From Tetradesmus obliquus (taxonomy: Eukaryota > Chlorophyta > Chlorophyceae > Sphaeropleales > Scenedesmaceae), in assembly GCA_030272155.1 (NCBI GenBank), contig CP126203.1, positions 1,178,001 through 1,242,000 of the forward strand: a stretch of DNA of 64,000 bases, read 5' to 3'. Below are positions 1 through 64,000 of this stretch, one piece after another; within the stretch, counting starts at the first letter, position 1; each line of letters opens with the position of its first letter. Below the pieces are notes generated by a model that was given only the letters and a program-made list of their open reading frames with translations, searched no databases and had not been told where the DNA came from. Position numbers and translations under genes: made by a program.

Positions 1-1408
1 TCTACTGCAAGTTCACCACCGGCACAACAGACAACATTGACCACGTTGGCAACCCCAACACACCATACTATGTGAGTGTGTGCTGCTATTACTTAGATGC
101 GCGCCATTGAAAGACATGCCAGCTGTTGCGTTCTGTGTACACACAACGTGGCAGTGCATCTCGCAGTGCCTCAGGGAAGGCGCGCTGCACACCGCGGCCT
201 GCGCTGACCATAACAGCAGAGTAGCTTGGTGACAGCACAATGACACCACCCCCAGCAGCAAGCTGGAAACCAGTCTCCAGGGAATCCTGCCAGTCACTTT
301 CACATGTGCGCACCCGCAGCACACTGCCGCCTGCTGGCAGGAACTTGGCATACGCAGCAGCACAGAAGGCAACGTCGCGCTGCAACAGCTTCTCTGTGCT
401 GTTGTCATACATACCAGTGTCATGGCATGTCCCATCTGCTTGAATCAGCACGCTGCGCTGCGCATGCAAGAAATCGACCCGGCCTCGCCACCACCCTACT
501 GCCACTTGCGCGCACATGCTGTCACATATTCCCAACCTGTACAGCTTGCGCATCAGCTGCTCCTCACTTGCAGGCATGTTGCGTGCGCCTGTGCCACCCA
601 CTTTAGGCATCAAACATGCACACTGCTTGCACTCCAGAGCTGCTTCAGTTGCGGCAGCGCGCGGCTCGCAGAACTTGAAGTGCTGCACACCTGGCAGGCA
701 GCCCGTCATGGCCCAGTACAGTGGCCGCTTGCGTATCCCCAAGCTGATGATCCTGGGCCTGCTTTTACCATCTGCCTCAAGCCTGATGAATGGGCGTCCC
801 TTTTCATCCACTTGCACATTTAGCTGCGCTGCTGCTAACAAGGCTTTCCGCTGCCAACCCGGCAAAACCTGCACCTGCAGTTGAAGAGGCAGAAGAAGAA
901 GAAGAACGTGAAGGCCAAGAGCATGACACAGCTGGAGTTTGTCCACTGCATGAAGGAGCTTGCAGAGAAGGCTAACCAACAGCAGCGCGCGCGCGGCACT
1001 ACGCCGCTGTACATCTTCGACAACCCCAGTGTTCATGTCGGGCAGGATGCCGCAGAGCTCCTAGCTGCAGTTGGCATCAGCCCAGAGCAGGTGCTGCAAA
1101 TTGCACCCTACTCCCCAGACTTCAACCAGCCCATTGAGCATGCATTCGGCAGCCTCAAGGCTAGCTTCCGCAACCATCTGTACAACACCTACCAGCTGAC
1201 TGGTGCAGATGTATCACCGCGTGATCTGCAGCGGACGCTGCGTGACATATTCATGAACATCACACCTGCCTCTGTCATGGCTGATGCACTGAGGCTGCCA
1301 GATTTGTGGGATGTGGTGCGCAGCAGGCTGGACAGGGTGTTTGTATGCCGTGACAACAAGCAGCGCACGGGTACGGCTGGCAACTGGCCTAGGGATGATC
1401 AGCGCTGA
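1..1408 (+). CDS. DDE transposase, 5' part outside window
   Basis: Only the last 71 bases of exon 1 are present (1-71); the intron is 72-880 and exon 2 is 881-1408 with its TGA stop. Exon 2 carries the second Asp (FDNPSVH) and the Glu (SPDFNQPIEH) of the catalytic triad. It is cut by the window edge, not damaged. See the copy at 3500-5715 for the full description. Confidence 0.88.
45..71 (+). other. Coding end of exon 1 before donor at window start
   Basis: The codons for the segment ending NPNTPYY precede GTGAGT at 72-77. This marks the same exon boundary in the window-edge copy. Confidence 0.7.
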
Positions 1409-1596
1409 GCACGCTGCTGCTGCTGCTGCTGCAGGGCTTAGAATGTATATGGCTGCTGGCTGCACTCTAGACAGCTAGCAGCTGTCAGCAGGTCGTTGAT
1501 TGACACTCCCTGCAAGCTCACCTTTCTGACAGCTCCTCTGCTGGTTGGGCTCCTGTGTGTGCGCACCGCACGGCGCCGGCGATGTGCTGGTGCCAT
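89..1596 (-). CDS. Nested antisense nuclease, copy 1
   Basis: Minus-strand gene with exon 1 at 1522-1596, intron 875-1521 and exon 2 at 89-874. Same translation as the copy described at 4396-5903. It lies opposite the intron and exon 2 of the window-edge transposase. Confidence 0.7.
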
Positions 1597-3499
1597 GCTG
1601 TAGCTGGGTGGTTATGTCTCTGTTTTCAACTGTATGCCAGCATGGACAGCCACAGGCATGATAAGTTGATAGATTGTTATCTGATAATAATTGTCAGATG
1701 GTGTATTGGTGCATAGACTGGCCCAGAGTGAAAAGCGCGCGCGCGTGGCAAGGCAGTTCTGCCAGGGCAGCAGTGCTGTTGATGGGCAGTTCACATGCAG
1801 GCGAGTTGAGCCAATGTGCGTGAATGATTGTACTTGTTACGGCTAAAATTAATTATTGTACGTGCTAACATGTGCTTCATGCAGCTCCAGCTACTGAACC
1901 ACACGTTACTTGTCTCAACGGTTGCCCTACCAAGCAGGATGCTTTGATGTTGCTGCACTCTTGGCATTGTAATAACATCTATTCAAGTATTTAATTGAGC
2001 TGACGCACGGCAGGAGAAAGCTGTGTTTGAGTCAGGTAATCCGTGACGGGGAAGTGCTGCCGAATCAGCCACTCTCGATGCAGACAGCTGTCACGCTGCA
2101 AACTTATCCTCATACATAACAGCTGATTCTTACATCTTACTGGGCCGAGAATTTTCTCCGGTGGGACGCCGGGCAGCCAGCCTGGTCACGGAGCCAGTGA
2201 GTCCAAGACACCTGTGCAGGCTATGCCAGCTCGATCGTGCTGCGGCAGCAACAGCAGACAATTCGGATTGCTTTTAAAACGTCTTTCAAGACAAGGCTGT
2301 GCTCTGAATGTGCTTTTGTGAATTTAGCAGCAGCACTGCATGACCACCAGGCTGCTGCTGCTGCTGTCTTGCCTGGCAAAGTGTGCATTCGAAAAACAGA
2401 GGCTACAGCAGGTGACAGCACCCTCCTCTGAGCTGCACTCTGCTGTCTGCTGCTGAATGTGCTGCTGGCCAGGCAGGTCCCAGCAATTGCAAACAACAGT
2501 AATGCAGGATTTGGGACAGCTGCACCACCAGCAGCAGTTGCAGCAGGCCTGCTATAACATAAAAAGGTGGGCAGGCATTTCATCAACTTTGCCCAGAAAC
2601 AGCAGCAGCAGGATTGCAATGCAGGCTGAGAACTGCTGCAGCAAAGGAAGATGTGCATTTTTGCCTTCAGTGGGGTAGGGTACGAACCTAGCATCCCAGA
2701 TATGAGACAAAGCCACATAGCACACAAACAGAAAGCCATGCTGGCACAGCAACCTGCTGCTTGTGGTAGGTACAGCAAGGCACAGCTGCTGAACCTGCTG
2801 CCTTGGTTTGCTTGCATGTCAGCTGTCCTGCAGGCACCTCACCTGCTTGCAGCGCCCGCTCCAAACTGCTAGTTTTTTTCAGCTCCAGAATTCAGCGTGA
2901 TCACACAAGATGAATGTCTGCAGGAGAGTGTGTGGACTGGCAGCACTCAACCAACTGTGCTCAACCACCCTAGCTGCACACGCGCAGCAGCTGCCTGTAA
3001 TGCTGAAACGTTGATCGGTGATAAGCAACAAGATTAGCAGCAGCAGCACAGCGCACAACGTACAGGGCCAGACAGCAGACCGCAACAACAGCGGCAGGGC
3101 ACTTGGCACACCACAGCTGCAGAGCCCGATCAGCCAGCAGGTGCTGCCCAGAAGTAGAAACGGTTACATAAATACATATGTGCAGGCAGCAGCGCCCTAT
3201 AGCAGCAGAAAGCAGCAGATAACAGACCCGCGAAAATTCAAAGAGTCGGGGCGCAGCAGGTGGTTTGCAAGCACTTTACTCAAGTTACACAGCACCCCAT
3301 ATAGTGGCTCAATTTGATTTAGATTCGTTGTTGAAAGTTGCATTTAATGAGTATGCTGCCTTTGCGCTACTTTCGTACCAGTGCCTAGTGAAGGCTGGTC
3401 AAACTCCAGGTTGCTGCAAACATTAGGTTGACCTGACATGTTATTTCTGTTTGCACTGCTAGCAGAAGCACAGCTGACTCCTGCATATGTTTTGAATCC

Positions 3500-5715
3500 A
3501 TGGCTGCAGGGTGGCTGTCCATGGTGCGCAAGCACCCTTTGGGATGGGAGAGCAACCGCAAGTCAACGGGCGCGCGGGTGGCGGCGGTGGTGGCGGTGCT
3601 CACGATGCTAGCCATCGCCGGCAGTCCAAAGGGTGCGGCAGGCTATTACAGAGTACACTTTCCTAAGCATGCTGCTCAAATCAAACAGGACCTGAATTCC
3701 TTCTGCATGACCCACTACAAGAACTTCAAGCAGTATGGCACGGTGGCAACTCCCAAGCACAAGGGCAGACCCCCAAAAGTCCCAGATGACGTGGCATTAA
3801 AGGCCAGTGAAACATTCAAAGCTGGCAAGGTAGTCAAGGCCTACCCAAGTGCAGAAGCAAAGAAGAAAGTCGACGTGCATGTATGGTGGACATCAATCAA
3901 ACTTGCTTGTCAGGAAAATGAGTACCTGGGTGGCCTATGCAGGAAGTACAACATCAGGCCCAAGCAACTGCTGAAGCGCATGAAAGCTGTTGACCCCAAC
4001 CTGGTGCGCAGAAGAATAGATGTGAAGATGGACCTGACAGACAAGCAGAAAGACAGGAGAAAGGCTGCAGCAGAGAGGCTCTACAAGATGTTCCAGGATG
4101 AGCCAGACTTGCTGAGCAGAATTTATTTTGTTGATGAGTGCAAACTCTGGATGTCCAACCTAGCAGGCGGCGCCATCAAGGTGTATTGCGATGCACATGA
4201 TGCAAACGTACATGCTGTGCTACCATGCAAGTGGATGCGCAAGGGCCAGGACAACAAACCAGTCAAGCTACACTTTGTGTGCGCCGTCAACGCGGTGCAC
4301 GGCGCTGTCTACTGCAAGTTCACCACCGGCACAACAGACAACATTGACCACGTTGGCAACCCCAACACACCATACTATGTGAGTGTGTGCTGCTATTACT
4401 TAGATGCGCGCCATTGAAAGACATGCCAGCTGTTGCGTTCTGTGTACACACAACGTGGCAGTGCATCTCGCAGTGCCTCAGGGAAGGCGCGCTGCACACC
4501 GCGGCCTGCGCTGACCATAACAGCAGAGTAGCTTGGTGACAGCACAATGACACCACCCCCAGCAGCAAGCTGGAAACCAGTCTCCAGGGAATCCTGCCAG
4601 TCACTTTCACATGTGCGCACCCGCAGCACACTGCCGCCTGCTGGCAGGAACTTGGCATACGCAGCAGCACAGAAGGCAACGTCGCGCTGCAACAGCTTCT
4701 CTGTGCTGTTGTCATACATACCAGTGTCATGGCATGTCCCATCTGCTTGAATCAGCACGCTGCGCTGCGCATGCAAGAAATCGACCCGGCCTCGCCACCA
4801 CCCTACTGCCACTTGCGCGCACATGCTGTCACATATTCCCAACCTGTACAGCTTGCGCATCAGCTGCTCCTCACTTGCAGGCATGTTGCGTGCGCCTGTG
4901 CCACCCACTTTAGGCATCAAACATGCACACTGCTTGCACTCCAGAGCTGCTTCAGTTGCGGCAGCGCGCGGCTCGCAGAACTTGAAGTGCTGCACACCTG
5001 GCAGGCAGCCCGTCATGGCCCAGTACAGTGGCCGCTTGCGTATCCCCAAGCTGATGATCCTGGGCCTGCTTTTACCATCTGCCTCAAGCCTGATGAATGG
5101 GCGTCCCTTTTCATCCACTTGCACATTTAGCTGCGCTGCTGCTAACAAGGCTTTCCGCTGCCAACCCGGCAAAACCTGCACCTGCAGTTGAAGAGGCAGA
5201 AGAAGAAGAAGAACGTGAAGGCCAAGAGCATGACACAGCTGGAGTTTGTCCACTGCATGAAGGAGCTTGCAGAGAAGGCTAACCAACAGCAGCGCGCGCG
5301 CGGCACTACGCCGCTGTACATCTTCGACAACCCCAGTGTTCATGTCGGGCAGGATGCCGCAGAGCTCCTAGCTGCAGTTGGCATCAGCCCAGAGCAGGTG
5401 CTGCAAATTGCACCCTACTCCCCAGACTTCAACCAGCCCATTGAGCATGCATTCGGCAGCCTCAAGGCTAGCTTCCGCAACCATCTGTACAACACCTACC
5501 AGCTGACTGGTGCAGATGTATCACCGCGTGATCTGCAGCGGACGCTGCGTGACATATTCATGAACATCACACCTGCCTCTGTCATGGCTGATGCACTGAG
5601 GCTGCCAGATTTGTGGGATGTGGTGCGCAGCAGGCTGGACAGGGTGTTTGTATGCCGTGACAACAAGCAGCGCACGGGTACGGCTGGCAACTGGCCTAGG
5701 GATGATCAGCGCTGA
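3500..5715 (+). CDS. Tc1/mariner (IS630-superfamily) DDE transposase, two exons
   Basis: This would be the cut-and-paste transposase of the element, acting in the nucleus on element ends. Exon 1 is 3500-4378 (293 codons) and exon 2 is 5188-5715 (175 codons plus stop), giving 468 residues. The 809-bp intron (GTGAGT...CTGCAG) is in phase 0. An AT-hook-like GRPPK lies at 89-93, followed by a helix-turn-helix-like segment (about 125-165). The triad is D212 (YFVDECKLW), D340 (YIFDNPSVH) and E379 (PYSPDFNQPIEH), with 38 residues between the last two. Without splicing, exon 1 would lack D340 and E379, which supports the intron. A Lys-rich run (KRQKKKKN) follows the junction. The first ATG has a weak context and a hydrophobic stretch (27-41) follows it, so the true start may differ. 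The family call is firm; activity is untested. Confidence 0.9.
4379..4384 (+). other. Splice donor of transposase intron
   Basis: GTGAGT directly after codon 293 (TAT), in phase 0. Reading through instead adds only 12 residues before a stop and leaves the transposase without its second and third catalytic residues. It recurs every 4,307 bp in forward units and mirrored in inverted ones. Confidence 0.75.
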
Positions 5716-5903
5716 GCACGCTGCTGCTGCTGCTGCTGCAGGGCTTAGAATGTATATGGCTGCTGGCTGCACTCTAGACAGCTAGCAGCTGTCAGCAGGT
5801 CGTTGATTGACACTCCCTGCAAGCTCACCTTTCTGACAGCTCCTCTGCTGGTTGGGCTCCTGTGTGTGCGCACCGCACGGCGCCGGCGATGTGCTGGTGC
5901 CAT
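4396..5903 (-). CDS. Candidate Vsr/DUF559-like PD-(D/E)XK endonuclease, two exons, nested antisense
   Basis: Exon 1 (5829-5903, 25 codons) starts at an ATG with A at -3 and G at +4 and an in-frame TAA six codons upstream. It encodes a basic leader (MAPAHRRRRAVR...) and ends at AAG^GTGAGC. Exon 2 (4396-5181, 261 codons) follows a strong polypyrimidine tract and CTGCAG; both sites are phase 0. The 286-residue product shows SEEQLMRKLYRLG (128-140), RVDF (157-160), VLIQADGTCHD (167-177), QRD (190-192) and VLRVR (210-214). This is the order seen in Vsr/DUF559-type nucleases, with Gln where Glu is usual. C94, C107, C110 and C112 could bind metal. It ends in tandem stops (TAA TAG). Exon 2 occupies 786 of the 809 bp of the transposase intron. 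The fold is judged from motifs only. Exon 1 is inferred; without it the ORF runs back into antisense of transposase exon 2. Confidence 0.7.
5182..5187. other. Palindromic CTGCAG used as splice acceptor on both strands
   Basis: On the + strand the AG at 5186-5187 ends the transposase intron and exon 2 begins with TTG at 5188. On the - strand the same six bases end the nuclease intron and nuclease exon 2 begins with GTG at 5181. Both junctions are phase 0. Alternative in-frame acceptors exist 6 bp further into the nuclease exon (GTGCAG) and 12 bp further into transposase exon 2 (GAGGCAG), so exact use needs transcript data. Confidence 0.65.
5188..5216 (-). other. Polypyrimidine tract of nuclease intron, coding Lys-rich run of transposase on the other strand
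   Basis: Read on the - strand this is a run dominated by TTC and CTT just before CAACTGCAG, a strong acceptor context. Read on the + strand the same bases are AAG codons giving KRQKKKKN at the start of transposase exon 2. One stretch therefore serves splicing of one gene and coding of the other, if both models hold. Confidence 0.6.
5720..5739. repeat. GCT triplet microsatellite after transposase stop
   Basis: Twenty bases of uninterrupted GCT repeat begin five bases after the transposase stop codon. The length is the same in the copies I compared, which is notable for a tract type that usually varies. A second GCT run of 16 bases lies at 6658-6673 in the non-coding segment. Confidence 0.9.
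5823..5828 (-). other. Splice donor of nuclease intron
   Basis: On the - strand, AAG^GTGAGC: a near-ideal donor directly after codon 25 of the basic leader exon. The intron it opens (5182-5828, 647 bp) contains all of transposase exon 2. Confidence 0.6.
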
Positions 5904-7806
5904 GCTGTAGCTGGGTGGTTATGTCTCTGTTTTCAACTGTATGCCAGCATGGACAGCCACAGGCATGATAAGTTGATAGATTGTTATCTGATAATAATTG
6001 TCAGATGGTGTATTGGTGCATAGACTGGCCCAGAGTGAAAAGCGCGCGCGCGTGGCAAGGCAGTTCTGCCAGGGCAGCAGTGCTGTTGATGGGCAGTTCA
6101 CATGCAGGCGAGTTGAGCCAATGTGCGTGAATGATTGTACTTGTTACGGCTAAAATTAATTATTGTACGTGCTAACATGTGCTTCATGCAGCTCCAGCTA
6201 CTGAACCACACGTTACTTGTCTCAACGGTTGCCCTACCAAGCAGGATGCTTTGATGTTGCTGCACTCTTGGCATTGTAATAACATCTATTCAAGTATTTA
6301 ATTGAGCTGACGCACGGCAGGAGAAAGCTGTGTTTGAGTCAGGTAATCCGTGACGGGGAAGTGCTGCCGAATCAGCCACTCTCGATGCAGACAGCTGTCA
6401 CGCTGCAAACTTATCCTCATACATAACAGCTGATTCTTACATCTTACTGGGCCGAGAATTTTCTCCGGTGGGACGCCGGGCAGCCAGCCTGGTCACGGAG
6501 CCAGTGAGTCCAAGACACCTGTGCAGGCTATGCCAGCTCGATCGTGCTGCGGCAGCAACAGCAGACAATTCGGATTGCTTTTAAAACGTCTTTCAAGACA
6601 AGGCTGTGCTCTGAATGTGCTTTTGTGAATTTAGCAGCAGCACTGCATGACCACCAGGCTGCTGCTGCTGCTGTCTTGCCTGGCAAAGTGTGCATTCGAA
6701 AAACAGAGGCTACAGCAGGTGACAGCACCCTCCTCTGAGCTGCACTCTGCTGTCTGCTGCTGAATGTGCTGCTGGCCAGGCAGGTCCCAGCAATTGCAAA
6801 CAACAGTAATGCAGGATTTGGGACAGCTGCACCACCAGCAGCAGTTGCAGCAGGCCTGCTATAACATAAAAAGGTGGGCAGGCATTTCATCAACTTTGCC
6901 CAGAAACAGCAGCAGCAGGATTGCAATGCAGGCTGAGAACTGCTGCAGCAAAGGAAGATGTGCATTTTTGCCTTCAGTGGGGTAGGGTACGAACCTAGCA
7001 TCCCAGATATGAGACAAAGCCACATAGCACACAAACAGAAAGCCATGCTGGCACAGCAACCTGCTGCTTGTGGTAGGTACAGCAAGGCACAGCTGCTGAA
7101 CCTGCTGCCTTGGTTTGCTTGCATGTCAGCTGTCCTGCAGGCACCTCACCTGCTTGCAGCGCCCGCTCCAAACTGCTAGTTTTTTTCAGCTCCAGAATTC
7201 AGCGTGATCACACAAGATGAATGTCTGCAGGAGAGTGTGTGGACTGGCAGCACTCAACCAACTGTGCTCAACCACCCTAGCTGCACACGCGCAGCAGCTG
7301 CCTGTAATGCTGAAACGTTGATCGGTGATAAGCAACAAGATTAGCAGCAGCAGCACAGCGCACAACGTACAGGGCCAGACAGCAGACCGCAACAACAGCG
7401 GCAGGGCACTTGGCACACCACAGCTGCAGAGCCCGATCAGCCAGCAGGTGCTGCCCAGAAGTAGAAACGGTTACATAAATACATATGTGCAGGCAGCAGC
7501 GCCCTATAGCAGCAGAAAGCAGCAGATAACAGACCCGCGAAAATTCAAAGAGTCGGGGCGCAGCAGGTGGTTTGCAAGCACTTTACTCAAGTTACACAGC
7601 ACCCCATATAGTGGCTCAATTTGATTTAGATTCGTTGTTGAAAGTTGCATTTAATGAGTATGCTGCCTTTGCGCTACTTTCGTACCAGTGCCTAGTGAAG
7701 GCTGGTCAAACTCCAGGTTGCTGCAAACATTAGGTTGACCTGACATGTTATTTCTGTTTGCACTGCTAGCAGAAGCACAGCTGACTCCTGCATATGTTTT
7801 GAATCC
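5904..7806. other. Non-coding segment of the repeat unit (about 1.9 kb)
   Basis: I see no convincing gene here. The segment is dense in CAG/CTG words, has a GC alternation at 6043-6051 and an AT-richer stretch at about 5965-6010 and 6145-6170. It should contain the promoters of both genes, but no clear TATA box lies near either ATG; ATAAATA at 7475-7481 is about 330 bp upstream of the next transposase. No terminal inverted repeats were recognised. Equivalent full segments: 1597-3499, 10211-12113, 14518-16420, 18825-20727, 23132-25034, 27439-29341, 31746-33648, 36053-37955, 40360-42262, 44667-46569, 51244-53146 and 55551-57453. Confidence 0.6.
5986..6006. other. Small inverted repeat upstream of nuclease ATG
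   Basis: ATCTGA and TCAGAT flank nine bases, in an AT-rich patch about 85-105 bp upstream of the nuclease start. It could be a protein-binding site or a chance palindrome; nothing else supports a role. Confidence 0.3.
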
Positions 7807-10022
7807 ATGGCTGCAGGGTGGCTGTCCATGGTGCGCAAGCACCCTTTGGGATGGGAGAGCAACCGCAAGTCAACGGGCGCGCGGGTGGCGGCGGTGGTGG
7901 CGGTGCTCACGATGCTAGCCATCGCCGGCAGTCCAAAGGGTGCGGCAGGCTATTACAGAGTACACTTTCCTAAGCATGCTGCTCAAATCAAACAGGACCT
8001 GAATTCCTTCTGCATGACCCACTACAAGAACTTCAAGCAGTATGGCACGGTGGCAACTCCCAAGCACAAGGGCAGACCCCCAAAAGTCCCAGATGACGTG
8101 GCATTAAAGGCCAGTGAAACATTCAAAGCTGGCAAGGTAGTCAAGGCCTACCCAAGTGCAGAAGCAAAGAAGAAAGTCGACGTGCATGTATGGTGGACAT
8201 CAATCAAACTTGCTTGTCAGGAAAATGAGTACCTGGGTGGCCTATGCAGGAAGTACAACATCAGGCCCAAGCAACTGCTGAAGCGCATGAAAGCTGTTGA
8301 CCCCAACCTGGTGCGCAGAAGAATAGATGTGAAGATGGACCTGACAGACAAGCAGAAAGACAGGAGAAAGGCTGCAGCAGAGAGGCTCTACAAGATGTTC
8401 CAGGATGAGCCAGACTTGCTGAGCAGAATTTATTTTGTTGATGAGTGCAAACTCTGGATGTCCAACCTAGCAGGCGGCGCCATCAAGGTGTATTGCGATG
8501 CACATGATGCAAACGTACATGCTGTGCTACCATGCAAGTGGATGCGCAAGGGCCAGGACAACAAACCAGTCAAGCTACACTTTGTGTGCGCCGTCAACGC
8601 GGTGCACGGCGCTGTCTACTGCAAGTTCACCACCGGCACAACAGACAACATTGACCACGTTGGCAACCCCAACACACCATACTATGTGAGTGTGTGCTGC
8701 TATTACTTAGATGCGCGCCATTGAAAGACATGCCAGCTGTTGCGTTCTGTGTACACACAACGTGGCAGTGCATCTCGCAGTGCCTCAGGGAAGGCGCGCT
8801 GCACACCGCGGCCTGCGCTGACCATAACAGCAGAGTAGCTTGGTGACAGCACAATGACACCACCCCCAGCAGCAAGCTGGAAACCAGTCTCCAGGGAATC
8901 CTGCCAGTCACTTTCACATGTGCGCACCCGCAGCACACTGCCGCCTGCTGGCAGGAACTTGGCATACGCAGCAGCACAGAAGGCAACGTCGCGCTGCAAC
9001 AGCTTCTCTGTGCTGTTGTCATACATACCAGTGTCATGGCATGTCCCATCTGCTTGAATCAGCACGCTGCGCTGCGCATGCAAGAAATCGACCCGGCCTC
9101 GCCACCACCCTACTGCCACTTGCGCGCACATGCTGTCACATATTCCCAACCTGTACAGCTTGCGCATCAGCTGCTCCTCACTTGCAGGCATGTTGCGTGC
9201 GCCTGTGCCACCCACTTTAGGCATCAAACATGCACACTGCTTGCACTCCAGAGCTGCTTCAGTTGCGGCAGCGCGCGGCTCGCAGAACTTGAAGTGCTGC
9301 ACACCTGGCAGGCAGCCCGTCATGGCCCAGTACAGTGGCCGCTTGCGTATCCCCAAGCTGATGATCCTGGGCCTGCTTTTACCATCTGCCTCAAGCCTGA
9401 TGAATGGGCGTCCCTTTTCATCCACTTGCACATTTAGCTGCGCTGCTGCTAACAAGGCTTTCCGCTGCCAACCCGGCAAAACCTGCACCTGCAGTTGAAG
9501 AGGCAGAAGAAGAAGAAGAACGTGAAGGCCAAGAGCATGACACAGCTGGAGTTTGTCCACTGCATGAAGGAGCTTGCAGAGAAGGCTAACCAACAGCAGC
9601 GCGCGCGCGGCACTACGCCGCTGTACATCTTCGACAACCCCAGTGTTCATGTCGGGCAGGATGCCGCAGAGCTCCTAGCTGCAGTTGGCATCAGCCCAGA
9701 GCAGGTGCTGCAAATTGCACCCTACTCCCCAGACTTCAACCAGCCCATTGAGCATGCATTCGGCAGCCTCAAGGCTAGCTTCCGCAACCATCTGTACAAC
9801 ACCTACCAGCTGACTGGTGCAGATGTATCACCGCGTGATCTGCAGCGGACGCTGCGTGACATATTCATGAACATCACACCTGCCTCTGTCATGGCTGATG
9901 CACTGAGGCTGCCAGATTTGTGGGATGTGGTGCGCAGCAGGCTGGACAGGGTGTTTGTATGCCGTGACAACAAGCAGCGCACGGGTACGGCTGGCAACTG
10001 GCCTAGGGATGATCAGCGCTGA
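7807..10022 (+). CDS. DDE transposase, copy 2
   Basis: Exons 7807-8685 and 9495-10022, intron 8686-9494. The translation is identical to the copy at 3500-5715, with the triad and splice sites intact. Confidence 0.9.
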
Positions 10023-10210
10023 GCACGCTGCTGCTGCTGCTGCTGCAGGGCTTAGAATGTATATGGCTGCTGGCTGCACTCTAGACAGCTAGCAGCTGTC
10101 AGCAGGTCGTTGATTGACACTCCCTGCAAGCTCACCTTTCTGACAGCTCCTCTGCTGGTTGGGCTCCTGTGTGTGCGCACCGCACGGCGCCGGCGATGTG
10201 CTGGTGCCAT
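8703..10210 (-). CDS. Nested antisense nuclease, copy 3
   Basis: Exon 1 at 10136-10210 and exon 2 at 8703-9488. Same translation as the copy at 4396-5903. Confidence 0.7.
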
Positions 10211-12113
10211 GCTGTAGCTGGGTGGTTATGTCTCTGTTTTCAACTGTATGCCAGCATGGACAGCCACAGGCATGATAAGTTGATAGATTGTTATCTGATA
10301 ATAATTGTCAGATGGTGTATTGGTGCATAGACTGGCCCAGAGTGAAAAGCGCGCGCGCGTGGCAAGGCAGTTCTGCCAGGGCAGCAGTGCTGTTGATGGG
10401 CAGTTCACATGCAGGCGAGTTGAGCCAATGTGCGTGAATGATTGTACTTGTTACGGCTAAAATTAATTATTGTACGTGCTAACATGTGCTTCATGCAGCT
10501 CCAGCTACTGAACCACACGTTACTTGTCTCAACGGTTGCCCTACCAAGCAGGATGCTTTGATGTTGCTGCACTCTTGGCATTGTAATAACATCTATTCAA
10601 GTATTTAATTGAGCTGACGCACGGCAGGAGAAAGCTGTGTTTGAGTCAGGTAATCCGTGACGGGGAAGTGCTGCCGAATCAGCCACTCTCGATGCAGACA
10701 GCTGTCACGCTGCAAACTTATCCTCATACATAACAGCTGATTCTTACATCTTACTGGGCCGAGAATTTTCTCCGGTGGGACGCCGGGCAGCCAGCCTGGT
10801 CACGGAGCCAGTGAGTCCAAGACACCTGTGCAGGCTATGCCAGCTCGATCGTGCTGCGGCAGCAACAGCAGACAATTCGGATTGCTTTTAAAACGTCTTT
10901 CAAGACAAGGCTGTGCTCTGAATGTGCTTTTGTGAATTTAGCAGCAGCACTGCATGACCACCAGGCTGCTGCTGCTGCTGTCTTGCCTGGCAAAGTGTGC
11001 ATTCGAAAAACAGAGGCTACAGCAGGTGACAGCACCCTCCTCTGAGCTGCACTCTGCTGTCTGCTGCTGAATGTGCTGCTGGCCAGGCAGGTCCCAGCAA
11101 TTGCAAACAACAGTAATGCAGGATTTGGGACAGCTGCACCACCAGCAGCAGTTGCAGCAGGCCTGCTATAACATAAAAAGGTGGGCAGGCATTTCATCAA
11201 CTTTGCCCAGAAACAGCAGCAGCAGGATTGCAATGCAGGCTGAGAACTGCTGCAGCAAAGGAAGATGTGCATTTTTGCCTTCAGTGGGGTAGGGTACGAA
11301 CCTAGCATCCCAGATATGAGACAAAGCCACATAGCACACAAACAGAAAGCCATGCTGGCACAGCAACCTGCTGCTTGTGGTAGGTACAGCAAGGCACAGC
11401 TGCTGAACCTGCTGCCTTGGTTTGCTTGCATGTCAGCTGTCCTGCAGGCACCTCACCTGCTTGCAGCGCCCGCTCCAAACTGCTAGTTTTTTTCAGCTCC
11501 AGAATTCAGCGTGATCACACAAGATGAATGTCTGCAGGAGAGTGTGTGGACTGGCAGCACTCAACCAACTGTGCTCAACCACCCTAGCTGCACACGCGCA
11601 GCAGCTGCCTGTAATGCTGAAACGTTGATCGGTGATAAGCAACAAGATTAGCAGCAGCAGCACAGCGCACAACGTACAGGGCCAGACAGCAGACCGCAAC
11701 AACAGCGGCAGGGCACTTGGCACACCACAGCTGCAGAGCCCGATCAGCCAGCAGGTGCTGCCCAGAAGTAGAAACGGTTACATAAATACATATGTGCAGG
11801 CAGCAGCGCCCTATAGCAGCAGAAAGCAGCAGATAACAGACCCGCGAAAATTCAAAGAGTCGGGGCGCAGCAGGTGGTTTGCAAGCACTTTACTCAAGTT
11901 ACACAGCACCCCATATAGTGGCTCAATTTGATTTAGATTCGTTGTTGAAAGTTGCATTTAATGAGTATGCTGCCTTTGCGCTACTTTCGTACCAGTGCCT
12001 AGTGAAGGCTGGTCAAACTCCAGGTTGCTGCAAACATTAGGTTGACCTGACATGTTATTTCTGTTTGCACTGCTAGCAGAAGCACAGCTGACTCCTGCAT
12101 ATGTTTTGAATCC

Positions 12114-14329
12114 ATGGCTGCAGGGTGGCTGTCCATGGTGCGCAAGCACCCTTTGGGATGGGAGAGCAACCGCAAGTCAACGGGCGCGCGGGTGGCGGCG
12201 GTGGTGGCGGTGCTCACGATGCTAGCCATCGCCGGCAGTCCAAAGGGTGCGGCAGGCTATTACAGAGTACACTTTCCTAAGCATGCTGCTCAAATCAAAC
12301 AGGACCTGAATTCCTTCTGCATGACCCACTACAAGAACTTCAAGCAGTATGGCACGGTGGCAACTCCCAAGCACAAGGGCAGACCCCCAAAAGTCCCAGA
12401 TGACGTGGCATTAAAGGCCAGTGAAACATTCAAAGCTGGCAAGGTAGTCAAGGCCTACCCAAGTGCAGAAGCAAAGAAGAAAGTCGACGTGCATGTATGG
12501 TGGACATCAATCAAACTTGCTTGTCAGGAAAATGAGTACCTGGGTGGCCTATGCAGGAAGTACAACATCAGGCCCAAGCAACTGCTGAAGCGCATGAAAG
12601 CTGTTGACCCCAACCTGGTGCGCAGAAGAATAGATGTGAAGATGGACCTGACAGACAAGCAGAAAGACAGGAGAAAGGCTGCAGCAGAGAGGCTCTACAA
12701 GATGTTCCAGGATGAGCCAGACTTGCTGAGCAGAATTTATTTTGTTGATGAGTGCAAACTCTGGATGTCCAACCTAGCAGGCGGCGCCATCAAGGTGTAT
12801 TGCGATGCACATGATGCAAACGTACATGCTGTGCTACCATGCAAGTGGATGCGCAAGGGCCAGGACAACAAACCAGTCAAGCTACACTTTGTGTGCGCCG
12901 TCAACGCGGTGCACGGCGCTGTCTACTGCAAGTTCACCACCGGCACAACAGACAACATTGACCACGTTGGCAACCCCAACACACCATACTATGTGAGTGT
13001 GTGCTGCTATTACTTAGATGCGCGCCATTGAAAGACATGCCAGCTGTTGCGTTCTGTGTACACACAACGTGGCAGTGCATCTCGCAGTGCCTCAGGGAAG
13101 GCGCGCTGCACACCGCGGCCTGCGCTGACCATAACAGCAGAGTAGCTTGGTGACAGCACAATGACACCACCCCCAGCAGCAAGCTGGAAACCAGTCTCCA
13201 GGGAATCCTGCCAGTCACTTTCACATGTGCGCACCCGCAGCACACTGCCGCCTGCTGGCAGGAACTTGGCATACGCAGCAGCACAGAAGGCAACGTCGCG
13301 CTGCAACAGCTTCTCTGTGCTGTTGTCATACATACCAGTGTCATGGCATGTCCCATCTGCTTGAATCAGCACGCTGCGCTGCGCATGCAAGAAATCGACC
13401 CGGCCTCGCCACCACCCTACTGCCACTTGCGCGCACATGCTGTCACATATTCCCAACCTGTACAGCTTGCGCATCAGCTGCTCCTCACTTGCAGGCATGT
13501 TGCGTGCGCCTGTGCCACCCACTTTAGGCATCAAACATGCACACTGCTTGCACTCCAGAGCTGCTTCAGTTGCGGCAGCGCGCGGCTCGCAGAACTTGAA
13601 GTGCTGCACACCTGGCAGGCAGCCCGTCATGGCCCAGTACAGTGGCCGCTTGCGTATCCCCAAGCTGATGATCCTGGGCCTGCTTTTACCATCTGCCTCA
13701 AGCCTGATGAATGGGCGTCCCTTTTCATCCACTTGCACATTTAGCTGCGCTGCTGCTAACAAGGCTTTCCGCTGCCAACCCGGCAAAACCTGCACCTGCA
13801 GTTGAAGAGGCAGAAGAAGAAGAAGAACGTGAAGGCCAAGAGCATGACACAGCTGGAGTTTGTCCACTGCATGAAGGAGCTTGCAGAGAAGGCTAACCAA
13901 CAGCAGCGCGCGCGCGGCACTACGCCGCTGTACATCTTCGACAACCCCAGTGTTCATGTCGGGCAGGATGCCGCAGAGCTCCTAGCTGCAGTTGGCATCA
14001 GCCCAGAGCAGGTGCTGCAAATTGCACCCTACTCCCCAGACTTCAACCAGCCCATTGAGCATGCATTCGGCAGCCTCAAGGCTAGCTTCCGCAACCATCT
14101 GTACAACACCTACCAGCTGACTGGTGCAGATGTATCACCGCGTGATCTGCAGCGGACGCTGCGTGACATATTCATGAACATCACACCTGCCTCTGTCATG
14201 GCTGATGCACTGAGGCTGCCAGATTTGTGGGATGTGGTGCGCAGCAGGCTGGACAGGGTGTTTGTATGCCGTGACAACAAGCAGCGCACGGGTACGGCTG
14301 GCAACTGGCCTAGGGATGATCAGCGCTGA
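12114..14329 (+). CDS. DDE transposase, copy 3
   Basis: Exons 12114-12992 and 13802-14329, intron 12993-13801. The translation is identical to the reference copy. The nearest difference in this unit is non-coding, G to C at 15016. Confidence 0.9.
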
Positions 14330-14517
14330 GCACGCTGCTGCTGCTGCTGCTGCAGGGCTTAGAATGTATATGGCTGCTGGCTGCACTCTAGACAGCTAGC
14401 AGCTGTCAGCAGGTCGTTGATTGACACTCCCTGCAAGCTCACCTTTCTGACAGCTCCTCTGCTGGTTGGGCTCCTGTGTGTGCGCACCGCACGGCGCCGG
14501 CGATGTGCTGGTGCCAT
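13010..14517 (-). CDS. Nested antisense nuclease, copy 4
   Basis: Exon 1 at 14443-14517 and exon 2 at 13010-13795. Same translation as the reference copy. Confidence 0.7.
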
Positions 14518-16420
14518 GCTGTAGCTGGGTGGTTATGTCTCTGTTTTCAACTGTATGCCAGCATGGACAGCCACAGGCATGATAAGTTGATAGATTGTTA
14601 TCTGATAATAATTGTCAGATGGTGTATTGGTGCATAGACTGGCCCAGAGTGAAAAGCGCGCGCGCGTGGCAAGGCAGTTCTGCCAGGGCAGCAGTGCTGT
14701 TGATGGGCAGTTCACATGCAGGCGAGTTGAGCCAATGTGCGTGAATGATTGTACTTGTTACGGCTAAAATTAATTATTGTACGTGCTAACATGTGCTTCA
14801 TGCAGCTCCAGCTACTGAACCACACGTTACTTGTCTCAACGGTTGCCCTACCAAGCAGGATGCTTTGATGTTGCTGCACTCTTGGCATTGTAATAACATC
14901 TATTCAAGTATTTAATTGAGCTGACGCACGGCAGGAGAAAGCTGTGTTTGAGTCAGGTAATCCGTGACGGGGAAGTGCTGCCGAATCAGCCACTCTCGAT
15001 GCAGACAGCTGTCACCCTGCAAACTTATCCTCATACATAACAGCTGATTCTTACATCTTACTGGGCCGAGAATTTTCTCCGGTGGGACGCCGGGCAGCCA
15101 GCCTGGTCACGGAGCCAGTGAGTCCAAGACACCTGTGCAGGCTATGCCAGCTCGATCGTGCTGCGGCAGCAACAGCAGACAATTCGGATTGCTTTTAAAA
15201 CGTCTTTCAAGACAAGGCTGTGCTCTGAATGTGCTTTTGTGAATTTAGCAGCAGCACTGCATGACCACCAGGCTGCTGCTGCTGCTGTCTTGCCTGGCAA
15301 AGTGTGCATTCGAAAAACAGAGGCTACAGCAGGTGACAGCACCCTCCTCTGAGCTGCACTCTGCTGTCTGCTGCTGAATGTGCTGCTGGCCAGGCAGGTC
15401 CCAGCAATTGCAAACAACAGTAATGCAGGATTTGGGACAGCTGCACCACCAGCAGCAGTTGCAGCAGGCCTGCTATAACATAAAAAGGTGGGCAGGCATT
15501 TCATCAACTTTGCCCAGAAACAGCAGCAGCAGGATTGCAATGCAGGCTGAGAACTGCTGCAGCAAAGGAAGATGTGCATTTTTGCCTTCAGTGGGGTAGG
15601 GTACGAACCTAGCATCCCAGATATGAGACAAAGCCACATAGCACACAAACAGAAAGCCATGCTGGCACAGCAACCTGCTGCTTGTGGTAGGTACAGCAAG
15701 GCACAGCTGCTGAACCTGCTGCCTTGGTTTGCTTGCATGTCAGCTGTCCTGCAGGCACCTCACCTGCTTGCAGCGCCCGCTCCAAACTGCTAGTTTTTTT
15801 CAGCTCCAGAATTCAGCGTGATCACACAAGATGAATGTCTGCAGGAGAGTGTGTGGACTGGCAGCACTCAACCAACTGTGCTCAACCACCCTAGCTGCAC
15901 ACGCGCAGCAGCTGCCTGTAATGCTGAAACGTTGATCGGTGATAAGCAACAAGATTAGCAGCAGCAGCACAGCGCACAACGTACAGGGCCAGACAGCAGA
16001 CCGCAACAACAGCGGCAGGGCACTTGGCACACCACAGCTGCAGAGCCCGATCAGCCAGCAGGTGCTGCCCAGAAGTAGAAACGGTTACATAAATACATAT
16101 GTGCAGGCAGCAGCGCCCTATAGCAGCAGAAAGCAGCAGATAACAGACCCGCGAAAATTCAAAGAGTCGGGGCGCAGCAGGTGGTTTGCAAGCACTTTAC
16201 TCAAGTTACACAGCACCCCATATAGTGGCTCAATTTGATTTAGATTCGTTGTTGAAAGTTGCATTTAATGAGTATGCTGCCTTTGCGCTACTTTCGTACC
16301 AGTGCCTAGTGAAGGCTGGTCAAACTCCAGGTTGCTGCAAACATTAGGTTGACCTGACATGTTATTTCTGTTTGCACTGCTAGCAGAAGCACAGCTGACT
16401 CCTGCATATGTTTTGAATCC

Positions 16421-18636
16421 ATGGCTGCAGGGTGGCTGTCCATGGTGCGCAAGCACCCTTTGGGATGGGAGAGCAACCGCAAGTCAACGGGCGCGCGGGT
16501 GGCGGCGGTGGTGGCGGTGCTCACGATGCTAGCCATCGCCGGCAGTCCAAAGGGTGCGGCAGGCTATTACAGAGTACACTTTCCTAAGCATGCTGCTCAA
16601 ATCAAACAGGACCTGAATTCCTTCTGCATGACCCACTACAAGAACTTCAAGCAGTATGGCACGGTGGCAACTCCCAAGCACAAGGGCAGACCCCCAAAAG
16701 TCCCAGATGACGTGGCATTAAAGGCCAGTGAAACATTCAAAGCTGGCAAGGTAGTCAAGGCCTACCCAAGTGCAGAAGCAAAGAAGAAAGTCGACGTGCA
16801 TGTATGGTGGACATCAATCAAACTTGCTTGTCAGGAAAATGAGTACCTGGGTGGCCTATGCAGGAAGTACAACATCAGGCCCAAGCAACTGCTGAAGCGC
16901 ATGAAAGCTGTTGACCCCAACCTGGTGCGCAGAAGAATAGATGTGAAGATGGACCTGACAGACAAGCAGAAAGACAGGAGAAAGGCTGCAGCAGAGAGGC
17001 TCTACAAGATGTTCCAGGATGAGCCAGACTTGCTGAGCAGAATTTATTTTGTTGATGAGTGCAAACTCTGGATGTCCAACCTAGCAGGCGGCGCCATCAA
17101 GGTGTATTGCGATGCACATGATGCAAACGTACATGCTGTGCTACCATGCAAGTGGATGCGCAAGGGCCAGGACAACAAACCAGTCAAGCTACACTTTGTG
17201 TGCGCCGTCAACGCGGTGCACGGCGCTGTCTACTGCAAGTTCACCACCGGCACAACAGACAACATTGACCACGTTGGCAACCCCAACACACCATACTATG
17301 TGAGTGTGTGCTGCTATTACTTAGATGCGCGCCATTGAAAGACATGCCAGCTGTTGCGTTCTGTGTACACACAACGTGGCAGTGCATCTCGCAGTGCCTC
17401 AGGGAAGGCGCGCTGCACACCGCGGCCTGCGCTGACCATAACAGCAGAGTAGCTTGGTGACAGCACAATGACACCACCCCCAGCAGCAAGCTGGAAACCA
17501 GTCTCCAGGGAATCCTGCCAGTCACTTTCACATGTGCGCACCCGCAGCACACTGCCGCCTGCTGGCAGGAACTTGGCATACGCAGCAGCACAGAAGGCAA
17601 CGTCGCGCTGCAACAGCTTCTCTGTGCTGTTGTCATACATACCAGTGTCATGGCATGTCCCATCTGCTTGAATCAGCACGCTGCGCTGCGCATGCAAGAA
17701 ATCGACCCGGCCTCGCCACCACCCTACTGCCACTTGCGCGCACATGCTGTCACATATTCCCAACCTGTACAGCTTGCGCATCAGCTGCTCCTCACTTGCA
17801 GGCATGTTGCGTGCGCCTGTGCCACCCACTTTAGGCATCAAACATGCACACTGCTTGCACTCCAGAGCTGCTTCAGTTGCGGCAGCGCGCGGCTCGCAGA
17901 ACTTGAAGTGCTGCACACCTGGCAGGCAGCCCGTCATGGCCCAGTACAGTGGCCGCTTGCGTATCCCCAAGCTGATGATCCTGGGCCTGCTTTTACCATC
18001 TGCCTCAAGCCTGATGAATGGGCGTCCCTTTTCATCCACTTGCACATTTAGCTGCGCTGCTGCTAACAAGGCTTTCCGCTGCCAACCCGGCAAAACCTGC
18101 ACCTGCAGTTGAAGAGGCAGAAGAAGAAGAAGAACGTGAAGGCCAAGAGCATGACACAGCTGGAGTTTGTCCACTGCATGAAGGAGCTTGCAGAGAAGGC
18201 TAACCAACAGCAGCGCGCGCGCGGCACTACGCCGCTGTACATCTTCGACAACCCCAGTGTTCATGTCGGGCAGGATGCCGCAGAGCTCCTAGCTGCAGTT
18301 GGCATCAGCCCAGAGCAGGTGCTGCAAATTGCACCCTACTCCCCAGACTTCAACCAGCCCATTGAGCATGCATTCGGCAGCCTCAAGGCTAGCTTCCGCA
18401 ACCATCTGTACAACACCTACCAGCTGACTGGTGCAGATGTATCACCGCGTGATCTGCAGCGGACGCTGCGTGACATATTCATGAACATCACACCTGCCTC
18501 TGTCATGGCTGATGCACTGAGGCTGCCAGATTTGTGGGATGTGGTGCGCAGCAGGCTGGACAGGGTGTTTGTATGCCGTGACAACAAGCAGCGCACGGGT
18601 ACGGCTGGCAACTGGCCTAGGGATGATCAGCGCTGA
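16421..18636 (+). CDS. DDE transposase, copy 4
   Basis: Exons 16421-17299 and 18109-18636, intron 17300-18108. Translation identical to the reference copy. Confidence 0.9.
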
Positions 18637-18824
18637 GCACGCTGCTGCTGCTGCTGCTGCAGGGCTTAGAATGTATATGGCTGCTGGCTGCACTCTAGAC
18701 AGCTAGCAGCTGTCAGCAGGTCGTTGATTGACACTCCCTGCAAGCTCACCTTTCTGACAGCTCCTCTGCTGGTTGGGCTCCTGTGTGTGCGCACCGCACG
18801 GCGCCGGCGATGTGCTGGTGCCAT
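17317..18824 (-). CDS. Nested antisense nuclease, copy 5
   Basis: Exon 1 at 18750-18824 and exon 2 at 17317-18102. Same translation as the reference copy. Confidence 0.7.
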
Positions 18825-20727
18825 GCTGTAGCTGGGTGGTTATGTCTCTGTTTTCAACTGTATGCCAGCATGGACAGCCACAGGCATGATAAGTTGATAG
18901 ATTGTTATCTGATAATAATTGTCAGATGGTGTATTGGTGCATAGACTGGCCCAGAGTGAAAAGCGCGCGCGCGTGGCAAGGCAGTTCTGCCAGGGCAGCA
19001 GTGCTGTTGATGGGCAGTTCACATGCAGGCGAGTTGAGCCAATGTGCGTGAATGATTGTACTTGTTACGGCTAAAATTAATTATTGTACGTGCTAACATG
19101 TGCTTCATGCAGCTCCAGCTACTGAACCACACGTTACTTGTCTCAACGGTTGCCCTACCAAGCAGGATGCTTTGATGTTGCTGCACTCTTGGCATTGTAA
19201 TAACATCTATTCAAGTATTTAATTGAGCTGACGCACGGCAGGAGAAAGCTGTGTTTGAGTCAGGTAATCCGTGACGGGGAAGTGCTGCCGAATCAGCCAC
19301 TCTCGATGCAGACAGCTGTCACGCTGCAAACTTATCCTCATACATAACAGCTGATTCTTACATCTTACTGGGCCGAGAATTTTCTCCGGTGGGACGCCGG
19401 GCAGCCAGCCTGGTCACGGAGCCAGTGAGTCCAAGACACCTGTGCAGGCTATGCCAGCTCGATCGTGCTGCGGCAGCAACAGCAGACAATTCGGATTGCT
19501 TTTAAAACGTCTTTCAAGACAAGGCTGTGCTCTGAATGTGCTTTTGTGAATTTAGCAGCAGCACTGCATGACCACCAGGCTGCTGCTGCTGCTGTCTTGC
19601 CTGGCAAAGTGTGCATTCGAAAAACAGAGGCTACAGCAGGTGACAGCACCCTCCTCTGAGCTGCACTCTGCTGTCTGCTGCTGAATGTGCTGCTGGCCAG
19701 GCAGGTCCCAGCAATTGCAAACAACAGTAATGCAGGATTTGGGACAGCTGCACCACCAGCAGCAGTTGCAGCAGGCCTGCTATAACATAAAAAGGTGGGC
19801 AGGCATTTCATCAACTTTGCCCAGAAACAGCAGCAGCAGGATTGCAATGCAGGCTGAGAACTGCTGCAGCAAAGGAAGATGTGCATTTTTGCCTTCAGTG
19901 GGGTAGGGTACGAACCTAGCATCCCAGATATGAGACAAAGCCACATAGCACACAAACAGAAAGCCATGCTGGCACAGCAACCTGCTGCTTGTGGTAGGTA
20001 CAGCAAGGCACAGCTGCTGAACCTGCTGCCTTGGTTTGCTTGCATGTCAGCTGTCCTGCAGGCACCTCACCTGCTTGCAGCGCCCGCTCCAAACTGCTAG
20101 TTTTTTTCAGCTCCAGAATTCAGCGTGATCACACAAGATGAATGTCTGCAGGAGAGTGTGTGGACTGGCAGCACTCAACCAACTGTGCTCAACCACCCTA
20201 GCTGCACACGCGCAGCAGCTGCCTGTAATGCTGAAACGTTGATCGGTGATAAGCAACAAGATTAGCAGCAGCAGCACAGCGCACAACGTACAGGGCCAGA
20301 CAGCAGACCGCAACAACAGCGGCAGGGCACTTGGCACACCACAGCTGCAGAGCCCGATCAGCCAGCAGGTGCTGCCCAGAAGTAGAAACGGTTACATAAA
20401 TACATATGTGCAGGCAGCAGCGCCCTATAGCAGCAGAAAGCAGCAGATAACAGACCCGCGAAAATTCAAAGAGTCGGGGCGCAGCAGGTGGTTTGCAAGC
20501 ACTTTACTCAAGTTACACAGCACCCCATATAGTGGCTCAATTTGATTTAGATTCGTTGTTGAAAGTTGCATTTAATGAGTATGCTGCCTTTGCGCTACTT
20601 TCGTACCAGTGCCTAGTGAAGGCTGGTCAAACTCCAGGTTGCTGCAAACATTAGGTTGACCTGACATGTTATTTCTGTTTGCACTGCTAGCAGAAGCACA
20701 GCTGACTCCTGCATATGTTTTGAATCC

Positions 20728-22943
20728 ATGGCTGCAGGGTGGCTGTCCATGGTGCGCAAGCACCCTTTGGGATGGGAGAGCAACCGCAAGTCAACGGGCG
20801 CGCGGGTGGCGGCGGTGGTGGCGGTGCTCACGATGCTAGCCATCGCCGGCAGTCCAAAGGGTGCGGCAGGCTATTACAGAGTACACTTTCCTAAGCATGC
20901 TGCTCAAATCAAACAGGACCTGAATTCCTTCTGCATGACCCACTACAAGAACTTCAAGCAGTATGGCACGGTGGCAACTCCCAAGCACAAGGGCAGACCC
21001 CCAAAAGTCCCAGATGACGTGGCATTAAAGGCCAGTGAAACATTCAAAGCTGGCAAGGTAGTCAAGGCCTACCCAAGTGCAGAAGCAAAGAAGAAAGTCG
21101 ACGTGCATGTATGGTGGACATCAATCAAACTTGCTTGTCAGGAAAATGAGTACCTGGGTGGCCTATGCAGGAAGTACAACATCAGGCCCAAGCAACTGCT
21201 GAAGCGCATGAAAGCTGTTGACCCCAACCTGGTGCGCAGAAGAATAGATGTGAAGATGGACCTGACAGACAAGCAGAAAGACAGGAGAAAGGCTGCAGCA
21301 GAGAGGCTCTACAAGATGTTCCAGGATGAGCCAGACTTGCTGAGCAGAATTTATTTTGTTGATGAGTGCAAACTCTGGATGTCCAACCTAGCAGGCGGCG
21401 CCATCAAGGTGTATTGCGATGCACATGATGCAAACGTACATGCTGTGCTACCATGCAAGTGGATGCGCAAGGGCCAGGACAACAAACCAGTCAAGCTACA
21501 CTTTGTGTGCGCCGTCAACGCGGTGCACGGCGCTGTCTACTGCAAGTTCACCACCGGCACAACAGACAACATTGACCACGTTGGCAACCCCAACACACCA
21601 TACTATGTGAGTGTGTGCTGCTATTACTTAGATGCGCGCCATTGAAAGACATGCCAGCTGTTGCGTTCTGTGTACACACAACGTGGCAGTGCATCTCGCA
21701 GTGCCTCAGGGAAGGCGCGCTGCACACCGCGGCCTGCGCTGACCATAACAGCAGAGTAGCTTGGTGACAGCACAATGACACCACCCCCAGCAGCAAGCTG
21801 GAAACCAGTCTCCAGGGAATCCTGCCAGTCACTTTCACATGTGCGCACCCGCAGCACACTGCCGCCTGCTGGCAGGAACTTGGCATACGCAGCAGCACAG
21901 AAGGCAACGTCGCGCTGCAACAGCTTCTCTGTGCTGTTGTCATACATACCAGTGTCATGGCATGTCCCATCTGCTTGAATCAGCACGCTGCGCTGCGCAT
22001 GCAAGAAATCGACCCGGCCTCGCCACCACCCTACTGCCACTTGCGCGCACATGCTGTCACATATTCCCAACCTGTACAGCTTGCGCATCAGCTGCTCCTC
22101 ACTTGCAGGCATGTTGCGTGCGCCTGTGCCACCCACTTTAGGCATCAAACATGCACACTGCTTGCACTCCAGAGCTGCTTCAGTTGCGGCAGCGCGCGGC
22201 TCGCAGAACTTGAAGTGCTGCACACCTGGCAGGCAGCCCGTCATGGCCCAGTACAGTGGCCGCTTGCGTATCCCCAAGCTGATGATCCTGGGCCTGCTTT
22301 TACCATCTGCCTCAAGCCTGATGAATGGGCGTCCCTTTTCATCCACTTGCACATTTAGCTGCGCTGCTGCTAACAAGGCTTTCCGCTGCCAACCCGGCAA
22401 AACCTGCACCTGCAGTTGAAGAGGCAGAAGAAGAAGAAGAACGTGAAGGCCAAGAGCATGACACAGCTGGAGTTTGTCCACTGCATGAAGGAGCTTGCAG
22501 AGAAGGCTAACCAACAGCAGCGCGCGCGCGGCACTACGCCGCTGTACATCTTCGACAACCCCAGTGTTCATGTCGGGCAGGATGCCGCAGAGCTCCTAGC
22601 TGCAGTTGGCATCAGCCCAGAGCAGGTGCTGCAAATTGCACCCTACTCCCCAGACTTCAACCAGCCCATTGAGCATGCATTCGGCAGCCTCAAGGCTAGC
22701 TTCCGCAACCATCTGTACAACACCTACCAGCTGACTGGTGCAGATGTATCACCGCGTGATCTGCAGCGGACGCTGCGTGACATATTCATGAACATCACAC
22801 CTGCCTCTGTCATGGCTGATGCACTGAGGCTGCCAGATTTGTGGGATGTGGTGCGCAGCAGGCTGGACAGGGTGTTTGTATGCCGTGACAACAAGCAGCG
22901 CACGGGTACGGCTGGCAACTGGCCTAGGGATGATCAGCGCTGA
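20728..22943 (+). CDS. DDE transposase, copy 5
   Basis: Exons 20728-21606 and 22416-22943, intron 21607-22415. Translation identical to the reference copy. Confidence 0.9.
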
Positions 22944-23131
22944 GCACGCTGCTGCTGCTGCTGCTGCAGGGCTTAGAATGTATATGGCTGCTGGCTGCAC
23001 TCTAGACAGCTAGCAGCTGTCAGCAGGTCGTTGATTGACACTCCCTGCAAGCTCACCTTTCTGACAGCTCCTCTGCTGGTTGGGCTCCTGTGTGTGCGCA
23101 CCGCACGGCGCCGGCGATGTGCTGGTGCCAT
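21624..23131 (-). CDS. Nested antisense nuclease, copy 6
   Basis: Exon 1 at 23057-23131 and exon 2 at 21624-22409. Same translation as the reference copy. Confidence 0.7.
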
Positions 23132-25034
23132 GCTGTAGCTGGGTGGTTATGTCTCTGTTTTCAACTGTATGCCAGCATGGACAGCCACAGGCATGATAAG
23201 TTGATAGATTGTTATCTGATAATAATTGTCAGATGGTGTATTGGTGCATAGACTGGCCCAGAGTGAAAAGCGCGCGCGCGTGGCAAGGCAGTTCTGCCAG
23301 GGCAGCAGTGCTGTTGATGGGCAGTTCACATGCAGGCGAGTTGAGCCAATGTGCGTGAATGATTGTACTTGTTACGGCTAAAATTAATTATTGTACGTGC
23401 TAACATGTGCTTCATGCAGCTCCAGCTACTGAACCACACGTTACTTGTCTCAACGGTTGCCCTACCAAGCAGGATGCTTTGATGTTGCTGCACTCTTGGC
23501 ATTGTAATAACATCTATTCAAGTATTTAATTGAGCTGACGCACGGCAGGAGAAAGCTGTGTTTGAGTCAGGTAATCCGTGACGGGGAAGTGCTGCCGAAT
23601 CAGCCACTCTCGATGCAGACAGCTGTCACGCTGCAAACTTATCCTCATACATAACAGCTGATTCTTACATCTTACTGGGCCGAGAATTTTCTCCGGTGGG
23701 ACGCCGGGCAGCCAGCCTGGTCACGGAGCCAGTGAGTCCAAGACACCTGTGCAGGCTATGCCAGCTCGATCGTGCTGCGGCAGCAACAGCAGACAATTCG
23801 GATTGCTTTTAAAACGTCTTTCAAGACAAGGCTGTGCTCTGAATGTGCTTTTGTGAATTTAGCAGCAGCACTGCATGACCACCAGGCTGCTGCTGCTGCT
23901 GTCTTGCCTGGCAAAGTGTGCATTCGAAAAACAGAGGCTACAGCAGGTGACAGCACCCTCCTCTGAGCTGCACTCTGCTGTCTGCTGCTGAATGTGCTGC
24001 TGGCCAGGCAGGTCCCAGCAATTGCAAACAACAGTAATGCAGGATTTGGGACAGCTGCACCACCAGCAGCAGTTGCAGCAGGCCTGCTATAACATAAAAA
24101 GGTGGGCAGGCATTTCATCAACTTTGCCCAGAAACAGCAGCAGCAGGATTGCAATGCAGGCTGAGAACTGCTGCAGCAAAGGAAGATGTGCATTTTTGCC
24201 TTCAGTGGGGTAGGGTACGAACCTAGCATCCCAGATATGAGACAAAGCCACATAGCACACAAACAGAAAGCCATGCTGGCACAGCAACCTGCTGCTTGTG
24301 GTAGGTACAGCAAGGCACAGCTGCTGAACCTGCTGCCTTGGTTTGCTTGCATGTCAGCTGTCCTGCAGGCACCTCACCTGCTTGCAGCGCCCGCTCCAAA
24401 CTGCTAGTTTTTTTCAGCTCCAGAATTCAGCGTGATCACACAAGATGAATGTCTGCAGGAGAGTGTGTGGACTGGCAGCACTCAACCAACTGTGCTCAAC
24501 CACCCTAGCTGCACACGCGCAGCAGCTGCCTGTAATGCTGAAACGTTGATCGGTGATAAGCAACAAGATTAGCAGCAGCAGCACAGCGCACAACGTACAG
24601 GGCCAGACAGCAGACCGCAACAACAGCGGCAGGGCACTTGGCACACCACAGCTGCAGAGCCCGATCAGCCAGCAGGTGCTGCCCAGAAGTAGAAACGGTT
24701 ACATAAATACATATGTGCAGGCAGCAGCGCCCTATAGCAGCAGAAAGCAGCAGATAACAGACCCGCGAAAATTCAAAGAGTCGGGGCGCAGCAGGTGGTT
24801 TGCAAGCACTTTACTCAAGTTACACAGCACCCCATATAGTGGCTCAATTTGATTTAGATTCGTTGTTGAAAGTTGCATTTAATGAGTATGCTGCCTTTGC
24901 GCTACTTTCGTACCAGTGCCTAGTGAAGGCTGGTCAAACTCCAGGTTGCTGCAAACATTAGGTTGACCTGACATGTTATTTCTGTTTGCACTGCTAGCAG
25001 AAGCACAGCTGACTCCTGCATATGTTTTGAATCC

Positions 25035-27250
25035 ATGGCTGCAGGGTGGCTGTCCATGGTGCGCAAGCACCCTTTGGGATGGGAGAGCAACCGCAAGTCA
25101 ACGGGCGCGCGGGTGGCGGCGGTGGTGGCGGTGCTCACGATGCTAGCCATCGCCGGCAGTCCAAAGGGTGCGGCAGGCTATTACAGAGTACACTTTCCTA
25201 AGCATGCTGCTCAAATCAAACAGGACCTGAATTCCTTCTGCATGACCCACTACAAGAACTTCAAGCAGTATGGCACGGTGGCAACTCCCAAGCACAAGGG
25301 CAGACCCCCAAAAGTCCCAGATGACGTGGCATTAAAGGCCAGTGAAACATTCAAAGCTGGCAAGGTAGTCAAGGCCTACCCAAGTGCAGAAGCAAAGAAG
25401 AAAGTCGACGTGCATGTATGGTGGACATCAATCAAACTTGCTTGTCAGGAAAATGAGTACCTGGGTGGCCTATGCAGGAAGTACAACATCAGGCCCAAGC
25501 AACTGCTGAAGCGCATGAAAGCTGTTGACCCCAACCTGGTGCGCAGAAGAATAGATGTGAAGATGGACCTGACAGACAAGCAGAAAGACAGGAGAAAGGC
25601 TGCAGCAGAGAGGCTCTACAAGATGTTCCAGGATGAGCCAGACTTGCTGAGCAGAATTTATTTTGTTGATGAGTGCAAACTCTGGATGTCCAACCTAGCA
25701 GGCGGCGCCATCAAGGTGTATTGCGATGCACATGATGCAAACGTACATGCTGTGCTACCATGCAAGTGGATGCGCAAGGGCCAGGACAACAAACCAGTCA
25801 AGCTACACTTTGTGTGCGCCGTCAACGCGGTGCACGGCGCTGTCTACTGCAAGTTCACCACCGGCACAACAGACAACATTGACCACGTTGGCAACCCCAA
25901 CACACCATACTATGTGAGTGTGTGCTGCTATTACTTAGATGCGCGCCATTGAAAGACATGCCAGCTGTTGCGTTCTGTGTACACACAACGTGGCAGTGCA
26001 TCTCGCAGTGCCTCAGGGAAGGCGCGCTGCACACCGCGGCCTGCGCTGACCATAACAGCAGAGTAGCTTGGTGACAGCACAATGACACCACCCCCAGCAG
26101 CAAGCTGGAAACCAGTCTCCAGGGAATCCTGCCAGTCACTTTCACATGTGCGCACCCGCAGCACACTGCCGCCTGCTGGCAGGAACTTGGCATACGCAGC
26201 AGCACAGAAGGCAACGTCGCGCTGCAACAGCTTCTCTGTGCTGTTGTCATACATACCAGTGTCATGGCATGTCCCATCTGCTTGAATCAGCACGCTGCGC
26301 TGCGCATGCAAGAAATCGACCCGGCCTCGCCACCACCCTACTGCCACTTGCGCGCACATGCTGTCACATATTCCCAACCTGTACAGCTTGCGCATCAGCT
26401 GCTCCTCACTTGCAGGCATGTTGCGTGCGCCTGTGCCACCCACTTTAGGCATCAAACATGCACACTGCTTGCACTCCAGAGCTGCTTCAGTTGCGGCAGC
26501 GCGCGGCTCGCAGAACTTGAAGTGCTGCACACCTGGCAGGCAGCCCGTCATGGCCCAGTACAGTGGCCGCTTGCGTATCCCCAAGCTGATGATCCTGGGC
26601 CTGCTTTTACCATCTGCCTCAAGCCTGATGAATGGGCGTCCCTTTTCATCCACTTGCACATTTAGCTGCGCTGCTGCTAACAAGGCTTTCCGCTGCCAAC
26701 CCGGCAAAACCTGCACCTGCAGTTGAAGAGGCAGAAGAAGAAGAAGAACGTGAAGGCCAAGAGCATGACACAGCTGGAGTTTGTCCACTGCATGAAGGAG
26801 CTTGCAGAGAAGGCTAACCAACAGCAGCGCGCGCGCGGCACTACGCCGCTGTACATCTTCGACAACCCCAGTGTTCATGTCGGGCAGGATGCCGCAGAGC
26901 TCCTAGCTGCAGTTGGCATCAGCCCAGAGCAGGTGCTGCAAATTGCACCCTACTCCCCAGACTTCAACCAGCCCATTGAGCATGCATTCGGCAGCCTCAA
27001 GGCTAGCTTCCGCAACCATCTGTACAACACCTACCAGCTGACTGGTGCAGATGTATCACCGCGTGATCTGCAGCGGACGCTGCGTGACATATTCATGAAC
27101 ATCACACCTGCCTCTGTCATGGCTGATGCACTGAGGCTGCCAGATTTGTGGGATGTGGTGCGCAGCAGGCTGGACAGGGTGTTTGTATGCCGTGACAACA
27201 AGCAGCGCACGGGTACGGCTGGCAACTGGCCTAGGGATGATCAGCGCTGA
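25035..27250 (+). CDS. DDE transposase, copy 6
   Basis: Exons 25035-25913 and 26723-27250, intron 25914-26722. Translation identical to the reference copy. The following non-coding segment has C to T at 27746. Confidence 0.9.
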
Positions 27251-27438
27251 GCACGCTGCTGCTGCTGCTGCTGCAGGGCTTAGAATGTATATGGCTGCTG
27301 GCTGCACTCTAGACAGCTAGCAGCTGTCAGCAGGTCGTTGATTGACACTCCCTGCAAGCTCACCTTTCTGACAGCTCCTCTGCTGGTTGGGCTCCTGTGT
27401 GTGCGCACCGCACGGCGCCGGCGATGTGCTGGTGCCAT
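25931..27438 (-). CDS. Nested antisense nuclease, copy 7
   Basis: Exon 1 at 27364-27438 and exon 2 at 25931-26716. Same translation as the reference copy. Confidence 0.7.
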
Positions 27439-29341
27439 GCTGTAGCTGGGTGGTTATGTCTCTGTTTTCAACTGTATGCCAGCATGGACAGCCACAGGCA
27501 TGATAAGTTGATAGATTGTTATCTGATAATAATTGTCAGATGGTGTATTGGTGCATAGACTGGCCCAGAGTGAAAAGCGCGCGCGCGTGGCAAGGCAGTT
27601 CTGCCAGGGCAGCAGTGCTGTTGATGGGCAGTTCACATGCAGGCGAGTTGAGCCAATGTGCGTGAATGATTGTACTTGTTACGGCTAAAATTAATTATTG
27701 TACGTGCTAACATGTGCTTCATGCAGCTCCAGCTACTGAACCACATGTTACTTGTCTCAACGGTTGCCCTACCAAGCAGGATGCTTTGATGTTGCTGCAC
27801 TCTTGGCATTGTAATAACATCTATTCAAGTATTTAATTGAGCTGACGCACGGCAGGAGAAAGCTGTGTTTGAGTCAGGTAATCCGTGACGGGGAAGTGCT
27901 GCCGAATCAGCCACTCTCGATGCAGACAGCTGTCACGCTGCAAACTTATCCTCATACATAACAGCTGATTCTTACATCTTACTGGGCCGAGAATTTTCTC
28001 CGGTGGGACGCCGGGCAGCCAGCCTGGTCACGGAGCCAGTGAGTCCAAGACACCTGTGCAGGCTATGCCAGCTCGATCGTGCTGCGGCAGCAACAGCAGA
28101 CAATTCGGATTGCTTTTAAAACGTCTTTCAAGACAAGGCTGTGCTCTGAATGTGCTTTTGTGAATTTAGCAGCAGCACTGCATGACCACCAGGCTGCTGC
28201 TGCTGCTGTCTTGCCTGGCAAAGTGTGCATTCGAAAAACAGAGGCTACAGCAGGTGACAGCACCCTCCTCTGAGCTGCACTCTGCTGTCTGCTGCTGAAT
28301 GTGCTGCTGGCCAGGCAGGTCCCAGCAATTGCAAACAACAGTAATGCAGGATTTGGGACAGCTGCACCACCAGCAGCAGTTGCAGCAGGCCTGCTATAAC
28401 ATAAAAAGGTGGGCAGGCATTTCATCAACTTTGCCCAGAAACAGCAGCAGCAGGATTGCAATGCAGGCTGAGAACTGCTGCAGCAAAGGAAGATGTGCAT
28501 TTTTGCCTTCAGTGGGGTAGGGTACGAACCTAGCATCCCAGATATGAGACAAAGCCACATAGCACACAAACAGAAAGCCATGCTGGCACAGCAACCTGCT
28601 GCTTGTGGTAGGTACAGCAAGGCACAGCTGCTGAACCTGCTGCCTTGGTTTGCTTGCATGTCAGCTGTCCTGCAGGCACCTCACCTGCTTGCAGCGCCCG
28701 CTCCAAACTGCTAGTTTTTTTCAGCTCCAGAATTCAGCGTGATCACACAAGATGAATGTCTGCAGGAGAGTGTGTGGACTGGCAGCACTCAACCAACTGT
28801 GCTCAACCACCCTAGCTGCACACGCGCAGCAGCTGCCTGTAATGCTGAAACGTTGATCGGTGATAAGCAACAAGATTAGCAGCAGCAGCACAGCGCACAA
28901 CGTACAGGGCCAGACAGCAGACCGCAACAACAGCGGCAGGGCACTTGGCACACCACAGCTGCAGAGCCCGATCAGCCAGCAGGTGCTGCCCAGAAGTAGA
29001 AACGGTTACATAAATACATATGTGCAGGCAGCAGCGCCCTATAGCAGCAGAAAGCAGCAGATAACAGACCCGCGAAAATTCAAAGAGTCGGGGCGCAGCA
29101 GGTGGTTTGCAAGCACTTTACTCAAGTTACACAGCACCCCATATAGTGGCTCAATTTGATTTAGATTCGTTGTTGAAAGTTGCATTTAATGAGTATGCTG
29201 CCTTTGCGCTACTTTCGTACCAGTGCCTAGTGAAGGCTGGTCAAACTCCAGGTTGCTGCAAACATTAGGTTGACCTGACATGTTATTTCTGTTTGCACTG
29301 CTAGCAGAAGCACAGCTGACTCCTGCATATGTTTTGAATCC

Positions 29342-31557
29342 ATGGCTGCAGGGTGGCTGTCCATGGTGCGCAAGCACCCTTTGGGATGGGAGAGCAACCG
29401 CAAGTCAACGGGCGCGCGGGTGGCGGCGGTGGTGGCGGTGCTCACGATGCTAGCCATCGCCGGCAGTCCAAAGGGTGCGGCAGGCTATTACAGAGTACAC
29501 TTTCCTAAGCATGCTGCTCAAATCAAACAGGACCTGAATTCCTTCTGCATGACCCACTACAAGAACTTCAAGCAGTATGGCACGGTGGCAACTCCCAAGC
29601 ACAAGGGCAGACCCCCAAAAGTCCCAGATGACGTGGCATTAAAGGCCAGTGAAACATTCAAAGCTGGCAAGGTAGTCAAGGCCTACCCAAGTGCAGAAGC
29701 AAAGAAGAAAGTCGACGTGCATGTATGGTGGACATCAATCAAACTTGCTTGTCAGGAAAATGAGTACCTGGGTGGCCTATGCAGGAAGTACAACATCAGG
29801 CCCAAGCAACTGCTGAAGCGCATGAAAGCTGTTGACCCCAACCTGGTGCGCAGAAGAATAGATGTGAAGATGGACCTGACAGACAAGCAGAAAGACAGGA
29901 GAAAGGCTGCAGCAGAGAGGCTCTACAAGATGTTCCAGGATGAGCCAGACTTGCTGAGCAGAATTTATTTTGTTGATGAGTGCAAACTCTGGATGTCCAA
30001 CCTAGCAGGCGGCGCCATCAAGGTGTATTGCGATGCACATGATGCAAACGTACATGCTGTGCTACCATGCAAGTGGATGCGCAAGGGCCAGGACAACAAA
30101 CCAGTCAAGCTACACTTTGTGTGCGCCGTCAACGCGGTGCACGGCGCTGTCTACTGCAAGTTCACCACCGGCACAACAGACAACATTGACCACGTTGGCA
30201 ACCCCAACACACCATACTATGTGAGTGTGTGCTGCTATTACTTAGATGCGCGCCATTGAAAGACATGCCAGCTGTTGCGTTCTGTGTACACACAACGTGG
30301 CAGTGCATCTCGCAGTGCCTCAGGGAAGGCGCGCTGCACACCGCGGCCTGCGCTGACCATAACAGCAGAGTAGCTTGGTGACAGCACAATGACACCACCC
30401 CCAGCAGCAAGCTGGAAACCAGTCTCCAGGGAATCCTGCCAGTCACTTTCACATGTGCGCACCCGCAGCACACTGCCGCCTGCTGGCAGGAACTTGGCAT
30501 ACGCAGCAGCACAGAAGGCAACGTCGCGCTGCAACAGCTTCTCTGTGCTGTTGTCATACATACCAGTGTCATGGCATGTCCCATCTGCTTGAATCAGCAC
30601 GCTGCGCTGCGCATGCAAGAAATCGACCCGGCCTCGCCACCACCCTACTGCCACTTGCGCGCACATGCTGTCACATATTCCCAACCTGTACAGCTTGCGC
30701 ATCAGCTGCTCCTCACTTGCAGGCATGTTGCGTGCGCCTGTGCCACCCACTTTAGGCATCAAACATGCACACTGCTTGCACTCCAGAGCTGCTTCAGTTG
30801 CGGCAGCGCGCGGCTCGCAGAACTTGAAGTGCTGCACACCTGGCAGGCAGCCCGTCATGGCCCAGTACAGTGGCCGCTTGCGTATCCCCAAGCTGATGAT
30901 CCTGGGCCTGCTTTTACCATCTGCCTCAAGCCTGATGAATGGGCGTCCCTTTTCATCCACTTGCACATTTAGCTGCGCTGCTGCTAACAAGGCTTTCCGC
31001 TGCCAACCCGGCAAAACCTGCACCTGCAGTTGAAGAGGCAGAAGAAGAAGAAGAACGTGAAGGCCAAGAGCATGACACAGCTGGAGTTTGTCCACTGCAT
31101 GAAGGAGCTTGCAGAGAAGGCTAACCAACAGCAGCGCGCGCGCGGCACTACGCCGCTGTACATCTTCGACAACCCCAGTGTTCATGTCGGGCAGGATGCC
31201 GCAGAGCTCCTAGCTGCAGTTGGCATCAGCCCAGAGCAGGTGCTGCAAATTGCACCCTACTCCCCAGACTTCAACCAGCCCATTGAGCATGCATTCGGCA
31301 GCCTCAAGGCTAGCTTCCGCAACCATCTGTACAACACCTACCAGCTGACTGGTGCAGATGTATCACCGCGTGATCTGCAGCGGACGCTGCGTGACATATT
31401 CATGAACATCACACCTGCCTCTGTCATGGCTGATGCACTGAGGCTGCCAGATTTGTGGGATGTGGTGCGCAGCAGGCTGGACAGGGTGTTTGTATGCCGT
31501 GACAACAAGCAGGGCACGGGTACGGCTGGCAACTGGCCTAGGGATGATCAGCGCTGA
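29342..31557 (+). CDS. DDE transposase, copy 7, one missense change
   Basis: Exons 29342-30220 and 31030-31557, intron 30221-31029. A C to G change at 31513 turns the Arg near the C-terminus into Gly (residue 455 of 468). This is far downstream of E379 in a tail with no recognised function, so the copy is probably still equivalent. It is the only amino-acid difference seen among complete transposase copies. Confidence 0.9.
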
Positions 31558-31745
31558 GCACGCTGCTGCTGCTGCTGCTGCAGGGCTTAGAATGTATATG
31601 GCTGCTGGCTGCACTCTAGACAGCTAGCAGCTGTCAGCAGGTCGTTGATTGACACTCCCTGCAAGCTCACCTTTCTGACAGCTCCTCTGCTGGTTGGGCT
31701 CCTGTGTGTGCGCACCGCACGGCGCCGGCGATGTGCTGGTGCCAT
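30238..31745 (-). CDS. Nested antisense nuclease, copy 8
   Basis: Exon 1 at 31671-31745 and exon 2 at 30238-31023. Same translation as the reference copy. The base change at 31513 falls in its intron, where it alters the transposase on the other strand but not the nuclease. Confidence 0.7.
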
Positions 31746-33648
31746 GCTGTAGCTGGGTGGTTATGTCTCTGTTTTCAACTGTATGCCAGCATGGACAGCC
31801 ACAGGCATGATAAGTTGATAGATTGTTATCTGATAATAATTGTCAGATGGTGTATTGGTGCATAGACTGGCCCAGAGTGAAAAGCGCGCGCGCGTGGCAA
31901 GGCAGTTCTGCCAGGGCAGCAGTGCTGTTGATGGGCAGTTCACATGCAGGCGAGTTGAGCCAATGTGCGTGAATGATTGTACTTGTTACGGCTAAAATTA
32001 ATTATTGTACGTGCTAACATGTGCTTCATGCAGCTCCAGCTACTGAACCACACGTTACTTGTCTCAACGGTTGCCCTACCAAGCAGGATGCTTTGATGTT
32101 GCTGCACTCTTGGCATTGTAATAACATCTATTCAAGTATTTAATTGAGCTGACGCACGGCAGGAGAAAGCTGTGTTTGAGTCAGGTAATCCGTGACGGGG
32201 AAGTGCTGCCGAATCAGCCACTCTCGATGCAGACAGCTGTCACGCTGCAAACTTATCCTCATACATAACAGCTGATTCTTACATCTTACTGGGCCGAGAA
32301 TTTTCTCCGGTGGGACGCCGGGCAGCCAGCCTGGTCACGGAGCCAGTGAGTCCAAGACACCTGTGCAGGCTATGCCAGCTCGATCGTGCTGCGGCAGCAA
32401 CAGCAGACAATTCGGATTGCTTTTAAAACGTCTTTCAAGACAAGGCTGTGCTCTGAATGTGCTTTTGTGAATTTAGCAGCAGCACTGCATGACCACCAGG
32501 CTGCTGCTGCTGCTGTCTTGCCTGGCAAAGTGTGCATTCGAAAAACAGAGGCTACAGCAGGTGACAGCACCCTCCTCTGAGCTGCACTCTGCTGTCTGCT
32601 GCTGAATGTGCTGCTGGCCAGGCAGGTCCCAGCAATTGCAAACAACAGTAATGCAGGATTTGGGACAGCTGCACCACCAGCAGCAGTTGCAGCAGGCCTG
32701 CTATAACATAAAAAGGTGGGCAGGCATTTCATCAACTTTGCCCAGAAACAGCAGCAGCAGGATTGCAATGCAGGCTGAGAACTGCTGCAGCAAAGGAAGA
32801 TGTGCATTTTTGCCTTCAGTGGGGTAGGGTACGAACCTAGCATCCCAGATATGAGACAAAGCCACATAGCACACAAACAGAAAGCCATGCTGGCACAGCA
32901 ACCTGCTGCTTGTGGTAGGTACAGCAAGGCACAGCTGCTGAACCTGCTGCCTTGGTTTGCTTGCATGTCAGCTGTCCTGCAGGCACCTCACCTGCTTGCA
33001 GCGCCCGCTCCAAACTGCTAGTTTTTTTCAGCTCCAGAATTCAGCGTGATCACACAAGATGAATGTCTGCAGGAGAGTGTGTGGACTGGCAGCACTCAAC
33101 CAACTGTGCTCAACCACCCTAGCTGCACACGCGCAGCAGCTGCCTGTAATGCTGAAACGTTGATCGGTGATAAGCAACAAGATTAGCAGCAGCAGCACAG
33201 CGCACAACGTACAGGGCCAGACAGCAGACCGCAACAACAGCGGCAGGGCACTTGGCACACCACAGCTGCAGAGCCCGATCAGCCAGCAGGTGCTGCCCAG
33301 AAGTAGAAACGGTTACATAAATACATATGTGCAGGCAGCAGCGCCCTATAGCAGCAGAAAGCAGCAGATAACAGACCCGCGAAAATTCAAAGAGTCGGGG
33401 CGCAGCAGGTGGTTTGCAAGCACTTTACTCAAGTTACACAGCACCCCATATAGTGGCTCAATTTGATTTAGATTCGTTGTTGAAAGTTGCATTTAATGAG
33501 TATGCTGCCTTTGCGCTACTTTCGTACCAGTGCCTAGTGAAGGCTGGTCAAACTCCAGGTTGCTGCAAACATTAGGTTGACCTGACATGTTATTTCTGTT
33601 TGCACTGCTAGCAGAAGCACAGCTGACTCCTGCATATGTTTTGAATCC

Positions 33649-35864
33649 ATGGCTGCAGGGTGGCTGTCCATGGTGCGCAAGCACCCTTTGGGATGGGAGA
33701 GCAACCGCAAGTCAACGGGCGCGCGGGTGGCGGCGGTGGTGGCGGTGCTCACGATGCTAGCCATCGCCGGCAGTCCAAAGGGTGCGGCAGGCTATTACAG
33801 AGTACACTTTCCTAAGCATGCTGCTCAAATCAAACAGGACCTGAATTCCTTCTGCATGACCCACTACAAGAACTTCAAGCAGTATGGCACGGTGGCAACT
33901 CCCAAGCACAAGGGCAGACCCCCAAAAGTCCCAGATGACGTGGCATTAAAGGCCAGTGAAACATTCAAAGCTGGCAAGGTAGTCAAGGCCTACCCAAGTG
34001 CAGAAGCAAAGAAGAAAGTCGACGTGCATGTATGGTGGACATCAATCAAACTTGCTTGTCAGGAAAATGAGTACCTGGGTGGCCTATGCAGGAAGTACAA
34101 CATCAGGCCCAAGCAACTGCTGAAGCGCATGAAAGCTGTTGACCCCAACCTGGTGCGCAGAAGAATAGATGTGAAGATGGACCTGACAGACAAGCAGAAA
34201 GACAGGAGAAAGGCTGCAGCAGAGAGGCTCTACAAGATGTTCCAGGATGAGCCAGACTTGCTGAGCAGAATTTATTTTGTTGATGAGTGCAAACTCTGGA
34301 TGTCCAACCTAGCAGGCGGCGCCATCAAGGTGTATTGCGATGCACATGATGCAAACGTACATGCTGTGCTACCATGCAAGTGGATGCGCAAGGGCCAGGA
34401 CAACAAACCAGTCAAGCTACACTTTGTGTGCGCCGTCAACGCGGTGCACGGCGCTGTCTACTGCAAGTTCACCACCGGCACAACAGACAACATTGACCAC
34501 GTTGGCAACCCCAACACACCATACTATGTGAGTGTGTGCTGCTATTACTTAGATGCGCGCCATTGAAAGACATGCCAGCTGTTGCGTTCTGTGTACACAC
34601 AACGTGGCAGTGCATCTCGCAGTGCCTCAGGGAAGGCGCGCTGCACACCGCGGCCTGCGCTGACCATAACAGCAGAGTAGCTTGGTGACAGCACAATGAC
34701 ACCACCCCCAGCAGCAAGCTGGAAACCAGTCTCCAGGGAATCCTGCCAGTCACTTTCACATGTGCGCACCCGCAGCACACTGCCGCCTGCTGGCAGGAAC
34801 TTGGCATACGCAGCAGCACAGAAGGCAACGTCGCGCTGCAACAGCTTCTCTGTGCTGTTGTCATACATACCAGTGTCATGGCATGTCCCATCTGCTTGAA
34901 TCAGCACGCTGCGCTGCGCATGCAAGAAATCGACCCGGCCTCGCCACCACCCTACTGCCACTTGCGCGCACATGCTGTCACATATTCCCAACCTGTACAG
35001 CTTGCGCATCAGCTGCTCCTCACTTGCAGGCATGTTGCGTGCGCCTGTGCCACCCACTTTAGGCATCAAACATGCACACTGCTTGCACTCCAGAGCTGCT
35101 TCAGTTGCGGCAGCGCGCGGCTCGCAGAACTTGAAGTGCTGCACACCTGGCAGGCAGCCCGTCATGGCCCAGTACAGTGGCCGCTTGCGTATCCCCAAGC
35201 TGATGATCCTGGGCCTGCTTTTACCATCTGCCTCAAGCCTGATGAATGGGCGTCCCTTTTCATCCACTTGCACATTTAGCTGCGCTGCTGCTAACAAGGC
35301 TTTCCGCTGCCAACCCGGCAAAACCTGCACCTGCAGTTGAAGAGGCAGAAGAAGAAGAAGAACGTGAAGGCCAAGAGCATGACACAGCTGGAGTTTGTCC
35401 ACTGCATGAAGGAGCTTGCAGAGAAGGCTAACCAACAGCAGCGCGCGCGCGGCACTACGCCGCTGTACATCTTCGACAACCCCAGTGTTCATGTCGGGCA
35501 GGATGCCGCAGAGCTCCTAGCTGCAGTTGGCATCAGCCCAGAGCAGGTGCTGCAAATTGCACCCTACTCCCCAGACTTCAACCAGCCCATTGAGCATGCA
35601 TTCGGCAGCCTCAAGGCTAGCTTCCGCAACCATCTGTACAACACCTACCAGCTGACTGGTGCAGATGTATCACCGCGTGATCTGCAGCGGACGCTGCGTG
35701 ACATATTCATGAACATCACACCTGCCTCTGTCATGGCTGATGCACTGAGGCTGCCAGATTTGTGGGATGTGGTGCGCAGCAGGCTGGACAGGGTGTTTGT
35801 ATGCCGTGACAACAAGCAGCGCACGGGTACGGCTGGCAACTGGCCTAGGGATGATCAGCGCTGA
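33649..35864 (+). CDS. DDE transposase, copy 8
   Basis: Exons 33649-34527 and 35337-35864, intron 34528-35336. Translation identical to the reference copy. Confidence 0.9.
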
Positions 35865-36052
35865 GCACGCTGCTGCTGCTGCTGCTGCAGGGCTTAGAAT
35901 GTATATGGCTGCTGGCTGCACTCTAGACAGCTAGCAGCTGTCAGCAGGTCGTTGATTGACACTCCCTGCAAGCTCACCTTTCTGACAGCTCCTCTGCTGG
36001 TTGGGCTCCTGTGTGTGTGCACCGCACGGCGCCGGCGATGTGCTGGTGCCAT
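34545..36052 (-). CDS. Nested antisense nuclease, copy 9, one missense change in exon 1
   Basis: Exon 1 at 35978-36052 and exon 2 at 34545-35330. A C to T change on the + strand at 36018 turns codon 12 from CGC to CAC (Arg to His) in the basic leader. The frame and splice donor are unaffected. Confidence 0.7.
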
Positions 36053-37955
36053 GCTGTAGCTGGGTGGTTATGTCTCTGTTTTCAACTGTATGCCAGCATG
36101 GACAGCCACAGGCATGATAAGTTGATAGATTGTTATCTGATAATAATTGTCAGATGGTGTATTGGTGCATAGACTGGCCCAGAGTGAAAAGCGCGCGCGC
36201 GTGGCAAGGCAGTTCTGCCAGGGCAGCAGTGCTGTTGATGGGCAGTTCACATGCAGGCGAGTTGAGCCAATGTGCGTGAATGATTGTACTTGTTACGGCT
36301 AAAATTAATTATTGTACGTGCTAACATGTGCTTCATGCAGCTCCAGCTACTGAACCACACGTTACTTGTCTCAACGGTTGCCCTACCAAGCAGGATGCTT
36401 TGATGTTGCTGCACTCTTGGCATTGTAATAACATCTATTCAAGTATTTAATTGAGCTGACGCACGGCAGGAGAAAGCTGTGTTTGAGTCAGGTAATCCGT
36501 GACGGGGAAGTGCTGCCGAATCAGCCACTCTCGATGCAGACAGCTGTCACGCTGCAAACTTATCCTCATACATAACAGCTGATTCTTACATCTTACTGGG
36601 CCGAGAATTTTCTCCGGTGGGACGCCGGGCAGCCAGCCTGGTCACGGAGCCAGTGAGTCCAAGACACCTGTGCAGGCTATGCCAGCTCGATCGTGCTGCG
36701 GCAGCAACAGCAGACAATTCGGATTGCTTTTAAAACGTCTTTCAAGACAAGGCTGTGCTCTGAATGTGCTTTTGTGAATTTAGCAGCAGCACTGCATGAC
36801 CACCAGGCTGCTGCTGCTGCTGTCTTGCCTGGCAAAGTGTGCATTCGAAAAACAGAGGCTACAGCAGGTGACAGCACCCTCCTCTGAGCTGCACTCTGCT
36901 GTCTGCTGCTGAATGTGCTGCTGGCCAGGCAGGTCCCAGCAATTGCAAACAACAGTAATGCAGGATTTGGGACAGCTGCACCACCAGCAGCAGTTGCAGC
37001 AGGCCTGCTATAACATAAAAAGGTGGGCAGGCATTTCATCAACTTTGCCCAGAAACAGCAGCAGCAGGATTGCAATGCAGGCTGAGAACTGCTGCAGCAA
37101 AGGAAGATGTGCATTTTTGCCTTCAGTGGGGTAGGGTACGAACCTAGCATCCCAGATATGAGACAAAGCCACATAGCACACAAACAGAAAGCCATGCTGG
37201 CACAGCAACCTGCTGCTTGTGGTAGGTACAGCAAGGCACAGCTGCTGAACCTGCTGCCTTGGTTTGCTTGCATGTCAGCTGTCCTGCAGGCACCTCACCT
37301 GCTTGCAGCGCCCGCTCCAAACTGCTAGTTTTTTTCAGCTCCAGAATTCAGCGTGATCACACAAGATGAATGTCTGCAGGAGAGTGTGTGGACTGGCAGC
37401 ACTCAACCAACTGTGCTCAACCACCCTAGCTGCACACGCGCAGCAGCTGCCTGTAATGCTGAAACGTTGATCGGTGATAAGCAACAAGATTAGCAGCAGC
37501 AGCACAGCGCACAACGTACAGGGCCAGACAGCAGACCGCAACAACAGCGGCAGGGCACTTGGCACACCACAGCTGCAGAGCCCGATCAGCCAGCAGGTGC
37601 TGCCCAGAAGTAGAAACGGTTACATAAATACATATGTGCAGGCAGCAGCGCCCTATAGCAGCAGAAAGCAGCAGATAACAGACCCGCGAAAATTCAAAGA
37701 GTCGGGGCGCAGCAGGTGGTTTGCAAGCACTTTACTCAAGTTACACAGCACCCCATATAGTGGCTCAATTTGATTTAGATTCGTTGTTGAAAGTTGCATT
37801 TAATGAGTATGCTGCCTTTGCGCTACTTTCGTACCAGTGCCTAGTGAAGGCTGGTCAAACTCCAGGTTGCTGCAAACATTAGGTTGACCTGACATGTTAT
37901 TTCTGTTTGCACTGCTAGCAGAAGCACAGCTGACTCCTGCATATGTTTTGAATCC

Positions 37956-40171
37956 ATGGCTGCAGGGTGGCTGTCCATGGTGCGCAAGCACCCTTTGGGA
38001 TGGGAGAGCAACCGCAAGTCAACGGGCGCGCGGGTGGCGGCGGTGGTGGCGGTGCTCACGATGCTAGCCATCGCCGGCAGTCCAAAGGGTGCGGCAGGCT
38101 ATTACAGAGTACACTTTCCTAAGCATGCTGCTCAAATCAAACAGGACCTGAATTCCTTCTGCATGACCCACTACAAGAACTTCAAGCAGTATGGCACGGT
38201 GGCAACTCCCAAGCACAAGGGCAGACCCCCAAAAGTCCCAGATGACGTGGCATTAAAGGCCAGTGAAACATTCAAAGCTGGCAAGGTAGTCAAGGCCTAC
38301 CCAAGTGCAGAAGCAAAGAAGAAAGTCGACGTGCATGTATGGTGGACATCAATCAAACTTGCTTGTCAGGAAAATGAGTACCTGGGTGGCCTATGCAGGA
38401 AGTACAACATCAGGCCCAAGCAACTGCTGAAGCGCATGAAAGCTGTTGACCCCAACCTGGTGCGCAGAAGAATAGATGTGAAGATGGACCTGACAGACAA
38501 GCAGAAAGACAGGAGAAAGGCTGCAGCAGAGAGGCTCTACAAGATGTTCCAGGATGAGCCAGACTTGCTGAGCAGAATTTATTTTGTTGATGAGTGCAAA
38601 CTCTGGATGTCCAACCTAGCAGGCGGCGCCATCAAGGTGTATTGCGATGCACATGATGCAAACGTACATGCTGTGCTACCATGCAAGTGGATGCGCAAGG
38701 GCCAGGACAACAAACCAGTCAAGCTACACTTTGTGTGCGCCGTCAACGCGGTGCACGGCGCTGTCTACTGCAAGTTCACCACCGGCACAACAGACAACAT
38801 TGACCACGTTGGCAACCCCAACACACCATACTATGTGAGTGTGTGCTGCTATTACTTAGATGCGCGCCATTGAAAGACATGCCAGCTGTTGCGTTCTGTG
38901 TACACACAACGTGGCAGTGCATCTCGCAGTGCCTCAGGGAAGGCGCGCTGCACACCGCGGCCTGCGCTGACCATAACAGCAGAGTAGCTTGGTGACAGCA
39001 CAATGACACCACCCCCAGCAGCAAGCTGGAAACCAGTCTCCAGGGAATCCTGCCAGTCACTTTCACATGTGCGCACCCGCAGCACACTGCCGCCTGCTGG
39101 CAGGAACTTGGCATACGCAGCAGCACAGAAGGCAACGTCGCGCTGCAACAGCTTCTCTGTGCTGTTGTCATACATACCAGTGTCATGGCATGTCCCATCT
39201 GCTTGAATCAGCACGCTGCGCTGCGCATGCAAGAAATCGACCCGGCCTCGCCACCACCCTACTGCCACTTGCGCGCACATGCTGTCACATATTCCCAACC
39301 TGTACAGCTTGCGCATCAGCTGCTCCTCACTTGCAGGCATGTTGCGTGCGCCTGTGCCACCCACTTTAGGCATCAAACATGCACACTGCTTGCACTCCAG
39401 AGCTGCTTCAGTTGCGGCAGCGCGCGGCTCGCAGAACTTGAAGTGCTGCACACCTGGCAGGCAGCCCGTCATGGCCCAGTACAGTGGCCGCTTGCGTATC
39501 CCCAAGCTGATGATCCTGGGCCTGCTTTTACCATCTGCCTCAAGCCTGATGAATGGGCGTCCCTTTTCATCCACTTGCACATTTAGCTGCGCTGCTGCTA
39601 ACAAGGCTTTCCGCTGCCAACCCGGCAAAACCTGCACCTGCAGTTGAAGAGGCAGAAGAAGAAGAAGAACGTGAAGGCCAAGAGCATGACACAGCTGGAG
39701 TTTGTCCACTGCATGAAGGAGCTTGCAGAGAAGGCTAACCAACAGCAGCGCGCGCGCGGCACTACGCCGCTGTACATCTTCGACAACCCCAGTGTTCATG
39801 TCGGGCAGGATGCCGCAGAGCTCCTAGCTGCAGTTGGCATCAGCCCAGAGCAGGTGCTGCAAATTGCACCCTACTCCCCAGACTTCAACCAGCCCATTGA
39901 GCATGCATTCGGCAGCCTCAAGGCTAGCTTCCGCAACCATCTGTACAACACCTACCAGCTGACTGGTGCAGATGTATCACCGCGTGATCTGCAGCGGACG
40001 CTGCGTGACATATTCATGAACATCACACCTGCCTCTGTCATGGCTGATGCACTGAGGCTGCCAGATTTGTGGGATGTGGTGCGCAGCAGGCTGGACAGGG
40101 TGTTTGTATGCCGTGACAACAAGCAGCGCACGGGTACGGCTGGCAACTGGCCTAGGGATGATCAGCGCTGA
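37956..40171 (+). CDS. DDE transposase, copy 9
   Basis: Exons 37956-38834 and 39644-40171, intron 38835-39643. Translation identical to the reference copy. A T to G change lies in the following non-coding segment at 41128. Confidence 0.9.
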
Positions 40172-40359
40172 GCACGCTGCTGCTGCTGCTGCTGCAGGGC
40201 TTAGAATGTATATGGCTGCTGGCTGCACTCTAGACAGCTAGCAGCTGTCAGCAGGTCGTTGATTGACACTCCCTGCAAGCTCACCTTTCTGACAGCTCCT
40301 CTGCTGGTTGGGCTCCTGTGTGTGCGCACCGCACGGCGCCGGCGATGTGCTGGTGCCAT
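38852..40359 (-). CDS. Nested antisense nuclease, copy 10
   Basis: Exon 1 at 40285-40359 and exon 2 at 38852-39637. Same translation as the reference copy. Confidence 0.7.
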
Positions 40360-42262
40360 GCTGTAGCTGGGTGGTTATGTCTCTGTTTTCAACTGTATGC
40401 CAGCATGGACAGCCACAGGCATGATAAGTTGATAGATTGTTATCTGATAATAATTGTCAGATGGTGTATTGGTGCATAGACTGGCCCAGAGTGAAAAGCG
40501 CGCGCGCGTGGCAAGGCAGTTCTGCCAGGGCAGCAGTGCTGTTGATGGGCAGTTCACATGCAGGCGAGTTGAGCCAATGTGCGTGAATGATTGTACTTGT
40601 TACGGCTAAAATTAATTATTGTACGTGCTAACATGTGCTTCATGCAGCTCCAGCTACTGAACCACACGTTACTTGTCTCAACGGTTGCCCTACCAAGCAG
40701 GATGCTTTGATGTTGCTGCACTCTTGGCATTGTAATAACATCTATTCAAGTATTTAATTGAGCTGACGCACGGCAGGAGAAAGCTGTGTTTGAGTCAGGT
40801 AATCCGTGACGGGGAAGTGCTGCCGAATCAGCCACTCTCGATGCAGACAGCTGTCACGCTGCAAACTTATCCTCATACATAACAGCTGATTCTTACATCT
40901 TACTGGGCCGAGAATTTTCTCCGGTGGGACGCCGGGCAGCCAGCCTGGTCACGGAGCCAGTGAGTCCAAGACACCTGTGCAGGCTATGCCAGCTCGATCG
41001 TGCTGCGGCAGCAACAGCAGACAATTCGGATTGCTTTTAAAACGTCTTTCAAGACAAGGCTGTGCTCTGAATGTGCTTTTGTGAATTTAGCAGCAGCACT
41101 GCATGACCACCAGGCTGCTGCTGCTGCGGTCTTGCCTGGCAAAGTGTGCATTCGAAAAACAGAGGCTACAGCAGGTGACAGCACCCTCCTCTGAGCTGCA
41201 CTCTGCTGTCTGCTGCTGAATGTGCTGCTGGCCAGGCAGGTCCCAGCAATTGCAAACAACAGTAATGCAGGATTTGGGACAGCTGCACCACCAGCAGCAG
41301 TTGCAGCAGGCCTGCTATAACATAAAAAGGTGGGCAGGCATTTCATCAACTTTGCCCAGAAACAGCAGCAGCAGGATTGCAATGCAGGCTGAGAACTGCT
41401 GCAGCAAAGGAAGATGTGCATTTTTGCCTTCAGTGGGGTAGGGTACGAACCTAGCATCCCAGATATGAGACAAAGCCACATAGCACACAAACAGAAAGCC
41501 ATGCTGGCACAGCAACCTGCTGCTTGTGGTAGGTACAGCAAGGCACAGCTGCTGAACCTGCTGCCTTGGTTTGCTTGCATGTCAGCTGTCCTGCAGGCAC
41601 CTCACCTGCTTGCAGCGCCCGCTCCAAACTGCTAGTTTTTTTCAGCTCCAGAATTCAGCGTGATCACACAAGATGAATGTCTGCAGGAGAGTGTGTGGAC
41701 TGGCAGCACTCAACCAACTGTGCTCAACCACCCTAGCTGCACACGCGCAGCAGCTGCCTGTAATGCTGAAACGTTGATCGGTGATAAGCAACAAGATTAG
41801 CAGCAGCAGCACAGCGCACAACGTACAGGGCCAGACAGCAGACCGCAACAACAGCGGCAGGGCACTTGGCACACCACAGCTGCAGAGCCCGATCAGCCAG
41901 CAGGTGCTGCCCAGAAGTAGAAACGGTTACATAAATACATATGTGCAGGCAGCAGCGCCCTATAGCAGCAGAAAGCAGCAGATAACAGACCCGCGAAAAT
42001 TCAAAGAGTCGGGGCGCAGCAGGTGGTTTGCAAGCACTTTACTCAAGTTACACAGCACCCCATATAGTGGCTCAATTTGATTTAGATTCGTTGTTGAAAG
42101 TTGCATTTAATGAGTATGCTGCCTTTGCGCTACTTTCGTACCAGTGCCTAGTGAAGGCTGGTCAAACTCCAGGTTGCTGCAAACATTAGGTTGACCTGAC
42201 ATGTTATTTCTGTTTGCACTGCTAGCAGAAGCACAGCTGACTCCTGCATATGTTTTGAATCC

Positions 42263-44478
42263 ATGGCTGCAGGGTGGCTGTCCATGGTGCGCAAGCACCC
42301 TTTGGGATGGGAGAGCAACCGCAAGTCAACGGGCGCGCGGGTGGCGGCGGTGGTGGCGGTGCTCACGATGCTAGCCATCGCCGGCAGTCCAAAGGGTGCG
42401 GCAGGCTATTACAGAGTACACTTTCCTAAGCATGCTGCTCAAATCAAACAGGACCTGAATTCCTTCTGCATGACCCACTACAAGAACTTCAAGCAGTATG
42501 GCACGGTGGCAACTCCCAAGCACAAGGGCAGACCCCCAAAAGTCCCAGATGACGTGGCATTAAAGGCCAGTGAAACATTCAAAGCTGGCAAGGTAGTCAA
42601 GGCCTACCCAAGTGCAGAAGCAAAGAAGAAAGTCGACGTGCATGTATGGTGGACATCAATCAAACTTGCTTGTCAGGAAAATGAGTACCTGGGTGGCCTA
42701 TGCAGGAAGTACAACATCAGGCCCAAGCAACTGCTGAAGCGCATGAAAGCTGTTGACCCCAACCTGGTGCGCAGAAGAATAGATGTGAAGATGGACCTGA
42801 CAGACAAGCAGAAAGACAGGAGAAAGGCTGCAGCAGAGAGGCTCTACAAGATGTTCCAGGATGAGCCAGACTTGCTGAGCAGAATTTATTTTGTTGATGA
42901 GTGCAAACTCTGGATGTCCAACCTAGCAGGCGGCGCCATCAAGGTGTATTGCGATGCACATGATGCAAACGTACATGCTGTGCTACCATGCAAGTGGATG
43001 CGCAAGGGCCAGGACAACAAACCAGTCAAGCTACACTTTGTGTGCGCCGTCAACGCGGTGCACGGCGCTGTCTACTGCAAGTTCACCACCGGCACAACAG
43101 ACAACATTGACCACGTTGGCAACCCCAACACACCATACTATGTGAGTGTGTGCTGCTATTACTTAGATGCGCGCCATTGAAAGACATGCCAGCTGTTGCG
43201 TTCTGTGTACACACAACGTGGCAGTGCATCTCGCAGTGCCTCAGGGAAGGCGCGCTGCACACCGCGGCCTGCGCTGACCATAACAGCAGAGTAGCTTGGT
43301 GACAGCACAATGACACCACCCCCAGCAGCAAGCTGGAAACCAGTCTCCAGGGAATCCTGCCAGTCACTTTCACATGTGCGCACCCGCAGCACACTGCCGC
43401 CTGCTGGCAGGAACTTGGCATACGCAGCAGCACAGAAGGCAACGTCGCGCTGCAACAGCTTCTCTGTGCTGTTGTCATACATACCAGTGTCATGGCATGT
43501 CCCATCTGCTTGAATCAGCACGCTGCGCTGCGCATGCAAGAAATCGACCCGGCCTCGCCACCACCCTACTGCCACTTGCGCGCACATGCTGTCACATATT
43601 CCCAACCTGTACAGCTTGCGCATCAGCTGCTCCTCACTTGCAGGCATGTTGCGTGCGCCTGTGCCACCCACTTTAGGCATCAAACATGCACACTGCTTGC
43701 ACTCCAGAGCTGCTTCAGTTGCGGCAGCGCGCGGCTCGCAGAACTTGAAGTGCTGCACACCTGGCAGGCAGCCCGTCATGGCCCAGTACAGTGGCCGCTT
43801 GCGTATCCCCAAGCTGATGATCCTGGGCCTGCTTTTACCATCTGCCTCAAGCCTGATGAATGGGCGTCCCTTTTCATCCACTTGCACATTTAGCTGCGCT
43901 GCTGCTAACAAGGCTTTCCGCTGCCAACCCGGCAAAACCTGCACCTGCAGTTGAAGAGGCAGAAGAAGAAGAAGAACGTGAAGGCCAAGAGCATGACACA
44001 GCTGGAGTTTGTCCACTGCATGAAGGAGCTTGCAGAGAAGGCTAACCAACAGCAGCGCGCGCGCGGCACTACGCCGCTGTACATCTTCGACAACCCCAGT
44101 GTTCATGTCGGGCAGGATGCCGCAGAGCTCCTAGCTGCAGTTGGCATCAGCCCAGAGCAGGTGCTGCAAATTGCACCCTACTCCCCAGACTTCAACCAGC
44201 CCATTGAGCATGCATTCGGCAGCCTCAAGGCTAGCTTCCGCAACCATCTGTACAACACCTACCAGCTGACTGGTGCAGATGTATCACCGCGTGATCTGCA
44301 GCGGACGCTGCGTGACATATTCATGAACATCACACCTGCCTCTGTCATGGCTGATGCACTGAGGCTGCCAGATTTGTGGGATGTGGTGCGCAGCAGGCTG
44401 GACAGGGTGTTTGTATGCCGTGACAACAAGCAGCGCACGGGTACGGCTGGCAACTGGCCTAGGGATGATCAGCGCTGA
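42263..44478 (+). CDS. DDE transposase, copy 10
   Basis: Exons 42263-43141 and 43951-44478, intron 43142-43950. Translation identical to the reference copy. This is the last complete transposase before the orientation switch at 47045/47046. Confidence 0.9.
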
Positions 44479-44666
44479 GCACGCTGCTGCTGCTGCTGCT
44501 GCAGGGCTTAGAATGTATATGGCTGCTGGCTGCACTCTAGACAGCTAGCAGCTGTCAGCAGGTCGTTGATTGACACTCCCTGCAAGCTCACCTTTCTGAC
44601 AGCTCCTCTGCTGGTTGGGCTCCTGTGTGTGCGCACCGCACGGCGCCGGCGATGTGCTGGTGCCAT
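43159..44666 (-). CDS. Nested antisense nuclease, copy 11
   Basis: Exon 1 at 44592-44666 and exon 2 at 43159-43944. Same translation as the reference copy. It is the last minus-strand nuclease before the inverted block. Confidence 0.7.
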
Positions 44667-46569
44667 GCTGTAGCTGGGTGGTTATGTCTCTGTTTTCAAC
44701 TGTATGCCAGCATGGACAGCCACAGGCATGATAAGTTGATAGATTGTTATCTGATAATAATTGTCAGATGGTGTATTGGTGCATAGACTGGCCCAGAGTG
44801 AAAAGCGCGCGCGCGTGGCAAGGCAGTTCTGCCAGGGCAGCAGTGCTGTTGATGGGCAGTTCACATGCAGGCGAGTTGAGCCAATGTGCGTGAATGATTG
44901 TACTTGTTACGGCTAAAATTAATTATTGTACGTGCTAACATGTGCTTCATGCAGCTCCAGCTACTGAACCACACGTTACTTGTCTCAACGGTTGCCCTAC
45001 CAAGCAGGATGCTTTGATGTTGCTGCACTCTTGGCATTGTAATAACATCTATTCAAGTATTTAATTGAGCTGACGCACGGCAGGAGAAAGCTGTGTTTGA
45101 GTCAGGTAATCCGTGACGGGGAAGTGCTGCCGAATCAGCCACTCTCGATGCAGACAGCTGTCACGCTGCAAACTTATCCTCATACATAACAGCTGATTCT
45201 TACATCTTACTGGGCCGAGAATTTTCTCCGGTGGGACGCCGGGCAGCCAGCCTGGTCACGGAGCCAGTGAGTCCAAGACACCTGTGCAGGCTATGCCAGC
45301 TCGATCGTGCTGCGGCAGCAACAGCAGACAATTCGGATTGCTTTTAAAACGTCTTTCAAGACAAGGCTGTGCTCTGAATGTGCTTTTGTGAATTTAGCAG
45401 CAGCACTGCATGACCACCAGGCTGCTGCTGCTGCTGTCTTGCCTGGCAAAGTGTGCATTCGAAAAACAGAGGCTACAGCAGGTGACAGCACCCTCCTCTG
45501 AGCTGCACTCTGCTGTCTGCTGCTGAATGTGCTGCTGGCCAGGCAGGTCCCAGCAATTGCAAACAACAGTAATGCAGGATTTGGGACAGCTGCACCACCA
45601 GCAGCAGTTGCAGCAGGCCTGCTATAACATAAAAAGGTGGGCAGGCATTTCATCAACTTTGCCCAGAAACAGCAGCAGCAGGATTGCAATGCAGGCTGAG
45701 AACTGCTGCAGCAAAGGAAGATGTGCATTTTTGCCTTCAGTGGGGTAGGGTACGAACCTAGCATCCCAGATATGAGACAAAGCCACATAGCACACAAACA
45801 GAAAGCCATGCTGGCACAGCAACCTGCTGCTTGTGGTAGGTACAGCAAGGCACAGCTGCTGAACCTGCTGCCTTGGTTTGCTTGCATGTCAGCTGTCCTG
45901 CAGGCACCTCACCTGCTTGCAGCGCCCGCTCCAAACTGCTAGTTTTTTTCAGCTCCAGAATTCAGCGTGATCACACAAGATGAATGTCTGCAGGAGAGTG
46001 TGTGGACTGGCAGCACTCAACCAACTGTGCTCAACCACCCTAGCTGCACACGCGCAGCAGCTGCCTGTAATGCTGAAACGTTGATCGGTGATAAGCAACA
46101 AGATTAGCAGCAGCAGCACAGCGCACAACGTACAGGGCCAGACAGCAGACCGCAACAACAGCGGCAGGGCACTTGGCACACCACAGCTGCAGAGCCCGAT
46201 CAGCCAGCAGGTGCTGCCCAGAAGTAGAAACGGTTACATAAATACATATGTGCAGGCAGCAGCGCCCTATAGCAGCAGAAAGCAGCAGATAACAGACCCG
46301 CGAAAATTCAAAGAGTCGGGGCGCAGCAGGTGGTTTGCAAGCACTTTACTCAAGTTACACAGCACCCCATATAGTGGCTCAATTTGATTTAGATTCGTTG
46401 TTGAAAGTTGCATTTAATGAGTATGCTGCCTTTGCGCTACTTTCGTACCAGTGCCTAGTGAAGGCTGGTCAAACTCCAGGTTGCTGCAAACATTAGGTTG
46501 ACCTGACATGTTATTTCTGTTTGCACTGCTAGCAGAAGCACAGCTGACTCCTGCATATGTTTTGAATCC

Positions 46570-47127
46570 ATGGCTGCAGGGTGGCTGTCCATGGTGCGCA
46601 AGCACCCTTTGGGATGGGAGAGCAACCGCAAGTCAACGGGCGCGCGGGTGGCGGCGGTGGTGGCGGTGCTCACGATGCTAGCCATCGCCGGCAGTCCAAA
46701 GGGTGCGGCAGGCTATTACAGAGTACACTTTCCTAAGCATGCTGCTCAAATCAAACAGGACCTGAATTCCTTCTGCATGACCCACTACAAGAACTTCAAG
46801 CAGTATGGCACGGTGGCAACTCCCAAGCACAAGGGCAGACCCCCAAAAGTCCCAGATGACGTGGCATTAAAGGCCAGTGAAACATTCAAAGCTGGCAAGG
46901 TAGTCAAGGCCTACCCAAGTGCAGAAGCAAAGAAGAAAGTCGACGTGCATGTATGGTGGACATCAATCAAACTTGCTTGTCAGGAAAATGAGTACCTGGG
47001 TGGCCTATGCAGGAAGTACAACATCAGGCCCAAGCAACTGCTGAACACTAGGCACTGGTACGAAAGTAGCGCAAAGGCAGCATACTCATTAAATGCAACT
47101 TTCAACAACGAATCTAAATCAAATTGA
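46570..47127 (+). pseudogene. Transposase exon 1 truncated by inversion breakpoint
   Basis: Codons 1-158 of the transposase are intact up to 47045. The reading frame then runs through the breakpoint into inverted non-coding repeat and adds 27 unrelated residues before a stop at 47125-47127. The product of 185 residues would keep the GRPPK motif and much of the helix-turn-helix-like region but has none of the three catalytic residues. There is no splice donor and no exon 2. A DNA-binding-only product is imaginable, but nothing shows it is made. Confidence 0.85.
47045..47046. other. Orientation-switch junction 1
   Basis: Forward repeat ends with CTGAA at 47041-47045 (unit position 3975, inside transposase codon 159). 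Inverted repeat begins with CACTAGG at 47046 (unit position 3390). Neither flank continues the other and no bases are inserted, so this is a blunt join without microhomology. Confidence 0.95.
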
Positions 47128-48839
47128 GCCACTATATGGGGTGCTGTGTAACTTGAGTAAAGTGCTTGCAAACCACCTGCTGCGCCCCGACTCTTTGAAT
47201 TTTCGCGGGTCTGTTATCTGCTGCTTTCTGCTGCTATAGGGCGCTGCTGCCTGCACATATGTATTTATGTAACCGTTTCTACTTCTGGGCAGCACCTGCT
47301 GGCTGATCGGGCTCTGCAGCTGTGGTGTGCCAAGTGCCCTGCCGCTGTTGTTGCGGTCTGCTGTCTGGCCCTGTACGTTGTGCGCTGTGCTGCTGCTGCT
47401 AATCTTGTTGCTTATCACCGATCAACGTTTCAGCATTACAGGCAGCTGCTGCGCGTGTGCAGCTAGGGTGGTTGAGCACAGTTGGTTGAGTGCTGCCAGT
47501 CCACACACTCTCCTGCAGACATTCATCTTGTGTGATCACGCTGAATTCTGGAGCTGAAAAAAACTAGCAGTTTGGAGCGGGCGCTGCAAGCAGGTGAGGT
47601 GCCTGCAGGACAGCTGACATGCAAGCAAACCAAGGCAGCAGGTTCAGCAGCTGTGCCTTGCTGTACCTACCACAAGCAGCAGGTTGCTGTGCCAGCATGG
47701 CTTTCTGTTTGTGTGCTATGTGGCTTTGTCTCATATCTGGGATGCTAGGTTCGTACCCTACCCCACTGAAGGCAAAAATGCACATCTTCCTTTGCTGCAG
47801 CAGTTCTCAGCCTGCATTGCAATCCTGCTGCTGCTGTTTCTGGGCAAAGTTGATGAAATGCCTGCCCACCTTTTTATGTTATAGCAGGCCTGCTGCAACT
47901 GCTGCTGGTGGTGCAGCTGTCCCAAATCCTGCATTACTGTTGTTTGCAATTGCTGGGACCTGCCTGGCCAGCAGCACATTCAGCAGCAGACAGCAGAGTG
48001 CAGCTCAGAGGAGGGTGCTGTCACCTGCTGTAGCCTCTGTTTTTCGAATGCACACTTTGCCAGGCAAGACAGCAGCAGCAGCAGCCTGGTGGTCATGCAG
48101 TGCTGCTGCTAAATTCACAAAAGCACATTCAGAGCACAGCCTTGTCTTGAAAGACGTTTTAAAAGCAATCCGAATTGTCTGCTGTTGCTGCCGCAGCACG
48201 ATCGAGCTGGCATAGCCTGCACAGGTGTCTTGGACTCACTGGCTCCGTGACCAGGCTGGCTGCCCGGCGTCCCACCGGAGAAAATTCTCGGCCCAGTAAG
48301 ATGTAAGAATCAGCTGTTATGTATGAGGATAAGTTTGCAGCGTGACAGCTGTCTGCATCGAGAGTGGCTGATTCGGCAGCACTTCCCCGTCACGGATTAC
48401 CTGACTCAAACACAGCTTTCTCCTGCCGTGCGTCAGCTCAATTAAATACTTGAATAGATGTTATTACAATGCCAAGAGTGCAGCAACATCAAAGCATCCT
48501 GCTTGGTAGGGCAACCGTTGAGACAAGTAACGTGTGGTTCAGTAGCTGGAGCTGCATGAAGCACATGTTAGCACGTACAATAATTAATTTTAGCCGTAAC
48601 AAGTACAATCATTCACGCACATTGGCTCAACTCGCCTGCATGTGAACTGCCCATCAACAGCACTGCTGCCCTGGCAGAACTGCCTTGCCACGCGCGCGCG
48701 CTTTTCACTCTGGGCCAGTCTATGCACCAATACACCATCTGACAATTATTATCAGATAACAATCTATCAACTTATCATGCCTGTGGCTGTCCATGCTGGC
48801 ATACAGTTGAAAACAGAGACATAACCACCCAGCTACAGC
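47046..48839. other. Inverted non-coding segment after junction 1
   Basis: Unit positions 3390 down to 1597 in reverse, 1,794 bp. It is the ordinary non-coding segment minus the 109 bp nearest the transposase start. It provides the upstream region of the nuclease at 48840. No gene is recognised. Confidence 0.8.
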
Positions 48840-50347
48840 ATGGCACCAGCACATCGCCGGCGCCGTGCGGTGCGCACACACAGGAGCCCAACCAGCAGAG
48901 GAGCTGTCAGAAAGGTGAGCTTGCAGGGAGTGTCAATCAACGACCTGCTGACAGCTGCTAGCTGTCTAGAGTGCAGCCAGCAGCCATATACATTCTAAGC
49001 CCTGCAGCAGCAGCAGCAGCAGCGTGCTCAGCGCTGATCATCCCTAGGCCAGTTGCCAGCCGTACCCGTGCGCTGCTTGTTGTCACGGCATACAAACACC
49101 CTGTCCAGCCTGCTGCGCACCACATCCCACAAATCTGGCAGCCTCAGTGCATCAGCCATGACAGAGGCAGGTGTGATGTTCATGAATATGTCACGCAGCG
49201 TCCGCTGCAGATCACGCGGTGATACATCTGCACCAGTCAGCTGGTAGGTGTTGTACAGATGGTTGCGGAAGCTAGCCTTGAGGCTGCCGAATGCATGCTC
49301 AATGGGCTGGTTGAAGTCTGGGGAGTAGGGTGCAATTTGCAGCACCTGCTCTGGGCTGATGCCAACTGCAGCTAGGAGCTCTGCGGCATCCTGCCCGACA
49401 TGAACACTGGGGTTGTCGAAGATGTACAGCGGCGTAGTGCCGCGCGCGCGCTGCTGTTGGTTAGCCTTCTCTGCAAGCTCCTTCATGCAGTGGACAAACT
49501 CCAGCTGTGTCATGCTCTTGGCCTTCACGTTCTTCTTCTTCTTCTGCCTCTTCAACTGCAGGTGCAGGTTTTGCCGGGTTGGCAGCGGAAAGCCTTGTTA
49601 GCAGCAGCGCAGCTAAATGTGCAAGTGGATGAAAAGGGACGCCCATTCATCAGGCTTGAGGCAGATGGTAAAAGCAGGCCCAGGATCATCAGCTTGGGGA
49701 TACGCAAGCGGCCACTGTACTGGGCCATGACGGGCTGCCTGCCAGGTGTGCAGCACTTCAAGTTCTGCGAGCCGCGCGCTGCCGCAACTGAAGCAGCTCT
49801 GGAGTGCAAGCAGTGTGCATGTTTGATGCCTAAAGTGGGTGGCACAGGCGCACGCAACATGCCTGCAAGTGAGGAGCAGCTGATGCGCAAGCTGTACAGG
49901 TTGGGAATATGTGACAGCATGTGCGCGCAAGTGGCAGTAGGGTGGTGGCGAGGCCGGGTCGATTTCTTGCATGCGCAGCGCAGCGTGCTGATTCAAGCAG
50001 ATGGGACATGCCATGACACTGGTATGTATGACAACAGCACAGAGAAGCTGTTGCAGCGCGACGTTGCCTTCTGTGCTGCTGCGTATGCCAAGTTCCTGCC
50101 AGCAGGCGGCAGTGTGCTGCGGGTGCGCACATGTGAAAGTGACTGGCAGGATTCCCTGGAGACTGGTTTCCAGCTTGCTGCTGGGGGTGGTGTCATTGTG
50201 CTGTCACCAAGCTACTCTGCTGTTATGGTCAGCGCAGGCCGCGGTGTGCAGCGCGCCTTCCCTGAGGCACTGCGAGATGCACTGCCACGTTGTGTGTACA
50301 CAGAACGCAACAGCTGGCATGTCTTTCAATGGCGCGCATCTAAGTAA
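48840..50347 (+). CDS. Nested nuclease, inverted block copy 1 (reads on + strand)
   Basis: Exon 1 at 48840-48914, intron 48915-49561 and exon 2 at 49562-50347. The gene reads directly on the given strand here, so the features are easiest to inspect: ATG at 48840, AAG^GTGAGC at 48912-48920, TTCTTCTTCTTCTGCCTC before CTGCAG at 49556-49561, and TAA TAG at 50345-50350. Same translation as the reference copy. Confidence 0.7.
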
Positions 50348-51243
50348 TAGCAGCACACACTCACATAGTATGGTGTGTTGGGGTTGCCAACGTGGTCAAT
50401 GTTGTCTGTTGTGCCGGTGGTGAACTTGCAGTAGACAGCGCCGTGCACCGCGTTGACGGCGCACACAAAGTGTAGCTTGACTGGTTTGTTGTCCTGGCCC
50501 TTGCGCATCCACTTGCATGGTAGCACAGCATGTACGTTTGCATCATGTGCATCGCAATACACCTTGATGGCGCCGCCTGCTAGGTTGGACATCCAGAGTT
50601 TGCACTCATCAACAAAATAAATTCTGCTCAGCAAGTCTGGCTCATCCTGGAACATCTTGTAGAGCCTCTCTGCTGCAGCCTTTCTCCTGTCTTTCTGCTT
50701 GTCTGTCAGGTCCATCTTCACATCTATTCTTCTGCGCACCAGGTTGGGGTCAACAGCTTTCATGCGCTTCAGCAGTTGCTTGGGCCTGATGTTGTACTTC
50801 CTGCATAGGCCACCCAGGTACTCATTTTCCTGACAAGCAAGTTTGATTGATGTCCACCATACATGCACGTCGACTTTCTTCTTTGCTTCTGCACTTGGGT
50901 AGGCCTTGACTACCTTGCCAGCTTTGAATGTTTCACTGGCCTTTAATGCCACGTCATCTGGGACTTTTGGGGGTCTGCCCTTGTGCTTGGGAGTTGCCAC
51001 CGTGCCATACTGCTTGAAGTTCTTGTAGTGGGTCATGCAGAAGGAATTCAGGTCCTGTTTGATTTGAGCAGCATGCTTAGGAAAGTGTACTCTGTAATAG
51101 CCTGCCGCACCCTTTGGACTGCCGGCGATGGCTAGCATCGTGAGCACCGCCACCACCGCCGCCACCCGCGCGCCCGTTGACTTGCGGTTGCTCTCCCATC
51201 CCAAAGGGTGCTTGCGCACCATGGACAGCCACCCTGCAGCCAT
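49028..51243 (-). CDS. DDE transposase, inverted copy 1
   Basis: Minus-strand gene with exon 1 at 50365-51243, intron 49556-50364 and exon 2 at 49028-49555. Translation identical to the reference copy. Confidence 0.9.
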
Positions 51244-53146
51244 GGATTCAAAACATATGCAGGAGTCAGCTGTGCTTCTGCTAGCAGTGCAAACAGAAAT
51301 AACATGTCAGGTCAACCTAATGTTTGCAGCAACCTGGAGTTTGACCAGCCTTCACTAGGCACTGGTACGAAAGTAGCGCAAAGGCAGCATACTCATTAAA
51401 TGCAACTTTCAACAACGAATCTAAATCAAATTGAGCCACTATATGGGGTGCTGTGTAACTTGAGTAAAGTGCTTGCAAACCACCTGCTGCGCCCCGACTC
51501 TTTGAATTTTCGCGGGTCTGTTATCTGCTGCTTTCTGCTGCTATAGGGCGCTGCTGCCTGCACATATGTATTTATGTAACCGTTTCTACTTCTGGGCAGC
51601 ACCTGCTGGCTGATCGGGCTCTGCAGCTGTGGTGTGCCAAGTGCCCTGCCGCTGTTGTTGCGGTCTGCTGTCTGGCCCTGTACGTTGTGCGCTGTGCTGC
51701 TGCTGCTAATCTTGTTGCTTATCACCGATCAACGTTTCAGCATTACAGGCAGCTGCTGCGCGTGTGCAGCTAGGGTGGTTGAGCACAGTTGGTTGAGTGC
51801 TGCCAGTCCACGCACTCTCCTGCAGACATTCATCTTGTGTGATCACGCTGAATTCTGGAGCTGAAAAAAACTAGCAGTTTGGAGCGGGCGCTGCAAGCAG
51901 GTGAGGTGCCTGCAGGACAGCTGACATGCAAGCAAACCAAGGCAGCAGGTTCAGCAGCTGTGCCTTGCTGTACCTACCACAAGCAGCAGGTTGCTGTGCC
52001 AGCATGGCTTTCTGTTTGTGTGCTATGTGGCTTTGTCTCATATCTGGGATGCTAGGTTCGTACCCTACCCCACTGAAGGCAAAAATGCACATCTTCCTTT
52101 GCTGCAGCAGTTCTCAGCCTGCATTGCAATCCTGCTGCTGCTGTTTCTGGGCAAAGTTGATGAAATGCCTGCCCACCTTTTTATGTTATAGCAGGCCTGC
52201 TGCAACTGCTGCTGGTGGTGCAGCTGTCCCAAATCCTGCATTACTGTTGTTTGCAATTGCTGGGACCTGCCTGGCCAGCAGCACATTCAGCAGCAGACAG
52301 CAGAGTGCAGCTCAGAGGAGGGTGCTGTCACCTGCTGTAGCCTCTGTTTTTCGAATGCACACTTTGCCAGGCAAGACAGCAGCAGCAGCAGCCTGGTGGT
52401 CATGCAGTGCTGCTGCTAAATTCACAAAAGCACATTCAGAGCACAGCCTTGTCTTGAAAGACGTTTTAAAAGCAATCCGAATTGTCTGCTGTTGCTGCCG
52501 CAGCACGATCGAGCTGGCATAGCCTGCACAGGTGTCTTGGACTCACTGGCTCCGTGACCAGGCTGGCTGCCCGGCGTCCCACCGGAGAAAATTCTCGGCC
52601 CAGTAAGATGTAAGAATCAGCTGTTATGTATGAGGATAAGTTTGCAGCGTGACAGCTGTCTGCATCGAGAGTGGCTGATTCGGCAGCACTTCCCCGTCAC
52701 GGATTACCTGACTCAAACACAGCTTTCTCCTGCCGTGCGTCAGCTCAATTAAATACTTGAATAGATGTTATTACAATGCCAAGAGTGCAGCAACATCAAA
52801 GCATCCTGCTTGGTAGGGCAACCGTTGAGACAAGTAACGTGTGGTTCAGTAGCTGGAGCTGCATGAAGCACATGTTAGCACGTACAATAATTAATTTTAG
52901 CCGTAACAAGTACAATCATTCACGCACATTGGCTCAACTCGCCTGCATGTGAACTGCCCATCAACAGCACTGCTGCCCTGGCAGAACTGCCTTGCCACGC
53001 GCGCGCGCTTTTCACTCTGGGCCAGTCTATGCACCAATACACCATCTGACAATTATTATCAGATAACAATCTATCAACTTATCATGCCTGTGGCTGTCCA
53101 TGCTGGCATACAGTTGAAAACAGAGACATAACCACCCAGCTACAGC

Positions 53147-54654
53147 ATGGCACCAGCACATCGCCGGCGCCGTGCGGTGCGCACACACAGGAGCCCAACC
53201 AGCAGAGGAGCTGTCAGAAAGGTGAGCTTGCAGGGAGTGTCAATCAACGACCTGCTGACAGCTGCTAGCTGTCTAGAGTGCAGCCAGCAGCCATATACAT
53301 TCTAAGCCCTGCAGCAGCAGCAGCAGCAGCGTGCTCAGCGCTGATCATCCCTAGGCCAGTTGCCAGCCGTACCCGTGCGCTGCTTGTTGTCACGGCATAC
53401 AAACACCCTGTCCAGCCTGCTGCGCACCACATCCCACAAATCTGGCAGCCTCAGTGCATCAGCCATGACAGAGGCAGGTGTGATGTTCATGAATATGTCA
53501 CGCAGCGTCCGCTGCAGATCACGCGGTGATACATCTGCACCAGTCAGCTGGTAGGTGTTGTACAGATGGTTGCGGAAGCTAGCCTTGAGGCTGCCGAATG
53601 CATGCTCAATGGGCTGGTTGAAGTCTGGGGAGTAGGGTGCAATTTGCAGCACCTGCTCTGGGCTGATGCCAACTGCAGCTAGGAGCTCTGCGGCATCCTG
53701 CCCGACATGAACACTGGGGTTGTCGAAGATGTACAGCGGCGTAGTGCCGCGCGCGCGCTGCTGTTGGTTAGCCTTCTCTGCAAGCTCCTTCATGCAGTGG
53801 ACAAACTCCAGCTGTGTCATGCTCTTGGCCTTCACGTTCTTCTTCTTCTTCTGCCTCTTCAACTGCAGGTGCAGGTTTTGCCGGGTTGGCAGCGGAAAGC
53901 CTTGTTAGCAGCAGCGCAGCTAAATGTGCAAGTGGATGAAAAGGGACGCCCATTCATCAGGCTTGAGGCAGATGGTAAAAGCAGGCCCAGGATCATCAGC
54001 TTGGGGATACGCAAGCGGCCACTGTACTGGGCCATGACGGGCTGCCTGCCAGGTGTGCAGCACTTCAAGTTCTGCGAGCCGCGCGCTGCCGCAACTGAAG
54101 CAGCTCTGGAGTGCAAGCAGTGTGCATGTTTGATGCCTAAAGTGGGTGGCACAGGCGCACGCAACATGCCTGCAAGTGAGGAGCAGCTGATGCGCAAGCT
54201 GTACAGGTTGGGAATATGTGACAGCATGTGCGCGCAAGTGGCAGTAGGGTGGTGGCGAGGCCGGGTCGATTTCTTGCATGCGCAGCGCAGCGTGCTGATT
54301 CAAGCAGATGGGACATGCCATGACACTGGTATGTATGACAACAGCACAGAGAAGCTGTTGCAGCGCGACGTTGCCTTCTGTGCTGCTGCGTATGCCAAGT
54401 TCCTGCCAGCAGGCGGCAGTGTGCTGCGGGTGCGCACATGTGAAAGTGACTGGCAGGATTCCCTGGAGACTGGTTTCCAGCTTGCTGCTGGGGGTGGTGT
54501 CATTGTGCTGTCACCAAGCTACTCTGCTGTTATGGTCAGCGCAGGCCGCGGTGTGCAGCGCGCCTTCCCTGAGGCACTGCGAGATGCACTGCCACGTTGT
54601 GTGTACACAGAACGCAACAGCTGGCATGTCTTTCAATGGCGCGCATCTAAGTAA
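53147..54654 (+). CDS. Nested nuclease, inverted block copy 2
   Basis: Exon 1 at 53147-53221 and exon 2 at 53869-54654. Same translation as the reference copy. Confidence 0.7.
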
Positions 54655-55550
54655 TAGCAGCACACACTCACATAGTATGGTGTGTTGGGGTTGCCAACGT
54701 GGTCAATGTTGTCTGTTGTGCCGGTGGTGAACTTGCAGTAGACAGCGCCGTGCACCGCGTTGACGGCGCACACAAAGTGTAGCTTGACTGGTTTGTTGTC
54801 CTGGCCCTTGCGCATCCACTTGCATGGTAGCACAGCATGTACGTTTGCATCATGTGCATCGCAATACACCTTGATGGCGCCGCCTGCTAGGTTGGACATC
54901 CAGAGTTTGCACTCATCAACAAAATAAATTCTGCTCAGCAAGTCTGGCTCATCCTGGAACATCTTGTAGAGCCTCTCTGCTGCAGCCTTTCTCCTGTCTT
55001 TCTGCTTGTCTGTCAGGTCCATCTTCACATCTATTCTTCTGCGCACCAGGTTGGGGTCAACAGCTTTCATGCGCTTCAGCAGTTGCTTGGGCCTGATGTT
55101 GTACTTCCTGCATAGGCCACCCAGGTACTCATTTTCCTGACAAGCAAGTTTGATTGATGTCCACCATACATGCACGTCGACTTTCTTCTTTGCTTCTGCA
55201 CTTGGGTAGGCCTTGACTACCTTGCCAGCTTTGAATGTTTCACTGGCCTTTAATGCCACGTCATCTGGGACTTTTGGGGGTCTGCCCTTGTGCTTGGGAG
55301 TTGCCACCGTGCCATACTGCTTGAAGTTCTTGTAGTGGGTCATGCAGAAGGAATTCAGGTCCTGTTTGATTTGAGCAGCATGCTTAGGAAAGTGTACTCT
55401 GTAATAGCCTGCCGCACCCTTTGGACTGCCGGCGATGGCTAGCATCGTGAGCACCGCCACCACCGCCGCCACCCGCGCGCCCGTTGACTTGCGGTTGCTC
55501 TCCCATCCCAAAGGGTGCTTGCGCACCATGGACAGCCACCCTGCAGCCAT
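53335..55550 (-). CDS. DDE transposase, inverted copy 2
   Basis: Minus-strand gene with exon 1 at 54672-55550, intron 53863-54671 and exon 2 at 53335-53862. Translation identical to the reference copy. Confidence 0.9.
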
Positions 55551-57453
55551 GGATTCAAAACATATGCAGGAGTCAGCTGTGCTTCTGCTAGCAGTGCAAA
55601 CAGAAATAACATGTCAGGTCAACCTAATGTTTGCAGCAACCTGGAGTTTGACCAGCCTTCACTAGGCACTGGTACGAAAGTAGCGCAAAGGCAGCATACT
55701 CATTAAATGCAACTTTCAACAACGAATCTAAATCAAATTGAGCCACTATATGGGGTGCTGTGTAACTTGAGTAAAGTGCTTGCAAACCACCTGCTGCGCC
55801 CCGACTCTTTGAATTTTCGCGGGTCTGTTATCTGCTGCTTTCTGCTGCTATAGGGCGCTGCTGCCTGCACATATGTATTTATGTAACCGTTTCTACTTCT
55901 GGGCAGCACCTGCTGGCTGATCGGGCTCTGCAGCTGTGGTGTGCCAAGTGCCCTGCCGCTGTTGTTGCGGTCTGCTGTCTGGCCCTGTACGTTGTGCGCT
56001 GTGCTGCTGCTGCTAATCTTGTTGCTTATCACCGATCAACGTTTCAGCATTACAGGCAGCTGCTGCGCGTGTGCAGCTAGGGTGGTTGAGCACAGTTGGT
56101 TGAGTGCTGCCAGTCCACACACTCTCCTGCAGACATTCATCTTGTGTGATCACGCTGAATTCTGGAGCTGAAAAAAACTAGCAGTTTGGAGCGGGCGCTG
56201 CAAGCAGGTGAGGTGCCTGCAGGACAGCTGACATGCAAGCAAACCAAGGCAGCAGGTTCAGCAGCTGTGCCTTGCTGTACCTACCACAAGCAGCAGGTTG
56301 CTGTGCCAGCATGGCTTTCTGTTTGTGTGCTATGTGGCTTTGTCTCATATCTGGGATGCTAGGTTCGTACCCTACCCCACTGAAGGCAAAAATGCACATC
56401 TTCCTTTGCTGCAGCAGTTCTCAGCCTGCATTGCAATCCTGCTGCTGCTGTTTCTGGGCAAAGTTGATGAAATGCCTGCCCACCTTTTTATGTTATAGCA
56501 GGCCTGCTGCAACTGCTGTTGGTGGTGCAGCTGTCCCAAATCCTGCATTACTGTTGTTTGCAATTGCTGGGACCTGCCTGGCCAGCAGCACATTCAGCAG
56601 CAGACAGCAGAGTGCAGCTCAGAGGAGGGTGCTGTCACCTGCTGTAGCCTCTGTTTTTCGAATGCACACTTTGCCAGGCAAGACAGCAGCAGCAGCAGCC
56701 TGGTGGTCATGCAGTGCTGCTGCTAAATTCACAAAAGCACATTCAGAGCACAGCCTTGTCTTGAAAGACGTTTTAAAAGCAATCCGAATTGTCTGCTGTT
56801 GCTGCCGCAGCACGATCGAGCTGGCATAGCCTGCACAGGTGTCTTGGACTCACTGGCTCCGTGACCAGGCTGGCTGCCCGGCGTCCCACCGGAGAAAATT
56901 CTCGGCCCAGTAAGATGTAAGAATCAGCTGTTATGTATGAGGATAAGTTTGCAGCGTGACAGCTGTCTGCATCGAGAGTGGCTGATTCGGCAGCACTTCC
57001 CCGTCACGGATTACCTGACTCAAACACAGCTTTCTCCTGCCGTGCGTCAGCTCAATTAAATACTTGAATAGATGTTATTACAATGCCAAGAGTGCAGCAA
57101 CATCAAAGCATCCTGCTTGGTAGGGCAACCGTTGAGACAAGTAACGTGTGGTTCAGTAGCTGGAGCTGCATGAAGCACATGTTAGCACGTACAATAATTA
57201 ATTTTAGCCGTAACAAGTACAATCATTCACGCACATTGGCTCAACTCGCCTGCATGTGAACTGCCCATCAACAGCACTGCTGCCCTGGCAGAACTGCCTT
57301 GCCACGCGCGCGCGCTTTTCACTCTGGGCCAGTCTATGCACCAATACACCATCTGACAATTATTATCAGATAACAATCTATCAACTTATCATGCCTGTGG
57401 CTGTCCATGCTGGCATACAGTTGAAAACAGAGACATAACCACCCAGCTACAGC

Positions 57454-58961
57454 ATGGCACCAGCACATCGCCGGCGCCGTGCGGTGCGCACACACAGGAG
57501 CCCAACCAGCAGAGGAGCTGTCAGAAAGGTGAGCTTGCAGGGAGTGTCAATCAACGACCTGCTGACAGCTGCTAGCTGTCTAGAGTGCAGCCAGCAGCCA
57601 TATACATTCTAAGCCCTGCAGCAGCAGCAGCAGCAGCGTGCTCAGCGCTGATCATCCCTAGGCCAGTTGCCAGCCGTACCCGTGCGCTGCTTGTTGTCAC
57701 GGCATACAAACACCCTGTCCAGCCTGCTGCGCACCACATCCCACAAATCTGGCAGCCTCAGTGCATCAGCCATGACAGAGGCAGGTGTGATGTTCATGAA
57801 TATGTCACGCAGCGTCCGCTGCAGATCACGCGGTGATACATCTGCACCAGTCAGCTGGTAGGTGTTGTACAGATGGTTGCGGAAGCTAGCCTTGAGGCTG
57901 CCGAATGCATGCTCAATGGGCTGGTTGAAGTCTGGGGAGTAGGGTGCAATTTGCAGCACCTGCTCTGGGCTGATGCCAACTGCAGCTAGGAGCTCTGCGG
58001 CATCCTGCCCGACATGAACACTGGGGTTGTCGAAGATGTACAGCGGCGTAGTGCCGCGCGCGCGCTGCTGTTGGTTAGCCTTCTCTGCAAGCTCCTTCAT
58101 GCAGTGGACAAACTCCAGCTGTGTCATGCTCTTGGCCTTCACGTTCTTCTTCTTCTTCTGCCTCTTCAACTGCAGGTGCAGGTTTTGCCGGGTTGGCAGC
58201 GGAAAGCCTTGTTAGCAGCAGCGCAGCTAAATGTGCAAGTGGATGAAAAGGGACGCCCATTCATCAGGCTTGAGGCAGATGGTAAAAGCAGGCCCAGGAT
58301 CATCAGCTTGGGGATACGCAAGCGGCCACTGTACTGGGCCATGACGGGCTGCCTGCCAGGTGTGCAGCACTTCAAGTTCTGCGAGCCGCGCGCTGCCGCA
58401 ACTGAAGCAGCTCTGGAGTGCAAGCAGTGTGCATGTTTGATGCCTAAAGTGGGTGGCACAGGCGCACGCAACATGCCTGCAAGTGAGGAGCAGCTGATGC
58501 GCAAGCTGTACAGGTTGGGAATATGTGACAGCATGTGCGCGCAAGTGGCAGTAGGGTGGTGGCGAGGCCGGGTCGATTTCTTGCATGCGCAGCGCAGCGT
58601 GCTGATTCAAGCAGATGGGACATGCCATGACACTGGTATGTATGACAACAGCACAGAGAAGCTGTTGCAGCGCGACGTTGCCTTCTGTGCTGCTGCGTAT
58701 GCCAAGTTCCTGCCAGCAGGCGGCAGTGTGCTGCGGGTGCGCACATGTGAAAGTGACTGGCAGGATTCCCTGGAGACTGGTTTCCAGCTTGCTGCTGGGG
58801 GTGGTGTCATTGTGCTGTCACCAAGCTACTCTGCTGTTATGGTCAGCGCAGGCCGCGGTGTGCAGCGCGCCTTCCCTGAGGCACTGCGAGATGCACTGCC
58901 ACGTTGTGTGTACACAGAACGCAACAGCTGGCATGTCTTTCAATGGCGCGCATCTAAGTAA
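57454..58961 (+). CDS. Nested nuclease, inverted block copy 3
   Basis: Exon 1 at 57454-57528 and exon 2 at 58176-58961. It is complete although the transposase around it has lost its 5' end at 59384. The nuclease is therefore the only intact gene of this unit, and its 3' flank runs into the rearranged junction. Confidence 0.7.
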
Positions 58962-59384
58962 TAGCAGCACACACTCACATAGTATGGTGTGTTGGGGTTG
59001 CCAACGTGGTCAATGTTGTCTGTTGTGCCGGTGGTGAACTTGCAGTAGACAGCGCCGTGCACCGCGTTGACGGCGCACACAAAGTGTAGCTTGACTGGTT
59101 TGTTGTCCTGGCCCTTGCGCATCCACTTGCATGGTAGCACAGCATGTACGTTTGCATCATGTGCATCGCAATACACCTTGATGGCGCCGCCTGCTAGGTT
59201 GGACATCCAGAGTTTGCACTCATCAACAAAATAAATTCTGCTCAGCAAGTCTGGCTCATCCTGGAACATCTTGTAGAGCCTCTCTGCTGCAGCCTTTCTC
59301 CTGTCTTTCTGCTTGTCTGTCAGGTCCATCTTCACATCTATTCTTCTGCGCACCAGGTTGGGGTCAACAGCTTTCATGCGCTTC
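57642..59384 (-). pseudogene. Transposase with 5' end removed at inversion breakpoint
   Basis: Exon 2 (57642-58169) and the intron (58170-58978) are complete, but exon 1 survives only as 58979-59384, about codons 159-293. The DNA-binding N-terminus is lost while all three catalytic residues remain. Upstream of the break lies forward-oriented non-coding repeat, so no normal start or promoter is present. The first remaining Met corresponds to residue 161 of the intact protein. It is the reciprocal partner of the truncated copy ending at 47045. Confidence 0.88.
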
Positions 59385-59385
59385 C
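59384..59385. other. Orientation-switch junction 2
   Basis: Inverted repeat ends with GCGCTTC at 59384 (unit position 3973, transposase exon 1). Forward repeat starts with CAGTGGGG at 59385 (unit position 2668). The unit position lost here is within three bases of the one lost at junction 1. No inserted bases are present. Confidence 0.95.
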
Positions 59386-60216
59386 AGTGGGGTAGGGTAC
59401 GAACCTAGCATCCCAGATATGAGACAAAGCCACATAGCACACAAACAGAAAGCCATGCTGGCACAGCAACCTGCTGCTTGTGGTAGGTACAGCAAGGCAC
59501 AGCTGCTGAACCTGCTGCCTTGGTTTGCTTGCATGTCAGCTGTCCTGCAGGCACCTCACCTGCTTGCAGCGCCCGCTCCAAACTGCTAGTTTTTTTCAGC
59601 TCCAGAATTCAGCGTGATCACACAAGATGAATGTCTGCAGGAGAGTGCGTGGACTGGCAGCACTCAACCAACTGTGCTCAACCACCCTAGCTGCACACGC
59701 GCAGCAGCTGCCTGTAATGCTGAAACGTTGATCGGTGATAAGCAACAAGATTAGCAGCAGCAGCACAGCGCACAACGTACAGGGCCAGACAGCAGACCGC
59801 AACAACAGCGGCAGGGCACTTGGCACACCACAGCTGCAGAGCCCGATCAGCCAGCAGGTGCTGCCCAGAAGTAGAAACGGTTACATAAATACATATGTGC
59901 AGGCAGCAGCGCCCTATAGCAGCAGAAAGCAGCAGATAACAGACCCGCGAAAATTCAAAGAGTCGGGGCGCAGCAGGTGGTTTGCAAGCACTTTACTCAA
60001 GTTACACAGCACCCCATATAGTGGCTCAATTTGATTTAGATTCGTTGTTGAAAGTTGCATTTAATGAGTATGCTGCCTTTGCGCTACTTTCGTACCAGTG
60101 CCTAGTGAAGGCTGGTCAAACTCCAGGTTGCTGCAAACATTAGGTTGACCTGACATGTTATTTCTGTTTGCACTGCTAGCAGAAGCACAGCTGACTCCTG
60201 CATATGTTTTGAATCC
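59385..60216. other. Shortened non-coding segment after junction 2
   Basis: Unit positions 2668-3499 only, 832 bp instead of 1,903 bp, leading to the transposase ATG at 60217. It carries the C variant at 59648. No gene is recognised. Confidence 0.8.
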
Positions 60217-62432
60217 ATGGCTGCAGGGTGGCTGTCCATGGTGCGCAAGCACCCTTTGGGATGGGAGAGCAACCGCAAGTCAACGGGCGCGCGGGTGGCG
60301 GCGGTGGTGGCGGTGCTCACGATGCTAGCCATCGCCGGCAGTCCAAAGGGTGCGGCAGGCTATTACAGAGTACACTTTCCTAAGCATGCTGCTCAAATCA
60401 AACAGGACCTGAATTCCTTCTGCATGACCCACTACAAGAACTTCAAGCAGTATGGCACGGTGGCAACTCCCAAGCACAAGGGCAGACCCCCAAAAGTCCC
60501 AGATGACGTGGCATTAAAGGCCAGTGAAACATTCAAAGCTGGCAAGGTAGTCAAGGCCTACCCAAGTGCAGAAGCAAAGAAGAAAGTCGACGTGCATGTA
60601 TGGTGGACATCAATCAAACTTGCTTGTCAGGAAAATGAGTACCTGGGTGGCCTATGCAGGAAGTACAACATCAGGCCCAAGCAACTGCTGAAGCGCATGA
60701 AAGCTGTTGACCCCAACCTGGTGCGCAGAAGAATAGATGTGAAGATGGACCTGACAGACAAGCAGAAAGACAGGAGAAAGGCTGCAGCAGAGAGGCTCTA
60801 CAAGATGTTCCAGGATGAGCCAGACTTGCTGAGCAGAATTTATTTTGTTGATGAGTGCAAACTCTGGATGTCCAACCTAGCAGGCGGCGCCATCAAGGTG
60901 TATTGCGATGCACATGATGCAAACGTACATGCTGTGCTACCATGCAAGTGGATGCGCAAGGGCCAGGACAACAAACCAGTCAAGCTACACTTTGTGTGCG
61001 CCGTCAACGCGGTGCACGGCGCTGTCTACTGCAAGTTCACCACCGGCACAACAGACAACATTGACCACGTTGGCAACCCCAACACACCATACTATGTGAG
61101 TGTGTGCTGCTATTACTTAGATGCGCGCCATTGAAAGACATGCCAGCTGTTGCGTTCTGTGTACACACAACGTGGCAGTGCATCTCGCAGTGCCTCAGGG
61201 AAGGCGCGCTGCACACCGCGGCCTGCGCTGACCATAACAGCAGAGTAGCTTGGTGACAGCACAATGACACCACCCCCAGCAGCAAGCTGGAAACCAGTCT
61301 CCAGGGAATCCTGCCAGTCACTTTCACATGTGCGCACCCGCAGCACACTGCCGCCTGCTGGCAGGAACTTGGCATACGCAGCAGCACAGAAGGCAACGTC
61401 GCGCTGCAACAGCTTCTCTGTGCTGTTGTCATACATACCAGTGTCATGGCATGTCCCATCTGCTTGAATCAGCACGCTGCGCTGCGCATGCAAGAAATCG
61501 ACCCGGCCTCGCCACCACCCTACTGCCACTTGCGCGCACATGCTGTCACATATTCCCAACCTGTACAGCTTGCGCATCAGCTGCTCCTCACTTGCAGGCA
61601 TGTTGCGTGCGCCTGTGCCACCCACTTTAGGCATCAAACATGCACACTGCTTGCACTCCAGAGCTGCTTCAGTTGCGGCAGCGCGCGGCTCGCAGAACTT
61701 GAAGTGCTGCACACCTGGCAGGCAGCCCGTCATGGCCCAGTACAGTGGCCGCTTGCGTATCCCCAAGCTGATGATCCTGGGCCTGCTTTTACCATCTGCC
61801 TCAAGCCTGATGAATGGGCGTCCCTTTTCATCCACTTGCACATTTAGCTGCGCTGCTGCTAACAAGGCTTTCCGCTGCCAACCCGGCAAAACCTGCACCT
61901 GCAGTTGAAGAGGCAGAAGAAGAAGAAGAACGTGAAGGCCAAGAGCATGACACAGCTGGAGTTTGTCCACTGCATGAAGGAGCTTGCAGAGAAGGCTAAC
62001 CAACAGCAGCGCGCGCGCGGCACTACGCCGCTGTACATCTTCGACAACCCCAGTGTTCATGTCGGGCAGGATGCCGCAGAGCTCCTAGCTGCAGTTGGCA
62101 TCAGCCCAGAGCAGGTGCTGCAAATTGCACCCTACTCCCCAGACTTCAACCAGCCCATTGAGCATGCATTCGGCAGCCTCAAGGCTAGCTTCCGCAACCA
62201 TCTGTACAACACCTACCAGCTGACTGGTGCAGATGTATCACCGCGTGATCTGCAGCGGACGCTGCGTGACATATTCATGAACATCACACCTGCCTCTGTC
62301 ATGGCTGATGCACTGAGGCTGCCAGATTTGTGGGATGTGGTGCGCAGCAGGCTGGACAGGGTGTTTGTATGCCGTGACAACAAGCAGCGCACGGGTACGG
62401 CTGGCAACTGGCCTAGGGATGATCAGCGCTGA
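60217..62432 (+). CDS. DDE transposase, last forward copy
   Basis: Exons 60217-61095 and 61905-62432, intron 61096-61904. Translation identical to the reference copy. Its upstream segment begins only 832 bp away, at the junction at 59385, so distal promoter sequence could be missing. Confidence 0.9.
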
Positions 62433-62620
62433 GCACGCTGCTGCTGCTGCTGCTGCAGGGCTTAGAATGTATATGGCTGCTGGCTGCACTCTAGACAGCT
62501 AGCAGCTGTCAGCAGGTCGTTGATTGACACTCCCTGCAAGCTCACCTTTCTGACAGCTCCTCTGCTGGTTGGGCTCCTGTGTGTGCGCACCGCACGGCGC
62601 CGGCGATGTGCTGGTGCCAT
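61113..62620 (-). CDS. Nested antisense nuclease, last copy
   Basis: Exon 1 at 62546-62620 and exon 2 at 61113-61898. Same translation as the reference copy. Confidence 0.7.
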
Positions 62621-64000
62621 GCTGTAGCTGGGTGGTTATGTCTCTGTTTTCAACTGTATGCCAGCATGGACAGCCACAGGCATGATAAGTTGATAGATTG
62701 TTATCTGATAATAATTGTCAGATGGTGTATTGGTGCATAGACTGGCCCAGAGTGAAAAGCGCGCGCGCGTGGCAAGGCAGTTCTGCCAGGGCAGCAGTGC
62801 TGTTGATGGGCAGTTCACATGCAGGCGAGTTGAGCCAATGTGCGTGAATGATTGTACTTGTTACGGCTAAAATTAATTATTGTACGTGCTAACATGTGCT
62901 TCATGCAGCTCCAGCTACTGAACCACACGTTACTTGTCTCAACGGTTGCCCTACCAAGCAGGATGCTTTGATGTTGCTGCACTCTTGGCATTGTAATAAC
63001 ATCTATTCAAGTATTTAATTGAGCTGACGCACGGCAGGAGAAAGCTGTGTTTGAGTCAGGTAATCCGTGACGGGGAAGTGCTGCCGAATCAGCCACTCTC
63101 GATGCAGACAGCTGTCACGCTGCAAACTTATCCTCATACATAACAGCTGATTCTTACATCTTACTGGGCCGAGAATTTTCTCCGGTGGGACGCCGGGCAG
63201 CCAGCCTGGTCACGGAGCCAGTGAGTCCAAGACACCTGTGCAGGCTATGCCAGCTCGATCGTGCTGCGGCAGCAACAGCAGACAATTCGGATTGCTTTTA
63301 AAACGTCTTTCAAGACAAGGCTGTGCTCTGAATGTGCTTTTGTGAATTTAGCAGCAGCACTGCATGACCACCAGGCTGCTGCTGCTGCTGTCTTGCCTGG
63401 CAAAGTGTGCATTCGAAAAACAGAGGCTACAGCAGGTGACAGCACCCTCCTCTGAGCTGCACTCTGCTGTCTGCTGCTGAATGTGCTGCTGGCCAGGCAG
63501 GTCCCAGCAATTGCAAACAACAGTAATGCAGGATTTGGGACAGCTGCACCACCAGCAGCAGTTGCAGCAGGCCTGCTATAACATAAAAAGGTGGGCAGGC
63601 ATTTCATCAACTTTGCCCAGAAACAGCAGCAGCAGGATTGCAATGCAGGCTGAGAACTGCTGCAGCAAAGGAAGATGTGCATTTTTGCCTTCAGTGGGGT
63701 AGGGTACGAACCTAGCATCCCAGATATGAGACAAAGCCACATAGCACACAAACAGAAAGCCATGCTGGCACAGCAACCTGCTGCTTGTGGTAGGTACAGC
63801 AAGGCACAGCTGCTGAACCTGCTGCCTTGGTTTGCTTGCATGTCAGCTGTCCTGCAGGCACCTCACCTGCTTGCAGCGCCCGCTCCAAACTGCTAGTTTT
63901 TTTCAGCTCCAGAATTCAGCGTGATCACACAAGATGAATGTCTGCAGGAGAGTGTGTGGACTGGCAGCACTCAACCAACTGTGCTCAACCACCCTAGCTG
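62621..64000. other. Non-coding segment at window end
   Basis: The usual non-coding segment, cut by the window edge at unit position 2976. It matches the other copies with no differences noticed and contains no gene. Confidence 0.8.

What the first reader, a model, noticed from the sequence alone, without database searches (positions are those of the whole stretch)
3500..5903. Interlocked antisense genes: transposase and nuclease each carry an exon inside the other's intron
On the + strand the order is transposase exon 1, nuclease exon 2 (antisense), transposase exon 2, nuclease exon 1 (antisense), with coding gaps of 17, 6 and 113 bp and no coding overlap. The nuclease exon fills 97% of the transposase intron, and transposase exon 2 fills 82% of the nuclease intron. 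All four splice junctions are phase 0 with GT-AG ends. Pre-mRNAs would be extensively complementary while the spliced coding sequences would not. I know of no Tc1/mariner element described with this layout, but I cannot search for one.
Basis: partly seen in the sequence, partly recalled or inferred. Interest (0 to 1): 0.92.

Follow-up and report, generated by a model that had tools for sequence, protein, structure and literature searches.

The report
Transposon with two interlocked antisense genes
A mobile DNA element from an unidentified eukaryote carries a transposase gene and a probable nuclease gene on opposite strands, each with an exon inside the other's intron; some distant relatives keep this layout, and the element has multiplied into a long head-to-tail array.

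Summary
TPase exons 3500-4378 and 5188-5715 (+) and nuclease exons 5903-5829 and 5181-4396 (-) have the stated gaps (17, 6, 113 bp), phase-0 GT-AG junctions and open frames. Both predicted introns end in the same palindrome, CTGCAG (5182-5187).

The layout is not a one-off. Searches found 19 nuclease, 11 exon-1 and 13 exon-2 relatives. In three of them, at about 57-74% identity, ORFs running past splice sites encode the partner gene in antisense, best in the predicted frame.

The surroundings change the picture. The window is an almost perfect tandem array of a 4307-bp unit. Its two orientation switches are the ends of one self-insertion: a 3-bp GAA target duplication and imperfect 25-bp inverted repeats bounding a 723-bp segment. 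The element is therefore (terminal repeat-internal region)n, as in KolobokP, which also pairs a transposase with an antisense nuclease. Here the transposase is IS630/Tc1-mariner-like and the nuclease only weakly Vsr/DUF559-like. The duplication is not TA, so I do not file it as Tc1/mariner.

Splicing, nuclease activity and any regulatory role are inferred. New variant of a known kind.

The parts
3500..4378 (+). Transposase exon 1 (N-terminal helical DNA-binding region, first catalytic D)
   Evidence: Open, phase 0 to GT at 4379; 11 relatives; profile matches Mos1 87-168 at E 0.016
4379..5187 (+). Transposase intron (809 bp, GTGAGT..CTGCAG)
   Evidence: best plus donor in 2.9 kb, narrowly; V-S (GTN AGY or TCN) directly after exon 1 in 10 of 11 relatives
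5188..5715 (+). Transposase exon 2 (second catalytic D and E, DD38E)
   Evidence: DDE_3 E 1.2e-6; 12 of 14 rows match DDE_3 at E up to 0.1; 13 relatives; spacing 38
5829..5903 (-). Nuclease exon 1 (25 aa, basic)
   Evidence: Only ATG-started phase-0 exon with donor score above 5; donor position supported by one relative's read-through; coding not testable
5182..5828 (-). Nuclease intron (647 bp), contains TPase exon 2
   Evidence: 84% pyrimidine in the 25 nt before the acceptor
4396..5181 (-). Nuclease exon 2 (weakly Vsr/DUF559-like)
   Evidence: 19 relatives at 55-98% identity; 26 invariant columns among 19 aligned rows; DUF559 in 11 of 19 rows at E up to 1, best 0.0018; below the 20.6-bit cut-off in 6 of 6 matches rescanned
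5182..5187 (.). CTGCAG palindrome, predicted 3' splice site of both introns
   Evidence: protein letters of the two relatives whose ORFs cross it, P0007 and P0033, are compatible with it
2668..3390 (.). Terminal-repeat-like segment (723 bp) bounded by imperfect inverted repeats
   Evidence: Both insertion junctions in the array fall exactly on its ends; inverted repeat I3
2668..2692 (+). Left inverted repeat CAGTGGGGTAGGGTACGAACCTAGC
   Evidence: 17 of 25 matches to the right repeat; 9 of 200000 random pairs do as well
3366..3390 (-). Right inverted repeat (reads CACTAGGCACTGGTACGAAAGTAGC)
3391..6974 (.). Internal region (3584 bp) with both genes
   Evidence: Partition
47046..59384 (-). Inverted part of the array; its ends are the insertion junctions with GAA duplication (unit positions 3973-3975)
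1..64000 (.). Tandem array of the 4307-bp unit (+ 1-47045, - 47046-59384, + 59385-64000)
   Evidence: 8 single-base differences in all

Best explanation
This is an autonomous, composite-like eukaryotic DNA transposon. Its 723-bp terminal direct repeats, each bounded by short imperfect inverted repeats, enclose a 3.6-kb internal region, and it has multiplied here into a (terminal repeat-internal)n array. The internal region encodes a DD38E transposase of the IS630/Tc1-mariner catalytic type and, on the other strand, a probable Vsr-like nuclease. Each gene has one phase-0 spliceosomal intron, and each intron holds an exon of the other; both introns are predicted to end in one shared palindromic CTGCAG. 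Shown: the DNA layout, conservation of both proteins, conservation of the interlock in some diverged relatives, the array, the inverted repeats and the 3-bp duplication. Inferred: splicing; that the transposase acts on the inverted repeats; that the nuclease cuts element DNA so that repair from a neighbouring unit adds copies (the 'induced unequal crossover' proposed for KolobokP); that the interlock keeps the genes together and makes one copy transcribe only one of them well at a time.
For: Gene models. Conserved proteins. Interlock in relatives: P0007 antisense reads TPase exon 2 (score 36.0; 0 of 200 shuffles; best of 533 control pieces 19.1); P0021 and P0022 exon-1 read-through reads the nuclease C-terminus (0 of 200 each); P0042 is compatible with a nuclease donor 3 nt from expectation. 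TPase identity: DDE_3, Mos1/SETMAR, paired-domain-like N-terminus (weak). Array, junctions, inverted repeats and GAA duplication. KolobokP parallel.
Against: No RNA evidence for any splice site. Nuclease assignment is weak: no Pfam match for the window's own protein; in 10 relatives rescanned, 6 match DUF559 and all 6 below its cut-off; low-confidence model with no PDB match at E 0.001. The target duplication rests on one insertion, which must also have been partly inverted afterwards to give the observed order. No DNA of relatives could be fetched, so nuclease exon 1 and the relatives' terminal repeats are untested. In the most diverged TPase tested (P0029, 35%) the read-through showed no nuclease, and P0027 was ambiguous.
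Confidence: 0.72

Rival explanations
1. Frozen accident: a nuclease gene inserted into the transposase intron and recruited an upstream exon by chance. The interlock has no regulatory meaning and persists because the element is compact and cannot be pulled apart. (This shares the anatomy of the best explanation and differs only on regulation.)
For: The nuclease exon fills 97% of the intron; the divergent P0029 read-through shows no nuclease, as if the intron could predate it (one protein); KolobokP has an antisense nuclease downstream of its transposase.
Against: None direct.
Confidence: 0.45
2. The nuclease is a single-exon gene starting at ATG 5343, in the antisense of TPase exon 2, so it overlaps rather than interlocks.
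For: The frame is open from 5367 with an in-frame ATG at 5343; P0007 is also open upstream of the acceptor.
Against: The extension is simply TPase exon 2 in antisense. The ORFs of 7 of 19 relatives start exactly at the predicted exon-2 border with V, and P0008 (V) and P0010 (M) one residue off; the rest start later, except P0007, whose extension holds no Met. A good acceptor (84% pyrimidine) lies at the border. Gene-caller starts are only indirect evidence.
Confidence: 0.12
3. The array is an assembly artefact or a circular episome read as a concatemer.
For: Copies differ by only 8 bases in about 14.9 units; 9 of the 25 relatives' longest contigs that reach 3 kb are 4202-4527 long, as a circle or any collapsed repeat would give.
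Against: Insertion junctions with a target duplication and exactly paired inverted repeats lie inside the array; one variant is shared by two copies. No array end or host flank is in the window, so chromosomal location is not shown.
Confidence: 0.15

Closest known systems
KolobokP (Kojima and Bao 2022, PMC9587614; passages and sections 9 and 15 read)
   Same: Terminal direct repeats with own inverted repeats, internal region, tandem multimers; DDD/E transposase plus a nuclease on the complementary strand; target duplications of solo repeats mainly 3-4 or 4-5 bp.
   Different: Transposase here matches DDE_3/Mos1; the nuclease weakly resembles Vsr/DUF559, not shown to be a His-Me finger; the paper places the nuclease downstream of the transposase, and a term search of it found no 'antisense', 'opposite' or 'nested'.
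IS630-Tc1-mariner elements, e.g. DD38E/Intruder (PMC7731502, passages read)
   Same: DD38E spacing, mariner-like catalytic core, possibly a paired-domain-like N-terminus.
   Different: Intruder is 1.5-1.7 kb with one ORF and TIRs; here a 4.3-kb unit, an intron, a second gene and a GAA rather than TA duplication. Same spacing does not show membership. Tc1-like elements with spliceosomal introns are in print (title seen only in the reference list of PMC8533490).
ISL2EU (PHIS superfamily; PMC4482050, passages read)
   Same: Two-gene DNA transposon with a transposase and a nuclease-domain protein (YqaJ).
   Different: Different transposase and nuclease families; the term search found no 'intron', 'opposite' or 'orientation' in the text.
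Interleaved and convergent antisense gene pairs of host genomes (PMC2291194, PMC2330155, PMC6545626; passages read)
   Same: Opposite-strand genes with coding sequence in the partner's intron; one paper calls nested and interleaved genes fairly common in metazoan genomes.
   Different: Those are host genes; here both genes belong to one compact mobile element and the two introns share one predicted 3' splice palindrome.

Membership tests
IS630-Tc1-mariner | DDE/D catalytic core of the DDE_3/mariner type | tested here: met
   DDE_3 E 1.2e-6, 28.9 bits against a cut-off of 28.6; Mos1 E 0.016 and SETMAR E 0.024 by profile; DD38E
IS630-Tc1-mariner | TA target-site duplication (named for most of these families in PMC8533490, passage) | tested here: not met
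   The only insertion junction pair gives GAA; one insertion only
IS630-Tc1-mariner | Bipartite paired-domain-like DNA-binding region | tested here: inconclusive
KolobokP | TIR-bounded terminal direct repeats around an internal region, with multimers | tested here: met
   723-bp segment with paired ends; array; no monomer with host flanks seen
KolobokP | Kolobok transposase | tested here: inconclusive
   Pfam gives only DDE_3 for the spliced transposase at E up to 1, which speaks against; no Kolobok sequence was compared
KolobokP | His-Me finger nuclease with eight conserved H/C | tested here: inconclusive
   No His-Me family among the 7 families listed for 19 rows; weak DUF559 instead; His/Cys pattern not aligned
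Vsr/DUF559 nucleases | Profile match above the curated cut-off | tested here: not met
   No match for the window's own protein at E up to 1; of 10 relatives rescanned 6 match at 12.6-16.6 bits, cut-off 20.6; the best of 19 rows has E 0.0018. A source names 6 of 19 relatives very-short-patch-repair endonuclease
Vsr/DUF559 nucleases | PD-(D/E)XK fold | tested here: inconclusive
   Helix-strand-strand-strand-helix-strand order in a model of mean pLDDT 53.8; no PDB match at E 0.001

The most novel reading that the evidence does not exclude
A transposon lineage in which the interlock is a built-in switch: one palindromic 3' splice site and convergent transcription force each copy to make either transposase (movement) or nuclease (array growth), and the tandem array lets neighbouring copies take different states. 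It would also be an independent origin of the KolobokP life style with unrelated enzymes.
Probability: 0.3. Interest if true: 0.88.

Novelty: new variant of a known kind. Interest (0 to 1): 0.74.

Why it matters
Two genes that cannot easily be separated, deleted singly or transcribed at full length together from one copy are a clean natural case for antisense overlap under selection. Because diverged relatives exist, the layout can be followed through evolution. The same package (terminal repeats, array, transposase, antisense nuclease) as KolobokP, apparently with different enzyme families, would point to a general way for DNA transposons to combine movement with nuclease-driven amplification.

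Tried and rejected
Relatives' DNA: the search for related loci in viral contigs with nuclease, exon-1 and exon-2 alignments and in genome contigs with exon 1 gave none; blastn of 3300-6400 against phages and tblastn of P0006 against plasmids gave no match. Hence dN/dS and the relatives' exon 1, UTRs and ends could not be tested. The protein searches scored only the 8000 candidates sharing most words, so their lists may be incomplete.

A 13-bp perfect inverted repeat around both genes (3511-3523/5948-5960) was taken as a possible end and rejected: 119 of 300 simulated units hold one as good.

Array differences (8 in about 14.9 units; 2 coding, both amino-acid changes) are too few to show selection. 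The nuclease model is too poor to use. Pfam hits such as UBact, DUF6239 and others were dismissed as chance. PHROGs and NCBIfam gave nothing useful.

Rows dropped: the near-duplicate P0002 was left out of the nuclease alignments (18 of 19 hits used). In the exon-1 antisense test 7 of 12 ORFs were too short and 5 were tested: window (own nuclease among the references, a positive control), P0021 and P0022 positive; P0027 ambiguous (2 of 200, not at the C-terminus); P0029 negative. That test used the last 70 residues of each nuclease and assumed a stop codon right after each ORF's last residue; the P0042 test assumed that its read-through comes from one lost base.

TGTAA poly(A) signals (recalled as the usual green-algal signal) lie at 6275 (+) and 3646 (-); a 5-mer in an unknown host is weak evidence.

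Full report
WHAT IS THERE. The finding's coordinates hold. Transposase (TPase) exon 1 is 3500-4378, intron 4379-5187 (GTGAGT..CTGCAG, 809 bp), exon 2 5188-5715, giving 468 aa. Nuclease exon 1 is 5903-5829, intron 5828-5182 (GTGAGC..CTGCAG, 647 bp), exon 2 5181-4396, giving 286 aa. Gaps are 17, 6 and 113 bp, and the intron fillings 97.2% and 81.6%. The 6-bp gap is the palindrome CTGCAG: the last six bases of the TPase intron on one strand are the last six of the nuclease intron on the other. The codon registers of TPase exon 2 and nuclease exon 2 coincide there. An alternative nuclease acceptor 6 nt downstream would keep the interlock but not the shared site.

CHANCE AND SPLICE SIGNALS. The plus donor 4379 is narrowly the highest-scoring GT between 3491 and 6400 (3.85 against 3.58 for the next). 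On the minus strand the donor at 5828 is second in about 2.2 kb (the best, 7149, lies in the next unit's non-genic part). It is the only donor above my threshold that closes an ATG-started, phase-0 exon. The minus acceptor has 84% pyrimidine in the 25 nt before it, made by the antisense of a lysine-rich stretch of TPase exon 2; the plus acceptor has 52%. The minus frame is open for 323 codons; 300 simulated units reached at most 269. No RNA evidence exists here.

RELATIVES. The protein search found 19 nuclease relatives, 17 of them 55-69% identical, 11 exon-1 relatives at 34-93% and 13 exon-2 relatives at 56-99%. They come without genomic context, from mostly short contigs. In 10 of 11 exon-1 relatives the ORF continues with V-S, which a GT-AGY donor would give, right where the intron starts (P0029 has V-G). 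No contig DNA of any relative was found.

IS THE INTERLOCK CONSERVED? Because some relatives' ORFs run past a splice site, their protein letters constrain the antisense strand. I back-translated each extension degenerately and asked what the other strand can encode. The 32 residues upstream of the nuclease in P0007 (59% identical) read in antisense as TPase exon 2 in the predicted frame: 23 of 32 positions compatible with P0033, score 36.0 against at most 14.6 in 200 shuffles; in the two other frames 152 and 41 of 200 shuffles did as well. The best of 533 control pieces scored 19.1. The extensions of exon 1 in P0021 (73%) and P0022 (68%) read as the nuclease C-terminus in the predicted frame (6 of 8 and 7 of 8 positions; 0 of 200 shuffles each); in the other frames 15 and 75 (P0021) and 85 and 7 (P0022) of 200 shuffles did as well. 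P0007 and P0033, the two relatives that cross the acceptor, are compatible with CTGCAG there. P0042 reads through the TPase stop and is compatible with the nuclease donor GGTGAGC 3 nt from the expected place (31 of 2000 shuffles did as well within 10 nt). Of 12 exon-1 ORFs 7 were too short to test, the window itself was a positive control, P0027 was ambiguous and P0029 (35% identical) negative. So the layout is old relative to 57-74% protein identity but may not reach the most diverged transposases. Equal contig lengths suggest that P0003 and P0039 (2947), and P0014 and P0036 (6206), lie together; this was not verified.

THE SURROUNDINGS. The window is a tandem array of a 4307-bp unit, with 8 single-base differences in about 14.9 copies: plus orientation 1-47045, minus 47046-59384, plus 59385-64000. 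At the first switch the plus array stops at unit position 3975 (..CTGCTGAA) and is followed by position 3390 read backwards (CACTAGGC..). The second switch, read in reverse complement, is ..CCCCACTG (position 2668) followed by GAAGCGC (position 3973 on). Together these are the left and right flanks of one insertion with a 3-bp duplication, GAA, inside a TPase exon 1 of the array; the second junction was later turned round, most simply by recombination between inverted units (inference). The two element ends pair exactly with each other as an inverted repeat, 17 of 25 positions, reached by 9 of 200000 random position pairs; a separate repeat search had listed the same arms (I3, third of 63 pairs). 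The unit thus splits into a 723-bp segment bounded by inverted repeats (2668-3390) and a 3584-bp internal region with both genes. Of the 43 relatives' longest contigs 25 reach 3 kb, and 9 of these are 4202-4527 long (tail probability about 6e-6 under a rough 1/L-squared length model, with a range chosen around the unit; lengths that occur twice in the list lie outside that range). This fits a conserved unit length but cannot tell tandem or circular from dispersed repeats.

COMPARISON. KolobokP (PMC9587614; sections 9 and 15 and passages read) has terminal direct repeats with their own inverted repeats, tandem multimers, target duplications of mainly 3-4 or 4-5 bp, and a transposase with a nuclease on the complementary strand. 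Its authors propose nuclease-induced unequal crossover for the multimers. This element works like KolobokP, but by Pfam its transposase is DDE_3 and its nuclease, if anything, DUF559-like; no Kolobok sequence was compared, so it is not filed as KolobokP. It is not filed as Tc1/mariner either, because the one target duplication is not TA. Interleaved genes are known in metazoa (PMC2291194, passage), and two-gene transposons with nuclease domains are known (ISL2EU, PMC4482050, passages). In ten paper searches no listed title or abstract start described a transposon with interlocked antisense genes. Several lists were cut to 10-20 papers (of up to 371), and the library lacks most subscription papers; Repbase reports were not searched.

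MECHANISM. Most likely the transposase acts on the inverted repeats and the nuclease promotes copy gain by cutting within the array (inference). The interlock, whatever its origin, means convergent transcription through at least 1320 bp (4396-5715), so one copy cannot easily make both full pre-mRNAs at once, and loss of either gene by deletion damages the other. Whether this is a regulatory switch or a frozen accident cannot be told from sequence; I give the accident more weight than the switch. The finding is real and interesting as a new variant of known kinds.

Noticed in passing
1-64000: Whole window is a near-perfect 4307-bp tandem array with two orientation switches; no tRNA and no Rfam match at gathering scores.
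   Followed up: yes
47045/47046 and 59384/59385: Orientation switches are insertion junctions with a GAA duplication in a transposase exon 1 and exactly paired inverted repeats.
   Followed up: yes
6528-7145 (-): A long minus-strand ORF (about 198 codons from its first Met) in the non-genic part of the unit; probably chance in CAG-rich sequence, relatives not searched.
   Followed up: no
3511-3523 / 5948-5960: 13-bp perfect inverted repeat flanking both genes; chance level.
   Followed up: yes
unit position 2931 (copies at 51812 and 59648): A T>C variant shared by a minus and a plus copy either side of a switch, suggesting real variants rather than read errors.
   Followed up: partly
P0028-P0030: A more diverged transposase group (33-35% identity); P0028 and P0030 stop right after the V-S donor codons, and P0029 shows no antisense nuclease.
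   Followed up: partly
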